Source: Jiangella gansuensis DSM 44835 (GTDB lineage: Bacteria > Actinomycetota > Actinomycetes > Jiangellales > Jiangellaceae). Taken from it: DNA of 64,000 nucleotides. How positions within the stretch are numbered: the first letter of the stretch is position 1; every line of letters starts with the position of its first letter. The translations under genes were made by a program, and so were the position numbers. The stretch lies in the NCBI RefSeq assembly GCF_000515395.1, contig NZ_KI911782.1, forward strand, positions 721,090 to 785,089, written 5' to 3'. Positions 1 through 64,000 of this stretch are shown here, piece by piece. The notes below the pieces were generated by a model that was not told the origin of the DNA, searched no databases, and was given only the letters and a program-made list of their open reading frames with translations.

Positions 1-2
1 TG

Positions 3-272
3 CGGAACGTCCTCGGCCGCCGCGCTACCTACGAAGAGCGCCAGCAGTTCCTGTCGACGTTGCGTGAACAGGAGGAGTCCAGCCCCGGCATCACAACCAC
101 GTCGTACGAGTACGACGGTGAGCAAGGTACTCCGGTCTCCGTGTCGTCTACGACGACGGGCGGCGCCCCGGACGCCGGCACGGCTGCTCAGGCTTGGGCC
201 GATGAGGAACACATGGAAGAGCAGCAAGCGGTTCTGGCTGCGTCGTATCTCGACGTCTTGAAGGGCCTGTGA
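3..272 (+). CDS. Partial phage-element protein, C-terminal 89 residues
   Basis: The reading frame is open from base 3 and its start lies outside the window. The visible part is acidic and rich in Ser, Thr and Glu (EQEESSPG, STTTGGAPDAG), followed by an Ala/Glu helix and the ending SYLDVLKGL. The stop TGA at 270-272 shares one base with the ATG of the next small gene, a tight coupling typical of phage late genes. I recognise no family. A small virion or scaffold-like role is only inferred from the neighbours. Confidence 0.55.
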   Translation, partial: RNVLGRRATYEERQQFLSTLREQEESSPGITTTSYEYDGEQGTPVSVSSTTTGGAPDAGTAAQAWADEEHMEEQQAVLAASYLDVLKGL

Positions 273-403
273 TGGACCTCGATCTAAGGGACCCTGTCGT
301 TGCCCGCGCCGTTGTCACGGCTGGCCTTGCTCACGAGTTAGGCCGCTGGCCTACCAAAGAGGAGATTAAGGCCACGGTGTTGACCTACCTCATCAACAAC
401 TGA
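272..403 (+). CDS. Small 43-residue phage-element protein
   Basis: The ATG overlaps the preceding stop by one base and the frame ends at TGA 401-403, just before an intrinsic terminator. The sequence starts MDLDLRDPVVARAVV and ends TVLTYLINN; it is predicted to be mostly helical, with no membrane segment or cysteine. The overlap with the upstream gene and the terminator directly behind it argue that it is the last gene of a transcription unit. Function unknown; no family recognised. Confidence 0.55.
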   Translation: MDLDLRDPVVARAVVTAGLAHELGRWPTKEEIKATVLTYLINN

Positions 404-416
404 CCTAGCTCACCAG

Positions 417-452
417 AAAGCCCCGGAGATCCACCACTCTCCGGGGCTTTTC
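417..452 (+). terminator. Intrinsic terminator
   Basis: A perfect 10-bp stem, AGCCCCGGAG (419-428) with CTCCGGGGCT (439-448), has a 10-base loop and is followed by TTTTCC. It ends the small-gene unit that stops at 403. Confidence 0.85.
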
Positions 453-487
453 CATGCCCGAAAACAATTTCGAATTGAGTTCATCAC

Positions 488-1852
488 ATGGCTTTCAGAA
501 ACGCTGGCGCGACTCCTGTATCGAGCGTCGTCTCTTCTGTCCAGATTACCCTAGGCTCCAATATTCAGCCGGGTGACATCATCACAGTTGGCGCTAGTTG
601 GCAGGGTAACCACACCTCCAGCACTGGCCTCAACATCTCATCGTCCAATGCTGGAGACTTTGAGGACCTCTCGGGCTGGCAAATCATTGGGTCTGGTGCC
701 GCTCGCCAAGTCTTCAGACGAGTTGCCATCGCCGGGGACGCCAACTCCACCATCACCATCTCCACCAACGGTGGCACGACTGGCCGGGTCATTGCCTTCT
801 ACCACGCGGCCAGTGGCCTTGATTCGACTGCGACGCCGGTTGTGGCCGGCTCTGGTGGAAGCTCGGGCACGGTCCTCGACTTCCCGAGTGCCCAGCCAAC
901 GGAAGGCTGGTCTGGGGGAACCGCTGTCTACCTGGGGATGTACACCGTCACCAGCGGTGGGCAGCCGACGTTCGACGTCGGCTCGTCCGGCACCACAATG
1001 CGCGCTCAGGGAACCACCGTCCATGGTTCGGGTAGCAATTCGGCGGCGCTGGTTGCTGACAAGACGTTCACTGGTGACGCGCAGATTCCCAGCGTCACAA
1101 TGGATTCGGACATCGCAGTACAGAACCGCCTTCAGCTGGTCATCCTCTACCTGGAGAGTGGCGTTCCGAAGCCCATCGCCAACGCCGGCCCGGATCAGAA
1201 CGTTGCCGCAGGCGCCACCGTCAACCTGGATGGCTCGGCTACCGCCAATGGCGGTGCTGGCGCACCGTACACGTGGCAGTGGACCCAGCTCTCCGGGCCG
1301 GCCGTCACGCTGAACGACCCCACGGCGGAGAACCCCAGCTTCACTGCACCCGCCGTGTCCAGCTCGGTGGTTCTCCAGCTCATCGCCACTGATGCGGGCG
1401 CCGTCGCCTCTGACCCCGCCACGGTCACCATCAACGTGCTGGGCGCTGAGGACACGGCGTACCCGAACGCTGACGTGACCGTGGCGAACTGGACGCCGAG
1501 CACAGGCAGCACCATCTGGCCGGTTCTCTCGGACGGCACTGACACCACGTACGCCACGAGTGCAGAGAACCCCAACGGTCAACTGCTTCGAGTCGGGATG
1601 TCTGAACTGACAGACCCGACGTCACCCGACGTCGTCAACCTGACGGTGCGGGCGCGTAAGCGAAGCGCCAGCAGCGGAACGCTGACGGTTCAGCTGATTG
1701 AGGGTGCCAGCACGGTGCGAGCCACGCTGCTCAACGCGCCGCTCCCCGACACCTTCTCCTCGATCCAGCTCAACATCACCCCTGCTGAGTACGACACGGT
1801 GACGGACTGGAATGACGTCGACGTGGTCCTGAGTGTTGAGGCGGCTGCGTGA
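488..1852 (+). CDS. Phage surface or tail protein with PKD/Ig-like domain (454 aa)
   Basis: The N-terminal 220 residues form a beta-rich jelly-roll-like region without a signal peptide (MAFRNAGATPVSSVV...). Residues about 225-320 form a PKD/REJ-type Ig fold with the signatures ANAGPDQNVAAGATVNLDGS, WQWTQLSGP and LQLIATDAG. The last 130 residues (YPNADVTVANW...) look like another beta-sandwich, perhaps carbohydrate-binding. In actinophages, proteins of this layout are minor tail or capsid-decoration proteins that contact the cell surface. That role is inferred here from the absence of a secretion signal and from the phage-like neighbours. The stop overlaps the next ATG (TGATG). Confidence 0.65.
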   Translation: MAFRNAGATPVSSVVSSVQITLGSNIQPGDIITVGASWQGNHTSSTGLNISSSNAGDFEDLSGWQIIGSGAARQVFRRVAIAGDANSTITISTNGGTTGRVIAFYHAASGLDSTATPVVAGSGGSSGTVLDFPSAQPTEGWSGGTAVYLGMYTVTSGGQPTFDVGSSGTTMRAQGTTVHGSGSNSAALVADKTFTGDAQIPSVTMDSDIAVQNRLQLVILYLESGVPKPIANAGPDQNVAAGATVNLDGSATANGGAGAPYTWQWTQLSGPAVTLNDPTAENPSFTAPAVSSSVVLQLIATDAGAVASDPATVTINVLGAEDTAYPNADVTVANWTPSTGSTIWPVLSDGTDTTYATSAENPNGQLLRVGMSELTDPTSPDVVNLTVRARKRSASSGTLTVQLIEGASTVRATLLNAPLPDTFSSIQLNITPAEYDTVTDWNDVDVVLSVEAAA

Positions 1853-1983
1853 TGGGGACCGTGGACCTGAGCCAGTTCGTCCTTACAGTGACCAGGGCCG
1901 ATGAAGAGCCTGCGGCCACCGTCGATCTGTCGCAGTTCATCATCACCGTTACCCCTGCGACAAGCGACGAGGCGGAGTCGTGA
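1852..1983 (+). CDS. 43-residue protein made of two tandem repeats
   Basis: The ATG overlaps the stop of the tail-like gene and the TGA overlaps the GTG of the next gene (GTGA). The whole protein is two copies of one motif: TVDLSQFVLTVTRA near residues 4-17 and TVDLSQFIITVTPA near residues 23-36, joined by an acidic linker. Two short beta-strand motifs in so small a protein suggest an accessory that adds strands to a partner, perhaps the tail-like protein. No family recognised; the partner idea is inference. Confidence 0.55.
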   Translation: MGTVDLSQFVLTVTRADEEPAATVDLSQFIITVTPATSDEAES

Positions 1984-2204
1984 ACCTCGTCCAGTACTGC
2001 GAGACGCACCGGTCCCCGCACTGCAAGCCGTCCAAGTGTCCTGACGTGCGGCTGTACCACTGGCAACCCCTCACCCAGCATGAGGCGAAGTGCCAGGGTC
2101 CGCACTGCTCCAAGACCTTCACGGCCTACCGCTCGACGGCGAAGTACCACGCACCTGCCTGCCGTCAGGCGGCCTACCGAGTCAAGCCGCGGTTGTCACG
2201 CTAA
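1980..2204 (+). CDS. Small Cys/His-rich zinc-finger-like phage-element protein (74 aa)
   Basis: The GTG start overlaps the previous stop by four bases. Six cysteines and several histidines occur in pairs (YCETH, HCKPSKC, CQGPHC, HAPAC), the pattern of a small zinc-binding domain. The C-terminus is basic (AYRVKPRLSR). Such miniature zinc fingers are common in actinophage genomes and usually bind nucleic acid or protein. Metal binding is suggested only by cysteine spacing, and the function is unknown. Confidence 0.55.
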   Translation: MNLVQYCETHRSPHCKPSKCPDVRLYHWQPLTQHEAKCQGPHCSKTFTAYRSTAKYHAPACRQAAYRVKPRLSR

Positions 2205-2218
2205 GACCCCTGGAATCG

Positions 2219-2246
2219 GCTGCCGGGTACTCGCGTGCCCGGCAGC
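2219..2246. repeat. 9-bp hairpin behind the zinc-finger-like gene
   Basis: GCTGCCGGG (2219-2227) pairs perfectly with CCCGGCAGC (2238-2246) across a 10-base loop. No T-run follows, so it is a weak terminator or an RNA-stability hairpin between the 1980-2204 gene and the next unit. Confidence 0.5.
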
Positions 2247-2336
2247 TCCGCCAGGCCCCACCTGACCCCAGGGAGCGCCGGAAACAGGGGGTCTGCTCCC
2301 GACTTAGCGTTACGCCACTATCCCGGAGGGCAGCTC

Positions 2337-2771
2337 ATGAATCGCAAGCTCTCGATGCCGGCCCAGCAGCTCCGCGACTTCGCCGAGTACCTGAGTGTCC
2401 CCGTCCGTGAGGACGGGGCGCTCGTCGTCTGTGCCGAGCTGTGTAGGCCGCCCAGGTGCGGCCACCAAAAGCTCAACGTAACGCCCATGGAGGGAAGCAA
2501 TGATCAGCGGAGTTCTGCACTGTCCACCAGCCACCCCTTGCTGCCGGTGCGGGGAGGAGATCCAGGGCAGGGCGCGGATGGACGGACGGAGTCCGATCCA
2601 TGCGTCGTGCGTGACCCTGAACGAGTGGAACCAGGCCCTCAGGGCCGGCCTGTGGTGGCCGACACCGACGCCCAAGCCGGTGGGAGTGCCGACGTTCTCG
2701 TGGCACGTCGAGGACTACGACGCCACATGGGTCAGTGGTTCGCCCACTGGCGAACCTCCCGAGGAGCCTGA
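2337..2771 (+). CDS. Hypothetical protein; C-terminal part doubtful
   Basis: An ATG with a good ribosome-binding site (GGAGGG, 6 bases upstream) opens a frame beginning MNRKLSMPAQQLRDFAEYL, VREDGALVVCAELC. The first 40 residues read like a real folded protein. After about 2440 the frame runs on for another 330 bases over a second, better supported gene (2500-2808), and its composition there looks like a shadow. Either the true product is short and the frame is now open by chance or mutation, or a one-base indel has removed a stop: the +1 frame has TAA near 2480. No family recognised. Confidence 0.35.
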   Translation: MNRKLSMPAQQLRDFAEYLSVPVREDGALVVCAELCRPPRCGHQKLNVTPMEGSNDQRSSALSTSHPLLPVRGGDPGQGADGRTESDPCVVRDPERVEPGPQGRPVVADTDAQAGGSADVLVARRGLRRHMGQWFAHWRTSRGA

Positions 2772-2808
2772 CGACGTTGCCTATGACGAGGAGCTGATCG
2801 CCGCATGA
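2500..2808 (+). CDS. Small phage-element protein with N-terminal zinc-ribbon-like motif (102 aa)
   Basis: The ATG lies behind GGAGGG at the usual distance, and the TGA overlaps the ATG of the next gene (ATGA). The N-terminus holds clustered cysteines (HCPPATPCCRCGEEI, then IHASC), which could bind a metal. The remainder is Trp- and Pro-rich with an acidic tail (EEPDDVAYDEELIAA). Coupling on both sides supports it as a real gene. Function unknown; the metal site is inferred from spacing only. Confidence 0.55.
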   Translation: MISGVLHCPPATPCCRCGEEIQGRARMDGRSPIHASCVTLNEWNQALRAGLWWPTPTPKPVGVPTFSWHVEDYDATWVSGSPTGEPPEEPDDVAYDEELIAA

Positions 2809-3068
2809 GCAAGCACGCGCCACTCGACGCGGTGCCGAAGCACCGCCAGGTGTTCCTGGTGCGCTGGGTCCTGCCCGGCAGGACCACTCAAGTGAGTTGG
2901 TACGGAACCGAGCACTTCGCCAGAGAGCGCGTCAAGTGGGTAACTGATCCCAGCCGTGGCGGTGAGGCCGCCGTCTACACGGCGGACGTTGGGACGTGGA
3001 TGGCACTGGAGCACGCTCCAGATGCCGACCCCACCGGAAGGAACTTCCGGATGGGAAGAGCGGTGTAA
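2805..3068 (+). CDS. Hypothetical phage-element protein (87 aa)
   Basis: It starts within the stop of the preceding gene (ATGA). It reads MSKHAPLDAVPKHRQVFLVRW and contains VSWYGTEHFARERVKWVTDP, a compact alpha/beta pattern with several aromatic residues and no signal or membrane segment. It is the last plus-strand gene before the element switches to minus-strand genes. No family recognised. Confidence 0.5.
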   Translation: MSKHAPLDAVPKHRQVFLVRWVLPGRTTQVSWYGTEHFARERVKWVTDPSRGGEAAVYTADVGTWMALEHAPDADPTGRNFRMGRAV

Positions 3069-3161
3069 CTGGCCCCTGCACCCTTGGCGGCGCTAGGTCG
3101 TAGCGTCGTGCCCTGAGAGGCCATACGCACGGGGGCGGAGGCCTGGGGCGGTGGGTGGGCA

Positions 3162-3428
3162 TCAACGGGTGAGGTCGCCTTGCCTCAGGATGCGCCACAC
3201 GTCCGATGCCCGCACCCACGCCAAGTCATCGGCGCCCTGATGACCAGCGCCTTCGATCTTGACCATGACGTGTGTCTGCGTCCAACGGATGGCAACTGCC
3301 GGTCGGTAGTGCACGCCGTTGGCCTCGTTGATCAGGCGAACGATGACGGGTATGTGGCCCTGGTTGCGTGGAGGCACGCCCTGTGGCGGCATCTCCTCGT
3401 TCGCATAGTAGAAGTTCGGCGTGGGCAC
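3162..3428 (-). CDS. Hypothetical phage-element protein (88 aa)
   Basis: This minus-strand frame uses a GTG start at 3428 and gives MPTPNFYYANEEMPPQ, then HIPVIVRLINEANGVHYRPAVAI and a C-terminal helix ending ILRQGDLTR. The strand pattern resembles a small SH3- or OB-like barrel, but that is only an impression. No clear ribosome-binding site precedes the GTG, so an internal ATG near residue 13 is possible. It lies downstream of the lipoprotein gene on the same strand and may share its transcript. Confidence 0.45.
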   Translation of the reverse strand: MPTPNFYYANEEMPPQGVPPRNQGHIPVIVRLINEANGVHYRPAVAIRWTQTHVMVKIEGAGHQGADDLAWVRASDVWRILRQGDLTR

Positions 3429-3469
3429 TAGGCCAGAGTAGAACTGGTGTTCGATCCCTGGCCAATGGA

Positions 3470-3772
3470 TCAGCAGACCTCTTCAAGGAACACGACGGCC
3501 ACCCAGTCATGGAACGGGCGGTCGGGCGGGTAGTTCGTCTTCATGGCGTCAACGACGAACTCACCGCCGTATTGCTCGAAGCCGTCGCACATGAGACGGC
3601 GTTCCCCGTCCGAGGCGTGGTCCCACAGGTCCATGAGCATGCTCGCGAACAGCATTTCGCTCTCGCTCATGGGTGGGGTGCTCGGTGGCGGTGGCGGGGT
3701 GCGTTCCGCCTCGATGACGCAGCCCGACAATGCCAGGACAGCAAGCGCTGTCACGAACCCCCGTGCCTTCAT
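3470..3772 (-). CDS. Small lipoprotein of the integrated element (100 aa)
   Basis: The ATG at 3772 follows a G-rich ribosome-binding site. The N-terminus is a lipoprotein signal: basic MKAR, a hydrophobic stretch FVTALAVLALSGC with the lipobox LSGC, so the mature protein would begin at Cys18. A Pro-rich linker and a helical domain of about 65 residues with two further cysteines follow. Prophage-borne lipoproteins often alter the host surface or block superinfection. That is a possible role here, not a demonstrated one. Confidence 0.6.
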   Translation of the reverse strand: MKARGFVTALAVLALSGCVIEAERTPPPPPSTPPMSESEMLFASMLMDLWDHASDGERRLMCDGFEQYGGEFVVDAMKTNYPPDRPFHDWVAVVFLEEVC

Positions 3773-3842
3773 GATGCCCCCCAGCTCATGAACGGATGAC
3801 CCACGCTACAGCGCAGGTCGGACAGAACGTAGACGACGAAGA

Positions 3843-3878
3843 GCCCCGCCCGGTTTACCGCCGGGCGGGGCCTTCTTT
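3843..3878. terminator. Terminator hairpin, possibly bidirectional, behind the integrase gene
   Basis: GCCCCGCCCGG (3843-3853) pairs perfectly with CCGGGCGGGGC (3861-3871) over a 7-base loop. The plus strand continues CTTCTTT and the minus strand CTCTTCG, so it could stop transcripts from the minus-strand integrase unit and others. Confidence 0.7.
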
Positions 3879-3895
3879 GCATTCAGGGTCTGCGG

Positions 3896-4513
3896 TCAGG
3901 CCGTCTGCCAGTCACGAGCGCGCATCGTCTGCACAACATCGGTAGGGCGAAGGTGGTCGACGTACCTACTCGTGATGGCCAGCGAGGCATGACCAAGCTG
4001 GCGCTGGATGCTGTGCACCGGGGTCCCGGTCTCAGCCATGTCGAACGCCAGGCTGTGGCGTAGCCCGTGCGGGTGCACCCTCTTGGCGATCCCGGCCTTC
4101 ATGCCGAGCTTGGCCAGTGCTGCCCGGACGTAGCGGGGCGACATCAGGTCGCCCACGTGGCCCTTCGAGTAGCTGGCGAACACCGGGTGCCGGTGCGTCA
4201 GCCCGAGCTGTGCCCTGCGGTCCAGCCACGCCTGGATCAGGGATGCCGAGTACGGGTCGATCCCCACGAGACGGGACTTGCCGCCCTTCCCGTTGCGCAC
4301 GCGGACGGTGCCCGCGTCCAAGTCCACGTCCTTGGGCAGTAGCGCCAGGGCCTCAGAGATCCGGAGCCCGGAGCCGTAGAGCGTGGCCACCAGGGCACGA
4401 AGCCGGACACCGGAGTTGCTACGCCGGGAGGCGGCGCCCAGCAGGGCGCCAACCTCGGCACGGGTCAACGGTTCCGGTGGGAACCGCATGCCCTTGTTCG
4501 ACGGCGGGGTCAT
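3896..4513 (-). CDS. Tyrosine recombinase/integrase, catalytic domain only (205 aa)
   Basis: The full catalytic set of phage integrases is visible: Arg51 in GSGLRISEAL, Lys79 in GKGGKSR, His149 and Arg152 in HPHGLRHS, His175 in LGHAS and the nucleophile Tyr184 in SRYVDHL. It should cut and rejoin DNA at the attachment sites through a 3'-phosphotyrosine. Family members usually have 300-400 residues with an N-terminal core-binding domain; here only about 15 residues precede the catalytic fold. The ATG sits two bases after the stop of a 28-residue gene whose end supplies the ribosome-binding site (GGAGG), so no longer form begins nearby. It may be a naturally minimal recombinase or may rely on a partner for arm binding. 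Confidence 0.85.
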   Translation of the reverse strand: MTPPSNKGMRFPPEPLTRAEVGALLGAASRRSNSGVRLRALVATLYGSGLRISEALALLPKDVDLDAGTVRVRNGKGGKSRLVGIDPYSASLIQAWLDRRAQLGLTHRHPVFASYSKGHVGDLMSPRYVRAALAKLGMKAGIAKRVHPHGLRHSLAFDMAETGTPVHSIQRQLGHASLAITSRYVDHLRPTDVVQTMRARDWQTA

Positions 4514-4515
4514 GG

Positions 4516-4602
4516 CTACCTCCCGATCAGTGAGGCGGCGACGAACGCCGCCATGCTGATGAAGACGAGGGCCAGGAGCAGGAGCGCAAAGTCCCGGTTC
4601 AT
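4516..4602 (-). CDS. 28-residue single-span membrane peptide upstream of the integrase
   Basis: The ATG at 4602 overlaps the stop of the 45-residue gene (ATGA), and its own TAG lies two bases before the integrase ATG. The product, [20 protein letters not shown] followed by VAASLIGR, is one hydrophobic helix with charged ends: a bare transmembrane span. Its place in a tightly packed three-gene unit argues that it is translated. Function unknown; it may serve mainly to couple translation of the integrase. Confidence 0.5.
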   Translation of the reverse strand: MNRDFALLLLALVFISMAAFVAASLIGR

Positions 4603-4736
4603 CGCTTCAGGTCCTGGAAGGAGACCCGACGGCGCGGCTCCGGCGGTCCAGCCGCTTCGGGGGACCGGGCGAACTCGTCTAGCAGGTAGTACTCGTCGTC
4701 GTGCTCAGGTGCGTCGATGGGGAATACTGCGGACAC
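4599..4736 (-). CDS. 45-residue acidic protein opening the integrase operon
   Basis: The GTG at 4736 has an excellent ribosome-binding site (GGGAGG, about 6 bases before it), and its TGA overlaps the next ATG. The sequence is acidic at the front ([19 protein letters not shown]) and basic at the end ([14 protein letters not shown]). In small actinomycete integrative elements the gene before int is often an excisionase or regulator, but no helix-turn-helix is visible here, so that role is not supported. Function unknown. Confidence 0.5.
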
Positions 4737-4739
4737 GGC

Positions 4740-4932
4740 TGCCTCCCGTAAGGCGGTCGAGGGAGCCAGCGGGGGTGCTTCCCCGCTGGCCTCCCGCTCC
4801 GCTCGAAGGCAATCCCAAATGCTGGCACTGGGAATACGACGAGAGCCTGCTGCCCTGAGGTTCCCCCGCCTGCGGCGAACTCCTGCCGCGAGCGCGGCCC
4901 GGGCGACCCCCGCGCCGCTTACGCTTGGGAGC
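4740..4932. other. Element/host junction; presumed right attachment region
   Basis: All element genes end by 4736 and the first host gene starts at 4933, so the right attachment site should lie here. No tRNA 3' end is visible. A strong imperfect inverted repeat (GGGAGCCAGCGGGG at 4761-4774 with CCCCGCTGGCCTCCC at 4781-4795) could be a recombinase or excisionase site, or a leader hairpin of the integrase operon. Further on, TCCCA and TGGGA flank ATGCTGGCA near 4811-4833. The core cannot be named without the left end. Confidence 0.35.
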
Positions 4933-5850
4933 GTGTCCGAACTGCGCCAGAGTGCTTCCGGGGTGCTGCGCGTTCCCGAATCGCCGGTGGGGCTGTCTAC
5001 GGCGTCGGTGTACCCGCAGGGAGTCGCGACCGCCTTCGAGATGGCGGCGTCGCTGGGTTACGACGGCGTAGAGCTGATGGTCTGGACCGACCCGGTCAGC
5101 CAGGACATCGACCAGGTCCACGATCTGGCGCAGCGCTACGGCATGCCGGTGCTGTCGGTGCACGCGCCGTGCCTGCTGATCACCCAGCGGGTGTGGTCGC
5201 CGGACCCGATGCAGCGGCTCACCCGCTCGCTGGAGGCGGCCAGGCGGCTCGGCTCGTCCACCGTCGTCGTCCACCCGCCCTTTCGCTGGCAGCGCGAGTA
5301 CGCACGCAACTTCGTGGAGACGGTGGCGCGGCTGGAGGACGAGTCCGGCGTCACCATCGCGGTCGAGAACATGTACCCCTGGCGTGCGGCCGGCCGCGAG
5401 GTGGCCGCGTACGCGCCGGACTGGGACCCCACAGACGAGGACTACCGGCACATCACGCTCGATCTGTCGCACGCCGCGGTGGCCGGCATGGATTCACTGG
5501 AGATGGCCGAGTCGCTGGGCGACCGGCTCAGTCACGTGCACATGACCGACGGCACCGGCTCGTCGCGTGACGAGCACCTGATCCCGGGGCGCGGCAAGCA
5601 GCCGTGTTCGGCACTGCTGGAGCGGTTGGCCCGCATCGAGTGGTCCGGGGCGGTCATCCTCGAAGTGACCACCCGCCGGGCGCGCAGCACCGCGGAGCGC
5701 GAGGCGGATCTCGCCGAGGCATTGGCGTTCACCCGGCTCAACCTCGCCGCGTCGGTGCAGACGGCGTTCGCCGTCGGCCCCGACGGCACGGCTCAGATGG
5801 TCGCGCGGGCACGCGAACGCGCCGAAGGCGGCATGACCTCCGGCGCGTGA
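4933..5850 (+). CDS. Sugar phosphate isomerase/epimerase family protein (305 aa)
   Basis: This is a TIM-barrel protein of the xylose isomerase-like/AP endonuclease 2 superfamily. It shows the usual sequence of strands with acid and His ligands: [58 protein letters not shown] and VILEVTTRR. Glu, Asp and His in these motifs normally bind one to three divalent metals. The substrate is not predictable. The GTG at 4933 is chosen because the fold starts just after it and the upstream bases belong to the element junction; TACGCT about 10 bases before may be a -10 box of a leaderless gene. The C-terminus ([17 protein letters not shown]) extends beyond the barrel. Confidence 0.75.
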
Positions 5851-5867
5851 ACAAGCGCCGCCGAGCA

Positions 5868-5920
5868 GCACGGGGGAGATTGCCGCAGGAGAATGCGGTC
5901 GGGCAACCTCCGCCCCGTGC
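5868..5920. terminator. Bidirectional terminator hairpin between convergent genes
   Basis: GCACGGGG (5868-5875) pairs with CCCCGTGC (5913-5920). An inner TTGCC...GGGCAA and CCGC/GCGG pairing makes a long branched hairpin between the plus-strand isomerase gene and the minus-strand secreted-protein gene. No clear U-run. Confidence 0.55.
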
Positions 5921-5965
5921 TCTCAGCTGTCAGGCGTCGAACACCTGGACGGTGTCAGGCAGGGT

Positions 5966-6457
5966 TCAGTTGCCCTGCGGGAGCAGCTGCGTGCCCTCGG
6001 GCAGCAGGTCGAGCAGCTCCTGCTCGGTCAGCTCGTCCAGAGCAACACCCTCCGGCAGCAGCTCGGTCAGCTGCTCCTGCATGTCGGCCGGGATCTCCTC
6101 CGAGCCGTTGCAGGCCTCGTACTCGCCGTACTGGCTGCCCAGCAGGATGTTGAACGGGCCCTGCCAGAACCACGGCAGGATGCAGGCGTTGTCGCCGATG
6201 CTGCTGCCCTCGGTGTCCTCAGCGGCACCGTTGCAGGCCGAGTACGACCCGTCCTGGTTCTCGACCAGGAAGTTGATCGGGCCCTGCCAGAACCAGGGCA
6301 GGACGCAGGCGTTGTTCAGGATGTCGACCTCGGGCAGCGCGTCGGTGCCCGGGACCTCGACACGGTCGGAGCCGGTAGCGGAGGCCGTAGCCCCGAAGCC
6401 GACGCAGGCCGCGAAGGCGACGCCAGCGACGAGAGCGCCGCGCAGTACGTTCTTCAC
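5966..6457 (-). CDS. Secreted protein with two Trp-rich Cys-paired repeats (163 aa)
   Basis: The GTG at 6457 follows GAGGAG. A Sec signal peptide (basic MKNVLR, hydrophobic core, likely cleavage after ATASA at residue 27) precedes two near-identical repeats of about 29 residues: 49-77, with ACVLPWFWQGP and ending SACNG, and 90-118, with ACILPWFWQGP and ending EACNG. In each, two cysteines are 24 residues apart (51/75 and 92/116), as expected of one disulfide per repeat. The tail has Leu-Pro-Glu repeats (LLPEGVALDEL, LLPEGTQLLPQGN). An amphipathic surface-active or cell-wall protein is plausible, rather like chaplins in size and secretion, but the sequence is not a chaplin. No family recognised. 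Confidence 0.6.
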   Translation of the reverse strand: MKNVLRGALVAGVAFAACVGFGATASATGSDRVEVPGTDALPEVDILNNACVLPWFWQGPINFLVENQDGSYSACNGAAEDTEGSSIGDNACILPWFWQGPFNILLGSQYGEYEACNGSEEIPADMQEQLTELLPEGVALDELTEQELLDLLPEGTQLLPQGN

Positions 6458-6886
6458 AACAATACTCCTCGAATGATCACACTGTGTTGCGGGCGGATGG
6501 TGCCGTGATGCGCATCAGCACGACAGCTTTGACGGGTCGAGCGCCTATGTCAAGCGTGTTGTCGGAGAGTCACCTCATTGGTGTGACAGGTCTGGTCGGA
6601 TGTTTCTTCCCGCCGCCGGATTTCGGCCGCCCGAACTGCTGTGTCCTGCGGGTTTGATGCCACCAGTCCCAGTCTGGGGTGGTTTGCGGTGCGCGTTGGT
6701 CATTATCTGACGGCTGTCGGGAATGTGCCGAACCGGCTGCCCAAGCAAAGGCACGTTCCAGAACACCGAATTTCGGTGAGAAAGGGTTCGATCGGCACAT
6801 TGAGGAGTTCTCGTAGCAGGTGCGGAATCGGGCGGCGCTGGATGACGTGTCGCGGCCGGTTGACGCGACGGTGCTGGCAGCGGCAG
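6458..6886. other. Intergenic stretch without a recognised gene
   Basis: Between the divergent secreted-protein and TetR genes I see no credible coding frame; open frames here lack ribosome-binding sites and coding character. Local GC is lower than in the flanks. It should hold the promoters of both genes, but no convincing -35/-10 pair stands out. Confidence 0.4.
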
Positions 6887-6904
6887 ATTCATCGCATGCT
6901 GAAT
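6887..6904. promoter_or_regulatory. Candidate TetR operator 1, upstream of the regulator
   Basis: The 18-bp sequence ATTCATCGCATGCTGAAT has inverted ends ATTCA/TGAAT with an 8-base centre. It matches the site at 7694-7711 at 15 of 18 positions and lies 20 bases before the regulator's GTG, a good place for autorepression. Confidence 0.6.
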
Positions 6905-6924
6905 TGTGTGCCGGTGGGGCCGTC

Positions 6925-7557
6925 GTGACGAGCGAGCCGAGCCGTCGGAAGGGCCGGCCGGCTGGGCGCGGGCGCGCGGGCCGGCGTCGCGGCGCGCCGG
7001 ACACTCGCGGCGAAATCCTGGCTGCCGCCCGTGCCCAGTTCGGCGAGCTCGGCTACGACGGTGCCACGGTCCGGGGCATCGCCGGTGCGGCGGGTGTCGA
7101 TCCGGCTCTCGTGCACCACTATTTCGGTGCCAAGGAGAAGCTCTTCCTGGCCGCCATGGAGATCCCGTTCGACCCGGCGATCATCAGCGAGCGCATCGCC
7201 GACGACTCCGTCGGCATGGGCATCGGCGAGCGGGCGATCCGCACCTTTCTCGGCGTCTGGGGCGATCCCGCCGCGCGGGCGCCCATTCTGGCGATGCTCC
7301 GCTCGGCGATGCGGCACGAGGCCGCGGCCACGCTGCTTCGTCAGTTCATCACCCGGGCCATCCTCGGCCGGGTGCTGGTGGCGTTCGACGGCATTCCCAG
7401 CGGGCCGCTGCGGGCCGAGGCGCTGGCGTCGCACCTGATCGGCCTGGCCATCGTCCGGTACGTGGTGAAGCTCGAGCCGATCGCGTCGGTGTCGGACGAG
7501 GAGCTCATCGCTCTGGTGGCCCCCGTGCTGCAGCAGTACTACGACGGCGCCTTCTGA
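6925..7557 (+). CDS. TetR/AcrR-family regulator (210 aa)
   Basis: The N-terminal helix-turn-helix is typical: TRGEILAAARAQFGELGYDG, then VRGIAGAAGVDPALVHHYFG and KEKLFLAAM, at about residues 25-70. The C-terminal half is an all-helical ligand domain of the kind seen in regulators of ABC-2 exporters. The GTG at 6925 is chosen because it gives a basic arm of normal length before the DNA-binding domain and lies just after operator 1. The ABC exporter genes follow 145 bases downstream on the same strand with a second copy of the operator, so this protein very probably represses itself and the exporter and is released by an exported compound. The ligand is unknown. Confidence 0.85.
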   Translation: MTSEPSRRKGRPAGRGRAGRRRGAPDTRGEILAAARAQFGELGYDGATVRGIAGAAGVDPALVHHYFGAKEKLFLAAMEIPFDPAIISERIADDSVGMGIGERAIRTFLGVWGDPAARAPILAMLRSAMRHEAAATLLRQFITRAILGRVLVAFDGIPSGPLRAEALASHLIGLAIVRYVVKLEPIASVSDEELIALVAPVLQQYYDGAF

Positions 7558-7581
7558 GGTTCCGCGCACCCCGTCGCCAGC

Positions 7582-7653
7582 GTTGATCTTGGAGTAACCG
7601 CGGAAACTTCGTCCGATTCGCCGGATTGATTCCGCGAATATTCCAAGATCAAC
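7582..7653. repeat. Long-range inverted repeat between TetR and ABC genes
   Basis: GTTGATCTTGGA (7582-7593) and TCCAAGATCAAC (7642-7653) are exact reverse complements. Inner segments GCGGAA and TTCCGC also pair, giving a 72-base stem-loop. It could terminate the tetR transcript or be a copy of a dispersed intergenic repeat. Confidence 0.55.
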
Positions 7654-7693
7654 GGGAGGGAGGGCGTTGACGGCTGCCTTGTGCATGCGCGAT

Positions 7694-7711
7694 ATTCAAC
7701 ACATGATGAAT
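7694..7711. promoter_or_regulatory. Candidate TetR operator 2, over the ABC gene start
   Basis: ATTCAACACATGATGAAT repeats the ATTCA-N8-TGAAT layout of operator 1 and covers the ATG ATG start codons at 7703 and 7706. With no ribosome-binding site upstream, the transcript may be leaderless and the operator would sit on the transcription start. Confidence 0.6.
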
Positions 7712-8461
7712 TACGCTTCGAACGCCGCCGCGCCACCGGCGGTGCGGATCCGTGGGCTGCGCGTGGTCCGCGGTGCCCGCACGGTGCTGGACGACTTCGG
7801 GCTGCAGGTCCGCCCCGGCACCCTGACGGGCCTGCTCGGGCCCTCGGGGTCAGGCAAATCGACGCTGATGCGCGCCATCGTCGGCGTGCAGAAGGTGGCC
7901 GGCGGGACCGTCGAGGTCCTCGGCCGCCAGGCCGGTACGCGGGAGCTACGCGACCGGGTCGCCTACGTCACCCAGGCTCCCAGCGTGTATGCCGACCTCA
8001 CCGTCCGGCAGAACCTGCGCTATTACGCCCGGGGGCTGGGGGCTCCGGCCGCGGACGTCGATCGCGCCGTCGACCAGGTCGACCTGGCCTCCCACGCCGA
8101 CCACCTGGTCGGCCGGCTCTCCGGTGGCCAGCGCTCGCGGGTGTCGCTGGCGACGGCCCTGCTGGGAGAGCCGGAGCTCCTAGTGCTCGACGAACCGACC
8201 GTGGGGCTCGACCCGGTGTTGCGGGTCCAGTTGTGGGAGCTGTTCCACCGCCTCGCCGCCGACGGCGCCACGCTGCTGGTGTCCAGCCACGTCATGGACG
8301 AGGCGGAACGCTGCGAGCGGCTCGTCATGCTGCGCGAGGGTGCGCTGTTGGCCGACGACACCCTGGCCGGCCTGCTGGCCCGCACCGGCGCGGCCGACGC
8401 CGAAGGTGCCTTCCTGGAGCTGATCGAGAAGGCGGAGACGACAGAGGAGAGCGGCCGATGA
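7703..8461 (+). CDS. ABC transporter ATP-binding subunit (252 aa)
   Basis: This is the nucleotide-binding subunit of an ABC-2 type exporter. Walker A is GPSGSGKST at about 46-54, the signature LSGGQRSRVSLA is near 148, Walker B is LLVLDEPTVGLDP, and the switch His lies in VSSHVMDEAERC, as in DrrA-like drug or lipid exporters. The tandem ATG at 7703/7706 is preferred; longer forms from 7685 or TTG 7667 would read across operator 2. The stop overlaps the permease start (ATGA), so the two subunits are made together. Substrate unknown; regulation by the upstream TetR protein is strongly suggested. Confidence 0.88.
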   Translation: MMNYASNAAAPPAVRIRGLRVVRGARTVLDDFGLQVRPGTLTGLLGPSGSGKSTLMRAIVGVQKVAGGTVEVLGRQAGTRELRDRVAYVTQAPSVYADLTVRQNLRYYARGLGAPAADVDRAVDQVDLASHADHLVGRLSGGQRSRVSLATALLGEPELLVLDEPTVGLDPVLRVQLWELFHRLAADGATLLVSSHVMDEAERCERLVMLREGALLADDTLAGLLARTGAADAEGAFLELIEKAETTEESGR

Positions 8462-9186
8462 GCCCGCGCATCACCGTGGCCACGGCCACCCGGGTGCTCC
8501 AGCAGTTGCGCCACGATCCGCGGACCATCGCGCTGATGCTCGTGGTCCCGAGCCTGCTCATGGCCCTGCTGTGGTGGATCTACGACGGCGGGCCGCTGTT
8601 CGACCGGATCGGGCCGGCGCTGCTGGCGATCTTCCCGTTCCTGGTCATGTTCCTCGTGACATCCATCGCGACCCTGCGCGAACGCACGTCCGGAACGCTG
8701 GAACGGCTGCTCTCCATGCCCACCGGCAAGCTGGACTTCCTGCTCGGGTACGCGCTGGCGTTCGGCACCGTCGCGCTGGTCCAGGCGATCGTCACGTCGT
8801 CGGTGGCGGTCGGCCTGCTGGACCTGCAGACCGCCGGCCCCACCTGGGTGCTGGTCGCGGTCGCGGTGTTCGACGCCCTCCTCGGCGTCGCGCTCGGCCT
8901 GTTCGTCAGCGCCTTCGCGTCGACGGAGTTCCAGGTGGTCCAGTTCATGCCGGCGCTGGTCCTGCCGCAGTTCCTGCTGTGCGGCCTGCTGGTGCCGCGC
9001 GACCAGCTGCCCGACGTCCTGGAGGTCGTCTCCGACGTGCTCCCACTGTCCTACGCGGTGGACGCGATGAACGAGGTGCAGGCGTACACCGACCCGGCCG
9101 TCTGGGCGCAGCTGGGCGTCGTGCTGGGCTTCTCGGTCGCGCTGCTCGCCCTCGGCGCCGCGACGCTGCGCCGCCGTACCGACTGA
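8458..9186 (+). CDS. ABC-2 type permease subunit (242 aa)
   Basis: An integral membrane partner of the preceding ATPase, with about six hydrophobic spans: ALMLVVPSLLMALLWWI, LLAIFPFLVMFLVTSIA, a span after LDFLLGYALAFG, two in the centre, and a last one before the C-terminal RRRTD. The motif TSGTLERLLSMP after the second span and GLLVPRDQLPDVLEVVSDVLPLSYAVDAM are conserved features of ABC-2 permeases of the DrrB type. The ATG overlaps the ATPase stop. It should form a homodimeric channel with two ATPase subunits. Confidence 0.85.
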   Translation: MSPRITVATATRVLQQLRHDPRTIALMLVVPSLLMALLWWIYDGGPLFDRIGPALLAIFPFLVMFLVTSIATLRERTSGTLERLLSMPTGKLDFLLGYALAFGTVALVQAIVTSSVAVGLLDLQTAGPTWVLVAVAVFDALLGVALGLFVSAFASTEFQVVQFMPALVLPQFLLCGLLVPRDQLPDVLEVVSDVLPLSYAVDAMNEVQAYTDPAVWAQLGVVLGFSVALLALGAATLRRRTD

Positions 9187-9284
9187 CGTCCGGGGTTCCG
9201 GCAAGGCGTGCCGTACCCTGGCGGAGTCCGTGCGGAGCGCAACTGTCGTCCCCGAGGCGACGGACGTGAGGAGAGGGCACCGAC

Positions 9285-10226
9285 GTGGCAGGATCCATGG
9301 TGCGGTCGGCGTTGCTGGGTGCGTCGCACAGCGACCGGTTGCGGCTCGCGGTGGAGCGGTTCCCACTGACCCGTAATCTGGTCGAGCGGTACGTGGCGGG
9401 CACCGAGCAGGCCGACGCGGTCCGCGTCGCCGGTGACCTCGTCGACGACGGGCTGACGGTGACCATCGACCATCTCGGCGAGGACACCCTCGACCGGTCG
9501 CAGGCCACGGCGGTCGCGCAGGCCTACGTGTCGCTGCTCGAGGCGGTGCAGAAGAACGAGTTCGGCGCGGACGTCGAGGTGTCGGTCAAGCTGTCAGCGG
9601 TCGGGCAGGCACTGCCCGGCGACGGCGAGGCCATCGCTCTGGACAACGCACGGCAGATCTGCCAGGCCGCGGCCGACGCCGGCACCACGGTGACCCTCGA
9701 CATGGAGAATCACACCACCACCGACTCCACCCTCGGCATCCTGCGCGAGCTGCGGCAGGACTTCCCGAGCACGGGCGCGGTACTGCAGGCGTACCTCAGG
9801 CGCACCGAGGCCGACTGCCGCGACCTGGCGCACGAGGGCTCGCGGGTGCGGCTGTGCAAGGGCGCCTACAACGAGCCCGAGAGCGTGGCCTTCCAGGACC
9901 GCGGCGAGGTCGACCGGTCCTACGTGCGCTGCATGAAGGTGCTGTTCGGCGGCGAGGGCTACCCGATGATCGCCACCCACGACCCCCGGCTGGTCGAGAT
10001 CGCCGGGTCGCTGGCCGCCCGCCACCGCCGGGAACAGGGCAGCTACGAGTACCAGATGCTCTACGGCATCCGGCCGCGCGAGCAGCGCCGGCTGGTCCGC
10101 GCCGGCGAGAAGGTCCGCGTGTACGTCCCCTACGGCCAGGAGTGGTACGGCTACCTCGTCCGGCGGCTGGCGGAGAAACCGGCCAACCTGGCGTTCTTCC
10201 TTCGATCGGTGGCGAGCAAGAAATGA
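9285..10226 (+). CDS. Proline dehydrogenase (313 aa)
   Basis: A monofunctional FAD enzyme oxidising proline to pyrroline-5-carboxylate, the first step of proline breakdown. Seen: a TIM-barrel with VSVKLSAVG, TVTLDMENHTTTDSTL, LQAYLRRTEADC, VRLCKGAYNEPE, MIATHDPRLVEIA and the C-terminal substrate helix YGYLVRRLAEKPANLAFFLRS, whose paired arginines bind the proline carboxylate in this family. Length is normal for the short actinobacterial type. The GTG at 9285 follows GGAGAGGG. Its stop overlaps the start of proC, so an enzyme that consumes proline and one that makes it are co-translated. Confidence 0.88.
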   Translation: MAGSMVRSALLGASHSDRLRLAVERFPLTRNLVERYVAGTEQADAVRVAGDLVDDGLTVTIDHLGEDTLDRSQATAVAQAYVSLLEAVQKNEFGADVEVSVKLSAVGQALPGDGEAIALDNARQICQAAADAGTTVTLDMENHTTTDSTLGILRELRQDFPSTGAVLQAYLRRTEADCRDLAHEGSRVRLCKGAYNEPESVAFQDRGEVDRSYVRCMKVLFGGEGYPMIATHDPRLVEIAGSLAARHRREQGSYEYQMLYGIRPREQRRLVRAGEKVRVYVPYGQEWYGYLVRRLAEKPANLAFFLRSVASKK

Positions 10227-11029
10227 CGACTGCGATCCTCGGGGCCGGAGTCATGGGCGAGGCCCTGCTGTCCGGCCTGGTGCAGGCCGGGCGGCAGGTC
10301 TCCGAACTCCTGGTCACCGACCGGCGGCCGGAGCGCGCGGCCGAGCTGACCGAGCGGTACGGCGTCGAGGTGGTCACCAACCCCACCGCGGTGAAGCGCG
10401 CCGACACCGTCGTCATCGTGGTGAAGCCGCAGGACATGGGTTCCCTGCTGGACGAGGTCGCCGAGGCTGCCCGGCCCGGTCAGCTGTTCGTGTCGCTGGC
10501 AGCCGGCATCACCACCGCCTACATCGAGTCCCGGCTGCCCAGCGGAGTGGCCGTCGTCCGGGTGATGCCCAACACCCCGGCGCTGGTCGACGAGGGCATG
10601 GCGGCCATCTCCGCCGGCTCCCACTGCGACGAGGCCCACCTCCGCGAGGCCGAGGACCTCATGCGCTCCACCGGCAAGGTGCTACGGGTGCCGGAGAAGC
10701 AGCAGGATGCCGTCACAGCGATCTCCGGCTCCGGTCCGGCGTACGTCTTCTACGTCGTCGAGGCGATGATCGAGGCCGGCGTGCACATGGGCCTGCCACG
10801 GGCCACCGCGACCGAGTTCGTCGTGCAGACGCTGGTCGGCTCGGCCAAACTGCTGCGCGAGACCGGTGAACACCCGACCGTCCTGCGGGAGCGGGTGACG
10901 TCGCCGGGCGGCACCACGGCGGCGGCGCTGCGGCTGCTGGAAGAGGGCCGCGTGCGGGCGGACTTCCTGGCCGCGATGGAGGCCGCGAGGGATCGCTCGC
11001 GCGAACTGTCCTCGGGCGAGCCCGTGTGA
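10223..11029 (+). CDS. proC: Pyrroline-5-carboxylate reductase (268 aa)
   Basis: It reduces pyrroline-5-carboxylate to proline with NAD(P)H, the last step of proline synthesis. The Rossmann signature is AILGAGVMGEALLSGL at the N-terminus, followed by VVIVVKPQDM and VRVMPNTPALVDEGMAAIS. The C-terminal dimer and active-site helix has DAVTAISGSGPAYVFYVVEAM and VTSPGGTTAAALRLLEEG, the P5CR signature. Length matches the family. The ATG lies inside the stop of proline dehydrogenase (ATGA). Confidence 0.93.
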   Translation: MTTAILGAGVMGEALLSGLVQAGRQVSELLVTDRRPERAAELTERYGVEVVTNPTAVKRADTVVIVVKPQDMGSLLDEVAEAARPGQLFVSLAAGITTAYIESRLPSGVAVVRVMPNTPALVDEGMAAISAGSHCDEAHLREAEDLMRSTGKVLRVPEKQQDAVTAISGSGPAYVFYVVEAMIEAGVHMGLPRATATEFVVQTLVGSAKLLRETGEHPTVLRERVTSPGGTTAAALRLLEEGRVRADFLAAMEAARDRSRELSSGEPV

Positions 11030-11036
11030 CGTCACC

Positions 11037-12212
11037 ATGACGCACGCCGTGCACGTCGCCTGGGACGAGTCGCTGACCAGCTACGACTTCGGGGACGGAC
11101 ATCCGCTGAACCCGTTGCGAGTCGACCTGACCATCCGGCTCGCGCGCGAGCTGGGTGTGCTGGACCGCCCAGGTGTGCACGTCGCCGCGCCGCAGCCGGC
11201 CGACGACGCCAGCCTCCGCACGGTGCACACGTCCGACTACATCGCGGCGGTGCGCGCGGCCGAACCGCACACCGTCGACGTCGCGCACGGGCTCGGCACC
11301 ACGGACGACCCCTGCTTCGCCGGCATGCACGACGCCAGTGCGCTGGTGGCGGGCGGCACCATCGAGGCGGCGCGGGCAGTGTGGTCCGGCACGGCCAGCC
11401 ACGGCGTGAACGTGGCCGGTGGCCTGCACCACGCCATGCCGTCCGCTGCGTCCGGGTTCTGCGTCTACAACGACCCGGCGCTGGGCATCCGGGCGCTGCT
11501 CGATGCCGGCGCCGAGCGGGTCGCGTACGTCGACGTGGACGTCCACCACGGTGACGGCGTCCAGGCGGTGTTCTACGACGACCCCCGGGTGCTGACCATC
11601 AGCCTGCACGAGTCACCGCGGACGCTGTTCCCGGGCACCGGCTACCCGGAGGAGACCGGCGGTCCGGGCGCGGAGGGCAGTGCCGTGAACGTCGCGCTGC
11701 CGCCCGGCACCACCGACCGGGGCTGGCTGCGTGCCTTCCACGCCGTCGTGCCGCCGCTGCTGCGTACGTGGCGTCCGCAGATCCTCGTCACGCAGCACGG
11801 CTGCGACAGCCACGTCGAGGACCCGCTGGCGCATCTCGCCCTCACTGTCGACGGGCAGCGCGAGTCGTACCGGCTGCTGCACGAGCTGGCGCACGAGCTG
11901 TGCGACGGGCGCTGGGTCGCCACCGGTGGCGGCGGCTACGCGCTCATCGAGGTGGTGCCTCGGGCATGGACCCACCTGCTGGCCATCGCCGCGGAGAGCC
12001 CGATCGACCCGGCGACGGCCACCCCGCAGGCCTGGCGCGACCACGTCATGGCCCGCTACGCCCGCCGCGCCCCGTCGCGGATGACCGACGGCGCGGAGCT
12101 GTCGTTCCCCGACTGGTCGGACGGATACGACCCCGCCGACTGGCTGGACAAGGCCGTCGTCGCCACCCGCACCGCCGTCTTCCCCCTGCACGGCATCGAC
12201 CCGTCCTTCTGA
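11037..12212 (+). CDS. acuC: AcuC-type histone-deacetylase-fold deacetylase (391 aa)
   Basis: A zinc-dependent class I HDAC-like hydrolase. In Bacillus and actinobacteria AcuC removes acetyl groups from lysines such as that of acetyl-CoA synthetase. The catalytic features are present: the His pair region GGLHHAMPSAASGFCVYND, the metal ligands in VAYVDVDVHHGDGVQAVFYDD, LTISLHESP, ILVTQHGCDSHVEDPLAHL and TGGGGYA. Length is as expected. It begins 7 bases after proC and probably shares its transcript. The true substrate is not shown by the sequence. Confidence 0.85.
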   Translation: MTHAVHVAWDESLTSYDFGDGHPLNPLRVDLTIRLARELGVLDRPGVHVAAPQPADDASLRTVHTSDYIAAVRAAEPHTVDVAHGLGTTDDPCFAGMHDASALVAGGTIEAARAVWSGTASHGVNVAGGLHHAMPSAASGFCVYNDPALGIRALLDAGAERVAYVDVDVHHGDGVQAVFYDDPRVLTISLHESPRTLFPGTGYPEETGGPGAEGSAVNVALPPGTTDRGWLRAFHAVVPPLLRTWRPQILVTQHGCDSHVEDPLAHLALTVDGQRESYRLLHELAHELCDGRWVATGGGGYALIEVVPRAWTHLLAIAAESPIDPATATPQAWRDHVMARYARRAPSRMTDGAELSFPDWSDGYDPADWLDKAVVATRTAVFPLHGIDPSF

Positions 12213-12547
12213 ACCGGCGGGCGGGCCTGAGCCGGGCGAGACCGCCGCGCCGTGGCGCCGCCGCCAAGCAAGCCGTCGGGTGAGGGATGCCGGCCAGGGG
12301 TTCGGTCGGGCATCGGGGGTGAGGGACGAGCCCCCGCGGGCGGGGACGGCATTCCTCACCCGACGGCGCAACCAGCGGCACCACGAGCGACCAAACATCA
12401 CGAGAACGGATCAATCCGGGCGGGCGGCGAGTTCACTTCCCCATCCCCCTTTCCCATCCGTCACATCCGCCACTACCATCGAGGTCAGTAGCGATGCCGA
12501 CCACGCGCGCCCGACCAATGGCGACGCCGGCACGTCGTGGAGGGGCG
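12213..12547. other. Intergenic region holding a large inverted repeat
   Basis: No coding frame is credible in these 335 bases. They contain the 94-base inverted-repeat element at 12273-12366 and should contain the promoter of the small DNA-binding protein gene, though no clear -35/-10 pair is seen. Confidence 0.5.
12273..12366. repeat. 94-bp element with 20-bp inverted ends
   Basis: CCGTCGGGTGAGGGATGCCG (12273-12292) and CGGCATTCCTCACCCGACGG (12347-12366) are reverse complements at 19 of 20 positions. Inside, a second hairpin pairs GGGGG with CCCCC. It could end acuC transcription, or be a short repeat element of the REP or MITE kind. Confidence 0.6.
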
Positions 12548-12766
12548 ATGACGACCAACGGACCGGAAGCACCACTCGGAGAGGTGCGCTTCCTCACCGT
12601 CGCCGAGGTGGCGACGGCCATGAGGGTGTCGAAGATGACGGTGTATCGCCTGGTCCATGCCGGCACGTTGCCCGCGGTCCAGGTGGGCCGGTCCTTCCGC
12701 ATCCCCGAGAGCGCGGTGCACGAGTACCTGCGCGAGTCGTATGTGCGGGGCATGCAGGCCGGCTGA
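12548..12766 (+). CDS. Small BldC/excisionase-like helix-turn-helix protein (72 aa)
   Basis: A one-domain MerR-type winged helix: RFLTVAEVATAMRVSKMTVYRLVHAG, then LPAVQVGRSFRIPESAVHEYLRESYV. This is the fold of BldC and phage excisionases, which bind DNA cooperatively. The ATG at 12548 is chosen for its ribosome-binding site (GGAGGGG); a longer form from 12494 would add a poorly conserved basic stretch. Its place directly before the bS22 gene is a conserved actinobacterial arrangement, so it is a chromosomal regulator and not a stray excisionase. Targets unknown. Confidence 0.8.
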   Translation: MTTNGPEAPLGEVRFLTVAEVATAMRVSKMTVYRLVHAGTLPAVQVGRSFRIPESAVHEYLRESYVRGMQAG

Positions 12767-12917
12767 AACATCACGATTGGACGACGCACCGGACCTGCCG
12801 GGTACTCTTACGCCAGTGCGCGCGCCCGTCGTGCGTGGCAGGTACCAGTCCGCGGGCCACGTCAACGGCCGGCGAGTGGACAACCGACTGACCGTTATTG
12901 ACGAGTGAGGGTGCCCT

Positions 12918-13019
12918 GTGGGCTCTGTGATCAAGAAGCGCCGTAAGCGGATGGCGAAGAAGAAGCACCGTAAGCTCCTGCGCCGCACGCGAGTGCAGCG
13001 TCGCCGCATGGGCAAGTAA
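12918..13019 (+). CDS. 30S ribosomal protein bS22 (AURKAIP1/COX24 domain, 33 aa)
   Basis: A 33-residue, extremely basic peptide: [20 protein letters not shown] followed by [13 protein letters not shown]. It closely matches from memory the small protein found in mycobacterial 30S subunits and named bS22, which sits near the decoding region. The GTG start has a GAGGG ribosome-binding site at a normal distance. The product is too short for most gene finders. The order helix-turn-helix gene, bS22, epimerase is conserved in actinobacteria. Confidence 0.88.
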
Positions 13020-13029
13020 GCAGCTACAC

Positions 13030-13046
13030 GCGGGCTTCGTGCCCGC
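13030..13046 (+). terminator. Hairpin after the bS22 gene
   Basis: GCGGGC (13030-13035) pairs with GCCCGC (13041-13046) over TTCGT, starting 10 bases after the stop codon. There is no U-run, as is common for actinobacterial terminators. Confidence 0.5.
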
Positions 13047-13082
13047 ACTCGGGGGAGTACGCGCGGCGGAGAGCGGGGCACG

Positions 13083-14117
13083 GTGTCCAGGGTCGTGATG
13101 GTCGTCGGGGTAGCCCGGTACCTGGGCGCCCGGCTGGCCGAGCTGCTCTCCGCCGATCCCGAGGTCGAGCGGGTCGTCGGCGTCGACGTCGTCGAGCCGG
13201 CCGAGAGCATCGGGTCCGCCGAGTTCGTGCGCGCCGACATCCGCACGTCCGACATCGGCCGCGCCATCCGGCGGACCGCGCCGGACACCGTCGTCCACAT
13301 GAACATCCTGGCCACCCGGGCCGACGCCGGTGGCCGGGCGCCGCAGAAAGAGATCAACGTCATCGGCACCATGCAGCTGCTGGCCGCCTGCCAGCGCTCG
13401 GAGTCGGTGCGCAAGGTCGTGGTGAAGTCGTCCACGGCGGTGTACGGCGCCGGGCCGAACGCGCCGGCGCTGTTCTCCGAGGACATGGTGCCCGGGGTGT
13501 CCGTGCGGGGCGGCTACGAGAAGGACGCCGGTGAGGTCGAGGCGTACGTGCGCGGGTTCTCCCGTCGCCGTCCCGACGTCGACGTCACCATCCTGCGCTT
13601 CGCCAACGTGCTCGGCCCGACCATCCGCACGGCGCTGTCGGAGTACTTCGTGTTGCCCGTCGTGCCGGTGGCGCTTGGCCGCGATCCGCGGTTCCAGCTG
13701 GTGCACGAGCGGGACTGTCTCGACGCGCTGCGGCTGGCCACGGTCGCCGAGCGCCCCGGCATCTTCAACGTCGCCGGTGACGGCTTCCTGGTGCTGAGCC
13801 AGGCGCTGCGCCGCGCGGGCCGGCCGGCGCTGCCGCTGCCTACCCTCGGCACCCCGCTGGTCGGCGGGATGCTGCGGCGCACCGGGGTGGCCGACATGGA
13901 CGCGGCCATGGTGAGGTTCCTCACGCACGGCCGTGGCGTGGACACCGGCCGGATGCGTGCCAGGCTCGGCTTCGAGCCGGCGTACAGCACTCTCGCGACG
14001 TTCGACGCGTTCGCCGCCGCGCGCGCCCAGGGCGGGCTGCTCGACCGCGACCGGGTGCGCACCGTCGAGCAGACGGTGCGCGGCGTGCTCACCGGGGAGG
14101 CCGGCCATGGCCGATGA
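13083..14117 (+). CDS. NAD-dependent epimerase/dehydratase family protein (344 aa)
   Basis: An extended short-chain dehydrogenase fold acting on a nucleotide sugar or similar substrate. The N-terminal dinucleotide loop is unusual: GVARYLG near residues 9-15 in place of GxTGxxG, which seems usual for this actinobacterial subgroup. Further landmarks are VDVVEPAE after the second strand, VVHMNILATRAD, VVVKSSTAVYG and ILRFANVLGP. The catalytic Tyr of YxxxK is not obvious; YEKDAGEVEAY stands in that region. It overlaps the acyltransferase gene by 11 bases, and the conserved pair suggests a joint role in envelope lipid or glycolipid metabolism. Confidence 0.8.
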   Translation: MSRVVMVVGVARYLGARLAELLSADPEVERVVGVDVVEPAESIGSAEFVRADIRTSDIGRAIRRTAPDTVVHMNILATRADAGGRAPQKEINVIGTMQLLAACQRSESVRKVVVKSSTAVYGAGPNAPALFSEDMVPGVSVRGGYEKDAGEVEAYVRGFSRRRPDVDVTILRFANVLGPTIRTALSEYFVLPVVPVALGRDPRFQLVHERDCLDALRLATVAERPGIFNVAGDGFLVLSQALRRAGRPALPLPTLGTPLVGGMLRRTGVADMDAAMVRFLTHGRGVDTGRMRARLGFEPAYSTLATFDAFAAARAQGGLLDRDRVRTVEQTVRGVLTGEAGHGR

Positions 14118-15024
14118 CCCCCAACTGACCGGCGCGGTCGACCGCGTCGCCACCTCCATCGGCCGGGTGCTGCGTGACCGACTCGGCGTCGATGCCGGCC
14201 AGCTCGACAAGCTGGTCGATTTCGTCGGCCGCCGGCTCACCGGTGACTTCGAGGTCGACGCCTTCGGTTTCGACGAGGAACTGACCGAGACGGTCCTGCT
14301 GCCGGTGCTGCGGCCGCTGTACCGGCACTGGTTCCGGGTCGACGTGCGCGGCATCGAGAACATCCCGGATGCCGGCTCCGCGCTGGTGGCCGCCAACCAC
14401 TCCGGCACCGTCCCGCTGGACTCGCTGATGACCCAGCTGGCCGTCCACGACGAGCATCCCCGGCACCGTCATCTGCGCACGCTCGGAGCCACGCTGGTGT
14501 TCCAGCTTCCGGTCGTCTCCGACCTGGCGCGAAAGGGCGGCTCCACCCTGGCCTGCAACGAGGACGTCGAGGCGCTGCTGGCCGCCGGTGAGCTGGTGGG
14601 GGTCTGGCCGGAGGGGTTCAAGGGCGTCGGCAAGCCGTTCTCGGAGCGGTACAAGTTGCAGCGGTTCGGCCGCGGCGGCTTCGTCTCGGCGGCGCTTCGC
14701 ACCGGAACGCCGATCGTGCCGTGCTCCATCGTCGGGGCCGAGGAGATCTACCCGATGATCGGCAACGCCGACTATCTGGCCCGGTTACTGGGGCTGCCGT
14801 ACTTCCCGGTCACGCCGACGTTCCCGTGGCTCGGGCCGCTCGGGCTGGTGCCGTTGCCGTCGAAGTGGATCATCGAGTTCGGCGAGCCCATCCGCACCGA
14901 CGAGTACCCGCCCGGTGCCGCCGACGACCCCATGGTGGTCTTCGAGCTCACCGACCAGGTGCGCGACACCATCCAGCGCACGCTCACCGAGCTGCGCGAG
15001 CTGCGCGGCCCCGCCTTCGGCTGA
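14107..15024 (+). CDS. PlsC-type lysophospholipid acyltransferase (305 aa)
   Basis: A 1-acylglycerol-phosphate O-acyltransferase-like enzyme that should move an acyl group to a lysolipid at the inner membrane face. The acyltransferase blocks are seen as VAANHSGTVPLDSLM, VWPEGFKGVGKPFSERYKL, and TPIVPCSIVGAEEIYP. The catalytic His and Asp are spaced HX6D and not the classical HX4D, as I recall for this actinobacterial branch. The first 75 residues form an extra helical region. ATG 14107 lies inside the end of the epimerase gene. Confidence 0.82.
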   Translation: MADDPQLTGAVDRVATSIGRVLRDRLGVDAGQLDKLVDFVGRRLTGDFEVDAFGFDEELTETVLLPVLRPLYRHWFRVDVRGIENIPDAGSALVAANHSGTVPLDSLMTQLAVHDEHPRHRHLRTLGATLVFQLPVVSDLARKGGSTLACNEDVEALLAAGELVGVWPEGFKGVGKPFSERYKLQRFGRGGFVSAALRTGTPIVPCSIVGAEEIYPMIGNADYLARLLGLPYFPVTPTFPWLGPLGLVPLPSKWIIEFGEPIRTDEYPPGAADDPMVVFELTDQVRDTIQRTLTELRELRGPAFG

Positions 15025-15038
15025 CCTCGGCGGCCGGC

Positions 15039-15908
15039 TCAGCGGCGTTTGCGTGCCGCGACGATGCCGAGTGCCGCGCCGGCGACGGCGCCGGTTCCGG
15101 CCGCGATGCCCAGGGTGGCGTTGCGCCGGCGGCCCCGGTAGTCGCGAATGCGCCAGCCGTGCTTGCGGGCGTGCCGGCGCAGCCGCCGGTCCGGGTTGAC
15201 CGCGCACGGGAAGCCGACCAACGAGAGCATCGGGATGTCGTTGGCGGAGTCGCTGTAGGCCGAGCAGCGGGCGAGGGTGAGGTCTTCGCGGGCGGCGAGC
15301 GAGCGCACCGCCGCCGCCTTGTCCTCGCCGTGGAGCAGGTCGCCGACCAGCCGGCCGGTGTAGTGGCCGTCGACGTGTTCGGCGACGGTGCCCAGGGCGC
15401 CGGTCAGCCCGAGCCGCCGGGCGATGATGGTGGCCACCTCGACCGGCGCAGCCGTCACCAGCCAGACCCGTTGCCCTTGGTCGATGTGGAGCTGGGCGAT
15501 GGCTTGGGTGCCGGGCCAGATCTTGTCGGCCATGCGTTCCTCGAAGATCTCCTCGGCCACGTCGGACAGCTCCGCAACGGAGCGGCCGGCGATGAACGTC
15601 AGTGCCGCCGCCCGTGCCTCGACGATGTGGTCGGGATCCTCCGCGCCCAGCATGAACTGCAGCTGCTGCCGGCCGAAGCGCACGATGTCGCTGGTGCGCA
15701 GCAGGTCGCGCGCGTGCATGCCGCGGGCGAGGTAGAACAGCGAGGCACCGCGCAGGAGGGTGTTGTCGAGGTCGAAGAAGGCCGCGGCGCGGGCATCGGA
15801 CGGCAGCTCGATACCGGCGATGGCCTCGGCCGTGCTGGCGGCGGCGTCGGCGCGCGCATCGGTGTCCGCCGCGCCGGTGCGGCGCCAGCGGGTACGCAGC
15901 CACGCCAT
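15039..15908 (-). CDS. HAD-IB family phosphatase with C-terminal membrane anchor (289 aa)
   Basis: A SerB-like haloacid dehalogenase-fold hydrolase. Motif I is FFDLDNTLLRG with the nucleophile Asp near residue 46, motif II lies in VWLVTAAPVEVATIIAR, and motif IV is YSDSANDIPMLSLVG. The C-terminal 25 residues (LGIAAGTGAVAGAALGIVAA, then RKRR) form a Gly/Ala-rich membrane helix, so the enzyme probably sits on the cytoplasmic membrane. Relatives include phosphoserine phosphatases and lipid phosphatases; with an acyltransferase next door a lipid substrate is plausible but unproven. It converges on the acyltransferase gene. Confidence 0.8.
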   Translation of the reverse strand: MAWLRTRWRRTGAADTDARADAAASTAEAIAGIELPSDARAAAFFDLDNTLLRGASLFYLARGMHARDLLRTSDIVRFGRQQLQFMLGAEDPDHIVEARAAALTFIAGRSVAELSDVAEEIFEERMADKIWPGTQAIAQLHIDQGQRVWLVTAAPVEVATIIARRLGLTGALGTVAEHVDGHYTGRLVGDLLHGEDKAAAVRSLAAREDLTLARCSAYSDSANDIPMLSLVGFPCAVNPDRRLRRHARKHGWRIRDYRGRRRNATLGIAAGTGAVAGAALGIVAARKRR

Positions 15909-15963
15909 GGTCGCCCAGCCTAGCGGCGCCCGGCCCGTCCCCGCCCGCCACTACTCTGGAGTC

Positions 15964-16209
15964 ATGACCGAGCCGGTGCGGGTGCTGTTACTGGGCCGTC
16001 CGGGCTGCCATTTGTGTGACGATGCTCGCGTTGTGGTCGAACAGGTCTGCGCCGATCTCGGCGTCGGCTGGGAGGAGCGCAGCATCGTCGGCGACCCGGA
16101 GCTGGAGCGCCGCTATGGCGAACAGATCCCGGTGACCTTCGTCGACGGTGCTCAGCACGACTTTTGGCGGGTGGACCCGGATCGGCTGCGCCGGGCGCTG
16201 ACGGTGTGA
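15964..16209 (+). CDS. Glutaredoxin-like protein (81 aa)
   Basis: A thioredoxin-fold small redox protein of the glutaredoxin 2-like family. The active site is GRPGCHLCDDA (CxxC at residues 15-18), followed by a helix and QIPVTFVDGAQHDFW, in which the cis-Pro loop IPVTF is conserved. It is divergent from the phosphatase gene and lies upstream of rex. Position beside a redox-sensing regulator is conserved in actinobacteria and suggests a thiol-redox role, partner unknown. Confidence 0.82.
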   Translation: MTEPVRVLLLGRPGCHLCDDARVVVEQVCADLGVGWEERSIVGDPELERRYGEQIPVTFVDGAQHDFWRVDPDRLRRALTV

Positions 16210-16291
16210 CCGGCAACGGGGCCCTTAGCATCTCTGCGTCACCGGCGCCCGGCGGGGGCCCATATAGAGCATTCAGGCCGGAACAGCAACT

Positions 16292-16309
16292 TTGTGCATC
16301 CGTTCACAA
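16292..16309. promoter_or_regulatory. Rex operator (ROP)
   Basis: TTGTGCATCCGTTCACAA is an 18-bp near-palindrome matching the known Rex consensus TTGTGAAN4TTCACAA, lying about 100 bases before rex. Rex would bind when NADH is low and leave when NADH/NAD rises, so rex-hemACD is autoregulated by redox poise. Confidence 0.85.
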
Positions 16310-16321
16310 GTGGCCTAGGGT
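16292..16321 (+). promoter_or_regulatory. Promoter of the rex-hemACD operon
   Basis: TTGTGC (16292-16297) and TAGGGT (16316-16321), 18 bases apart, make a plausible sigma-70 type promoter whose -35 box is inside the Rex operator. That explains repression by occlusion. Confidence 0.5.
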
Positions 16322-16405
16322 AGAGCGCATCGTACGTTCTGCCGGTGCGGGTTCGACACCCGCCCCCTGACTGTCGCTATCCGCGCCGGCCTACCGGGGA
16401 GTGTC

Positions 16406-17140
16406 GTGACCCGAAACAGCCGCCCGTCGTCCGCGCCGACACCAGCCGCAGCGCCGCCGCGCGGCGTGCCGGAGGCGACGGTCGCGCGGCTCCCGCTCTA
16501 CCTTCGGGCGCTCACCACGTTGGCCGAGCGGGGCATCGCCACCGTCTCGTCCGAGGAGCTGGCCACCTCCGCCGGCGTCAACTCCGCGAAGCTGCGCAAG
16601 GACCTGTCCTACCTGGGTTCCTACGGCACCCGGGGGGTCGGCTACGAGGTCGACTTCCTGCGGCATCAGATCTCCCGCGAGATCGGGCTGACGCAGGACT
16701 GGGCCGTGGTCATCGTCGGCATCGGTAACCTCGGCCACGCGCTGGCCAACTACGGCGGTTTCGCCTCGCGAGGTTTCCGCATCGCCGCGCTGGTCGACGC
16801 CGACCCGAACCGGGTGGGCGAGCTGGTTGCCGGGCTGCACGTCCGGCACGCCGACGAGCTCGAGCAGGTCATCGACGAGCTCGGTGTCTCCATCGGCGTA
16901 GTCGCCACCCCGGCCCGGGCCGCTCAGCTGGTCTGCGACCGGCTGGTCGCGGCCGGCGTCACCAGCATCCTCAACTTCGCACCGGCCATCGTCCAGGTGC
17001 CGGAGGGCGTCGACCTGCGCAAGGTCGACCTCTCCACCGAGCTGCAGATCCTCGCGTACCACGAGCAGCGCAAGAACGGCGCGGCACTGGCCCTGACGGC
17101 CGAGCAGGCCGCCGAGCTGGCCGAGGCGGTGAACGGATGA
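16406..17140 (+). CDS. rex: Redox-sensing transcriptional repressor Rex (244 aa)
   Basis: A homodimeric repressor that senses the NADH/NAD ratio. The N-terminal winged helix (about 22-80) reads VPEATVARLPLYLRALTTL, then TVSSEELATSAGVNSAKLRK and DLSYLGSYGTRGVGY, the Rex signature. The Rossmann domain has GIGNLG at 105-110 and VDADPNRVGE. The C-terminal swapped helix has DLSTELQILAYHEQRK. The first 20 residues are a Pro/Ala-rich extension. Its stop overlaps hemA, and the operator upstream matches the Rex consensus, so it controls itself and early heme synthesis, as known in Streptomyces. Confidence 0.95.
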   Translation: MTRNSRPSSAPTPAAAPPRGVPEATVARLPLYLRALTTLAERGIATVSSEELATSAGVNSAKLRKDLSYLGSYGTRGVGYEVDFLRHQISREIGLTQDWAVVIVGIGNLGHALANYGGFASRGFRIAALVDADPNRVGELVAGLHVRHADELEQVIDELGVSIGVVATPARAAQLVCDRLVAAGVTSILNFAPAIVQVPEGVDLRKVDLSTELQILAYHEQRKNGAALALTAEQAAELAEAVNG

Positions 17141-18519
17141 GCGTGCTGGCTATCGGCGTGTCGCATCGCAGCGCGCCGGTCGAGGTACTCGAGAGCGTCG
17201 CGCTGGACCGTCAGGGCGTCACGAAGCTGCTCGACGACGTCCCCTCCTCGGACGAGATCGCCGAGGCCGTCGTGGTGGCCACCTGCAACCGGCTCGAGCT
17301 GTACCTCGACACCGCCACCTTCCACGGCGGCGTCGAGGATGCCAGCGCGCTGCTGTCGCTGCACACCGGCGCCCCGATCGAGCTGCTGACTCCGTACCTC
17401 TACGTGCACTACGGCGATCGTGCGGTCTCCCACCTGTTCCACGTCGTCAGCGGCCTGGACTCCATGGTGGTCGGCGAGGCGCAGATCCTCGGCCAGGTCC
17501 GCGACGCGTTCCGGCTGGCGCAGACCTCCGGTGCCACCGGGCGGGTGCTGACCGAGCTGTTCCAGAGCGCACTGCGGGTCGGCAAGCGCGCCCACGCCGA
17601 AACCGGCATCGACGCGGCCGGCCGGTCCCTGGTCACGTTGGGCCTGGCCAGCGTGCTGCCCGAGGTGGGCGCCGAGGGCTGGTCCACCGGACAGGTCGGC
17701 GGGTCGTCCTGGCGCGAGCTGGTGCACGGCGCGCGGGCGCTGGTGATCGGCGCCGGGTCCATGGCCGCGCTGGCAGCGGCAACCCTGCAGCGTGAGGGCG
17801 TCGACGTCGTCGTCGCCAACCGGACGCTGGGCCACGGCGCCGGGCTCGCCGACGCCGTCGGCGGCCGCGCGGTGCCCATGAGCGAGATCCCCACGGTCCT
17901 CGACGACGTCGACCTGGTGCTGTCGTGCACCGGTGCGGCCGGCGTGGTGCTGCCGTACGACACCGTCGCCGACGCGATGTCCCGCCGGGGCGGCCGCCCG
18001 CTCGGCATCGTCGACCTGGCGCTGCCGCATGACGTGGATGCCGGCGTGGCCGAGCTGCCCGGTGTCGTCCTCGCCGACCTCGCCCGCCTCAGCACCGCCG
18101 CGGACGACGACGTCACCGACGCGCGGTCCATGGCCGACGACGTCGCCGCCGTGCGGGCCATCGTCACCGACGAGGTCGCCGCGTTCGCGTCCGCCCGGCG
18201 GGCCGCGCAGGTGGCACCCACCGTCGTCGCGCTGCGGTCCATGGCCGACGACGTCGTCGACACCGAGCTGACCCGGATGTCCGGTCGCCTTCCCGAACTC
18301 GACGAGCGCACCCGCGCTGAGGTCGCCCGGACGGTCCGGCGGGTGGTCGACAAGCTCCTGCACCAGCCCACCGTCCGCGTCAAGGAACTGGCCGCGCAGC
18401 CCGACGGCGCGTCCTACGAGGCCGCGCTGCGCGAGCTGTTCGCCCTCGACCGCCGCGCCATCGACGCGGTGGCCAAGCCCGACCCGGTCACCGACACGGA
18501 GGGGAGCACGAAGACATGA
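17137..18519 (+). CDS. hemA: Glutamyl-tRNA reductase (460 aa)
   Basis: It reduces glutamyl-tRNA to glutamate-1-semialdehyde with NADPH, the committed step of tetrapyrrole synthesis by the C5 route. The catalytic Cys50 sits in [11 protein letters not shown]; the N-terminal [30 protein letters not shown] and the NADPH loop [12 protein letters not shown] are conserved, and the C-terminal dimerisation helix is present ([17 protein letters not shown]). The partner enzyme HemL lies 8 kb away at 25.9 kb. ATG 17137 overlaps the rex stop. Confidence 0.95.
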
Positions 18520-19463
18520 ACACCGATCCCTCCACGGCGACGCTACGGCTCGGTACCCGGGGCAGTGCCCTCGCCATGGCACAGGCCGGGACGATCGCGG
18601 CGGCGTTGCGTGCGCGTGGCCACGAGGTCGAGCTGGTCGAGATCACCACCAAGGGCGACGTCTCACGGGCGCCGCTGGACCGCATCGGCGGCACCGGTGT
18701 GTTCGTCACCGCGCTGCGCGACGCACTGCTGGACGGGCGCGTCGACCTCGCCGTGCACTCCCTGAAGGACCTTCCCACGGCTCCGGCCGACGGTTTGGTC
18801 GTCGCCGCGGTCCCGGCGCGCGAGGACCCACGCGACGCGCTGTGCGCCCGCGACGGTCTCAAGCTCTCCGACCTGCCGTCCGGTGCCCAGGTCGGCACCG
18901 GCTCGCCACGCCGAGAGGCGCAGTTGCGGGCACTCGGGCTGGGGCTGGACGTCGTCGGGCTGCGCGGCAACGTCGACACCCGGCTGGGCAAGGTGGCCGA
19001 CGGTTCGCTCGACGCCGTGGTGCTGGCCAGGGCCGGGCTGGCCCGGCTGGGCCGACTCGACTCCGTCACCGAGGTGCTCGATCCCATGCAGATGCTGCCG
19101 GCACCGGGCCAGGGTGCGCTGGCCGTCGAGTGCCGGACCGACCGGGACGAGCTCGTCGACGCCCTGGCCGTGCTCGACGACCCCGCCTCCCGGGCGGCGG
19201 TCACCGCAGAACGCTCCCTCCTCGCCGTGCTCGAGGCCGGTTGTACCGCTCCCGTGGGGGCGTACGCCGAGGCGGCCGAGGGTGAAGATGGCCTCGAGCT
19301 CTACATCCGGGCCGTCGTGGCATCCCGCGACGGTGCGATGAGTATCCGCAAGTCAGCTACTGGAACCGTCGAGGGGGCCGAACGACTCGGGCGTGAGCTC
19401 GCGCGCGAGCTGCTCGACGACGGCGCCGGGGCAGTCATCGATGCCGGGGATCCGGCGTCGTAG
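18516..19463 (+). CDS. hemC: Hydroxymethylbilane synthase (315 aa)
   Basis: It polymerises four porphobilinogens into hydroxymethylbilane using a covalent dipyrromethane cofactor. Seen: [59 protein letters not shown] with cofactor-binding arginines, LRGNVDTRL, and the cofactor Cys243 in [14 protein letters not shown]. Length is normal. ATG 18516 overlaps the hemA stop. Confidence 0.95.
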
Positions 19464-19477
19464 GAGGAGATAGTCAC

Positions 19478-21088
19478 GTGACCACTCCGCGACGTGCGCA
19501 GCAGCGCACCGAAGAAGGTGGCGTCGCGTTCGTCGGCGCCGGTCCCGGCGACCCGGGGCTGCTCACGCTCCGGGCGGTCGAGGTGCTCGGTGGGGCCGAC
19601 GTCGTCGTCATCGACGAACCGGCGCACCGCGCGATGCTCAGCCACGCGCCCGGGATCGTCGAGGTTGTCGACGTCAGCGCCGACGACGAAGGCGCCACCC
19701 TGACCGCGGCGGCGCGTGGGCGCCGCCTCGTACAGGCCGCCAAGGGGGGACGACGGGTGGTGCGGCTGCTCGGCGGCGACCCGTTCATCCACGCCACCGG
19801 CGCCGACGAAGCGCTCGCCTGCGTCAAGGCCGGTATCCCGTTCGAACTGGTCGCCGGTGTCGCGACAGCCACCTCGGTGGCGGCGCACGCCGGCATCCCG
19901 CTGGTGACGGGCCGTCGGCGCAGCGTCGAGATCCTCGACGTCGGCGGCAAGATCGACCTGCGGTCCTGTACCGCCGACACCATCCTGCTGACCGGTGTCA
20001 CCGAGCAGCTCGGGCCCGTCGCCGACGCGCTGGTCGACGCCGGCCGGGTGCCGTCCACCCCGGTGGCGGTGGTGACCTCCGGCAGCACCGTCGAACAGCA
20101 GACCATCGTGTCCACGCTGGCCGACGTGGCGGCGGACACCAAGGCCGCCAAGGTGCAAGGGCCGTTCGTCGTCGTCATCGGCGACACCGTCGAGCACCGC
20201 GACGCGCTCTCGTGGTTCGAGACGAAGGCGCTGTTCGGCTGGCGGGTCCTGGTGCCGAGGACGAAGGAGCAGGCCGGCGTGCTGTCCACGGCGCTGCGTC
20301 GCTCCGGCGCGGTGCCGGAAGAGGTGCCCACCATCTCCGTCGAGCCGCCGCGCAACCCGCAGCAGATCGACAAGGCCGTGCGCGGCATGGTCGAGGGCCG
20401 CTATGAGTGGATCGCGTTCACCTCGGTGAACGCACTGCGCGCGGTCAAGGAGAAGCTGACCGCGTACGGGCTGGACGCCCGGGCGCTGTCCGGGCTGAAG
20501 GTCGCGGCGGTCGGTGAGAAGACCGCCGAGGCACTGCGGGCCTGGGGCATCGAGCCGGACCTGGTGCCGTCGGGGGAGCAGTCCGCGCTCGGGCTGCTCG
20601 CCGACTGGCCGCCGTACGACGAGGTGCTCGACCCGATCAACCGGGTGTTCCTGCCCCGCGCCGACATCGCCACCGAGACGCTGGCGGCCGGGCTGGCCGA
20701 GATGGGCTGGGAGGTCGACGACGTGACGGCGTACCGGACGGTGCGCGCCGCGCCGCCGCCGGCCGAGACCCGTGACGCGATCAAGACCGGTAAGTTCGAC
20801 GCGGTCGCGTTCACGTCGTCGTCGACGGTGCGCAATCTGGTCGGCATCGCCGGCAAGCCGCACGCGTCCACCGTCGTCGCCTGCATCGGTCCGGCGACGG
20901 CGAAGACGGCCGAGGAGCACGGCCTGCGGGTCGACGTGCTGGCTCCAGAGCCGTCCATCGAGGCGCTGGCCGAGGCGCTGGCGCAGTTCGGGGCGGCGCG
21001 CCGGCAGGCGCTGGTCGATGCCGGCGATCCGGTGCTCAAGCCGTCGCAGCGGCGGCGTGCGTCCGCCCGCCGCAAGAGCGCGCAGTAG
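19478..21088 (+). CDS. hemD: Bifunctional CobA-like methyltransferase/uroporphyrinogen-III synthase (536 aa)
   Basis: A two-domain fusion common in actinobacteria. Residues about 8-245 are an SUMT/CobA-type domain (FVGAGPGDPGLLTLRAVEVL, VVRLLGGDPFIHATGADEAL, AAHAGIPLVTGR). Residues about 250-520 are uroporphyrinogen-III synthase, which closes and inverts the D ring of the bilane (VLVPRTKEQAGVLSTAL, WIAFTSVNALRAV, KVAAVGEKTAEAL, AFTSSSTVRNLVG). In the first domain the motif usually read RLKGGDPFVFGRG is altered, so methyltransferase activity, which would feed siroheme or cobalamin, is uncertain. GTG 19478 follows GGAGGAG. Last gene of the Rex-controlled operon. Confidence 0.88.
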   Translation: MTTPRRAQQRTEEGGVAFVGAGPGDPGLLTLRAVEVLGGADVVVIDEPAHRAMLSHAPGIVEVVDVSADDEGATLTAAARGRRLVQAAKGGRRVVRLLGGDPFIHATGADEALACVKAGIPFELVAGVATATSVAAHAGIPLVTGRRRSVEILDVGGKIDLRSCTADTILLTGVTEQLGPVADALVDAGRVPSTPVAVVTSGSTVEQQTIVSTLADVAADTKAAKVQGPFVVVIGDTVEHRDALSWFETKALFGWRVLVPRTKEQAGVLSTALRRSGAVPEEVPTISVEPPRNPQQIDKAVRGMVEGRYEWIAFTSVNALRAVKEKLTAYGLDARALSGLKVAAVGEKTAEALRAWGIEPDLVPSGEQSALGLLADWPPYDEVLDPINRVFLPRADIATETLAAGLAEMGWEVDDVTAYRTVRAAPPPAETRDAIKTGKFDAVAFTSSSTVRNLVGIAGKPHASTVVACIGPATAKTAEEHGLRVDVLAPEPSIEALAEALAQFGAARRQALVDAGDPVLKPSQRRRASARRKSAQ

Positions 21089-21119
21089 TTCGGAAATGAT
21101 CACGTTGCGTTGGGGTGTT

Positions 21120-21155
21120 CCCGCTTCACCAGGAATGCAGGCATGGTGAAGCGGG
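21120..21155. repeat. Perfect 12-bp stem-loop before hemB
   Basis: CCCGCTTCACCA (21120-21131) and TGGTGAAGCGGG (21144-21155) are exact reverse complements with a 12-base loop. The 3' arm runs into the hemB ribosome-binding site, so as RNA it could mask it; as DNA it could be an operator, and it could also end the hemD transcript. Confidence 0.65.
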
Positions 21156-21166
21156 AGGGAGCATAC

Positions 21167-22159
21167 TTGACTTCCATGGGTTTCCCGGAGGTCCGGCCGC
21201 GGCGGCTGCGCCGCAATCCGGCGATGCGGCGGCTGGTCGCCGAGACGTCGCTGGAACCGCGGCACCTGGTGCTGCCGATGTTCGTCCGCGAGGGCGCCAC
21301 CGAACCGCGCCCTATCCGCTCCATGCCGGGCGTCGTGCAACACACCATGGAGTCGCTGCGCAAGGCCGCACTGGAGGCGGTCGAGGCCGGCGTGGGCGGG
21401 CTGATGCTGTTCGCCATCCCCGAGCGCAAGGACGCCGTCGGCTCCGGCGGCGTCGATCCCAAGGGCCCGCTCAACGCCGCCATCCGTGAGGTGATCGCCG
21501 AGGTCGGCGACGCCACGGTCGTCATGGCCGACCTGTGCCTCGACGAGTTCACCGACCACGGGCACTGCGGCGTCCTGGCCTCCGACGGCACTGTCGACAA
21601 CGACGCGACCCTCGAGGTGTACGGCCGGATGGCCGTGGCCCAGGCCGAGGCCGGTGTCCACGTCGTCGGACCCAGCGGCATGATGGACGGCCAGGTGGGG
21701 GTTGTGCGGCACGCGCTGGACGCGGCCGGTCACACCGACGTCGCCATCCTCGCCTACGCCGCCAAGTACTCGTCGGCGTTCTACGGGCCGTTCCGCGACG
21801 CGGTCGAGTCCTCGCTCAGCGGCGACCGCCAGACCTATCAGCAGGATCCCGCCAACGGCTACGAGGCCCTGCGCGAGACCGCTCTCGACGTCGCCGAGGG
21901 CGCCGACATGGTGATGGTCAAGCCCGCCATGTCGTACCTCGACGTGCTGGCCCGCGTGCGGGACGCCGTCGACGTGCCGGTGGCGGCGTACCAGATCTCG
22001 GGTGAGTACGCGATGATCCAGGCCGCGGCGGAGCGGGGCTGGATCGACCTCGACCGGGCCGTGCTGGAGTCGTTGACGTCCATCCGCCGGGCCGGCGCCG
22101 ACATCGTCCTCACGTACTGGGCCGTCGATGTCGCCCAGCGGCTGCGGGCACGCGCGTGA
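21167..22159 (+). CDS. hemB: Porphobilinogen synthase (330 aa)
   Basis: It condenses two 5-aminolevulinates to porphobilinogen. The two Schiff-base lysines are in [16 protein letters not shown] and [14 protein letters not shown]. The metal loop reads [14 protein letters not shown]: Cys-Asp-Cys in place of the three cysteines of zinc enzymes or the acids of magnesium enzymes. TTG 21167 is preferred because it lies 6 bases after GGAGGGAG and gives an N-terminus of normal length; ATG 21143 and 21176 are alternatives. A strong hairpin overlaps the leader. Confidence 0.92.
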
Positions 22160-22221
22160 GGGCTTCCCCGCTGTCGTAGGGTCCCGCTAATCTCGGACGC
22201 AACCTCGCCGAGGGAGTGTGC

Positions 22222-23751
22222 ATGCAACAGCAACGGGAGCAATGGGGCACCCGGGCCGGATTTCTCATGGCGGCCGTCGGGTCGGCGATCGGCCTGGGCA
22301 ACATCTGGCGGTTCCCCTATGTCGCGTACGAGAACGGTGGCGGCGCGTTCCTACTGCCGTACCTGGTGGCGCTGCTCACCGCCGGCATACCGCTGCTGGT
22401 CCTTGAATACGCCATCGGACACCGGTTCCACGGCTCACCGCCGCTGGCCTTCCGTCGCCTGCACCGACGGGCGACGGTGCTCGGCTGGTGGCAGGTGGCC
22501 ATCTGTTTCGTCATCGCGGCCTATTACGCGGTCATCATCGCCTGGGCAGTGCGTTACGCCGGGTTCTCGGTCCGGCAGGACTGGGGCGACGACCCGGAGG
22601 CGTTCCTGCTCGGCGATTTCCTGCAAGTCGGCGACGCAGGGTGGGTGACGTCATACGTCTCGGGCGTGCTCTGGCCGCTGGTGGCCGTGTGGGTGTTCGT
22701 GCTGGTGGTGCTCGCGCTGGGGATCCGGCGCGGCATCGAGCGGGCCAACCGCATCTTCATCCCGCTCCTCGTGGTGCTCTTCCTTGTGTTGGTCGGCCGC
22801 GCGCTCTTCCTCGACGGGGCCAGCCAGGGCCTGGACGCGCTGTTCTCGCCGGACTGGGACGCCATCACCGACGGCGGCGTGTGGGTGGCCGCGTACGGGC
22901 AGATCTTCTTCTCCCTGTCGGTCGGGTTCGGCATCATGATCACCTACGCCTCGCATCTGCACCGCCGGTCCGACCTCACCGGCTCCGCCTTGGTGGCGGG
23001 GTTCGCCAACAGCTCGTTCGAGATCCTGGCCGGCATCGGTGTCTTCGCCACGCTTGGCTTCATGGCGGCGGCCAGCGGGGTCGCGGTCGGTGACGTCGCG
23101 CAATCCGGGATCGGCCTGGCGTTCATCGCCTTCCCGCAGATCATCTCCACGCTGACGAGCGGGGCCGGCGTTTTCGGCGTGCTGTTCTTCGCGTCGCTGG
23201 TCATCGCCGGCGTCACGTCTCTGATCAGCATCGTGCAGGTCGTGGTCTCGGCCGTGCAGGACCGGACCGGTATGGCGAGGGTCCCGGCGGTGCTCTCCGT
23301 GGGTGGCGCGGTGGCGCTGGTGTCCATCCTGCTGTTCCCGACGGCGCAGGGGCTGCACTATCTCGATCTCGCCGACCACTTCATCAACCAGTACGGCATC
23401 GCGCTCGCGGCACTGGCCGTCGTCATCGTCGTCGCCTGGGTGCTGCGCCGCCTGCCCATGTTCCAAGCCCATGCCAACCTCACGTCGACCGTGCGGCTCG
23501 GCGTGTGGTGGCAGATCGTCCTCGGCCTGGTGACGCCGGTGGTGCTGGGCTGGATGATGTGGGACAGCCTGCGGCAGGAGTTCGAGGAGAACTACGGCGG
23601 TTACTCCGACGGCTTCCTCCTCGTCGTGGGCTGGGGTGTTGCCATCGGTGCCATCCTCGTCGCCCTGCTGCTGTCGTTGGTGCCCTGGCGCGGACGTGAC
23701 GAGTTCGTGCCGGCTGAGCTCGACGCCGTCGGCGGGAAGGAGCGAGCATGA
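22222..23751 (+). CDS. Sodium-dependent NSS-family transporter, MetP-like (509 aa)
   Basis: A neurotransmitter:sodium symporter-type carrier with about 11-12 membrane helices. The N-terminal sodium and substrate signature is GFLMAAVGSAIGLGNIWRFPYVAYENGGGAFLLPY; the unwound helix 6 region is in FFSLSVGFGIMITYASHL. The small gene that overlaps its stop is of the MetS type, and in Corynebacterium MetP needs MetS to import methionine and alanine, so that substrate range is the best guess. ATG 22222 is chosen for GAGGGAG upstream; GTG 22216 is too close to it. Confidence 0.88.
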   Translation: MQQQREQWGTRAGFLMAAVGSAIGLGNIWRFPYVAYENGGGAFLLPYLVALLTAGIPLLVLEYAIGHRFHGSPPLAFRRLHRRATVLGWWQVAICFVIAAYYAVIIAWAVRYAGFSVRQDWGDDPEAFLLGDFLQVGDAGWVTSYVSGVLWPLVAVWVFVLVVLALGIRRGIERANRIFIPLLVVLFLVLVGRALFLDGASQGLDALFSPDWDAITDGGVWVAAYGQIFFSLSVGFGIMITYASHLHRRSDLTGSALVAGFANSSFEILAGIGVFATLGFMAAASGVAVGDVAQSGIGLAFIAFPQIISTLTSGAGVFGVLFFASLVIAGVTSLISIVQVVVSAVQDRTGMARVPAVLSVGGAVALVSILLFPTAQGLHYLDLADHFINQYGIALAALAVVIVVAWVLRRLPMFQAHANLTSTVRLGVWWQIVLGLVTPVVLGWMMWDSLRQEFEENYGGYSDGFLLVVGWGVAIGAILVALLLSLVPWRGRDEFVPAELDAVGGKERA

Positions 23752-23870
23752 GCACCGGAGCCGTTGTGATGCTGATCATCGCCATCCTGATCGTGTGGGG
23801 CGGCTTGGGCGCGAGCATCGCCCACCTGCGCCGCCACCCGGACCCTGGGCCGCCGGACGTCGAGGCGTAA
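23748..23870 (+). CDS. MetS-like small subunit of the NSS transporter (40 aa)
   Basis: The ATG overlaps the transporter stop (ATGA). The product is one transmembrane helix (VVMLIIAILIVWGGLGASIA) followed by a short cytoplasmic tail HLRRHPDPGPPDVEA. This matches the layout of MetS, the methionine/alanine importer small subunit, which is required for MetP function. Short length explains why it is easily missed. Confidence 0.82.
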   Translation: MSTGAVVMLIIAILIVWGGLGASIAHLRRHPDPGPPDVEA

Positions 23871-23901
23871 CCGGACATCCCGCCTGGATCTAGCCGCTTA
23901 C

Positions 23902-23930
23902 TTGACTGATTCCAGAAAAGGGTCGAAGAT
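23902..23930 (+). promoter_or_regulatory. Possible promoter of the Fur-catalase operon
   Basis: TTGACT (23902-23907) followed after 17 bases by GAAGAT (23925-23930) lies 6 bases before the GTG of the Fur-type gene, suggesting a leaderless transcript. The AT-rich stretch between is a likely autoregulatory site; no clear palindrome is seen. Confidence 0.4.
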
Positions 23931-23936
23931 CGTCGG

Positions 23937-24392
23937 GTGACCACCGACGAGCAGCTGCGCGACGATGCCGCGGCGCGGCTGCGCGCCGCGGGCCTGCGGG
24001 TCACTGCTCCTCGGGTCGGCGTCCTGGTGGCGCTGGAGCGCGAGTCGCACGCCGACGCCGACACCGTCGCCAGGCAGGTCCGCGCCTCGCTCGGCGCGGT
24101 GTCCACTCAAGCCGTCTACGACGTGCTGCACGCGCTCACCGAGGCGCGGCTGCTGCGGCGTATCGAACCGGCCGGGTCCCCGGCACGCTACGAGACCCGC
24201 GTCGGCGACAACCACCATCACATGGTCTGCCGGGGCTGCGGCGTCATCGTCGACGTCGACTGCTCCGGTGCGGCGCCGTGCCTGGTGCCCGCGCACGCTC
24301 ACGGCTTCGACATCGACGAGGCCGAGGTGACGTTCTGGGGGCGCTGCCCGTCGTGCCAGGCGTCGCAGGACCACCCGAAAGACCACTCGTAA
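23937..24392 (+). CDS. Fur-family regulator of catalase (FurA/CatR-like, 151 aa)
   Basis: A Fur-type repressor: N-terminal winged helix ([38 protein letters not shown]) and a C-terminal metal and dimer domain with the His cluster [19 protein letters not shown] and a second CPSC pair. Both CxxC motifs for the structural zinc are present. It is 13 bases upstream of the catalase gene on the same strand, the classic furA/catR-catalase arrangement in actinomycetes, in which the protein senses peroxide or iron and represses itself and the catalase. Confidence 0.88.
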
Positions 24393-24405
24393 AAGAGGAG
24401 AACGG

Positions 24406-25854
24406 ATGAGCTCCACCCCGCACACGACCACGAACTCCGGCGCCCCGGTCGCCAGCGACGCCCACTCGCTGACCGTCGGCCCCAACGGCCCGATCGTCCT
24501 GCACGACCACTACCTCGTCGAGAAGCTGGCCCAGTTCAACCGTGAGCGGGTGCCCGAGCGGGTCGTTCACGCCAAGGGCGGCGGCGCCTTCGGTGTGCTG
24601 GAGGTCACCGAGGATGTCAGCCAGTTCACCAAGGCCGCGCTCTTCCAGCCCGGTGCGCGGACCGAGGCGCTGGCTCGGTTCTCGTCCGTCGCGGGTGAGC
24701 AGGGCAGCCCGGACACCTGGCGCGACCCCCGCGGTTTCGCGCTGAAGTTCTACACCCCCGAGGGCAACTACGACGTCGTCGGCAACAACACGCCCGTGTT
24801 CTTCCTGCGCGACACCATCAAGTTCCCCGACTTCATCCGTTCCCAGAAGCGCCTGCCGGGCTCCAACCTGCGCGACCACGACATGCAGTGGGACTTCTGG
24901 ACGCTGTCGCCGGAGAGCGCGCACCAGGTCACCTGGCTGATGGGCGACCGCGGCCTGCCGCGCACCTGGCGCAACATGGACGGCTTCGGCTCGCACACCT
25001 ACCAGTGGATCAACGCCGCGGGCGAGCGGTTCTGGGTCAAGTACCACTTCCGGACCGACCAGGGCCACGAGTTCCTGACCCAGGCCGACGCCGACCGCAT
25101 CGCCGGTGAGGATGCCGACCACCACATCCGCGACCTCTACGAGTCCATCAACCGCGGCGAGCACCCGTCCTGGACGGTGCACGTGCAGGTCATGCCCTAC
25201 GCCGACGCCGCCGACTACCGGTTCAACCCGTTCGACCTGACGAAGGTGTGGCCGAAGGGCGACTACCCGCTGATCAAGGTCGGCACGCTGCGGCTGGACC
25301 GCAACCCGGAGAACTACTTCGCGCAGATCGAGCAGGCGGCGTTCGAGCCGAGCAATTTCGTGCCCGGCATCGCCGCCAGCCCGGACAAGATGCTGCTGGG
25401 CCGCATCTTCTCCTACGCCGACGCGCACCGGTACCGCATCGGGACGAACTACGCCCAACTGCCGGTCAACGCGCCCAAGGCCGAGGTGAACTCGTACTCC
25501 AAGGACGGCGCCATGCGGTTCTCGTACGCCGCTGCCGACCGGCCGGTGTACGCGCCGAACTCGCTTGGAGGACCAGCAGCGGTCCCGTCCTTGGTCGGCG
25601 ACGCCGGGTGGGAGTCCGACGGCGAGCTGGTGCGTGCCGCGGCCACCCTCCACGCCGAGGACGACGACTTCGGCCAGGCCGGCACCCTCGTGCGCGAGGT
25701 GCTCGACGACGCCGCCCGGGACCGTCTGGTGGGCAACATCGCCGGCCACGTCGGCCAGGTGACGTCCGACGAGCTGCGCCAGCGCGTCTACGCCTACTGG
25801 CGCAGCGTCGACGAGACCCTGGGCAAGCGCGTCGAGGAGGCCGTCGGCCGCTGA
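24406..25854 (+). CDS. katA: Monofunctional heme catalase (482 aa)
   Basis: It splits hydrogen peroxide into water and oxygen with a heme b cofactor. The active-site His is in [16 protein letters not shown], the distal Asn in [13 protein letters not shown], and the proximal Tyr in [15 protein letters not shown]. The size is that of small-subunit catalases. GAGGAG precedes ATG 24406. Co-transcription with the Fur-type gene fits peroxide induction, and the next gene (hemL) supplies heme precursors. Confidence 0.95.
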
Positions 25855-25862
25855 CCGTCGTG

Positions 25863-25892
25863 CCCGTCCCGCCCGGCGCCGGGCGGGACGGG
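25863..25892. terminator. Perfect 30-bp palindrome after the catalase gene
   Basis: CCCGTCCCGCCCGGC (25863-25877) is directly followed by its exact reverse complement GCCGGGCGGGACGGG (25878-25892). It lies 9 bases after the catalase stop and is most simply a terminator hairpin separating katA from hemL. Confidence 0.7.
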
Positions 25893-25934
25893 GGTGGCGA
25901 GCAAGGCGTCCGTCCAGCTTGCGAGAATGAGCCG

Positions 25935-27251
25935 GTGACCTACGACGACGTACCGCGTAGTGCGGAGCTGTTCGGCCGTGCGCAGTCCGTGACGCCCGGC
26001 GGGGTCAATTCCCCGGTGCGGGCGTTCCGGGCTGTGGGCGGGACGCCGCGGTTCATGGAGAAGGGCGCAGGCCCCTACCTCTACGACGTCGACGGCCGCG
26101 AATACGTCGACCTCGTCGGCTCGTGGGGGCCGATGATCCTCGGCCACGCGCACCCCGCCGTCGTCGACGCGATCCGGGCCCAGGTGGAGCGTGGGACGTC
26201 GTTCGGCACCCCCACCCGGCCGGAGGTGGAGCTGGCCGAGGAGATCGTCGCGCGGACCAGCATCGAGCAGGTGCGGCTGGTGTCCAGTGGCACCGAGGCG
26301 ACCATGAGCGCCATTCGGCTGGCCCGCGGCGCCACCGGCCGCGCCAAGATCGTGAAGTTCGCCGGCCACTACCACGGTCACGTCGACGCGCTGCTGGCGT
26401 CGGCGGGCAGCGGCGTGGCCACGTTCGCCCTGCCCGACACGCCCGGCGTCACCGGTGCGTCGGCGGGCGACACCATCGTGCTGCCGTACAACGACACCGC
26501 CGCGGTGAAGGCGGCGTTCGCCGAGTACGGCGACCAGATCGCCGCCGTCATCGCCGAAGCCGCGGCCGGCAACATGGGTGCCGTCCCGCCGGCCGACGGC
26601 TTCAACGCGTTCCTGCTCGACACCGCGCACCAGCACGGCGCGCTGCTCGTCCTCGACGAGGTCATGACCGGCTTCCGGGTGTCGCGCTCCGGCTGGCACG
26701 GCCTGGACGGCGTCACCCCCGACATCACCACGTTCGGCAAGGTCATGGGCGGCGGGTTCCCGGCCGCGGCGTTCGGTGGCCGGGCCGAGGTCATGCAGCT
26801 GCTCGCCCCGGCCGGCCCTGTCTATCAGGCCGGCACGCTCTCCGGGAACCCGGTGGCGACGACGGCGGGCCTGACCACGCTGCGGCTGGCCGACGCCGAC
26901 GTCTACGCCCACCTCGACGCCACGGCGAAGACCATCGGCGGCCTCGTCGGCGAGGCTCTCACCGCGGCCGGGGTGCCGCACGTCGTCCAGTACGCCGGCA
27001 ACCTGTTCAGCGTCTTCTTCGTCGACGGCGACGGCCCGGTCACCGACTTCGCTGCGGCCAAGCGCACCAGCACCCCGCGGTTCGGCGCATTCTTCAACTC
27101 CATGCTCGCGGCCGGCGTGTACCTGCCGCCGTCGGCTTTCGAGGCGTGGTTCGTCAGTGCCGCGCACGACGACCGCGCGCTCGACCGGATCGCCCAGGCG
27201 CTGCCGGCCGCCGCCGCGGCCGCTGCCTCCGCCCCGGAGGTGGCGTCGTGA
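25935..27251 (+). CDS. hemL: Glutamate-1-semialdehyde 2,1-aminomutase (438 aa)
   Basis: A PLP enzyme that turns glutamate-1-semialdehyde into 5-aminolevulinate, the step after HemA. Seen: [66 protein letters not shown], and the PLP lysine in [16 protein letters not shown]. Length is normal. The GTG at 25935 gives the expected N-terminus. Its stop overlaps the start of the phosphatase gene, the beginning of the cytochrome c maturation run. Confidence 0.95.
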
Positions 27252-27895
27252 CCGAGACGACGAAGGTGCACCTGCTGCGCCACGGTGAGGTGCACAACCC
27301 GTCCAAGGTGCTGTACGGACGACTGGCCGGGTACCACCTGTCCGAACTGGGCCAGGCCATGGCGCAGCGGGTCGCCGACACCGTCGCCGAGCGCGACATC
27401 GTCCGGCTGGTCAGCTCGCCGCTGGAGCGGGCCCGCGAGACCGCCGCGCCGATCGCCGAGACGCTGGGCCTCGAGGTGCAGGTGGACGACCGCCTGCTCG
27501 AGGCGCTCAATGTTTTCGAGGGGCTCACGTTCGGTGTGGGCGACGGTTCGATGCGCCACCCCCGGCACTGGCGCAACCTGCGCAACCCGTTCCGGCCGTC
27601 GTGGGGTGAGCCGTACCGCGACATCGCCGCTCGCATGCTCGTGGCGATGTCCGACGCCCGGCGCGAGGCCGCCGGGCACGAGGTCCTGCTGGTGTCGCAC
27701 CAGTTGCCCATCTGGACCGTCCGCAGCGCCATCGAGGGCCGGCGGCTCTGGCACGACCCGCGCCGCCGCGAGTGCTCGCTGGCCAGCCTGACCACCGTTA
27801 CGTACGAGGGCGACACCATCGTGTCGGTCGCCTACACCGAGCCCGCCGGCGACCTCCTGCCCCGGGTCGGCAAGCCGTTCTCGGCAGGTGCCTGA
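27248..27895 (+). CDS. Histidine phosphatase family protein (215 aa)
   Basis: A phosphoglycerate mutase-like phosphatase. The catalytic motif is [11 protein letters not shown] with His near residue 11, the second Arg is in [13 protein letters not shown], and the second His in [14 protein letters not shown]. The substrate cannot be told. Genes of this type sit between hemL and the TlpA/ccdA genes in many actinobacteria, so a link with heme or cytochrome c supply is likely by context. The stop overlaps the next ATG (TGATG). Confidence 0.85.
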
Positions 27896-28497
27896 TGCGC
27901 CGCCTGGTCACCTGCACGGCCGCCGTCGTCCTGCTGGTGGCCGGCTGCACCGACGGCCAGGTCGAGCGCAGCGACAACGCCGACCAGGCCGGCTACATCG
28001 CCGGTGACGGCGCCATCAGCATCTACGATCCCGCCGACCGGCAGCAGGCACCGGAGTTCGGCGGCGAGCTGCTGGACGGCAGCAGGTTCGAGCTCGCCGA
28101 CGCGGCGGGTGACGTCGTCGTCCTCAACGTCTGGGGCTCGTGGTGCCCGCCGTGCCGCAAGGAGGCACCGGACCTGCAGGCGGTACACGAGTCGGTGGCC
28201 TCCGAGGGCGTCCGGTTCGTCGGCGTGAACGTCCGCGACCCGAGCAAGCGGGCCGCGGAGGCGTTCGAGGACGAGTTCGGCATCACCTACCCGAGCGTCT
28301 ACGACCCCAAGAGCGAAGCACTGCTGGCGTTCCGCGACACCGTCCCGCCGCAGGCCATCCCGAGCACGCTGGTGATCGACCGGGACGGCCGGATCGCCGC
28401 GCGGGTTCTCGGCCCCATCGGCGAGGCGTCGTTGCGCGACATCGTCACCGAGGTCGCCGCGGAGGGATCCGCTGAGGGGCCCGCTGAGCGCACGTGA
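27895..28497 (+). CDS. TlpA/ResA-like thioredoxin lipoprotein (200 aa)
   Basis: An extracytoplasmic thiol-disulfide protein. The lipoprotein signal is [18 protein letters not shown] with lipobox LVAGC (Cys18). The thioredoxin domain has WGSWCPPCRKEAPDLQ with the CPPC active site, and the cis-Pro loop is IPSTLVIDRDG. Members of this family keep the heme-binding cysteines of apocytochrome c reduced, receiving electrons from CcdA, which is encoded next with overlapping stop and start. Confidence 0.9.
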   Translation: MRRLVTCTAAVVLLVAGCTDGQVERSDNADQAGYIAGDGAISIYDPADRQQAPEFGGELLDGSRFELADAAGDVVVLNVWGSWCPPCRKEAPDLQAVHESVASEGVRFVGVNVRDPSKRAAEAFEDEFGITYPSVYDPKSEALLAFRDTVPPQAIPSTLVIDRDGRIAARVLGPIGEASLRDIVTEVAAEGSAEGPAERT

Positions 28498-29237
28498 ACA
28501 CCTTCGGCGACACTGTCCTGACCGGTTCGCTGGCGCTGGCCATACCGGTTGCGGCGCTGGCCGGGCTGGTGTCGTTCCTGTCGCCGTGTGTGCTCCCCCT
28601 GGTGCCCGGCTACCTCGGCTACGTCACCGGGTTGTCCGGCGCGGAGCTGGCCTCCGGGCGGCGTGGCCGCCTGGTGCTCGGGGTCAGCCTGTTCATCATC
28701 GGCTTCAGTGCGGTGTTCGTCTCGTTCGGCCTGCTCTTCGGCGGGCTGGGCAGTCTCCTGTTCGAACACGGCGACGTCATCATGCGGGTGCTCGGGGTGG
28801 TCACCATCGTGCTGGGGTTGGTGTTCGCAGGGTGGCTGCCGGGGCTGTCGCGCGACTGGCGCATCGAGCGCAGCCCGGCCGTCGGGCTGGCGGGCGCCCC
28901 ACTGCTCGGTGTGGTCTTCGGGCTGGGCTGGACGCCGTGCATGGGGCCCACTCTCGCCGCGGTGCAGACGCTCGCCCTGAGCGAGGCCAGCGCCGGTCGC
29001 GGCGCCTTGCTGTCGTTCGCCTACTGTGTGGGGCTGGGACTGCCGTTCCTGGCCGCGGCGCTCGCCTACCAGCGGGCCACCCGATGGTTCCGGTGGGTGC
29101 GCCGGCACCAGCAGGCCGTGATGCGCGCCGGCGGGGTCATGCTCATCGTGCTGGGGGTGTTGCTGGTGACCGGGCTGTGGAGCGAGCTGATGGCGTCCAT
29201 GCAGGGCTGGATCAGTGGCTTCGAGGTGGCGGTCTAG
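28494..29237 (+). CDS. ccdA: Cytochrome c biogenesis protein CcdA (247 aa)
   Basis: A six-helix membrane protein that carries reducing power from cytoplasmic thioredoxin to the outside. The two redox cysteines lie in VSFLSPCVLPLVPGYLGYVTG and LGWTPCMGPTLAAVQ, the hallmark of CcdA and DsbD transmembrane domains. GTG 28494 overlaps the TlpA-like stop. It is the second gene of the System II set that continues with resB and ccsB. Confidence 0.92.
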   Translation: MNTFGDTVLTGSLALAIPVAALAGLVSFLSPCVLPLVPGYLGYVTGLSGAELASGRRGRLVLGVSLFIIGFSAVFVSFGLLFGGLGSLLFEHGDVIMRVLGVVTIVLGLVFAGWLPGLSRDWRIERSPAVGLAGAPLLGVVFGLGWTPCMGPTLAAVQTLALSEASAGRGALLSFAYCVGLGLPFLAAALAYQRATRWFRWVRRHQQAVMRAGGVMLIVLGVLLVTGLWSELMASMQGWISGFEVAV

Positions 29238-29250
29238 GGATGTGGGGTCG

Positions 29251-30870
29251 ATGACGACGCAGACCGATGCACGGCCGCCGGTGGACAAGCGCCCGCCGCC
29301 GCTGAGCGGGTTCGAGCTGGCCCGCTGGGCGTGGCGGCAGCTCACGTCCATGCGGGTCGCGCTGATCCTGCTGTTCCTGCTCGCCGTGGCGGCCATCCCG
29401 GGCTCGGTGATCCCGCAGAGCGACGTCAACCCGCTCCAGGTCCGCGATTTCCGCGCTCGCAACCCCACCCTGTCGGAGTGGTACGACCGCTTCGGGCTGT
29501 TCGACGTCTTCTCCGCGCCCTGGTTCGCCGCCATCTATCTGGCTCTCCTGGTGTCGCTGGTCGGCTGCATCCTGCCGCGCAGCTGGCAGCACTGGAAGGC
29601 GGTCCGGGCGCAGCCGCCGAAGGCGCCACGCCGGCTGGCCCGGATGCCTGCCTACCGACGGGTGGAGGTCGACGCGACGCCGGAGGAGGTGCTCGCCGTC
29701 GCCCGCGCCGAACTGCGGTCGCGGCGCTACCGGGTGCGCCGGCGCCCCGACGACCCGGACGCCGCGGGCGAGAGCGACGCCGTCGCCGGCGAGATCGGGC
29801 ACCTGCGCGAGACCGGGAACCTCGTCTTCCACCTGTCCGTCGTGGTGGTGCTGCTCGCGGTGGCCCTGGGCGGCCTGTTCAGCTACCGCGCGACGGTGCT
29901 GGTGCCGGAGGGCTCCGGTTTCACCAACCAGGTCATCCAGTTCGACAGCCTGTCCGCCGGTGCCCTGTTCGACACCGCCGACCTGCCGCCGTTCTCCATG
30001 GACGTCGACTCCTTCCGCATGGAGTTCCTCGAGGACGGCCCGCAGCGTGGCCAGGCGGACGAGTTCGAGGCGACGGTCACGCTGGTGCCCGAGCCGGGTG
30101 CGGACCCGGAGACCCACACCATCCGGGTCAACGAGCCGCTGGACATCGACGGAACCTCCGTGCACATCCTGAACCCCGGCTATGCGCCGGCGTTCACCGT
30201 GCGCTCCGCCGACGGGACGGTGCTCGCCGACGGCCCGGTGCCGTTCCTGCCCGAAGACGGGAGCTTCACCTCCACCGGCGTGGTCAAGGTCGAGGTGCCG
30301 CCCGAGATCGGCGACGACATCGGCATCCAGGGGTACTTCCTGCCGACGGCCGTCGTCGACGAACGCGGGCCGCGCTCGGTCTTCCCCGGCGCACGCAACC
30401 CGGCCGTCTTCTTCACCGCCTACCACGGCGACCTCGGCCTGGACGACGGCCAGCCGCAGTCGGTGTACCGGCTCGACCTCACCGACATGGAGCAGTACGA
30501 GCAGGACGGCGAGCCGTTCCGGGCGGCGCTGTCCGCCGGCGAGACCGTGGAGCTGCCCGACGGCAACTTCATTACCTTCGACGGCTACGTGACCTGGGTG
30601 AATCTGCAGATCGGCCGCAACTCCGGCCGCGAGATCGCGCTCATCGGCGCCGTCGCCGCCGTCATCGGGTTGATGGGCTCGTTGTACGTGCGCCGCCGCC
30701 GGGCCTGGGTGCGTGCCAGCGTCGGCGCGGAGGGGCGTACCGTGGTCGAGGTCGCTGGGCTGCACCGCACCGAAGGCTCGGGCGCGGACCGGCTCACCGA
30801 CGAGATCGGTGCCGTCACCGATGGCCTGCTGCTGCGCCTGAACGGCGCGGAAGGGGAGAGGGAGAGCTGA
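29251..30870 (+). CDS. resB: Cytochrome c biogenesis protein ResB (539 aa)
   Basis: A System II heme handling protein. Four membrane helices: one at LTSMRVALILLFLLAVAAIPG followed by SVIPQ, one at FAAIYLALLVSLVGCIL, one at LVFHLSVVVVLLAVALGGL, and the last at IALIGAVAAVIGLMGSLYV, with a large external domain between the third and fourth. This is the standard ResB/Ccs1 layout. ATG 29251 is 13 bases after ccdA. With CcsB it moves heme out and joins it to apocytochrome c. Confidence 0.92.
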   Translation: MTTQTDARPPVDKRPPPLSGFELARWAWRQLTSMRVALILLFLLAVAAIPGSVIPQSDVNPLQVRDFRARNPTLSEWYDRFGLFDVFSAPWFAAIYLALLVSLVGCILPRSWQHWKAVRAQPPKAPRRLARMPAYRRVEVDATPEEVLAVARAELRSRRYRVRRRPDDPDAAGESDAVAGEIGHLRETGNLVFHLSVVVVLLAVALGGLFSYRATVLVPEGSGFTNQVIQFDSLSAGALFDTADLPPFSMDVDSFRMEFLEDGPQRGQADEFEATVTLVPEPGADPETHTIRVNEPLDIDGTSVHILNPGYAPAFTVRSADGTVLADGPVPFLPEDGSFTSTGVVKVEVPPEIGDDIGIQGYFLPTAVVDERGPRSVFPGARNPAVFFTAYHGDLGLDDGQPQSVYRLDLTDMEQYEQDGEPFRAALSAGETVELPDGNFITFDGYVTWVNLQIGRNSGREIALIGAVAAVIGLMGSLYVRRRRAWVRASVGAEGRTVVEVAGLHRTEGSGADRLTDEIGAVTDGLLLRLNGAEGERES

Positions 30871-31868
30871 TGGACCTCGACGCCGTCGCCGAGTGGAGCC
30901 GCTACGTCGTCTCCCTCGCGGTCTTCGCGTACTTGGCCGCTTGGTTGGCGTTCTGTGCCGAAGCAGGTCAGCGCAGCCGCATCCGGCGCGCGCTCGAGGC
31001 GCCGGCGGCCGCCCCGGCGGCGGAGCTCGTCGGGGTCGGAACGGGCGCTGACAGCCGGCCGGCCGCCGGCTCGGGCGGCGCCGACGCACCGGCTCGTGTG
31101 CCCGACGGGCTGACCGAGCGTGCCGACCGCACCGGCCGCACCGGGCGGGCGCTGCTGGTGCTGGCCACCGTGGTGCTTGCCGCCGGCGTGGTCATGCGTG
31201 GGGTGGGCACCGGCCGCACGCCGTGGGGCAACATGTACGAGTTCTCCATCACGGGAGCGCTCGTCGCGTCCGTCGTCTTCCTCGTACTGGCCCGCACCGT
31301 GGTGGGCCGCGCGGTCGCCGTCTGGGCAGTTCTGCTGATCTTCGTGACCCTGGGGCTGGCCGTCACCCTGCTGTACGTGCCGCCGGGCCCGCTGGTGCCG
31401 GCCCTGCGCTCGTATTGGCTGGTCGTGCACGTGGGCGCCGCGGTGGTCGCGTTCGGCCTGTTCACCGTCTCCGCCGTCACCAGCGCCCTGCAGATCGTCT
31501 CCGAGCGGTCGGCCAAGCGCGGCCGCACCACCGGCTTCGGGGCCTCCCTCCCGGATTCGGGCACCCTCGACCGGCTGAGCTACCGGCTCACCGCCATCGC
31601 GTTCCCCATCTGGACGTTCGGTCCGCTCATCCTCGGCGCCATCTGGGCCGAGGTCTCGTGGGGACGATACTGGGGCTGGGACCCCAAGGAGGTGTGGGCG
31701 CTGATCACCTGGCTCGCCTACGCCGCTTATCTGCACGCCCGTGCTACCGCCGGCTGGAAGGGCTCGAAGGCGTCCGTGGTGTCGCTGGTGGGTTACGGGA
31801 CGGTCCTGTTCAGCTACTTCGGCGTGAACATCTTCTTCAACGGCCTGCACTCGTACGGCGGCCTGTGA
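30870..31868 (+). CDS. ccsB: Cytochrome c biogenesis protein CcsB/ResC (332 aa)
   Basis: The heme exporter and ligase partner of ResB. It has about eight membrane helices and the Trp-rich WWD-type signature SWGRYWGWDPKEVWALITWL, with heme-ligand histidines in VVHVGAAVVAFGL and YLHARATAGWK. A Gly/Ala-rich soluble loop (about 40-85) after the first helix is typical of actinobacteria. ATG 30870 overlaps the resB stop. It closes the operon and converges on a hydrolase gene 16 bases away. Confidence 0.93.
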   Translation: MDLDAVAEWSRYVVSLAVFAYLAAWLAFCAEAGQRSRIRRALEAPAAAPAAELVGVGTGADSRPAAGSGGADAPARVPDGLTERADRTGRTGRALLVLATVVLAAGVVMRGVGTGRTPWGNMYEFSITGALVASVVFLVLARTVVGRAVAVWAVLLIFVTLGLAVTLLYVPPGPLVPALRSYWLVVHVGAAVVAFGLFTVSAVTSALQIVSERSAKRGRTTGFGASLPDSGTLDRLSYRLTAIAFPIWTFGPLILGAIWAEVSWGRYWGWDPKEVWALITWLAYAAYLHARATAGWKGSKASVVSLVGYGTVLFSYFGVNIFFNGLHSYGGL

Positions 31869-31884
31869 CCTCGCTCCGTCGCCG

Positions 31885-32709
31885 CTAGGCGGTCGCGACG
31901 CCGGCGAACAGGTGCGAGAGCAGCTGCGCGGGCGCGTCCTCCTGCAGGAGGTGCCCGGCGTCGTCGACCCAGTGCAGCTCGGACTGGGGGATGCGTTCGT
32001 GCAACCAGGTGCCGTACTCCGGCGGCAGGATGCGGTCCTCGCGTCCCCAGAGCAGCTTCACCGGCACGGTGATCTGGCCGAGTCGCGCCTCGTAGGGGCG
32101 GGTGTCGGACTCCGAGAGCTGGCGGTACTGCCGGTAGTACGCCGCTTGCCCGTCCGGCCCGAGCCACGGTGCGAGGTATGCCCTGCGCACCTCGGGGCGG
32201 AACCCGAGGTGGGTGGCGTTGTCGAGGTGGCTGGCGACGAGGGCCTCGTGGGCATAGCCCGGTAGCTGGTCGAAGACGTCGGGGTGGGTGCGCATCAGCT
32301 TGAACAGGCCGCGTTCCCACGCGCCGCCGCTGACCGCGTCGAAGATCGTGAGGTCGCGGTACGCGGCTCCTTCGAGGAGTAGCGCCCGCAGGACGATGGC
32401 ACCGCCGATGTCGTTGGCGACCACGCTGGGGCTGCTGATCTGCCAGTGGGCGAGCAGTTCCACGAACCGGCGTGCCTGCGCGGCCAGGGTGAGATCCTGG
32501 CCCTCGCTCTGCTCAGACTGCCCGTAGCCGAGGTGGTCGAAGACGAAGACGGTGCGCTTCTGGGCGAGCGCCGGCGCGATGTCGCGCCAGAGGAACGAGG
32601 AGTACGGCGTGCCGTGCACCAGGACGATGGGGTCCTCCCCGTCGCCGAAGCGTGCCCACCGGATGACTCCGCCGGCTGCCTCGAACTCCTCGGGCAGTGT
32701 CCAGCTCAC
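31885..32709 (-). CDS. Alpha/beta hydrolase with Asp nucleophile (274 aa)
   Basis: The oxyanion motif is VLVHGTPYSSFLWRD, the nucleophile elbow is VVANDIGGAIV with Asp100 in place of Ser, the acid is probably in LLWGREDRILPP and the catalytic His in DDAGHLLQED. An Asp nucleophile is the mark of haloalkane dehalogenases, fluoroacetate dehalogenases and epoxide hydrolases, so one of these reactions is more likely than ester hydrolysis. Substrate unknown. The start is a GTG. It probably shares a transcript with the PLDc_N-type gene upstream, 12 bases away. Confidence 0.8.
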   Translation of the reverse strand: MSWTLPEEFEAAGGVIRWARFGDGEDPIVLVHGTPYSSFLWRDIAPALAQKRTVFVFDHLGYGQSEQSEGQDLTLAAQARRFVELLAHWQISSPSVVANDIGGAIVLRALLLEGAAYRDLTIFDAVSGGAWERGLFKLMRTHPDVFDQLPGYAHEALVASHLDNATHLGFRPEVRRAYLAPWLGPDGQAAYYRQYRQLSESDTRPYEARLGQITVPVKLLWGREDRILPPEYGTWLHERIPQSELHWVDDAGHLLQEDAPAQLLSHLFAGVATA

Positions 32710-32721
32710 GGAAGCCCTGGC

Positions 32722-33168
32722 TCAGCGAGGGTCGTCGTCGTCATCGCTGCCGTGGCGGGATTCGTCCTCCCGCTTACGCAGCTCGGCGTCCTTGCGTTCC
32801 TGCTCGGTCATGGGTTCGTCCGCGGGCTTGTCGGTGCCGCGCATCCGCTGTTCCCGGCGGCGCAGGTCGGCCTCCCACTCGCCGAGCATCTTCTCGTGCT
32901 TGGTGTCGATGTCGCGCAGCTGCCGGAGGAACTCGGGATCGTCGTCGGGAGCGACCGGACGGCTGGGTGGCGGGACCGGGCGGCGCTGCTCGCGGGCCTT
33001 GCCGATGGCCAGCCACAACAGCGGCCCGACAAGGGGTATCAGGACGATGATGGCGACCCAGATGAAGCGGTTCAGCGACCGGAACCTGGCGGAGTCGGTC
33101 TGCAGGCAGTCGATCAGCGCATAGACGAGCAGCGCGATCGCCACCACGATTGGTAGTACCCGACCCAC
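32722..33168 (-). CDS. PLDc_N-domain membrane protein (148 aa)
   Basis: Two hydrophobic segments at the N-terminus (LPIVVAIALLVYALIDCLQ and FIWVAIIVLIPLVGPLLWLAIG) form the PLDc_N or phospholipase D N-terminal-like unit seen in many small actinobacterial membrane proteins. The rest is charged and probably a cytoplasmic coiled coil (LRQLRDIDTKHEKMLGEWEADLRRRE) with an Asp-rich end. GTG 33168 follows GGGGAGG and is preferred over longer frames. No catalytic HKD motif is present, so it is not a phospholipase. Function unknown. Confidence 0.75.
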   Translation of the reverse strand: MGRVLPIVVAIALLVYALIDCLQTDSARFRSLNRFIWVAIIVLIPLVGPLLWLAIGKAREQRRPVPPPSRPVAPDDDPEFLRQLRDIDTKHEKMLGEWEADLRRREQRMRGTDKPADEPMTEQERKDAELRKREDESRHGSDDDDDPR

Positions 33169-33251
33169 CGTGCGACCTCCCCGGCTGATGTACTTCCGTG
33201 CCACCAGCCTAGGTGAGCGGCCGGTCGGCACGCACCCCGGTCGTGATCCGA

Positions 33252-33371
33252 TCAGCCGAACAACCGGCGGCGGGGTCGCTCACCGGTCCGGGCGGCGGCC
33301 GCCCGGCGGGCCATCTCCGCCTCGCGGCGGAGGTCGTCGAGACGGGCCTTGGCGAGCTCCAGGCTGTACAA
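33252..33371 (-). CDS. Small basic coiled-coil protein (39 aa)
   Basis: A TTG at 33371 lies 5 bases after GAGGAG and opens a frame reading MYSLELAKARLDDLRREAEM followed by ARRAAARTGERPRRRLFG, an amphipathic helix with a basic tail. The bias is clearly protein-like. It is divergent from the AsnC gene and upstream of the PLDc_N gene. Tiny proteins of this composition are common in actinobacteria but I know no function. Confidence 0.45.
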   Translation of the reverse strand: MYSLELAKARLDDLRREAEMARRAAAARTGERPRRRLFG

Positions 33372-33425
33372 CAATGCTCCTCAGGGAAAAATGCGAGAAT
33401 ATCTAAGGCAGAACGCCTCATTGCC

Positions 33426-33438
33426 TTTAGATTCTAAA
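33426..33438. promoter_or_regulatory. AT-rich palindrome, candidate AsnC operator
   Basis: TTTAGATTCTAAA is a perfect 13-base palindrome around one central T in the only AT-rich patch of the 155-base gap between the small basic protein gene and the AsnC gene, as expected of Lrp/AsnC autoregulatory sites. Confidence 0.4.
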
Positions 33439-33525
33439 TTACGGCCACGTAACAGATCAATCTCAGGACGGGTGATGCTCACCACGTCGCCGGCCCACCG
33501 AAGCGCACTGCGAGGATGGAGCGTC

Positions 33526-33996
33526 ATGGACACGGTGGATGCGCGTTTGGTAGCGGCGTTGCGAGCCAACGGCCGCGCCTCCTATGCCGAGCTCGGGCGG
33601 CTGGTCGGGCTGTCCGGGCCGAGCATCCAGGAGCGGGTTCGGCGGCTGGAGGAGCGCGGCGTCATCACCGGCTACCGGGCCACGGTCAACCCGACGGCGC
33701 TCGGGCTCGGCCTGACCGCCTTGATCGGACTGGTGTTGTCGGACTCGGCCGGGCACGACGAGGTCGGAGCTCGGCTCGAGGACGTTCCCGAGGTCGAGGA
33801 CTGCTGGTTCATCGCCGGCGACGAGGCATACATGCTCAAAGTGCGGGTGAGCGACGTCGAAGGGCTCGAGCGGTTGCTCGGCCGGCTGGTACGGATCGAA
33901 GGCGTCGCGCGCACCCGCACCACGCTGATCATCTCCACCCGCTTCGAGGACCGGCAGGTGGCCGCCGCCGACGAAGAACTGGTCGCGAGCTCCTGA
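33526..33996 (+). CDS. Lrp/AsnC-family regulator (156 aa)
   Basis: The N-terminal helix-turn-helix reads DARLVAALRANGRASYAEL, then VGLSGPSIQERVRRLEERGVI. The C-terminal RAM ligand-binding fold includes VNPTALGLGLTALIGL, VEDCWFIAGDEAYMLKV and TRTTLIISTRFE. Length is normal for an AsnC protein, which forms octamers and usually senses an amino acid. GGATGGAG precedes ATG 33526. The threonine dehydratase 550 bases downstream could be a target, but dps lies between; no shared operator was seen. Confidence 0.85.
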   Translation: MDTVDARLVAALRANGRASYAELGRLVGLSGPSIQERVRRLEERGVITGYRATVNPTALGLGLTALIGLVLSDSAGHDEVGARLEDVPEVEDCWFIAGDEAYMLKVRVSDVEGLERLLGRLVRIEGVARTRTTLIISTRFEDRQVAAADEELVASS

Positions 33997-34081
33997 CGCG
34001 TCTCGGCGTGGGATGGTGGGTAACGGGTTCGTTGTTGTACCGCACGGGTACCAGCGGGCACCACGACACGAGGGAGGGGTC

Positions 34082-34552
34082 ATGCCCACCATCAACAGTC
34101 CGTTGCCGGAAGACGCCCACAAGGTCGTGACCGAGGCACTGCGGGACGCGCTCATCGACCTCGTCGACCTGTCCCTGCTGGGCAAGCAGGCACACTGGAA
34201 CGTCACCGGCCCGAGGTTCCGCACCATCCACTTCCAGCTCGACGAGGTCGTCGACACGGCCCGCAAGCACGCCGACGTCGTCGCCGAGCGGTCGGCCACG
34301 ATCGGCAGCCCGGCGGACGGCCGCGCCGAGACCATCGCGCGCGACTCGCGGATCACGCGCCTCGACGCCGGCTGGTTGCGTGACGACGACGTCGTGGCCG
34401 CGTTCATCAGCCTCTACGAAGGCGTCATCGCCAGGATGCGCCAGCGCGCCCAGGACGTCGAGCAGGCCGACGCCGTCAGCAACAACATCCTGCTCGACGT
34501 GGTCGAGGAGCTGGAGAAGCAGTACTGGATGTGGCAGGCCGAGCGGTCGTGA
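34082..34552 (+). CDS. dps: Dps-family DNA-protection ferritin (156 aa)
   Basis: A mini-ferritin that forms 12-mers, stores iron and consumes hydrogen peroxide. The ferroxidase ligands are in LLGKQAHWNVTGPRFRTIHF and QLDEVVDTARKHADVVAERS, the Dps signature. The N-terminal tail is short and hardly basic, so DNA binding is not certain. GGAGGGG precedes ATG 34082. Its stop overlaps the GTG of the threonine dehydratase gene. Confidence 0.9.
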   Translation: MPTINSPLPEDAHKVVTEALRDALIDLVDLSLLGKQAHWNVTGPRFRTIHFQLDEVVDTARKHADVVAERSATIGSPADGRAETIARDSRITRLDAGWLRDDDVVAAFISLYEGVIARMRQRAQDVEQADAVSNNILLDVVEELEKQYWMWQAERS

Positions 34553-35505
34553 CGGGCTTGGTCACGATCGACGATGTCCGCGCGGCGGCCGGCCGGCTCG
34601 ACGGCGTCGCCGTGCGCACGCCGCTGTTGCCGGCCGCGTGGGCCGGCGGTGAGCTGTGGCTGAAGCCGGAGGGCCTGCAGGCCACCGGCGCGTTCAAGCT
34701 GCGCGGTGCGTTCAACGCCGTCGCCCTGCTCGACGACGACGAACGCGCCCGAGGCGTCGTCACCCACTCCAGCGGCAACCACGCCCAGGCGCTGGCCTGG
34801 GCGGCGAAGGCGCAGGGCATCGCGGCCACGGTCGTGATGCCCGACGCGGCCGCGCCGGTCAAGGTCGCGGCCACGCGGGAACTGGGTGCCGAGGTCGTCA
34901 TGGTGCCGCCGGCGGAGCGGGACAGCCGCGTCGAGGAACTGCGCGCACAGCGCGGCCTGACGTTCATCTCGCCGTTCGACCACCCGGGTGTGATCGCCGG
35001 CGCCGGCACCGTGGGCCTCGAGATCGCCGCGGACGAGCCGAAGATCGACACCGTCCTGGTGCCGGTCGGCGGCGGCGGGCTGATCTCGGGTATCGCCGTC
35101 GCGATGGCGGCCGCGGCACCGAGCGCCCGCGTCGTCGCCGTCGAGCCCGAGCTCGCTGCGGACCTGGCCGAGAGCCTCGCGCGCGGCGAGCGGGTCCGCT
35201 GGGACCCGGCCGACACCTACCGGACCATCGCCGACGGCGTTCGGTTGCCGGTGGTGGGCGAGCTGACGTGGCGGCACATCCAGGCGTACGTCGACGAGGT
35301 CGTGACGGTGCCCGAGGACGCCATCCTGGCGGCGATGTCCACCATCGCCACCCGCGCCCGCGTGGTCGCCGAGCCCACCGGGGCGCTTGCCACAGCGGCG
35401 TTCCTGGCCGATCCGGGCCGGTTCGGCCGTGCGGTGGCGGTGGTGTCGGGCGGCAACGCGGACCCGGCGCTGCTGGCGTCGGTTCTCACGGCTGCTCGAG
35501 CGTGA
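34549..35505 (+). CDS. Threonine/serine dehydratase, PLP-dependent (318 aa)
   Basis: A fold-type II PLP enzyme of the catabolic threonine ammonia-lyase/serine racemase group. The PLP lysine is in ATGAFKLRGAFNA, the phosphate cradle is VPVGGGGLISGIA, and THSSGNHAQALAWAAK is the conserved Asn loop. It lacks the C-terminal ACT regulatory domains of biosynthetic IlvA (length 318 against about 400-500). GTG 34549 overlaps the dps stop, an odd but tight coupling. Product is probably 2-oxobutanoate or pyruvate plus ammonia. Confidence 0.85.
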   Translation: MTGLVTIDDVRAAAGRLDGVAVRTPLLPAAWAGGELWLKPEGLQATGAFKLRGAFNAVALLDDDERARGVVTHSSGNHAQALAWAAKAQGIAATVVMPDAAAPVKVAATRELGAEVVMVPPAERDSRVEELRAQRGLTFISPFDHPGVIAGAGTVGLEIAADEPKIDTVLVPVGGGGLISGIAVAMAAAAPSARVVAVEPELAADLAESLARGERVRWDPADTYRTIADGVRLPVVGELTWRHIQAYVDEVVTVPEDAILAAMSTIATRARVVAEPTGALATAAFLADPGRFGRAVAVVSGGNADPALLASVLTAARA

Positions 35506-35527
35506 ACCCTTCGTCCAGCCAGTGTCG

Positions 35528-36424
35528 TCACGGGAGAGCCTGGCGCAGGGTCGAGGTGAATTCCTCGACCCGGGCGTCCTGCCGGTCGGCCCGCCAGGTG
35601 ACGCCGAGTGCCGTCTCCGGGAGGCCGCGGACCGGCACGAACGCGATGTCCGGGCGGCGGTTGTAGGCGGCGGTTGCCGCGCACAGCAGCATTCCACCCC
35701 GTCCGGACGCCACCTGGGTGAGTCCTTCCTGCACGGTCGTGGCGCGGCCACGGGTGCGGATGCGCGCGCCGCTCGGTGTCACTGCCGGGGTGTGCACGCG
35801 ACGCCAGTAGTCGGGTGCGGGTCCGACGATCGCCACCAACGGCACCTCGGACAGGTCGTCGGCGTCGATCTCGTGGCGCCGCGCCCACGGGTGTCCGGCC
35901 GCCAGCGCCAGAGTCTGCGGTTCGCGGGAGAAGACGAGGCCGGTGGTGAGCTCGGGTTCCTCTACCGGCAGGAGGACCACGGCAACGTCGATCCGGCCCG
36001 CCAGGAGGTCGGAGAACGGATCGGCGAGCGGCAGTTCCTTGAGGTCGACGCTCGGATGCGGGTGCTGCTCCTGGAACCGCGCGAGAGCGAGCGCGACCGG
36101 CTCGTACACGGCGCCCTGGAAACCAATCCGCAGCGGCGGCTGGGAGCGGTGCGCTTCGAGCCGGGTCTGCTCGAACGCTCGCGCCAAGGCGGCGTAGGCC
36201 GGCCGGAGGCTGGTCAGGAAGTCCTCGCCGAGGGGTGTGAGCCGGACCCGTCTGCTGGTGCGTTCGACCAGGGGCGCCCCGACGCGGCGTTCGAGTGAAC
36301 GCAGCAGCTGGCTCACCCGGCTCTGTGAGACGTACAGCTGCTCGGCGGTGCGGCCGAAGTGCAGTTGCTCGGCGAGCACGAGGAAGCACTGCAGCTCGCG
36401 GGCCGGTAGGTCCGGGACGGTCAC
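35528..36424 (-). CDS. LysR-family regulator (298 aa)
   Basis: The N-terminal helix-turn-helix is ELQCFLVLAEQLHFGRTAEQLYVSQSRVSQLLRSLERRVG, followed by the linker and a periplasmic-binding-protein-like effector domain (PLRIGFQGAVYEPVALALARFQE). Length is standard. It is divergent from the MFS gene that starts at 36562, with an inverted repeat in the gap, so it most likely controls that exporter and itself. Effector unknown. Confidence 0.85.
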   Translation of the reverse strand: MTVPDLPARELQCFLVLAEQLHFGRTAEQLYVSQSRVSQLLRSLERRVGAPLVERTSRRVRLTPLGEDFLTSLRPAYAALARAFEQTRLEAHRSQPPLRIGFQGAVYEPVALALARFQEQHPHPSVDLKELPLADPFSDLLAGRIDVAVVLLPVEEPELTTGLVFSREPQTLALAAGHPWARRHEIDADDLSEVPLVAIVGPAPDYWRRVHTPAVTPSGARIRTRGRATTVQEGLTQVASGRGGMLLCAATAAYNRRPDIAFVPVRGLPETALGVTWRADRQDARVEEFTSTLRQALP

Positions 36425-36460
36425 GATCGCCCTTCGGTGCGGTGGCGGCTTGGCGGCATG

Positions 36461-36516
36461 CTCACCGATTCCGATGACCGGCGTGCATCGATGAGCCTAG
36501 GTCATCGATTGGTGAG
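36461..36516. promoter_or_regulatory. Inverted-repeat operator between LysR and MFS genes
   Basis: CTCACC (36461-36466) and GATGACC (36473-36479) are mirrored by GGTCATC (36500-36506) and GGTGAG (36511-36516); an ATCGAT pair also lies inside. The arrangement, centred in the divergent gap, suits a LysR tetramer. Confidence 0.5.
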
Positions 36517-36561
36517 CGATTCGCCGTTGTTCCGCCGGCCGCCGACACGTGGACTGTGGCC

Positions 36562-37761
36562 ATGTCCCGGACCACCGAGCCCCTGGCCGCCGCCCGCGAA
36601 CCCGAACCCGAACCCGGCCAGGACCGCTGGCCCGCGGTCGCGATCGCCGCGCTGGCCACCTTCACCGTCGTCGCAGCCGAGATGATGCCCGTCGGTCTGC
36701 TCACGCCCATCGGGTCCGCGTTGGGGGAGTCCGAGGGGACCGTCGGACTGTCGCTGACCCTCACCGGACTCGCTGCCGCGGTGACGGCGCCGCTCGTCCC
36801 GGTGGTGATCGGCCGGGCCGACCGCCGGACCGTGCTCGTGGCGCTGATGGTGGCGTTGTCGCTCGCCAACGCGCTGACGGCGCTCGCGCCGACATTCCCG
36901 GTCATGGCGGTGGCCCGGGTCCTGCTCGGTGTCACCATGGGCGCCGTGTGGGCTCTGGCTGCCGGGCTCGCGCCGCGCCTGGTCCGGGAGCGCTCGGCAG
37001 GCTTGGCCACGACCGTGGTCTTCAGCGGGATAGCCGTCGCGTCGGTCCTGGGGGTGCCGGTCGGCACGTATCTCGGCGCGGCGGCCGGCTGGCGGGCGGC
37101 GTTCTGGGCGCTGGCCGCGCTGGGTCTGCTCGTGGCCGCGGCCATGGCGGTCTGCTTCCCGGCGCTGCCCGGGGCGCGCGGGCTGCGGCTGCGCGGCGTC
37201 CCGGGCCTGCTGCGCATCCCAGCGGTGACGACCGGCCTCGTCCTGACCGCCCTGCTGGTCACCGGGCACTTCGCCGCCTACACGTACGTGCGACCGGTGC
37301 TGGAGACCTTCGGCGGCATCGGTGCGGCGACCCTGGGAACGCTGCTCGTCGTCTACGGCGTCTTCGGCGTCGCCGGGAACTTCGCCGCCGGCCCGCGCGC
37401 CGCTCGCCGGCCGCGCCGGGTCGTCGTCGTTCTGGCCGGAACTCTGCTCGTCAGCTTGGCCACCGTGCCATGGCTGGGGACGACGGCGTTCGGCGCCGGG
37501 GCGCTGCTGGCCGTCTGGGGACTGGCGTACGGGGGTGTGTCGGTCAGCACGCAGGCGTGGATGGCGCGGGCCGCGCCGCGCGAACTCGGCACCGCCCTGT
37601 GGGTCGGCGTTTTCAACGCCAGCATCGCGGCGGGGGCGTTCGCCGGCGGTGCGATGTTCGACGCGCACGGCGCCAGGGCGGTGGTGTGGACGGCCGCGGG
37701 GCTCGTCGCCCTGGCGCTGGTGACCGGGACGCTCACGCGTCTACCGGGGCGACCCCGCTGA
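36562..37761 (+). CDS. MFS transporter, DHA1/AraJ-like exporter (399 aa)
   Basis: Twelve hydrophobic segments in the major facilitator layout: the first span follows DRWPAVAIAALATFTVVAAEMMPVGL, motif A-like loop at VIGRADRRTVLVALM, and motif C-like sequence GVTMGAVWALAAGLAPRLV. This resembles the sugar-efflux and drug-efflux DHA1 group. ATG 36562 is chosen; GTG 36556 is possible. It is divergent from a LysR regulator. Its end overlaps by 29 bases the end of the convergent helicase-associated gene. Confidence 0.82.
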   Translation: MSRTTEPLAAAREPEPEPGQDRWPAVAIAALATFTVVAAEMMPVGLLTPIGSALGESEGTVGLSLTLTGLAAAVTAPLVPVVIGRADRRTVLVALMVALSLANALTALAPTFPVMAVARVLLGVTMGAVWALAAGLAPRLVRERSAGLATTVVFSGIAVASVLGVPVGTYLGAAAGWRAAFWALAALGLLVAAAMAVCFPALPGARGLRLRGVPGLLRIPAVTTGLVLTALLVTGHFAAYTYVRPVLETFGGIGAATLGTLLVVYGVFGVAGNFAAGPRAARRPRRVVVVLAGTLLVSLATVPWLGTTAFGAGALLAVWGLAYGGVSVSTQAWMARAAPRELGTALWVGVFNASIAAGAFAGGAMFDAHGARAVVWTAAGLVALALVTGTLTRLPGRPR

Positions 37762-40123
37762 TGCGGTGCACCGCGAACGACCTGACCTCGCCGCTGCGGT
37801 GGTCGAACGCGGACAGCCAGCCGCCTTCGAGCCGGGCGGGGTCGACCAGCCGCTCGGTGGTGGCGCCGTGGTGGTCGACATAGCCGATCCAGACGGTGGT
37901 GCCGGACTCCAGCGCCTGGCGCAGGTCGGCGAGCGTGGCGGCGGCGCCGGTGCGCCCGAGCCGGCCCGGTGCGGCGTCCGGTGGGCGTTCGGCGCGCGAA
38001 CGGTCGCCGGCCCGCAGCGCTCGGACGGCCGCGCCCAGCAGCGTCTCCTCCGGTGCCGACAGCTCCGCGAACGGCGGCCGCGGAGTCTGGCGGGTGACCG
38101 CCCGCCGTGGTTCGGAACGTCCGATCACGATGGAACCGTCGGCAGCCTCCGGCACCGGGCTGAACCCGATCTGCCGCAGCCGCTCCACCAGGGTGTTCGG
38201 CGGCAGCGACGACGCGAGCACCGTGGGTGCGAGTCGCCGCAGGCCCAGGCTCGACGACCGCGGCTCGGCCATGATGGCGGCCAGGACAGCGTGGTCGTCG
38301 CAGCGGACGAAGGACTGCGCGCTGCCCACCCGCAGTTGCCCGTGCGTCCGCGCGACGTCGTCGACGAGGTACGTCAGTGGTTGCGGCACCGGGGTGCGGG
38401 AGATGGCGGCGAGGAACTCGTGCACATCGGCGGCGGTGCGGCCGGCGTCCAGGGCCCGGCGCAGCGATCCGGTGGTGAACCGGTGCACGGACGCGCCGCC
38501 ACGGCTCTCGACGTCGGAGATCAGCGTCAGTTCGCGCTCGAGGTCGGAGCGCAGCGGCCCGGGCGCGACGGCGGTCAGGTCGGCCTGGAGCAGCACGTGG
38601 TCCAGTGGCTGCGGCAGGCTGGTGCGCACGGCGTCGGCGGCGGCCGCGACGGCCTTGTCGTCACCGCGTCCGGCCAGCAGCGGCCGGGCGAACGACGCCA
38701 GCGCGCCCATGCCGGTGAGGCCGAGCTGCTCCGCCTCTCGCAGTGTCCAGCGCACGAGGTCGTCACGGAACCGGCCGCCGCGCCGCGGACGGCGCCACTG
38801 CAGGGCGGCGAGCACGCCGACGAGGTCCGGCGCCGATCCCGCGGGCAGTTCGGCCAGTTCGCCGAGGGCCAGCCGGCGGTACTCCGGCGCGGCCGGACGT
38901 TCCAGATCGCGCCCGAGCGGCGCCACCGGCCGGTCGCGCTCGTCGCGGCTGCCGGCGAGGCCCGCCACCCGGCTGGTCGTCAGCCACGCCTGGGCCAGGG
39001 CCGCCCAGCGCCGGGCTGGTTCCTCCCGTTGCCAGGCGTCGAACTCCGGCGTGGGCAGCCACACCTCGTCGATGTCGTCGCTGATGGCCAGGAGTCCGGC
39101 CGCGAAGGCGACCTCGGCTATCAGCGCCGCGCCCGCCTCGTCGGTGTCGAGGAGCTCCGGCAGCCTGCGCAGGTCACGTACCCCCAGCCCACCGGTGCGC
39201 AGCACTGGTGGCGGCTCGGCCGCCCAGGTGTTCAGGAGCAGCTCCACCTTGCGGACCACGTCGAACGCGCCGGCGCCGGCCGTGCGGTCGACGATGTCGG
39301 GGGTGCGCTCGGTGACCGCCGGCCGCGGCGGCGACGTCAGCACGTCGGTGTGGACGCCGCCGCGCAGGTACAGCGCGACCTCGCGGGGCAGCACCACGGT
39401 GGCGGAGTCGACCGGCACCAGTAGACCGACCGCGAGCAGCAGGTCGATCGCCGTACGGGCGGTCTCCCGGTCGACCTCGCGCATGGCGTCGTCGATGCGG
39501 CCGGTCGGAGGGCCCGGTGTCAGCGCGGCGAGGGCCGAGCGGGCGTCGTCGGTCAGTGTGTCCAGCAGGGCACCGAGCGTGGCCGGGTCGGCCAGGTACG
39601 CGGCCAGCGCCTCGGCGGCAGCGCCGTGGTCGCCGTTGGACGGCAGCCCGAGGCCGCGCATGATGGTGGTGAGCCGGCTGGGCGACAGCGCCAGCAGCGC
39701 CTGCCGGGCCGGCGGCCCGAGCCCGGCCGGGTGCGGGCCGAGGATCTCCCGCACGATGTGCGGCACCCGGAGGTCGTCGTCGCGGCCCCACAGCAGCGCC
39801 TGCGTGCGCAGTGCCGTGACGGCGTCACCGACGGGGCCGGTCGCGGTTCCAGACATGGGCAGGGCCGTGCGAACGTCGTCGGCGGACACCGGCACCGGCA
39901 GCACGACGAGCGCGTCGAGCACCTGCAGGGTGAACCGGTCGAGCCGGTCCAGGGCGCGCACCGTCGACGCGCGGGTGGTGGCCCGGGCGGCGAGCTGGCC
40001 GACGTCGACCGGGACGGGGGCGAGCAGGTCGGGCCGGGCGCGCAGCAGTGCGGCCAGCTCGTCGTCGGCCCGTGCGCGCAAGTCTTCGGCGAGGCTGCGC
40101 ACGGGTGTGTCGTTCCCGCTCAT
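37733..40123 (-). CDS. Helicase-associated domain protein (796 aa)
   Basis: A large soluble protein of the actinobacterial group annotated as helicase-associated or helicase C-terminal/XPB-like, usually encoded near an XPB-type DNA helicase. Seen: a helical front (LAEDLRARADDELAALLRARPDLL), repeated winged-helix-like units (TVRALDRLDRFTLQVLDALVV, HVLLQADLTAVAPGPL, YLVDDVARTHGQLRVGSAQSFVRC) and a C-terminal WYL-like domain with WIGYVDHHGATTERLVDPARLEGGWLSAF. No Walker motifs are visible, so it is not itself a helicase. Role in DNA repair is inferred from the family name only. ATG 40123. Confidence 0.7.
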   Translation of the reverse strand: MSGNDTPVRSLAEDLRARADDELAALLRARPDLLAPVPVDVGQLAARATTRASTVRALDRLDRFTLQVLDALVVLPVPVSADDVRTALPMSGTATGPVGDAVTALRTQALLWGRDDDLRVPHIVREILGPHPAGLGPPARQALLALSPSRLTTIMRGLGLPSNGDHGAAAEALAAYLADPATLGALLDTLTDDARSALAALTPGPPTGRIDDAMREVDRETARTAIDLLLAVGLLVPVDSATVVLPREVALYLRGGVHTDVLTSPPRPAVTERTPDIVDRTAGAGAFDVVRKVELLLNTWAAEPPPVLRTGGLGVRDLRRLPELLDTDEAGAALIAEVAFAAGLLAISDDIDEVWLPTPEFDAWQREEPARRWAALAQAWLTTSRVAGLAGSRDERDRPVAPLGRDLERPAAPEYRRLALGELAELPAGSAPDLVGVLAALQWRRPRRGGRFRDDLVRWTLREAEQLGLTGMGALASFARPLLAGRGDDKAVAAAADAVRTSLPQPLDHVLLQADLTAVAPGPLRSDLERELTLISDVESRGGASVHRFTTGSLRRALDAGRTAADVHEFLAAISRTPVPQPLTYLVDDVARTHGQLRVGSAQSFVRCDDHAVLAAIMAEPRSSSLGLRRLAPTVLASSLPPNTLVERLRQIGFSPVPEAADGSIVIGRSEPRRAVTRQTPRPPFAELSAPEETLLGAAVRALRAGDRSRAERPPDAAPGRLGRTGAAATLADLRQALESGTTVWIGYVDHHGATTERLVDPARLEGGWLSAFDHRSGEVRSFAVHRISGVAPVDA

Positions 40124-40172
40124 CCGCTCTACGGTACGGCGTTCATCAGGCGTGACGCGACCTGCGGTGCGC

Positions 40173-40313
40173 TCAGAGCTTGCGCAGACGCTCCAAGAGC
40201 TCGGCGCCGCGCGACGCCGCCTCGGCTCGCGCTTCGCTGTCCGCCGCCCGCAGCTCCTCCGTGATGTCGGGGTCTACAGGCACCTCGAGTGGTTTGCGTC
40301 GCTCGACCGTCAC
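40173..40313 (-). CDS. Small Glu/Arg-rich protein (46 aa)
   Basis: A GTG at 40313 gives MTVERRKPLEVPVDPDITEE followed by a helix rich in Ala, Glu and Arg ending ELLERLRKL. The strict amphipathic pattern and clean stop support a real small protein. There is no ribosome-binding site, so it may be leaderless. It lies 49 bases upstream of the helicase-associated gene on the same strand, and could be part of its transcript. Function unknown. Confidence 0.45.
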   Translation of the reverse strand: MTVERRKPLEVPVDPDITEELRAADSEARAEAASRGAELLERLRKL

Positions 40314-40426
40314 ATGCTGGACATTACCGGGCACAGCCACGGACGGCCAAGGCGCCGCCCGCGCTCCGGCGCGCCGTTGTGGGGTCCCGTTGTGCATTTC
40401 CGCAATGTCCGATTCACTGTGCGACC

Positions 40427-41731
40427 GTGACACCGGGTCAGACACCGACGAACTCCAGAAGGCCACTCAACCCCCGCCAGGCACGGCACCGCTACCTCAT
40501 CCTGCTCGGCCTGCGCTGGCTGCCGTCGGGAATGCTGCTGCCGGTCCTTACCCTGCTGCCGCTGGAGCGCGGGCTGACGCTGTCACAGCTGGGGCAGGCC
40601 GCGGCCGTCCAGGGCCTGGTCGTGTTCCTGATCGAACTGCCCACCGGCGGACTCTCCGACTCCCTGGGACGCAAACCCGTCCTGGTCGCATCGGGCATCG
40701 TGAGCCTCGGCGGCTTCGCCCTCATCTACACCGCCGACTCGTTCCTCCTGTTCGCCGTGGCGTTCGCCGTCCAGGGCATCTACCGCGCCTTGGACAGCGG
40801 GCCGCTGGAGGCCTGGTACGTCGACACCGTCCTGGCACACGACCCGGACGCCGACATCTCCGGTGGGCTGTCCGGCGGTGGTGTCGTCGCGAGCATCGCC
40901 ATCGGCGGCGGGGCGCTGCTGGCCGGCGGCCTGGTCGCGCTGGACCCGTGGTCCTCGGTGGAGGCACTGGCCGTCCCCGTCATCGTCGCCGCCGTGTTCC
41001 GCGCCGTCTCCGTCGTCGCCACCATCGCCCTGCTCCACGAGGCCAAGCCGAGGACCGGCTGGGCTGCGACCTCGGCCGCGGTGCGCGATGTACCACGTGT
41101 GATCGTCGGCGGTCTGCGCCTGCTGCGCCGTTCCAAGGTCCTCCAGGTGCTGATCTGGGTCGAAGTGGTGTGGGGCTTCGGAATGGTGGCCATGGAGTCG
41201 CTCACCCCCATCCACCTGGCCGACATCGTGTCCAACGCGGACGATGCCGCCGCCATCATGGGCCCGGTCAACTCGGCCGCGTGGGTGGCGTCGGCCGTGG
41301 GCGCCTGGCTCGCCGCGGTCGCGGCGCGCCGGGTGGGCGCCGCGCGAGCCGCGATGGCCCTGCACGTCCTGCTCGGCGCGGCCGTGGTCGGCATCGCGCT
41401 GTCAGCCGGCGCGGTCGGGTTGATCATCGCGTTCCTGGTGGGCTACATCGCGAACGGTGCTGTCACCCCGTTGCACATGACGATGCTCCATGAGCGCGCA
41501 ACCAGCGAGAACCGGGTCACGATCGTGTCCGTCGGTTCCATGGCCGGCCAGGCTGCCGGTTCGCTGGGCCTGATCGCGCTCACCGCCGTGGCCGACGGTG
41601 CTTCCGTCGCCGCCGCGATGGGGCTCGGCGGGCTCGCCCTCGCGTTGTGCGCTCTGCTGTACCTACCCGTCCGCCGGGACGACCGGCGCGCCGGCCGATC
41701 GGACCGGCGCGATCTGAAGGCGTCGAGTTAG
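40427..41731 (+). CDS. MFS transporter (434 aa)
   Basis: A 12-helix major facilitator. The first span follows RHRYLILLGLRWLPSGMLLPVLTLLP; motif A is ELPTGGLSDSLGRKPVLVAS, with the conserved D-x-x-G-R-K; the seventh helix region has VVWGFGMVAMESLTPIHLAD. It resembles drug-type carriers of the DHA families. GTG 40427 is chosen because sequence before it is not protein-like; with no ribosome-binding site it may be leaderless. Substrate unknown. It converges on the subtilase gene with a 4-base overlap. Confidence 0.8.
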   Translation: MTPGQTPTNSRRPLNPRQARHRYLILLGLRWLPSGMLLPVLTLLPLERGLTLSQLGQAAAVQGLVVFLIELPTGGLSDSLGRKPVLVASGIVSLGGFALIYTADSFLLFAVAFAVQGIYRALDSGPLEAWYVDTVLAHDPDADISGGLSGGGVVASIAIGGGALLAGGLVALDPWSSVEALAVPVIVAAVFRAVSVVATIALLHEAKPRTGWAATSAAVRDVPRVIVGGLRLLRRSKVLQVLIWVEVVWGFGMVAMESLTPIHLADIVSNADDAAAIMGPVNSAAWVASAVGAWLAAVAARRVGAARAAMALHVLLGAAVVGIALSAGAVGLIIAFLVGYIANGAVTPLHMTMLHERATSENRVTIVSVGSMAGQAAGSLGLIALTAVADGASVAAAMGLGGLALALCALLYLPVRRDDRRAGRSDRRDLKASS

Positions 41732-42969
41732 CCGTCCTGTCCGGGGAGCGCCCGGGGTCCGATGCCGGTGACGGCCGCCGTGGCGGCGTCGGCCAGCACG
41801 GCGTCGCGGGCCGCCGGTGCGTCCACGTCGTCCTCGATCATGCGCCGGGCGATCATCCCGGCCACCACTGGGGTGGCGAAGGACGTGCCGGACCAGATCG
41901 CGTGGCCCTGGGTGAACTCGACCGACAACTCGGAGCCGAGATACTCGTAGCTCCCGTTCGGGTACGGCACGGTGACGTTGTCACCGACGGCGTAGACGTC
42001 AACCCACTCGCCGTGGTTCGACCAGTCTGCGCGGGCCGAGCCGTCCGTGGTGAGCCCACCGACACCGGTCACCCAGTCGAACGCGGCCGGCCAGAACTCG
42101 TCGTCCGTGCTGTTGTTGCCGGCCGCGGCGACGAGGACGGTGTCGGGGTGGTCGGTCAGCACGTCGTCGCGCAGTGCCGCGAACGCTACCGGCGGTTCGG
42201 CCTCCCGGGTGTACGCGCCCGCCTGCAGGCTGATAACGCTCGCACCGGAGCGCGCGGCGGCGGCGACCGCCTGCGCCACCGAGACCTCGTCGACGGCGCC
42301 ACCGACGGCGCAGCTGCTCACGTGCACCGTGGTGGACTCCGCACCGGTGACGGCGAGCAGGCGCGCGGTCGCGGCGGTCCCGTGCCCGCCGTACGGCTCG
42401 ATGATCGTCGTGTCCTGGACGTGGACGAGATCGTCGGGCTCGGAATCCGGGGCCACCGCGCTGAACCGGGCGTACGCGGAATCGTCGGCGACGGTGGCCG
42501 AGAAGCCGGTGTCGACGACGGCGACATGCGCGCGGCCGGTGCCGCGCGGTTCGGGGAGGTCGGTGACCGGGCCGTGCCAGGGCAGCGGCTCGGTGGCCGG
42601 GCACAGTCGCACGTAAGCGTGGGCGTCGAGGACGTGGTTCGGTGTGAGGACACCGTCGCCCAGCGTGGCCGCGAGCGTGTCAGCCAGCTCTGCGGCGTCC
42701 CGGTCGCCCACGTGCAGCACCCGCAGGCTGGGGAGCGGGCTGGTCACCCGCTCGGGGCGCTCCAGGCCGGTGTTCGCGAAGGCCGCCAGCACCAGGTCGA
42801 GGTCGGTGCCGCGGCACAGCAGTTCGCCGTGCTTGTACATGTATTCGACCCGGTCGCGGGCGTCGTTCCAGCGAACGCCGAGCCGGAACCGGCGGCCCCG
42901 GGAGCGCTTCTCGGCATTGATCTCGAGCCGACGGACCTCGCCGGCCAGCCGCTTTCGCGGGTCGAACAT
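41728..42969 (-). CDS. Intracellular subtilisin-like (S8) protease A (413 aa)
   Basis: A serine protease with the complete S8 triad: Asp153 in HVAVVDTGF, His196 in EPYGGHGTAATARLL, oxyanion Asn285 in VAAAGNNS and Ser363 in WSGTSFATPVVAG. The first 150 residues form a separate domain shared with the neighbouring paralog (FRLGVRWNDARDRVEYMYKHG, DLDLVLAAFA, LRVLHVGDRDAAELADTL, LTPNHVLDAHAYVRLCPATEP). There is no signal peptide or membrane span, so it should act inside the cell, and the front domain may be a propeptide or sensor. It is the downstream member of a two-gene minus-strand unit, divergent from a TPR-CHAT protease. Confidence 0.85.
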   Translation of the reverse strand: MFDPRKRLAGEVRRLEINAEKRSRGRRFRLGVRWNDARDRVEYMYKHGELLCRGTDLDLVLAAFANTGLERPERVTSPLPSLRVLHVGDRDAAELADTLAATLGDGVLTPNHVLDAHAYVRLCPATEPLPWHGPVTDLPEPRGTGRAHVAVVDTGFSATVADDSAYARFSAVAPDSEPDDLVHVQDTTIIEPYGGHGTAATARLLAVTGAESTTVHVSSCAVGGAVDEVSVAQAVAAAARSGASVISLQAGAYTREAEPPVAFAALRDDVLTDHPDTVLVAAAGNNSTDDEFWPAAFDWVTGVGGLTTDGSARADWSNHGEWVDVYAVGDNVTVPYPNGSYEYLGSELSVEFTQGHAIWSGTSFATPVVAGMIARRMIEDDVDAPAARDAVLADAATAAVTGIGPRALPGQDG

Positions 42970-43045
42970 CGGCTGGCTGATGCCTGCCGCGCTGGCGTCG
43001 GCGGTCGAGTCGGAACGCTGCGGTATGGGGACCCCCTGCTGGGCC

Positions 43046-43080
43046 GGCGGCCGGATACGTCACGAAACGTACCGGCCGCC
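43046..43080 (-). terminator. Hairpin between the two subtilase genes
   Basis: GGCGGCCGGATACGT (43046-43060) pairs with ACGTACCGGCCGCC (43067-43080), a 14-bp stem with one bulged base and a 6-base loop. No U-run follows on either strand. It may end or attenuate transcription from protease B into A, or stabilise RNA ends. Confidence 0.5.
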
Positions 43081-43119
43081 GAACCGTTGATCAAGGGGCC
43101 AATCGCGATGGTGGACGCG

Positions 43120-44343
43120 TCAGAGGATCAGCCGCGGGCCGGTCTCCGGCAGCGCCCCGATCGCCGCCTCCTGCAGCACGATGTGCCGAGCCACCCGCGC
43201 GTCGACGTCACGTTCGACCATCCGGCGTGCGATCAGACCAGCGACCACGGGGGTCGCGAACGACGTGCCCGACCACACCGCGTGCCCGTTGGTGAAGGCC
43301 GCCGAGGTCTTGTCGACGTACGTGTACGTCCCGTTCGGGAATGGGACGAGGGCGCTCTCACCCGAGACGTACGCGTCGACCCAGTAGCCGAAGTTCGACC
43401 ACGACGTGCGCGCGTCGCCGCCGCGGGTCAGCGAGCCCACGGCCGTGGTCCAGCTGTACGCCGCCGGCCAGAACGGCACGTCCGTTCCGTGGTTACCGGC
43501 CGCGGCGACGACCACCGTCTGCGGATGCCGGCTGAGCACCCGCCGGTAGAACATGTCGAACGCCTTCGGGGTGTTGCCGGGGCGTGCGTAGAGGCCGGCC
43601 TGCACGCTGACGACGTCGACGCCGGCCCGCACGACGCGTTCCAGGTCCGCGACGATGGCCAGCTCGTCGACCGCGCCGCCGATCAGACAGTCTCGCACCT
43701 CCACACTCACCGACCGGGAACCGGAGACCGCGAGCAGCCGGGCAGTCGCCGCGGTGCCGTGTCCGCCGTAGGGCTGGATCCGGTCGGTGCCCGGCGCGTA
43801 GACGTCGTCGTCGACCTCGTACGTGCGGACCGCCGAGAACCGCTCGAAGCCGGACTCCTTCGCGAGATCGGGAAGGAAACCGGTGTCGATGACGGCTACT
43901 CGCGCATCGCCAGGGCCTATTGGCTCGCCAAGTTCCGGAATGGGCCCATACGCGGCCAACGGCTCGGTCGCGGGACACATCACGGCGTGGGACTGAGCAT
44001 CCAGGACGTGGTTGGGCGCCACGATCCGCTCGTCGCCCAGCGACTCGGCCAGTTTGTCGGCGACCTCGGCGGCATCCGTCTCGGAAACGTGGAGGATGAC
44101 CAGGCCGACGGGTCCTTCTAAAACTTCAGGCCGGTCGAGGCGCAGTTCCTCGAACGCGGCCAGCACGACATCGAGATCTCGCTCATCACAGATCAGCTGG
44201 CCCTGACGATAGAGGTACTCGATCTCGGTCTCGTCGCGATTCCACCGTGCGGCGAGCTCGAACCCCCGGTCCTTCGAGCGGCGAGCGCTGTTTTCCCGTA
44301 AGCGCTCGAACTCCAGGTGTAGCCGTTCGCGGTCGTGTTGCAT
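43120..44343 (-). CDS. Intracellular subtilisin-like (S8) protease B (407 aa)
   Basis: A paralog of protease A. The triad is Asp153 in VAVIDTGF, His195 in QPYGGHGTAATARLL and Ser361 in WSGTSFATPVVAG, with Asn284 in VAAAGNHG. The N-terminal domain matches A segment by segment (RWNRDETEIEYLYRQGQLIC, DLDVVLAAFEEL, LVILHVSETDAAEVADKL, APNHVLDAQSHAVMCPATEP). No signal peptide. ATG 44343 follows AGGGGGAA and is chosen because any longer frame would run into the divergent CHAT gene. The 53-base gap to that gene must contain both promoters. Confidence 0.87.
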   Translation of the reverse strand: MQHDRERLHLEFERLRENSARRSKDRGFELAARWNRDETEIEYLYRQGQLICDERDLDVVLAAFEELRLDRPEVLEGPVGLVILHVSETDAAEVADKLAESLGDERIVAPNHVLDAQSHAVMCPATEPLAAYGPIPELGEPIGPGDARVAVIDTGFLPDLAKESGFERFSAVRTYEVDDDVYAPGTDRIQPYGGHGTAATARLLAVSGSRSVSVEVRDCLIGGAVDELAIVADLERVVRAGVDVVSVQAGLYARPGNTPKAFDMFYRRVLSRHPQTVVVAAAGNHGTDVPFWPAAYSWTTAVGSLTRGGDARTSWSNFGYWVDAYVSGESALVPFPNGTYTYVDKTSAAFTNGHAVWSGTSFATPVVAGLIARRMVERDVDARVARHIVLQEAAIGALPETGPRLIL

Positions 44344-44396
44344 CGGATTCCCCCTACCGTGATTCGGACAAACGACTACATGTCTAGCATCAGCAC
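44344..44396. promoter_or_regulatory. Divergent promoter region, protease B / TPR-CHAT
   Basis: Only 53 bases separate the two start codons, so the promoters overlap. On the plus strand TAGCAT lies about 6 bases before GTG 44397, suiting a -10 box of a leaderless mRNA. A single regulator or promoter clearance could switch both units together. Confidence 0.45.
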
Positions 44397-47000
44397 GTGG
44401 GCACCGGAAGTACGACGACGACATCGGGCGCGGCCGACCTGCCCAGTCTTGCCATGTCGCATCCTCGGGACGCCCGTCGTCGAGCAGAGGACCTGCTGCG
44501 CAGAGGCGCATCGGGCCTCGATCTGACGTTCGCTCTCCAAGCGCTCGCCATCGTCGAACGTGAGGAGGGGCGGACATCGCACGCCATCGCAGCCGCGCGT
44601 CGTGGCATCGCTGTCAGCCGTCGAAACAAGCTCACGGCCAGGGAATCCGACCTTGAGGCGAGTCTTGGTACGATTCTTTGCCTTGCCGGGAAAAGGGCAT
44701 CTGCGCTACGCGCATTCGAGCGCGCATTGGCGTCGACCGATGACTCTGAACGAGCACGGATTCTCGTCCGGCGGAGTGGCGCACTCCTTCATCTCGGTGA
44801 GTTTGCCTGGGCCCTCCGGGATGGGTGCGACGCAGCAAAGATGCTGGCTCGTGACGGCGAAGTCACCTGGGAAGCTGGTGCCCGGGCCAACATCGCGTAT
44901 GCCTTGCATGGCCTGGGTCAATACACCGAAGCTGACAGCCAACTCGCACTGGCCCAGAACCTTGCTCGGAGGGGGCAGCAGGACTATGTCGCCGCGATTA
45001 TCGTCAACAACCGCGGTGACAACGCGCACCGCCGCGGTGATCTTCCTCGCGCGCTGCGGCTGTTCTATGAAGCGAGAGAGCAGTTCGAACAGCTTGGCGT
45101 CGTGCCGCCGGAGGTGGTGCGGGACCTGGCCGTCGTCCAGTTGGCGGCGGGGTTGACCGAGGACGCCGCAGCCACCGCCGACGAGATGGTGGCCAGGCTG
45201 GAGAGCACCCGTGACGCCGCCCTGCGCAGGGCGGACGGGTTCATCGCGGCCGCCATCGTGCACCTGGCCGCCGGCAATCCCGAGCGGGCCGTCGACCTCG
45301 CCAGACGTGCCGCCCGGTCCAGCGCGCGGCAGGGGCACGTCGACGCCGAGCGGCACGCACGCGTCGTCGTCCTCAGGGCGCAGGCGGCCACCGGGAAGGT
45401 CACCAAGCGCCATGCGAAGGCCGCCGCCGAGCTGGCGGCGGAGCTGACCGATCGGTATTCGTCCGAGCGGTTGGACGCTCTGGTGCTGGCCGGACGCATG
45501 GCGCTCACGGCCGGGCTGCCCGAGCTGGCGGCGCAGAATCTGCGGACCGCCGCGGCTGCCCGTCACCGCGGGTCGGCGTTGCGCCGGGCTTCGGCGTGGT
45601 ACGCGCAGGCGCTGCTGGCCGACCAGCAGGGCGACCGGCGCGGCATGCTGGCCGCGTGTGCGCGCGGGCTGGACGTGCTCGATGCGCATGCGGTGTCGTT
45701 GGGCGCCACCGAGCTGCGGGCCCGGGCCACCGTGCACGGCACCGACCTGGCGATCCTGGCGACCCGTCGCGTGGCGTTGGACGGGACAGCGCGTGAGCTG
45801 CTGCGCTGGACGGAGCGGTGGCGCGGCACCCTGCATTCGCTGCCGTGGCCGGACGCCCGGTCCGACGGCGAGTTGGCGGCCGAGTTGGGCCGGCTGCGGT
45901 CGGTGGAGAGTGTGCTCGGCACGGGCGGCGACTCCGAGGCCGAGCGGCGCCGGGTGGAGGAGCGTATCCGCCGGCACGTGCACGGCCGGGCGGGCGACAG
46001 CACCGGCCGAAGGCGACGGTTCGGCGTCGGCGAACTGCTCGACACGCTGGGCGATCGGACGCTGGTGAGCATCGTCGGCGTCAAGGGCGAGCGGTTCCAC
46101 CTGGTCGTGGCCAGGAACGGGCGGCTGCGGCACCTGGTCGCGGGGCGGGTCGCCGGTGCGCTGGAGGAGGTCGAGTACGCCCGGTTCGCGCTGCGGGGTG
46201 CGGCACTGGCAGCCGACGTCGTCGCCGGCCCGCTGCTCGCCGCGGCCGAACCCGGCCTCGCCCGGCTACAGGAGACCATGCTCGGCCCGGTGGCCGCCGA
46301 GCTCGGCGACGGCCCGGTGGTGCTGGTCCCGCCGTCGACGATGCAGGCGATCCCGTGGGGTGCGTTGCCGGCGTTGCGGGACCGGGACGTCACCGTCGCC
46401 CCGTCGGCGGCGGCCTGGCTGCGGGCCCGTACCAGTGCGCCGCCGGTACGCCAGCGGGTCGCGCTGATCGCCGGCGCCGATCTCGCGTCCTCCGGTGCCG
46501 AGGTGGGTGTGCTGGCCAGCACCTATCCGGACGCGACGGTGCTGGCCGGCGACGGCGCTACGGCTGACGCCGCCCTGGCCGCGCTCGACGGCGCGTGGCT
46601 GGCACACATCGGAGCGCATGGGCGGTTCCGCGGCGACAATCCCATGTTCTCGGCGCTGGAGCTGTCCGACGGGCCGTTGACGGTGTTCGACCTGGAGCGG
46701 CTGGCCGCGCCGCCGTACCGGCTGCTCCTGACCGCCTGTGAGTCCGGGGTCGGCTCGCCCACCGGGGCGGACGAACTGCTCGGTTTCACGACGTCGCTGT
46801 CGGCGTTGGGCACCGCGGGCCTGCTGGCCAGTGTCGTCCCCGTCAGTGACGCCGCGAGCGTCGACCTCAGCCTGACGGTGCACGAGCGGCTACGGGCCGG
46901 CGACGACCTCAGTGCCGCCCTGCTCGCGGCGCGGCGGTCGGCGTCCGACCCGCGTGGCCGGGCGACGGCGTGGGCGTTCCTGGCACTCGGCGCGGCGTGA
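44397..47000 (+). CDS. TPR-CHAT domain protein (caspase-like protease, 867 aa)
   Basis: Residues about 20-480 are helical TPR-like repeats (DLTFALQALAIVEREEG, RASALRAFERALAST, ARANIAYALHGLGQYTEAD, GDLPRALRLFYEAREQFEQ). Residues about 570-867 are a CHAT domain, a caspase-fold cysteine protease: the catalytic His741 is in HIGAHGRFRGDNPMFS and Cys781 in LLLTACESGVGSPTGADELL. Both residues are present, so it should be active. CHAT proteases are usually triggered through their repeat domain and cleave one or few partners; TPR-CHAT with a type III-E CRISPR effector is a known example. Here no CRISPR genes are near, and the divergent S8 proteases are the obvious candidate partners. GTG 44397 looks leaderless. 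Confidence 0.88.
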   Translation: MGTGSTTTTSGAADLPSLAMSHPRDARRRAEDLLRRGASGLDLTFALQALAIVEREEGRTSHAIAAARRGIAVSRRNKLTARESDLEASLGTILCLAGKRASALRAFERALASTDDSERARILVRRSGALLHLGEFAWALRDGCDAAKMLARDGEVTWEAGARANIAYALHGLGQYTEADSQLALAQNLARRGQQDYVAAIIVNNRGDNAHRRGDLPRALRLFYEAREQFEQLGVVPPEVVRDLAVVQLAAGLTEDAAATADEMVARLESTRDAALRRADGFIAAAIVHLAAGNPERAVDLARRAARSSARQGHVDAERHARVVVLRAQAATGKVTKRHAKAAAELAAELTDRYSSERLDALVLAGRMALTAGLPELAAQNLRTAAAARHRGSALRRASAWYAQALLADQQGDRRGMLAACARGLDVLDAHAVSLGATELRARATVHGTDLAILATRRVALDGTARELLRWTERWRGTLHSLPWPDARSDGELAAELGRLRSVESVLGTGGDSEAERRRVEERIRRHVHGRAGDSTGRRRRFGVGELLDTLGDRTLVSIVGVKGERFHLVVARNGRLRHLVAGRVAGALEEVEYARFALRGAALAADVVAGPLLAAAEPGLARLQETMLGPVAAELGDGPVVLVPPSTMQAIPWGALPALRDRDVTVAPSAAAWLRARTSAPPVRQRVALIAGADLASSGAEVGVLASTYPDATVLAGDGATADAALAALDGAWLAHIGAHGRFRGDNPMFSALELSDGPLTVFDLERLAAPPYRLLLTACESGVGSPTGADELLGFTTSLSALGTAGLLASVVPVSDAASVDLSLTVHERLRAGDDLSAALLAARRSASDPRGRATAWAFLALGAA

Positions 47001-47078
47001 CGGTGGGTGAACAACGGATGTCACCAAGAGTGATCCGCATTACACGAATGTCATCAATCCACGCGTATGGTGACTCGG

Positions 47079-47693
47079 ATGGGCCTCGTGATCGGATTCG
47101 ACCTCGATCTGACGCTGGTCGATTCTGCTGACGGCATCGTGGCATCGATGACGGAGGCCGCCCGGCGTGTCGGCACCACGATCGAGCCCCAGGACCTCCG
47201 GCCGCTGATCGGCCTCCCGCTCGACGTCACGATGCGCACGTTCCTCGATGAGCAACGCGCCGAGGAAGCCAAGCACATCTACCGGGCCATTTACCCCGAG
47301 ATCGGCATCCCCGCCACGAAGGCGCTGCCCGGCACGGCCGAGGCGATCGACGCCATCCACCACCACCGCGGCAAGGTCATCGTCGTCAGCGCGAAAATCG
47401 AGTCGGCGGTGCGGGCGGTACTTGCCCACGTCGGCCTGCCGGTCGACGACGTCATCGGTGAGCGCTTCGCCGAGACGAAGGGCGCCGCACTGCGCGAACG
47501 CGACGCCGACGTCTATGTCGGCGACCACCCCGGCGACATGATCGGTGCCCGCTCCGCCGGCGTCTACGCCATCGGAGTCACCACCGGCTCGCACGACCCC
47601 GTGGCGCTGCGCGAGGCCGGCGCCGATGTCGTCTTCACCGACCTGCTCGACTTCCCGTACTGGCTCGACGACTTCGTCGGCAACCCGACCTGA
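47079..47693 (+). CDS. HAD-family phosphatase, phosphoglycolate-phosphatase-like (204 aa)
   Basis: A haloacid dehalogenase-fold hydrolase with a helical cap. Motif I is IGFDLDLTLVDSADG, motif II is KVIVVSAKIESAV, the motif III lysine is in AETKGAAL, and motif IV is DVYVGDHPGDMIGARSAG. The second Asp of motif I is present. It resembles phosphoglycolate and pyrophosphate phosphatases, but the substrate is open. ATG 47079 is preferred over 47067 because TATGGT (47066-47071) then forms a -10 box for a leaderless mRNA. Confidence 0.8.
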   Translation: MGLVIGFDLDLTLVDSADGIVASMTEAARRVGTTIEPQDLRPLIGLPLDVTMRTFLDEQRAEEAKHIYRAIYPEIGIPATKALPGTAEAIDAIHHHRGKVIVVSAKIESAVRAVLAHVGLPVDDVIGERFAETKGAALRERDADVYVGDHPGDMIGARSAGVYAIGVTTGSHDPVALREAGADVVFTDLLDFPYWLDDFVGNPT

Positions 47694-47793
47694 GCCGCGG
47701 TGGCCTCGGCCTGCGGACGGTATCCGTCGGCCGGGGCCGTTTGGATGAAGCTGCCCCGCGACGTTGTCGGTGGGGGCTGTTAGGGTCGTTCGT

Positions 47794-49722
47794 ATGTTCG
47801 GAAACGGCGGTCTGGGTGGTGCGTTGCGGCATGCTGGCCCTGCGGCGGCGGGTCTGGTTGCCCTCGACCCACAGACGGGGGCATGGGTGAGTTTCGACCC
47901 CGGCGAGCTGCCCGACGGTGACGCCGATGTGGCTGGTGGCATGTTGCCGGACGGGGTTCTCGACGACGAGTTGACCGCCCTGCTCGACGAGCACGCGCGC
48001 GAGCCGGCGCCGGTGGAGGAGACGCCTGCGGGGCCGGGGCTGGCGCAGGTCCTGGCCGGAGTGCAGGTGGGGGTGGTGTCGACGTATGAGGTGGTGGAGG
48101 CGGTCGCGGGATGGGCCCGGTTGATCGCGTGGGCGCAGGCCGGGCAGGCGGCGGCGGTGGCGGAGCTGACCACCCGCCCGGAGCTGCGGCCCGATGAGTG
48201 CGGGTACCGGTCGGTGAACCCGGTGTCGAACACTGCGGTCGAGGTGGCCGCGCGCACCATGTCCACGGTGCGGCAGGCGGAGAACCTGGTCGGGCACGCG
48301 GTGCAGCTGGTGCGCGACTTCCCCGCCACCCACCAGGTCCTGGCGGGCGGGGTGATCGATGAGCGCCGCGCGAAGGTGATCACCGCCGAGCTGGGCGGAC
48401 AGGACAAAGACGTGCGGCGGCGGGTGGAGGCGGCGGTGCTGCCGGTGGCGCCGGTGCTGGACTCGGTGGCGCTGCGCCGCCGCATCCAGCAGGTGTTGCA
48501 CGAGTTGGCGCCGGTCCAGACCGAGCAGCGGTGCCGGGAAGCCAGGCAGCGGCGCGAGGTCACGGTCACCCCGGCACCGGATGCGATGGCCTATCTGGAG
48601 GCGTTCCTGCCCGCGGAGGATGCGATGGCGGTGAAGACGGTCCTGGACGCCGCGGCCGGCACCCTGAAACGCCGCGACCGTGCCGCCGGGCAGGGGGTGC
48701 GTACGGCGGCGCAGTGTCGCGCGGACGCGCTCGCGGCGCTGGCCTGGGCGGCGCTGGACACCCAACACATCGGCCCCGGTCCCTGCCCCGGCGGCAACCC
48801 GGACTCGCGTGGGGTACCGGGCCCGGTCACGTCCACGGCGCCGGAACCACGCCCAGCCCCGAGACTGGCCTCGCCGCCGGGTCCCGGGCAGGTCGCGCCC
48901 GGAGCGTCGGGCACGGCCGCGGCGGGGATGATGCATCGGCCCGGCTGTCCCTGCCGCTGCGACCGTGGACACGACACCTCCGAGACGCCGGAGCTCACAC
49001 AGGCAGACGCCGGCGCCGCACCGCCACCGCCGGGTGCGGCGGGACCACCGCAGCCGGGTGAGGCTGGCGTGTCGTTGCCGGGCATGGCCGGCCCCTCCTT
49101 GCCGCGGGAGGGGGTGGCGATTCCGCTCGCGTCGGCTCAGGGGCGGGCGGTGGCGGTGCAGGTGACGTTCCCGTTCGGGTCACTGGCCGGGCTCGCCGAC
49201 GAGCCCGCGCACCTGGACGGCTACGGCCCCATCCCCGCCCCCATCGCCCGGCACCTGGCCGCCGCCGGGGTCTGGCAGTGGGTGGCCACTGACCCGGCCA
49301 GCGGCCGCTACGTCGACCACGGCCACACCCGCTACCGACCCTCCCGGGCACTCATCGAGCAGGTCGTGCTGCGCGACCGGACCTGCCGGACCCCCGGCTG
49401 CCACCGCTCAGCATCCCGCTGCGACATCGACCACGTCGTCGCCCACGCCGCCGGCGGCCCCACGGCGGCGTGCAACTGTCAGGCGTTGTGCCGGACACAT
49501 CACCTGCTCAAACACCGCGGCCGCTGGCACGTGCGGCAGGGTCCCGACGGTGTCACCGTGTGGACCAGCCCCACCGGGCACACCTACCGCAAACCACCCG
49601 AAACCGTCGGCCCCACCGGCCCCGACCACCCGGCCGCGCAACGAACCGGGCCCGACACCGCCGGCGACCAGAGCGACCACGCCGGCCCGCCACCCGATCC
49701 GGACGACACGCCACCGTACTGA
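47794..49722 (+). CDS. DUF222/13E12-type HNH endonuclease domain protein (642 aa)
   Basis: The long N-terminal part is the DUF222 (13E12 repeat) domain, with helices around VVEAVAGWARLIAWAQAGQAAAVAEL and the recurring RTMSTVRQAENLV. A Pro/Gly-rich low-complexity stretch of about 110 residues follows (about 335-450). The C-terminus has the HNH motif CRTPGCHRSASRCDIDHVVAH and then CQALCRTHHLLKH, with all metal ligands. The family is present in many copies in mycobacteria and related actinobacteria, and its function is unknown; spread like a selfish nuclease is suspected. ATG 47794 follows TTAGGGT at the -10 distance, so the mRNA is probably leaderless. Confidence 0.85.
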   Translation: MFGNGGLGGALRHAGPAAAGLVALDPQTGAWVSFDPGELPDGDADVAGGMLPDGVLDDELTALLDEHAREPAPVEETPAGPGLAQVLAGVQVGVVSTYEVVEAVAGWARLIAWAQAGQAAAVAELTTRPELRPDECGYRSVNPVSNTAVEVAARTMSTVRQAENLVGHAVQLVRDFPATHQVLAGGVIDERRAKVITAELGGQDKDVRRRVEAAVLPVAPVLDSVALRRRIQQVLHELAPVQTEQRCREARQRREVTVTPAPDAMAYLEAFLPAEDAMAVKTVLDAAAGTLKRRDRAAGQGVRTAAQCRADALAALAWAALDTQHIGPGPCPGGNPDSRGVPGPVTSTAPEPRPAPRLASPPGPGQVAPGASGTAAAGMMHRPGCPCRCDRGHDTSETPELTQADAGAAPPPPGAAGPPQPGEAGVSLPGMAGPSLPREGVAIPLASAQGRAVAVQVTFPFGSLAGLADEPAHLDGYGPIPAPIARHLAAAGVWQWVATDPASGRYVDHGHTRYRPSRALIEQVVLRDRTCRTPGCHRSASRCDIDHVVAHAAGGPTAACNCQALCRTHHLLKHRGRWHVRQGPDGVTVWTSPTGHTYRKPPETVGPTGPDHPAAQRTGPDTAGDQSDHAGPPPDPDDTPPY

Positions 49723-49729
49723 CCGCGGT

Positions 49730-50098
49730 TCACCGCACCAGGCGGTCTATCAGGCGGGCCAGCTCGGCCGCGGGGTCCTCCGTCAGCCCGGCGTGCACGG
49801 GCCCGGTCTGGACGATGGTGCTGCGCGGCGCGGTGAGCCAGCGGAACCGCTCGCCCGGCGCGGTGGCGGCAAGCGGGCCGGTGGGTGCCGCGCAGCTCTC
49901 GGCGAACGCCTGAACGGCGTCCACGATTGCCTCGACATCGGCCTGCGGGTCGAGTGCTCGCAGGCGGTCGTGGTCGACGTGTACGGCGGCGTCCAGGTAG
50001 CCGGAACGCTGGCTGTAGACGATCACTCCGACGTTGACGAACTCGGCCCGCTCGACCCGCGGCACCACGCGCAGCACGGCGTACTCGAACGGGATCAT
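49730..50098 (-). CDS. DUF3037 family protein (122 aa)
   Basis: A small soluble protein beginning MIPFEYAVLRVVPRVERAEF and VNVGVIVYSQ, the DUF3037 signature. ATG 50098 overlaps the stop of the HipA-like gene (ATGA). DUF3037 genes are repeatedly found directly after HipA-like kinase genes, so the two products probably act together, but the role is not known. Confidence 0.82.
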   Translation of the reverse strand: MIPFEYAVLRVVPRVERAEFVNVGVIVYSQRSGYLDAAVHVDHDRLRALDPQADVEAIVDAVQAFAESCAAPTGPLAATAPGERFRWLTAPRSTIVQTGPVHAGLTEDPAAELARLIDRLVR

Positions 50099-50886
50099 GC
50101 GGCAACCGCCGGCAGCCAGGAGGCCGACGCCGCGGCTCGGGCAGCCAAGTGGTCGACGTACAGCTCGCGGACCTGCGCGACCGACACGGTGCCCGGCGCC
50201 TCGGGCAGCCACGCATCCGGGACGATCGCCAGGATCTGCTCCAGCAGCTCGCGCGTCACCAGTGGCGCCAGCTCGGCGTCGACGGCGGCAAGGTGGCCGG
50301 CCGCGTGCCCGAGGACGTGGTCGTCGATGGGGTAGGGGCGGACCGCGAACGCCTCGGCGCCCGGCCACGTGTGCTGGAACAGCAGCGCGGCGCCGTGGTC
50401 GATGGCCCACAGCTCACCGTGCCAGGTCAGCAGGTTCGGGTTACGCCAGCTGCGGTCGACGTTGACGGTGAGGGCGTCCAGCCACAACACGCGGGCGGCG
50501 TCAACGACGTCTGCCGGACGGCTTCGGCCGTCGTACCCGAGCGCTCGCGGCAGGAAATCCATGCCGAGGTTGGTTCCGACGCTGGCCAACAGCAGCGCCT
50601 GGATCTCCGGATCCGGTTCGCGCCGCGCGATGGCCTCGTCGAGGTCGGCGAAGACGAGGTCGGGAACCCGCACGCCGAGCCGGCGGCCCAGCTCGCCGAC
50701 GACGATCTCCGCCACCAGGGTCTTCGGGCCCTGCCCGGCGCCGCTGAACTTGACGACGTAGGTGCCGAGATCGTCGGCCTCCACCAGCCCCGGCAACGAG
50801 CCGCCCTCGCGCAGCGGCTCGACGTATCGCACCGCCCGCACTCGGCGCAATGCGGCGACCGGTGCCGAGATCGGAATGTCGACCAT
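50095..50886 (-). CDS. HipA-like kinase family protein (263 aa)
   Basis: A shortened HipA/PI4K-like kinase fold: LGTYVVKFSGAGQGPKTLVAEIVVGELGRRL contains the ATP-lysine region, LWLDALTVNVDRSWRNPNLL the catalytic Asp and Asn loop, and LWAIDHGAALLFQ the metal-binding Asp. Classical HipA toxin has about 440 residues and pairs with the antitoxin HipB. Here no HipB-like gene is adjacent; the partner is DUF3037. Whether it phosphorylates a tRNA synthetase as HipA does is unknown. ATG 50886. Confidence 0.8.
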   Translation of the reverse strand: MVDIPISAPVAALRRVRAVRYVEPLREGGSLPGLVEADDLGTYVVKFSGAGQGPKTLVAEIVVGELGRRLGVRVPDLVFADLDEAIARREPDPEIQALLLASVGTNLGMDFLPRALGYDGRSRPADVVDAARVLWLDALTVNVDRSWRNPNLLTWHGELWAIDHGAALLFQHTWPGAEAFAVRPYPIDDHVLGHAAGHLAAVDAELAPLVTRELLEQILAIVPDAWLPEAPGTVSVAQVRELYVDHLAARAAASASWLPAVAA

Positions 50887-50964
50887 GAATGTCGACGGTA
50901 CGTCATGGATTGATCGCCCCCGGAGAGGCCAGCGGACCGCTGTCGGCCTTAGTCTTGGTGGCGT

Positions 50965-50980
50965 CTCCCGGTGACGGGAG
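50965..50980 (+). promoter_or_regulatory. Leader hairpin before the cold-shock gene
   Basis: CTCCCG (50965-50970) pairs with CGGGAG (50975-50980) over GTGA. The 3' arm merges into a strong ribosome-binding sequence (GGGAGGA) in front of an ATG at 50983 that opens a different frame, so the leader may fold in a temperature- or translation-dependent way. Confidence 0.4.
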
Positions 50981-51016
50981 GAATGTCCGAGTACCCCGAC
51001 ATGAACGAGGTCTGCC

Positions 51017-51400
51017 GTGCCAACGGGCAAGGTCAAGTTTTTCGACACCGAGAAGGGCTTCGGCTTCCTCTCGAAGGACGACGGCGGCGACGTCTTCGTC
51101 CATTCGTCCGCGCTTCCTGCCGGTGTGACCGCCCTCAAGCCCGGCCAGCGGGTCGAGTTCGGCGTGGCCGAGGGCCGGCGGGGCGAACAAGCCCTCTCGG
51201 TGCGGGTGCTGGACCCGCTGCCGTCGGTGTCGGCGGCCACCCGCAAGAAGCCCGACGACATGGTCACCATCGTCGAAGACCTCATCAAGCTGCTCGATGG
51301 CCTGTCGAACACGTACCGGCGCGGCCGGCACCCGGAGCAGAAGACGTCGCGGAAGGTGGCGACCGTCCTGCGTGCCGTCGCCGACGACCTCGACCTCTGA
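51017..51400 (+). CDS. Cold-shock domain protein with C-terminal extension (127 aa)
   Basis: Residues 1-66 are a cold-shock OB fold with RNP1 (KGFGFLSK) and RNP2 (DVFVHSSAL), which bind single-stranded RNA and DNA. Ordinary Csp proteins have about 67 residues; this one has about 60 more, forming predicted helices (KKPDDMVTIVEDLIKLLDGL, KTSRKVATVLRAVADDLDL). Such long forms are known in actinobacteria. GTG 51017 follows ACGAGG. An upstream ATG with a better ribosome-binding site lies in another frame. Confidence 0.88.
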   Translation: MPTGKVKFFDTEKGFGFLSKDDGGDVFVHSSALPAGVTALKPGQRVEFGVAEGRRGEQALSVRVLDPLPSVSAATRKKPDDMVTIVEDLIKLLDGLSNTYRRGRHPEQKTSRKVATVLRAVADDLDL

Positions 51401-51404
51401 CCCG

Positions 51405-52832
51405 CTAGGACGGAGGGGCCGCGGGCGGGGGTGACACCGGCGGGACCGGGGCTTCCGGTCGCGGACGGGCCCGGACCGCCAGCACCAGGCCGGCCACCAT
51501 GACGAGCGCCGCGACCGTCATGCCGACCCACGGGATCAGCGGCAGGACGATGCCGACCCCGCCACCGACCACCCAGCCGAGCTGCAGCAGGGTCTCGGAC
51601 CGGGCGAAGGCGTTGGACCGGTTCTTCTCCGGTACGTCGCGCTGCACGATCGCATCCAGCGACAGGCGCCCGAGCTGCTGGGCGAACCCGGCCGCGAGGC
51701 CGACCAGCACCACGGTGAGCAGGCTCCAGTAGATCGCGGTGACGGCGGCGGTGACGGCGGCGAACCCGACCAGCACCAGCACGGCGCGGTCCGGGCTGCG
51801 AGCTTGGACGAGCGCGCCGACGGACGACCCCGCGGTGCTGCCCAGCCACGCGGCCGCGGCCACGATGCCGAGCAGGACGATGTCGTCGAGCCCGGCGACG
51901 GGCTCCTCGCGCAGCACGAACGCCATGAACATGGTGAGGAAGCCGGACATCCACCGCAGCGCCGCGTTGGCCCGCAGCGCGCGCACCACGCTGGTGCCAA
52001 CCCGGAACTTCCCGGAGCCGTTCTCGCCGCCGTCGGACAGGGACGCCGGGGCCTCGCCGACGGACAGATCCACCTGCTTCGGCAGCAGGATGGCCAGCAC
52101 CGTCGTGCCGACGTAGGCGAAGAACGCCGCTCGCAACGGCCAGTCGTCGCCGATCTGGGCCAGCAGGATGCCCACCGGCGCGCCCACCGCCGTACCGAAC
52201 GTCGCGGCCAGCTGCAGCCGCGAGTTCGCGGCGACCAGGGTCCAGCCCTCCGGCAGCAGCCGGGGGACAGCCGCGGCGCGGGTGACGGCATACGCCTTCT
52301 GCCCGACCAACACGCCCAGTGCCGCCGGATAGAGCCAGACGCCGCCGTCCATGACGGCGTCGGCCGCCACCCACGCGAGGAAGCCGCGGCCGGCGGCGGT
52401 GAACCCGATCGCCCAGCGGCGGCCGTGGCTGAACCGGTCGAGGAACGGGCCGAGAACCGGGGCGACGACGGCGAACGGCGCCATGGTGAGCGCCAGGTAC
52501 AGCGCGACGTTGCCGCGCGCCTCGGTGGTGGAGACGGAGAAGAACAGCGTGCCGGCCAGCGCGACGGTGACGAGGGCGTCGGCGAACGCACTGGCGGCGT
52601 TGAGTTCGATGAGCCGGGACAGGCCGGTCTTGCCGGCGCCCTTGGATTCGGCGGCCTGATGCAGCCGGTTGGCGCTGACCTTCGCCGCCCGGGACGTGCC
52701 GGCGGCGGCGGTGCGAGCTGCCCTGGCGGATGCGCCGGCCGCGCGGCGGAACTTCTGTGAGCGGCCCGGCCGCGCCGGATCACCGGCGCCGCCCCCTTCG
52801 GGCGCGCCGTCCGGCGGATCGGTCTGTGGCAC
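51405..52832 (-). CDS. MFS transporter (475 aa)
   Basis: About 12 membrane helices after an 85-residue Ala/Arg/Gly-rich cytoplasmic front. Landmarks are LIELNAASAFADALVTVALAGTLF, MAPFAVVAPVLGPFLDRFSHGRRWAIG with the motif A loop, and VQRDVPEKNRSNAFARSETLLQLGW. It resembles MFS_3-type carriers of unknown substrate. GTG 52832 is chosen because the sequence before it is unlike a protein start, though an ATG at about 52850 is possible. Divergent from the DUF3027 gene. Confidence 0.78.
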   Translation of the reverse strand: MPQTDPPDGAPEGGGAGDPARPGRSQKFRRAAGASARAARTAAAGTSRAAKVSANRLHQAAESKGAGKTGLSRLIELNAASAFADALVTVALAGTLFFSVSTTEARGNVALYLALTMAPFAVVAPVLGPFLDRFSHGRRWAIGFTAAGRGFLAWVAADAVMDGGVWLYPAALGVLVGQKAYAVTRAAAVPRLLPEGWTLVAANSRLQLAATFGTAVGAPVGILLAQIGDDWPLRAAFFAYVGTTVLAILLPKQVDLSVGEAPASLSDGGENGSGKFRVGTSVVRALRANAALRWMSGFLTMFMAFVLREEPVAGLDDIVLLGIVAAAAWLGSTAGSSVGALVQARSPDRAVLVLVGFAAVTAAVTAIYWSLLTVVLVGLAAGFAQQLGRLSLDAIVQRDVPEKNRSNAFARSETLLQLGWVVGGGVGIVLPLIPWVGMTVAALVMVAGLVLAVRARPRPEAPVPPVSPPPAAPPS

Positions 52833-52930
52833 ACACCCATCCAACCGCATGCCGGTTCCCGGGCCGGACCCTGACCCGCCGGTGGACACCGAGTGTCGAT
52901 CATGGCTGGAGTTTGCGAGAATCACTGTTC

Positions 52931-53704
52931 GTGAGCCCCGCATCGACCCGTTCCCGGGCATCCAAGGCCGACACCGTCCTCGTCCAGGCCGTCGACGACG
53001 CGCGCGCGGCCGCCGTCGACGTCGGCAGTACCGATGCCGTCGGTGACCTCATCGGGCACGACGCCGAGGGCGACCGCATCGTCACCCACTACTTCAGCTG
53101 CCTGCTGCCCGGCTACGTCGGCTGGCGCTGGGCGGTCACGCTCACCCGCGCGTCGCGGTCCAAGGCGGTCACGGTCAGCGAGTGTGTCCTGTTGCCGGGC
53201 GCCGACGCCGTCCTCGCCCCGGCCTGGGTGCCGTGGGAGGAGCGGGTCAAGCCCGAGGACCTCGGTCCCGGCGACCTGCTGCCCGTGTCGGAGGACGACT
53301 ACCGGGTCGAGCCGGGCTACGTCACACCCAGCGATCAGGACACCCTCGAGGTGGTCCGCGACCTCGGGCTCGGCCGCGAGTGGGTGCTGTCTCGCGAGGG
53401 CCGTGACGACACCGCGCGGCGGTGGTACGAGGGCGACACCGGCCCGGGCACCGAGATCGCGAAGGCCGCGCCGGGGCGCTGCGGCACCTGCGGCTTCGCG
53501 GCACCGCTGGCCGGTTCGCTCGGCGCCGGCTTCGGTGTGTGCACCAACGAGCGCACCCCGTTCGACGGCCGGGTGGTCGCCCACGGCCATGGCTGCGGCG
53601 GTCACACCGACGTGCGGCTGCCGGCGCCGTCCGAGGACACACCGGAGCCGGTGGTGGACACCCTGAGCTACGAACTGGTCCCGCTGGAGCTCGACCAGTC
53701 CTGA
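52931..53704 (+). CDS. DUF3027 family protein (257 aa)
   Basis: A conserved actinobacterial protein of unknown function. Seen: DAVGDLIGHDAEGDRIVTHYFSCLLPGYVGWRWAVTLTRASR, LLPGADAVLAPAWVPWEERV, and a Cys cluster CGTCGFAAPL...CTNERTPFDG...GHGCGGH that probably binds a metal. No signal or membrane segment. GTG 52931. In related genomes it sits near cold-shock and MFS genes as here. The sacsin-like gene follows after 14 bases and is probably co-transcribed. Confidence 0.82.
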   Translation: MSPASTRSRASKADTVLVQAVDDARAAAVDVGSTDAVGDLIGHDAEGDRIVTHYFSCLLPGYVGWRWAVTLTRASRSKAVTVSECVLLPGADAVLAPAWVPWEERVKPEDLGPGDLLPVSEDDYRVEPGYVTPSDQDTLEVVRDLGLGREWVLSREGRDDTARRWYEGDTGPGTEIAKAAPGRCGTCGFAAPLAGSLGAGFGVCTNERTPFDGRVVAHGHGCGGHTDVRLPAPSEDTPEPVVDTLSYELVPLELDQS

Positions 53705-53718
53705 TCCCGGGCCGGCCT

Positions 53719-56645
53719 GTGGACGTCTTCGGTACCGCCGCGCTGCGCGACCGGGTCGTCGCCGCCTGGACGGCCTCGCCGGCCCGGTTCCGTGAGGACG
53801 CCAACGCCGAGGAAGAGCTGGCCCGCGGCGCCTACCGCGACCGGGTGGTCGTCGAGCTCGCCCAGAACGCCGCCGACGCGGGCAGGCGTGCCGGCCGTCC
53901 GGCGCGCCTGCTGCTGCGGCTCGGCAGTGGCTCCCTGCTTGCCGCCAACACCGGGGTGCCGGTGGACGCCGCCGGGGTGGAGGGCCTGTCGACGCTGCGT
54001 GCGTCCACGAAGCGTGACGGCGACACGGTCGGGCGGTTCGGCGTCGGTTTCGCGGCCGTGCTGGCAGTCACGGACGATCCCCGGATGTACACGGCCAGCG
54101 GTGCCGGGGTGCGCTGGTCCCGCGCCGACGCGCAAGCCACGGCCGCGGCGGTTCCCGGCCTGGCCGGCGAGCTGGAGCTGCGCGGGCACGCCGTCCCGGT
54201 GCTGCGGCTGCCGTTCGCGGCGCAGGACCCGGCTGCGGTGCCGCCCGGCTACGACACCGCCGTCGTGCTGCCGTTGCGCGACGACGCGGCGGCCCGGCTG
54301 GTCCGCCGGCTTCTCGACGACGTCGACGATGCCCTCCTGTTGGCGTTGCCGGACCTGGCAGAGGTGACCGTCGACGTCGACGGCGCCGCCCGCACGATCG
54401 GCGCCCAGCCGCCTGAAACGCGCCCGGACGGGCTGGTGCAACGGCGCATCGGGGACCGCACCTGGTGGCTGAGCACGCATTCCGGCGTCGCCGCGGACGA
54501 CCTGCTGGCCGATCGGCCGTTCGAGGAGCGGTCCCGGCCGGCCTGGTCGGTCACCGTCGCGGTGCCGGTCGAACACGGTACCGTCGGCGCGCTGCCGTCG
54601 TCGGTCGCTGGTGTCCTCCACGCACCCACCCCGACCGACGACCGCACCGATCTGCCGGCGCTGGTCATCGCCGGCCTGCCGCTGGATTCCTCCCGGCGAC
54701 GGGTGGCCTCCGGTCCGCTGACCGATCACCTGGTCGATCGGATCGGGGAGGCGTACGCGGCGCTCGTCGCCGCATTGGCTCCGGCGGTGGGGCCCGCGGC
54801 GGCCGACCTGGTCCCCGGGCCACTCGGCGTGGACGCCGTCGACGCTCAGCTGCACCGGGCCGTTCGTGCGGCTCTGGCCGCCACGCCGTTCGTCCCCGCC
54901 GTCGACGGCGGTTCGCTCCGACCCGTCGAGGTCCGGCTGGTCGACGGTCTGACCCGGGTCGGCGACGTGGCCATCCTGGCCCGCGCGGTCCCCGGACTGC
55001 CGGCACGGTCATGGTGGCGCGACGATGTCCCGCCCGGCCTGGGCGCCACCGTGACGCCGTTGGCCGATGTCGTGGATGACCTGGCCGGACTCGACCTGGA
55101 TCCGGCCGGGTGGCGGGCACTGTACGACGAGTTGGACGGTTCGGACCCGGAGGCGCTCGGTGCGCTGCCGGTGCCGCTGGCCGACGGCCGCGTGGTCCGC
55201 GGGCCGCGCGGGCTGCTGCTGCCCGGCGACGTCGACCCGCTGCTGCTGGCGCCGTTCCGGTTGCGTGTCGTCGCAGCCGACGCCGTCCACCCGCTGCTGG
55301 GCCGGCTGGGCGCCGTGGCGGCCACGGCGGCGTCGGTGCTGCGCGATCCGATGGTCCAGAGCGCCGTCGACTCGGAGCGGGCCGTCGACGCGGTGCTGAG
55401 CCTGGTCGCCGAATCCGGCCTGACCTGGCAGGACGAGCCGTGGCTGGCTGAGCTGGCGCTACCGGACGCCACCGGCGAGCTCGGGCCGGCCCGTGATTTG
55501 CTGCTGCCGGGCTCAGCCATGCTGGCCGTGCTCGACGCCGACCCGGACGAGTTCACCGTGGCCACCGACCTGGTGACGCGGTTCGGCCCGGCGGTCCTGC
55601 GTGCGGTCGGGGTACGCGACGGATTCGCCGTGGTCCGTGACACCGATGTGCCGCTGGACCCGGACACCGAGCACGACCTCGACGCCGAGGACGCCTGGAT
55701 CGACACGGCGCTGCGGCGGGCGGGCGCCCGGCCGGCCGAGGCATACATCGCCGAGTTCCAGGCGGTCGCCGACCTCGACCTCGTCCGCGACGACGCCTGG
55801 CCCGACGTCCTGAGCTGGCTGGCCGCTGACCCCGACACCCGCGCCGCCGTCGTGGAACCGGCGCTGATCACCCTGGTCGACGGCACCCGGCGAGCGGTTC
55901 CGTCGTACACGTCGTGGTGGCTGCGCCATCACGCCGTGGTCGACGGATGCCCGCTGAACCGTCTGAGCCTGCCGGACGCCGACCCCGCGATCCGGGCGCT
56001 GCTCCCGGTGGCCCGCGTTCCGGTCGACGACGTGTTCGCCGCCGCCGTCGGGCTGGTGCGCACCCTGGCCGACGCCGACCCCAACGGGCTGCTGGAGCAG
56101 CTGGCGGAGGCCGACCTGTCGCTCGCGGCGCCGGACCTGGCCGCCGTCTACGCTGACCTGGCTCGCCGCGACCCGTCGACGGTGTGGCCCCCGGATCGGC
56201 TGCGGGTGCTGTACGGTGCCGGCAGCCGGGTGGTACCCGCCGAGGAGGCCGTGGTCTGCGACGGCCCGCACTGGCTGCAGCTGGGCCTGAGCGGCGTGGT
56301 ACGGGCCCCGCGGAACTGGCCGAGGTGCTCGACGCCGACCTGGCCGCCGACGTCGTGGACGTCGAGGTGTCCGCGGGTGGGCGCCCGCAACCGGTTCCGA
56401 CCGCAGCCGCGCTCGTACTGGGCGCGCCGCCCGAGACGTACGTCGAGCACGACGACCTCCGTGTCGGTGGCGTCGACGTCGACTGGTGGGTCGACGGTGA
56501 GGTCGTCCACGCGGCGACGGCGGACGGCCTGGCTCGCGGGCTGGCGTGGGTGGCCGGGCGCTGGGACCGGCGCTGGTTGCTCGCCGAGGCGCTCAGCGAG
56601 CCCGGTGATCTGCCGCGGCTGCTGGTCGAGAACGCCTACGAGTAG
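53719..56645 (+). pseudogene. Sacsin-like GHKL ATPase/HSP90-type protein, broken by a -1 frameshift
   Basis: The first 862 codons from GTG 53719 read a sacsin N-terminal-like protein: the ATP-binding fold has VVVELAQNAADAGRRAG (catalytic Glu, Asn and Asp), ANTGVPVDAAGVEGLSTL and DTVGRFGVGFAAVLAV (glycine-rich lid). Near 56303-56309 the run GGGCCCC is one C short: adding one C restores VVRAPAELAEVLDADLAADVV and the frame then continues to TAG 56645, ending LPRLLVENAYE. The intact protein would have about 975 residues. As written, translation goes out of frame after position 862 and runs on to 57201 over the next gene. This is either a sequencing slip in a C-run or a recent mutation. Sacsin-like ATPases are chaperone-like; the client is unknown. 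Confidence 0.78.
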
Positions 56646-56670
56646 CGCCGCCGCGCCATCCCTGCGGCGG

Positions 56671-58092
56671 TCAGAAGCGGCGGCCGCCGCCGGAGCGCCG
56701 CGACGACCGCCGGCTGGACCCACCGCCGAAGCTGCTGCGCCGTCGGCTGGACCCACCGCCGAAGCCGCCACCGGACCCGCCGCGGCGGTTGCGGTTGTTC
56801 GACGAGGACTCCGCCATCGCCGAGCTGATGCCACGGCCCACCGAGCGGGTGAGCCGGGCCAGCCGAGCCCGCGGCCGCCGCGCCGCCCGGCGGCTCCACA
56901 GGTCGCTGCGGGCGCGGGTGTGGTCGTCGTGCGGGAAGCGCCAGTAGCTGCCGCCGCCGGACCAGTAGCCCTCGATGTAGGCGACCAGGTCCTCGCCGGC
57001 CTCCCAGTAGCTGCGGTCGCCGGCCCGGCGGGCGGCCGGGGCCTGCGCGGTGTCGAGGCGGCCGGCGCACTCGTCGCAGACCGGCACCTCGCGTTCGGCG
57101 CCGTCGGAGGGAGTCCACTGCCGGCGCTGGGTGCTGGGGCCGTGCCGCGGGTCGAAGAAGCACGGCGGCGTCGGCTCCGGGACCGGCCTGCCCTCCTGTA
57201 GGGCGGCCAGACACGCCAGCTTGTAGCGGGCGGTCCCCAGCAGCGATGTGACGGCCTGGATGTCGGTGTCGCCCGTCAGCTTGTCCAACCGGTGCCGGGC
57301 CTTCTCGACGGTGTCGAGGACCTCGCGGCTGAGCTTCGACTGCTCGATGTCGGCCGTGGTGGGCAACTCGGACACCCGCTGTGACAGCTCGATGACCTCT
57401 TCGTTCAGCATCGGGCGCACGACGTCGAGGTGACGCTGCTCCTCGGCCTGGCGACGGCGGCGGGCGGACAGAGCGGTGCCGCCCCACCAGAGCCCGGCCA
57501 CACCGGCCGCACCGCCGGCCCAGGGCGCGGCGTCGACGTAGAACGGATGGTCGACCTCGGAGGCACGCTCGATGAACCGCTCGATCATGGGGCCGTAGGA
57601 CGGTGCGCAGCAGTCGACGGACTGGTCGAGGGCGTCCTCGACGTAGTACGTCGGCCCGTCCTCGCTGTGCTGGACGGCGTTGAAGCCGCGCCCCTCCCAG
57701 GAAGAGTCGGCGACCGTTATGACCGCGTAGACGCCGTCGACACCAACCCGGTCGTACAGCTGGGACGCCAGCTCCTCGCCCTCCCACAGCATCTCGCTGC
57801 CGGCCATGCTCTCCACGTCGCGCGGGTCGAGGGCGGCCGCCGGGACGACGGCGATGCGCATCTCGACCGGGGCCTCTGCGGCGGCGTCGTCGAGTTGGCT
57901 CTCCCACTCCGGGTCGAGCTCGTCGGCGACCTCCGGATCCACCCACACCCCGGGTCCGCCCAGCTGCAAGGCCACCTCGTCCAGGTACCGCTCGACGTCG
58001 GCCTCGCTGGCGGTGGCCGGCGATGTGGCGACGAAGGCTGCGGCCAAGGCGGTGGCCACGGTGGCCGTGACGGCGAGGCGGGTGAGAGTCAT
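56671..58092 (-). CDS. TPM-type membrane protein with RG/SG-rich tail (473 aa)
   Basis: A signal peptide (LAVTATVATALAAAFVATSPATASEA) precedes an external TPM-like domain (residues about 30-160: PVEMRIAVVPAAALDPRD, GVDGVYAVITVADSSW). A membrane helix at WAGGAAGVAGLWWGGTAL is followed by a cytoplasmic coiled region, a Cys motif (PPCFFDPRHG, EVPVCDECAGRL) and a tail of Gly/Ser/Arg repeats (GGGFGGGSSRRRSSFGGGSS). TPM domains occur in membrane quality-control and photosystem-repair proteins. Paralogous to the next gene, whose end it overlaps by 4 bases. Confidence 0.78.
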   Translation of the reverse strand: MTLTRLAVTATVATALAAAFVATSPATASEADVERYLDEVALQLGGPGVWVDPEVADELDPEWESQLDDAAAEAPVEMRIAVVPAAALDPRDVESMAGSEMLWEGEELASQLYDRVGVDGVYAVITVADSSWEGRGFNAVQHSEDGPTYYVEDALDQSVDCCAPSYGPMIERFIERASEVDHPFYVDAAPWAGGAAGVAGLWWGGTALSARRRRQAEEQRHLDVVRPMLNEEVIELSQRVSELPTTADIEQSKLSREVLDTVEKARHRLDKLTGDTDIQAVTSLLGTARYKLACLAALQEGRPVPEPTPPCFFDPRHGPSTQRRQWTPSDGAEREVPVCDECAGRLDTAQAPAARRAGDRSYWEAGEDLVAYIEGYWSGGGSYWRFPHDDHTRARSDLWSRRAARRPRARLARLTRSVGRGISSAMAESSSNNRNRRGGSGGGFGGGSSRRRSSFGGGSSRRSSRRSGGGRRF

Positions 58093-59144
58093 CGGCGGGC
58101 TCCGGCCAGACGTTCACGGCAGGCCGCGCAGACCGGCACCTCGCGGGCCCGGCCGCCGGGCGGCGTGTACATCCAGTCGGTCACCGACACTCCATGACGC
58201 TGGTCGAAGAAGCAGTCAGCGCGTCGCGTCGGCAGCGGCTGACCGGCCAGGCGCGCTCTGCCGCACGCCAAACGCCACCGACCGTACTCGACGGTGGCCC
58301 GGACCGCACGCAGCACGGTGTCGTCAGGTGTGCCGTCCACCGCCGGCCCGGCCTCGGCATACGCGTCCATGGCGGCCTGGACGTCGGCCGCCACCGCGGG
58401 GTCGTCGACGGGCAGATCCGCGGCGTCGAGCTCCTCGCCGAACCGGGTGACGTCCTCGCGGGCCAGCTGCCGCCGGTCGGCCAGCGAGTCGGCTTCGTCG
58501 TCGAGGACGTCGAACGACGGGCGGTACAGCGCCTGCCCCGCGGCGCCATCCGGCTGCCGCGACCGCCGGCGGCGCCACCACAGCAACGCGCCGGCCAGCG
58601 CCGCGAGGACCGCGACGACCACCAGCACCGGGACCAGCCAGCCACCGGAACCGTCCTCGGCCGGCTCACCGGGCAGGCCGAGCTCGGTGAGCACGTCGTC
58701 GAGGATGGCGACCTGCTGCGATCGAGTGTGCCGGCCGACCGCGGCGTCGAGGGCCGGACCGACCGGCGCGTCGACGCCCACGGCCATGCCGTAGCTGCCC
58801 GCCCCGCCGAACACCGCGAGATAGACGCCGTCCGGGGCGCCGGCGTCGGCGAGCGCGTCGAGGAACGCCCGACCCCGCTCGTCGTTGGTGTCGCCCGGCA
58901 GGTCCGACAGCGCGGTGGCCGGCACGACCGCGACGTACGTGGGCGGCTCCTGCTCGTCCACCCGCTCGGTGAGCCGGGCGGCGTCGTCCGCGGAGACGAT
59001 CGAGGACTGACTCGGGTCGACGTAGACCGGGGCGGACTCCCAGCCGGCGAGCACGTCGGCAACGTGGCCGTCGGCAGGAGCGGGCGACGCGGCCCATGCC
59101 GTCGCGGCGAGCGTGAGCAGCGCCGCCGTGAAGGTCAGCCGCAT
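58089..59144 (-). CDS. TPM-type membrane protein, shorter paralog (351 aa)
   Basis: Same layout as the downstream paralog: signal peptide (FTAALLTLAATAWAASPAPA), external TPM-like domain (PTYVAVVPATALSDLPGD, APDGVYLAVFGGAGSYG), a membrane helix (WLVPVLVVVAVLAALAGALLWW), a cytoplasmic region and the Cys motif (DCFFDQRHG, EVPVCAACRERL). It lacks the Gly/Arg-rich tail. The ATG at 59144 overlaps the hydrolase gene end and its stop overlaps the paralog start, so the three form one operon. Role unknown; the shared Cys motif may bind zinc. Confidence 0.78.
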   Translation of the reverse strand: MRLTFTAALLTLAATAWAASPAPADGHVADVLAGWESAPVYVDPSQSSIVSADDAARLTERVDEQEPPTYVAVVPATALSDLPGDTNDERGRAFLDALADAGAPDGVYLAVFGGAGSYGMAVGVDAPVGPALDAAVGRHTRSQQVAILDDVLTELGLPGEPAEDGSGGWLVPVLVVVAVLAALAGALLWWRRRRSRQPDGAAGQALYRPSFDVLDDEADSLADRRQLAREDVTRFGEELDAADLPVDDPAVAADVQAAMDAYAEAGPAVDGTPDDTVLRAVRATVEYGRWRLACGRARLAGQPLPTRRADCFFDQRHGVSVTDWMYTPPGGRAREVPVCAACRERLAGARR

Positions 59145-59725
59145 GCCGCGAGGAACTCCAGCGCGCGGCGGTTCATCGTGGCGGCCGCCTCAGGGTGATG
59201 CTCCTTCGGCAGTGAGGTGTCGGCGAACAGGTGCGAGGAGACGCCCGGGTACGAGAAGTAGTGGTACGACGCGCCGGCCGCGCTGACCGTCTCGGCGAAC
59301 TCGTCGTTGAGCTCGGCTTCCCGGAACGGGTCCTCCTCGCCCTCGTGCACCTGCACCGGCACCGACGACGGCCACAGCTCGGCTCCGATGGCGCGCAGCG
59401 GCACCGAGCCGTGGAACAGCAGCGCGCCGCGGGCACCGGGGCGGGTGGCGGCCAGCAGGGTGGCCGGCAGCACGCCGTTGGAGTAGCCGGCGTAGACGAC
59501 GTCGGGCCGCAGCCCGTCCATCGCGGCAGTGGCACGGCGCAGCAGCTCCGGCAGCCCGCCGTAGGACTCGAAGAACTCGAACGCGGCGTCGTAGTCGTCG
59601 AACACCGCGCCGCCGTAGAGGTCGGGAACGTGCACCACGTGGCCGGCCTGCCGCCACTCCTCGGCAGTCTGCAACACACCGGGACGCAGCCCGAGGACGG
59701 AGTGGAAAAGCACGATCTCGCTCAT
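59135..59725 (-). CDS. Dienelactone-hydrolase-like alpha/beta hydrolase (196 aa)
   Basis: A short alpha/beta hydrolase of the dienelactone hydrolase family: MSEIVLFHSVLGLRPGVLQTAEEWRQAGHVVHVPDLYGG. The nucleophile elbow reads YAGYSNGVLPA, so Ser82 stands where dienelactone hydrolases have Cys. The likely acid is in HEGEEDPF and the His in GVSSHLFAD. A serine nucleophile favours an esterase or lipase-like activity. It is the first gene of the minus-strand unit with the two TPM proteins. Confidence 0.8.
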   Translation of the reverse strand: MSEIVLFHSVLGLRPGVLQTAEEWRQAGHVVHVPDLYGGAVFDDYDAAFEFFESYGGLPELLRRATAAMDGLRPDVVYAGYSNGVLPATLLAATRPGARGALLFHGSVPLRAIGAELWPSSVPVQVHEGEEDPFREAELNDEFAETVSAAGASYHYFSYPGVSSHLFADTSLPKEHHPEAAATMNRRALEFLAACG

Positions 59726-59762
59726 GGTCTCAGGTTGTATCAGCCGGCTCCGACACCCGGGG

Positions 59763-61214
59763 TCAGCTCACGCCGAGCAGGTCCTCGATCGGCGCGATGG
59801 CGAAGTAGACCACGAACATCGCCGCCACCACCCACAGCAGCGGGTGCACCTGGCGGGCCTTGCCGCGGGCGGCCTTGATGATGACGTACGCGAGGAAGCC
59901 CGCCCCGATGCCGGTGCTGATGGAGTACGTGAACGGCATCAGCGCGATGGTCAGGAAGGCCGGGATGGCCAGCTCCAGGTCGTCCCACGGGATCTCGCGC
60001 ACCTGGGTCATCATCAGGAGTCCGACGAGCACCAGCGCCGGCGCGGCCGCCTCGTTCGGCACCATGGCGACCAACGGCGCCAGGAACGTCGCCAGCAGGA
60101 AGCACACGCCGGTGACGACACTGGCCAGGCCGGTGCGGGCACCCTCACCGACACCCGACGCGGACTCGATGTAGGAGGTGTTGCTGGACACCGACGCGGC
60201 CCCGCCGGCCGCGGCGGCCACCGAGTCGACCACGAGGATCTGCGTGGTCCGCGGCGGGTTGCCGTTCTCGTCGAGCAGCCCGCCCTCGGCGCCGACGGCC
60301 ACCATGGTCCCCATCGTGTCGAAGAAGTCGGCCAGCATCAGCGTGAACACGAACAGCAGGACGCTGACCACGCCGACCGCTTCCCACGAGCCCAGCAGGC
60401 TGAACTCGCCCAGCAGCCCGAAGTCCGGCACGTCGACGATCTGGTCCGGCACCTGCGGGGCGTTGAGGTTCCAGCCGTTCGGGTTCTCCGCCGACGGGCC
60501 CAGGTCGGCCACAGTCTCGACGATCACGGCCAGGACGGCCGTGCCGACGATGGTCCACAGGATCGCGCCGCGGATCTTCAACGCGTACAGCACCAAGACC
60601 GCGATCAGGCCGGCGCAGAACACCGCGACCGGCAGCGTCGTCAGCGAGCCGCCCTCGCCCATGCCGATGGGCGGTGACGGGGAGCCGGTCGAGCGGACGA
60701 ATCCCGCGTTCACGAAGCCGACCAGCGCGATGAACAGGCCGATCCCGACGCTGATGGCGGTCTTGAGGTGCCGGGGAACCGCGCCGAAGACCGCCTGCCG
60801 GAACCCGGTCAGCACCAGCACCAGGATGAGCAGGCCTTCCAGCACCACCAGGCCCATCGCGTCGGCCCACGTCATCTGGCTGGCCAGCCCGAACGCCACG
60901 AACGCGTTGAGCCCCAGCCCGGCCGCGAGAGCGAGCGGATAGTTCGCGACCACGCCCATCGCGATCGTCAGGACACCCGCGACCAGCGCCGTGGTCGCCG
61001 CGACCGCCGCCAGGTCCGGTGCGTCGCCGCCGCCGAGGAAGGCGCCGTCGACATCCGGGACGGTGCCGATGATCAGCGGGTTCAGCACGATGATGTACGC
61101 CATCGTGAAGAACGTGACGAGGCCGCCGCGGACCTCCCGGCCGACGCTGGAACCCCGTGCGGTGATCTTGAAATACCGGTCCAGAGCCGAGGTCTCGGTG
61201 GTGGACTGGGGCAT
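59763..61214 (-). CDS. NCS2 family purine permease, AzgA-like (483 aa)
   Basis: A nucleobase:cation symporter-2 of the AzgA/GhxP type, which takes up guanine, hypoxanthine or adenine. Seen: the N-terminal RYFKITARGSSVGREVRGGLVTFFTMAYIIVLNP, GLNAFVAFGL, LADFFDTMGTMVAVG and VSSNTSYIESASGVGEGARTGLASV, all signature segments, with about 12-14 membrane helices. ATG 61214 follows GGAGGAG. Exact substrate unknown. Confidence 0.9.
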   Translation of the reverse strand: MPQSTTETSALDRYFKITARGSSVGREVRGGLVTFFTMAYIIVLNPLIIGTVPDVDGAFLGGGDAPDLAAVAATTALVAGVLTIAMGVVANYPLALAAGLGLNAFVAFGLASQMTWADAMGLVVLEGLLILVLVLTGFRQAVFGAVPRHLKTAISVGIGLFIALVGFVNAGFVRSTGSPSPPIGMGEGGSLTTLPVAVFCAGLIAVLVLYALKIRGAILWTIVGTAVLAVIVETVADLGPSAENPNGWNLNAPQVPDQIVDVPDFGLLGEFSLLGSWEAVGVVSVLLFVFTLMLADFFDTMGTMVAVGAEGGLLDENGNPPRTTQILVVDSVAAAAGGAASVSSNTSYIESASGVGEGARTGLASVVTGVCFLLATFLAPLVAMVPNEAAAPALVLVGLLMMTQVREIPWDDLELAIPAFLTIALMPFTYSISTGIGAGFLAYVIIKAARGKARQVHPLLWVVAAMFVVYFAIAPIEDLLGVS

Positions 61215-61338
61215 GGGGCTCCTCCGGGTGCTCGCGGTGGTGTCGCGGCGAGAATGCCAGAAGATCGCTTCGTGACGTGAGGCAGCTGACGATCGATTGG
61301 CTCGCCGTGCCGGGGCGGGCAGGACTAGCCTGGGTGAC

Positions 61339-62208
61339 ATGGGGAGACGGCGACGGCGTACCGAAGCGGCGCCCGAGGTCGAGCCGGACGAGGTCAAGCC
61401 GCTCGACGTCGACGGTGTTCGCACCGTCGCCGTCCTGACCATTCTCTGGGCGGTCGCGTTCGTCCTGCTCGCGTTGCGCATGGATTCCCTCGAGGCCGAG
61501 GGCCGCGGCTGGTGGCTGTGGACGTGCCTGGCTGGTGTCGGGCTCGGGCTGCTCGGGCTGGAGTACACCCGCAAACGGCGGGACGCGATCAACGAGCCCG
61601 AAGATGAGGAACAGTTCGACGCCGGACGACACGACGCCGAACCGGTCGAGGCCGAACCGGTCGAGACCGAAGCGGTGACGCGCCCCATCGACACCGGCGC
61701 TGACCTGCCGCCCGTCCGTACACGCACGGACCTGCCGCCGGTGCGCGACACCCGCGCCGATCTCCCGCCGGTCGATGGACCGGAACCGGGTCCGACCTAT
61801 GGGCCGACCACGCGCCCCGGTCCGGCGGGCCCCGAGCGTCCGACCGACCCGGGCCGCACCGCCGATTCCGGTGCTGATCGGCCGGCCGGCGGCGAGCGCC
61901 CGCGGACTCCCGATCGTCCCTCCATGGACGATCGCCCGGCGTCCCGTGACTCGTCCCCGCCGACCGGCCGCAATCGAACGGTCCGCCAAGGCAGCGGATC
62001 CGAGCTCTTCGGCGACCTCGGGGTCGGCGCGACCCCACCGTCCGGCACTCCGTCCGGCGCTCCGTCCGGAGACGACGAGCCGCTCCTCGACACCACGTTG
62101 AGCGGTCGTCGTGCCCGCGATGACGACAAGGCCGAGGAGATCGACGAGATCACCGAGGGCGGGACGCAGTACCGCGGCCGCCGCGCCCGGCGCTCCGACA
62201 CGGCCTGA
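61339..62208 (+). CDS. DUF2530 membrane protein with long disordered tail (289 aa)
   Basis: Residues about 20-90 are the DUF2530 unit with two membrane helices (VRTVAVLTILWAVAFVLLAL and WWLWTCLAGVGLGLLGLEYTRKRR). Usual family members end soon after; here about 190 further residues are acidic, Pro-rich and disordered, with three ADLPPV/TDLPPV repeats near residues 120-145, PSGTPSGAPSG, and a charged end. TAGCCT lies about 8 bases before ATG 61339, so the mRNA is probably leaderless. Neighbourhood with NCS2, MarR and MFS genes is conserved. Function unknown. Confidence 0.78.
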   Translation: MGRRRRRTEAAPEVEPDEVKPLDVDGVRTVAVLTILWAVAFVLLALRMDSLEAEGRGWWLWTCLAGVGLGLLGLEYTRKRRDAINEPEDEEQFDAGRHDAEPVEAEPVETEAVTRPIDTGADLPPVRTRTDLPPVRDTRADLPPVDGPEPGPTYGPTTRPGPAGPERPTDPGRTADSGADRPAGGERPRTPDRPSMDDRPASRDSSPPTGRNRTVRQGSGSELFGDLGVGATPPSGTPSGAPSGDDEPLLDTTLSGRRARDDDKAEEIDEITEGGTQYRGRRARRSDTA

Positions 62209-62335
62209 ACAGCGCGTTTTCGAATCGTGAAGCCCGAGGCCGGCGCTCGGGGCGGTCATGCCTGCCGTGGCCCGACCGCCAGGTCTGTCAACCGCCCCGC
62301 TGTGCCAGGAGCGTCATAGTGTTATGCGACTGGAA

Positions 62336-62363
62336 CTTAGCAAGGGTAATGAGTTAACCTAAG
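62336..62363. promoter_or_regulatory. Candidate MarR operator
   Basis: CTTAG (62336-62340) and CTAAG (62359-62363) flank GGTAATGAGTTAACC, an imperfect AT-rich inverted repeat that ends 4 bases before GTG 62368. The AT-rich block stands out from its surroundings and should contain the promoter and the autoregulatory site. Confidence 0.5.
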
Positions 62364-62367
62364 CAAA

Positions 62368-62847
62368 GTGTCAGCTGCGAAGATCTCTCCCACCCCGCCG
62401 CCGGCCCGGTCCGGGTCGGTGAAGCCGCGTACCCAGGCCGGCCTCGCCAGCTCGTTGCGCATCGCGGTCGGCCGCTTGAGCCGGCGCATCCGCAACGAAC
62501 GCGAGGACGACTCCCTCACCCTCAATCAGCTCTCCGCCCTGGGCGTGCTCGAACGCAAGGGCCCCATGCCGGTCGGTGAGCTCGCCGCGTGTGAGCGGGT
62601 ACGCCCGCCGTCCATGACCCGCACCGTCTCCGCGCTGGAGGAACTCGGGCTCGTCGTCCGGGGGCCCCAGCCGGCCGACCGGCGGGTCGCCGTCGTCCGT
62701 ATCACCGAAGCCGGGCTCGCCCGCACCGCCGCCGACCGCAAGCGGCGCGACGCCTGGCTGACACATCGGCTGCGCGAGCTCTCGCCGGACGAGCGTGAGC
62801 GCCTGCGTGCCGCGCTGCCCGTGCTCGAGAAGCTGGCGGGCCTGTGA
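62368..62847 (+). CDS. MarR-family regulator (159 aa)
   Basis: A winged-helix dimeric repressor: LASSLRIAVGRLSRRIRNE, then LTLNQLSALGVLERKGPMPVGELAACERVRPPSMTRTVSALEELGLVVRGPQPADRRVAVVRIT, with the conserved wing Asp-Arg-Arg. Length is normal. The GTG follows an AT-rich palindrome. Its stop overlaps the MFS start, so it probably represses an operon consisting of itself and the exporter and responds to an exported compound. Confidence 0.88.
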   Translation: MSAAKISPTPPPARSGSVKPRTQAGLASSLRIAVGRLSRRIRNEREDDSLTLNQLSALGVLERKGPMPVGELAACERVRPPSMTRTVSALEELGLVVRGPQPADRRVAVVRITEAGLARTAADRKRRDAWLTHRLRELSPDERERLRAALPVLEKLAGL

Positions 62848-64000
62848 GCCCGACATTCAGCTCCCTCCGGCACCGTGATTACCGGCTGTACTGGTCGAGC
62901 ATGTTCCTGTCCAACGTCGGCACCTGGATGCAGCGCATCGCCCAGGACTGGCTGGTGCTGGTGGTGCTCGGCGGCGGCGCGCAAGCGGTGGGCATCACCA
63001 CGGGCCTGCAGTTCCTGCCGTTCCTGCTGGTCGCGCCGTTCGGCGGGCTGCTCGCCGACCGGTTCCCCAAGCGCAACCTGCTGATCGTCACCAACGCGTT
63101 CCTCGGCCTGGTCGGCCTGGTGCTCGGTGTGCTCACGCTGACCGGCCTGGCCCAGATCTGGCACGTCTACGTGCTGGCGTTCCTGCTCGGCGTTGGTACG
63201 GCGCTGGACAACCCGTCCCGGCAGGCGTTCGTCTCCGAGCTGGTGCAGAAGGACGACCTCACCAACGCCGTCGCACTCAACAGCGCTTCGTTCAACGCCG
63301 CGCGGCTGATCGGCCCGGCGCTCGCTGGCGTGCTGATCGGGCTGATCGGCACCGGCTGGGTGTTCATCCTCAACGGCGCCTCCTTCATCTCACCCATCCT
63401 GGCGCTGATCCTGCTGCGCCGGCACGTCGACCGGCCGGTGCGCGAGCAGGGAAAGACGGGGACGTACTCGCAGCTGCGCGAGGGCGTGCGGTACGTGCGG
63501 TCCCGGCCGGACCTGATCATGGTCTTGACCATCATGTTCGGGCTCGGCACGTTCGGCATGAACTTCCAGATGACGATGGCGCTGATGGCCACCGACGTCT
63601 ACGGCAAGGGCTCCAGTGAGTACGGCCTGCTCGGCTCCGTGATGGCCATCGGCACGCTGTCCGGTGCGCTGATCGCGGCCCGCCGGCGGGTGCCACGCCG
63701 ACGGCTCGTCGTCGGTGGCGCCGTGGTGTTCGGCCTGTTCGAGATCCTCTCCGGCCTGATGCCGTCGTACACGCTCTTCGCCATCTCGCTGGTGCCGGTC
63801 GGCGTCATCGCCATGACCGTCATGACGGCGGCCAACGCGTACGTCCAGACGACGGTGCCGCAGTACGTCCGCGGCCGGGTCATGTCGCTGTACATGATGA
63901 TCTTCATGGGCGGTACGCCTGCCGGCGCGCCGGTCATCGGCTTCGTCGCCGACGCGTTCGGCGCACGCTGGTCGCTGCTCGGCGGCGGCATCCTCACCGT
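62844..64000 (+). CDS. MFS exporter, partial (cut by window end)
   Basis: GTG 62844 overlaps the MarR stop and the frame stays open to the end of the window, at least 385 codons. The start MSPTFSSLRHRDYRLYWSS, MQRIAQDWLVLVVLG, the motif A loop GLLADRFPKRNLLIVTNA, and LDNPSRQAFVSELV are typical of MFS_3 (EntS-like) exporters. About 10 of 12 helices are visible. With the MarR gene it forms a likely drug or siderophore export unit. Confidence 0.85.
   Translation, partial: MSPTFSSLRHRDYRLYWSSMFLSNVGTWMQRIAQDWLVLVVLGGGAQAVGITTGLQFLPFLLVAPFGGLLADRFPKRNLLIVTNAFLGLVGLVLGVLTLTGLAQIWHVYVLAFLLGVGTALDNPSRQAFVSELVQKDDLTNAVALNSASFNAARLIGPALAGVLIGLIGTGWVFILNGASFISPILALILLRRHVDRPVREQGKTGTYSQLREGVRYVRSRPDLIMVLTIMFGLGTFGMNFQMTMALMATDVYGKGSSEYGLLGSVMAIGTLSGALIAARRRVPRRRLVVGGAVVFGLFEILSGLMPSYTLFAISLVPVGVIAMTVMTAANAYVQTTVPQYVRGRVMSLYMMIFMGGTPAGAPVIGFVADAFGARWSLLGGGILT

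Follow-up and report, generated by a model that had tools for sequence, protein, structure and literature searches.

Function of a secreted repeat protein in Jiangella gansuensis

We analysed a 64,000-nucleotide stretch of the genome of the desert actinomycete Jiangella gansuensis DSM 44835 (contig NZ_KI911782.1, positions 721,090 to 785,089; hereafter, the window) in which a short gene, here called S, encodes a predicted secreted protein with two Trp-rich, Cys-paired repeats. The question raised by this locus is what such a protein does for the organism. A first-pass annotation of the DNA had suggested a wall-associated, surface-active or membrane-active peptide.

S is a conserved protein with two repeat units

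The S open reading frame (Table 1) is real, conserved and under purifying selection. Its product starts with MKNVLRG, followed by a hydrophobic stretch and an A-x-A site that by eye resemble a signal peptide, and it carries the motifs ACVLPWFWQGP and ACILPWFWQGP, two repeat ends of the form xACNG, and LLPEG, LLPEG and LLPQG in the tail. The cysteines of each repeat (residues 51 and 75, and 92 and 116) are 24 apart; a fifth, residue 18, lies within the predicted signal peptide. None of the four mature cysteines is missing from any of 14 orthologues, of which 12 belong to the genus and two to a second one. Across 66 pairs of the 12 same-genus genes the median dN/dS was 0.34 for the whole gene, 0.22 for the repeats and 0.55 for the tail. 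Because the mature cysteines are conserved and the overall and repeat values are those of purifying selection, the repeats are not a product of chance. The first-pass description of a secreted protein with two Trp-rich, Cys-paired repeats followed by Leu-Pro-Glu motifs is borne out by this reading frame, and both the signal peptide and the cysteines persist in homologs. The repeat length of 29 residues given there needs correction, as the aligned unit has 38 residues and a usual period of 41-43.

Table 1. Features of the S locus and of its paralog L. Positions are those of the window unless marked otherwise; repeat-unit positions are those of locus L001 shifted by 4468.
Feature	Position	Strand	Remarks
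S gene, secreted two-unit protein, 163 aa	5966..6457	-	GTG start; stop at 5966-5968
S signal peptide (predicted), residues 1-28	6374..6457	-	by inspection; similar start in 14 orthologues
S repeat unit 1, 38 residues, Cys51-Cys75	6227..6340	-	unit alignment
S repeat unit 2, 38 residues, Cys92-Cys116	6104..6217	-	unit alignment
S C-terminal tail, LLPEG/LLPQG motifs	5969..6094	-	least constrained part, median dN/dS 0.55
S ribosome-binding site GAGGAG	6465..6470	-	
Palindrome TGATGCGCATCA	6506..6517	.	between promoter-like block and S; core GATGCGCATC in 14/14 genomes
Promoter-like block GGTGACTC...CTTGACAT	6547..6574	-	conserved; upstream of S
Phage integrase	3896-4513	-	at the window end of the inserted element
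L gene, 505 aa	G000:C1:703204-704721		outside the window; about 16 kb left of its first base, about 22 kb from S

In 14 of 14 genomes the region upstream of S contains GGTGACTC, the word CTTGACA and the palindrome core GATGCGCATC. The word CTTGACA likewise precedes the paralog L (described below) in 10 of 10 genomes, and GGTGACTC and GATGCGCATC were absent there in all 10. What is common to the two genes is a single short word, and we do not claim shared regulation of S and L. A TetR regulator gene adjoins S (about 6913-7557).

The repeat unit has no named counterpart in the libraries searched

The conserved unit of 38 aligned residues was defined from 53 units in 13 S and L proteins, a subset of those found. 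Its period was 41-43 residues in 24 of 35 neighbor spacings from nine S and L proteins, and the remaining spacings ranged from 44 to 100. In all 53 units the cysteines are 24 residues apart, a distance that the picking pattern left free within 7 residues; the pattern itself demanded C, PW, W, GP and N, and this stricter version dropped no unit that a looser pattern showed in those 13 proteins. Positions C12, P15, W16, W18, G20, P21, N23, Y33 and C36 are invariant (53/53), all but Y33 being demanded by the pattern, and N9 (51/53), Q29 (50/53) and N37 (48/53) are nearly so. The Asn residues at positions 9, 23 and 37 are thus 14 apart, and in the single protein analysed for this property, the L protein of J. 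gansuensis, Asn recurred at lag 14 18 times versus 2.9 times in shuffled sequences. A series of strand-turn elements would be in keeping with such spacing. In composition the unit is acidic (176 Asp/Glu and 6 Lys/Arg in 2014 residues), and its hydropathy is neutral (GRAVY -0.06).

Searches with the unit and S against Pfam, NCBIfam and the PDB returned nothing above cut-off, which agrees with the earlier remark that no characterized family has this motif; L was searched against Pfam and NCBIfam, and no carbohydrate-binding family matched the unit, S or L in the libraries used. Rows for Il13Ra_Ig, EipA, Bactofilin, pullulanase and Sdr/Clf were rejected, as all fell below cut-off and some lay on low-complexity stalks. 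AlphaFold models were poor for both S (mean pLDDT 35.9) and the L array (46.8). Repeated strands appear in the latter, low-confidence model, and of the 28 matches that Foldseek listed up to E 10, none reached E 0.001, so the list was set aside. Literature searches by the unit core sequence and by Jiangella combined with chaplin, sortase or genome/surface protein found nothing. Among RNA features, Rfam gave nothing at gathering score in window positions 1-16000 and ARAGORN gave nothing in the window. As far as searched, the unit appears to be an unnamed repeat domain.

A paralog with six units carries a sorting signal

The first-pass annotation had proposed a search for multi-repeat homologs, and one was found in the same genome. 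The paralog L begins with a signal peptide that by eye is like that of S. Six units follow, then an acidic stalk (EVDGTE), and the protein closes with LPDTG, a hydrophobic segment and Arg residues. Of three L proteins scanned, two exceeded the 15.9-bit cut-off of the LPXTG model TIGR01167 (16.4 and 24.2 bits); the model was not listed for the third, L041, in which LPDTG is present by inspection. The Pfam model Gram_pos_anchor scored 12.1 bits on L, under its cut-off of 20. With its signal peptide, LPXTG motif, hydrophobic segment and basic tail, L is predicted to be a sortase substrate. The J. gansuensis genome encodes five sortases, and the two that were scanned are both class E; a class E sortase of Actinoplanes appears to use LPVTG (PMC13251363).

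S and L are found across the Jiangellaceae

With S as the query, 19 of 60 genomes matched: all 12 of the genus (its own included), seven of the 10 other family members and none of the 38 from other families. Among the 22 Jiangellaceae genomes, S is present in 19 and L in 17, and three have neither. Two of the 19 (G019 and G020) have S without L, because the only unit matches there are the three units of S. A profile of the unit matched 21 of 393 genomes of the class, comprising the same 19, a chance match (G145) and one real distant genome (G329), and two of 396 genomes in a sample of the phylum, namely its own genome and another chance match. When the frames of the distant matches were read, those in G145, G431, G059 and G268 were rejected as chance matches of 13-19 residues each, and that in G121/G177, in a transport-protein-like frame, was rejected likewise; six further weak matches were rejected on length alone (13-19 residues each). 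A scan of genome contigs with Jiangella-like patterns, which would miss the distant form of the unit described below, matched 119 stretches, of which 24 at 19 loci encode relatives in Jiangella, Haloactinopolyspora, Phytoactinopolyspora and one metagenome-assembled genome.

The two genes are convergent and 4-6 kb apart in nine of the 17 genomes that have both, and the genes between them in one such locus (L052) are of housekeeping type by inspection. Three Phytoactinopolyspora genomes have S and L on different contigs, and because both genes sit well away from the contig ends they are not neighbors there; in four genomes they are on separate contigs near contig ends and may or may not be neighbors. 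The J. gansuensis sequence ceases to be collinear with that of two relatives at about window position 4889 and at position 10082 of locus L035, leaving a gap of about 17.9 kb. The inserted element (window 1-4889, plus L035 from 10082) is absent from both Jiangella relatives and separates the genes, which is why S and L are 22 kb apart in this genome. It sits at the 3' end of an M15-type-peptidase-like gene, named by inspection, and includes a gene for a 454-aa protein with a PKD domain (PF22352; window 488-1852, plus strand). In a separate genome (G010), an L gene lies near both ends of the 7.49 Mb contig C1 in the same orientation (L047 and L050); this doubling probably reflects overlapping contig ends that the assembly did not resolve.

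The first units of S and L in Phytoactinopolyspora are 82% alike (9 comparisons), and all six of them carry P for Q at position 19. Unit 1 of L is 58% alike between genera. For Jiangella and Haloactinopolyspora the figure for S against L is only 54%, and the first unit of S is closer to the first unit of S in the other genus (64%). Because the likeness of the two first units is not general, recombination or lineage-specific duplication may be the whole story, and a duplication of the latter kind could lie behind the 82% value.

One-unit relatives occur in a genus that has chaplins

We searched the family of the distant genome, G329, with its unit-bearing proteins and matched 24 of 297 genomes. 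Four genomes of one genus, g122 (G329, G827, G846 and G863), gave four to five strong matches each, to secreted tandem proteins of about 70-81 aa with a single unit core, C-x3-PWNWEG...Y-x-A-C, after the signal peptide. With hhalign, the unit aligned to this g122 family at 96.5% (E 7e-10), a score reached by none of 60 column shuffles. The profile found no multi-unit member in G329. The g122 proteins are the only relatives of the unit found outside the Jiangellaceae. Matches in the other 20 genomes were weak, and the loci of genus g39 read there belong to a different family. These g39 genes (L145-L163; 11 loci read) encode tandem secreted proteins, mostly of 81-107 aa, with two Cys and NQNLQxVPVQLCNT...CVNGP. 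We rejected this family as a bridge, as its matches to the G329-type proteins lie mainly in the signal peptide and hhalign related it to neither the unit nor the g122 proteins and gave just 6% with chaplins.

All six genomes of genus g122 have chaplins, and therefore the unit is no chaplin replacement there. The chaplin-type proteins in the four genomes read (L198-L201) have 3-4 units, a long acidic stalk and LPVTG or LPLTG, which is more units than the two of the long chaplins of S. coelicolor (PMC3079736).

Jiangellaceae genomes lack detectable chaplins

Of the means that filamentous actinomycetes use to break through a water surface, chaplins are the best known. The chaplin model PF03777 exceeded its cut-off in none of the 22 family genomes and gave no row for the S and L proteins scanned; the same search passes the cut-off in 39 of 197 genomes of the class. 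One sub-threshold match in the family (19.4 bits) was rejected, as it lies in an antisense frame and contains no Cys. In hhalign comparisons the unit reached 0.4% against Streptomyces chaplins and 0.2% against the chaplins of the family to which g122 belongs, scores that 28 and 40 of 60 column shuffles also reached, while the Streptomyces and other-family chaplin sets reached 97.6% against each other. The chaplin domain has three GN motifs 12-13 residues apart (PMC13251363). In the unit, Gly precedes N9 in only 18 of 53 cases, F, V, A, I or L precedes N23, and Cys precedes N37.

A possible coat of the hyphae

We tentatively propose that S and L form a chaplin-analogous coat on the hyphae in which S co-assembles with L, a reading that we favor while holding it somewhat short of probable. 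L would be exported, its LPDTG cut by a sortase and the protein joined to peptidoglycan, so that the acidic stalk would hold six Trp/Asn-rich units, each closed by a putative disulfide, off the wall. S would be exported as free two-unit (or three-unit) molecules, and its units would associate with those of L and with each other, like to like. The assembly would then be an amphipathic coat that takes the role of short and long chaplins without being made of chaplins. The host forms aerial mycelium (PMC5292007), and the strain is reported as non-sporulating.

Several observations count toward such a coat: S and L share one unit, L has a sorting signal, the genes are close together in about half of the genomes with both, the family lacks chaplins above cut-off although J. 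gansuensis forms aerial mycelium, five sortases are encoded in its genome, chaplins too come in long and short forms and have multi-unit members with acidic stalks in the family of g122, the first units are most alike in Phytoactinopolyspora, and Asn recurs at lag 14. Against it we count that the unit is not hydrophobic, that S occurs without L in two genomes, that three family genomes have neither, that the genes are unlinked in three Phytoactinopolyspora genomes, that the likeness of first units is not general, that the Pfam anchor model stayed below cut-off and TIGR01167 was not listed for L041, that the structure models were poor and gave no fold match at E 0.001, that g122 has chaplins of its own, and that the strain is reported as non-sporulating. 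The proposal of wall association has gained support, if indirectly, through the six-fold presence of the unit in a protein with a sorting signal; S may be surface-active, with a unit that is acidic and neutral in hydropathy. More speculatively, and with less confidence than the coat itself, we suggest that the Jiangellaceae evolved, independently of chaplins, a wall-anchored and secreted coat of a new disulfide-closed Trp/Asn fold that allows aerial growth, with the one-unit relative in g122 serving as an accessory coat protein.

A wall-anchored adhesin would account for the same facts almost as well, although we consider it unlikely. Here the unit would be a small module binding glycans or wall polymers, with Trp and Asn stacking on sugars; L would display six modules on its acidic stalk for avidity, and S would be a soluble cross-linker or competitor. 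The polar, acidic, Trp-bearing composition fits this function better than it fits a coat, and Y33 is invariant in all 53 units (as are W16, W18 and N23, though these were required by the pattern). The D-repeat stalk of one Phytoactinopolyspora L matches MSCRAMM models, in the stalk only and far below cut-off, and chaplins themselves aid the attachment of mycelium to surfaces (PMC4255298). However, no carbohydrate-binding family was matched, and the relatives found in g122 occur as free single units encoded by tandem genes, an arrangement that suits an assembled coat better. We prefer the coat because of these free tandem units and because the host grows aerially and lacks chaplins.

Common ancestry with chaplins, diverged past sequence detection, would explain the common plan: the same two forms, two Cys per unit, a multi-unit anchored member with an acidic stalk, and three evenly spaced Asn per unit that recall the three GN turns of chaplins. 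We regard it as improbable given that the unit aligned to chaplins no better than its shuffles did, while the chaplin sets readily found each other, and that its cysteine spacing differs from theirs. The membrane-active or antimicrobial peptide of the first-pass annotation, with L as an immobilized form, draws on a secreted, Trp-rich, Cys-paired S adjoined by an ABC-2 type transporter (one pair among the four neighbors scanned) and the TetR regulator, but is very improbable for a unit so poor in Lys and Arg that has an anchored six-unit paralog, is kept under purifying selection by nearly the whole family, and has no recognized immunity gene among those four neighbors.

S is of greater interest when taken together with L than as a peptide on its own. 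The S/L proteins are a candidate coat for a family in which no chaplin exceeded the cut-off, and they may show how chaplin-less filamentous bacteria cover their hyphae; if this is true, solutions to aerial growth would be convergent. The unit in addition contributes an unnamed repeat domain to sequence libraries.

Comparison with known surface proteins

The L protein L041 resembles the MSCRAMM proteins of the Sdr/Clf type in having an acidic repeat stalk ahead of LPXTG. The likeness is confined to the low-complexity stalk (residues 343-478; 65-74 bits versus cut-offs of 999-2500), and no A domain was matched. CwpA and CwpB of Actinoplanes missouriensis are hydrophobic sortase substrates without chaplin domains that shape development (PMC13251363). 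They set a precedent for hydrophobic surface proteins that have no chaplin domain and, as is predicted for L, depend on a sortase in a filamentous actinomycete; unlike L, they come with no such repeat or secreted short partner in the description available from that source, and the comparison is one of descriptions rather than sequences (PMC13251363). The tandem proteins of g122 share with S one copy of the unit core behind a signal peptide. They differ in having a single unit and four to five gene copies, in a genus that also has chaplins.

Chaplins come in two lengths, the short ones secreted and the long ones anchored by sortase (PMC3079736). S and L likewise present one small unit in a short secreted and a long, apparently anchored form, a likeness of architecture only. 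There are two Cys per unit in both (53/53 here, both demanded by the picking pattern), and Lys and Arg are almost missing from both (1 of 656 residues in chaplins, 6 of 2014 in the unit). In contrast, the 16 chaplin domains compared have a GRAVY of +0.66 versus -0.06 for the Trp-bearing, acidic unit, and their cysteines are 18 apart in the Streptomyces chaplins aligned versus 24 in the unit. Profile similarity is absent, and L has six units with LPDTG while S itself has 2-3. Neither in sequence nor in hydrophobicity does the unit resemble a chaplin, and the plan alone is common to both.
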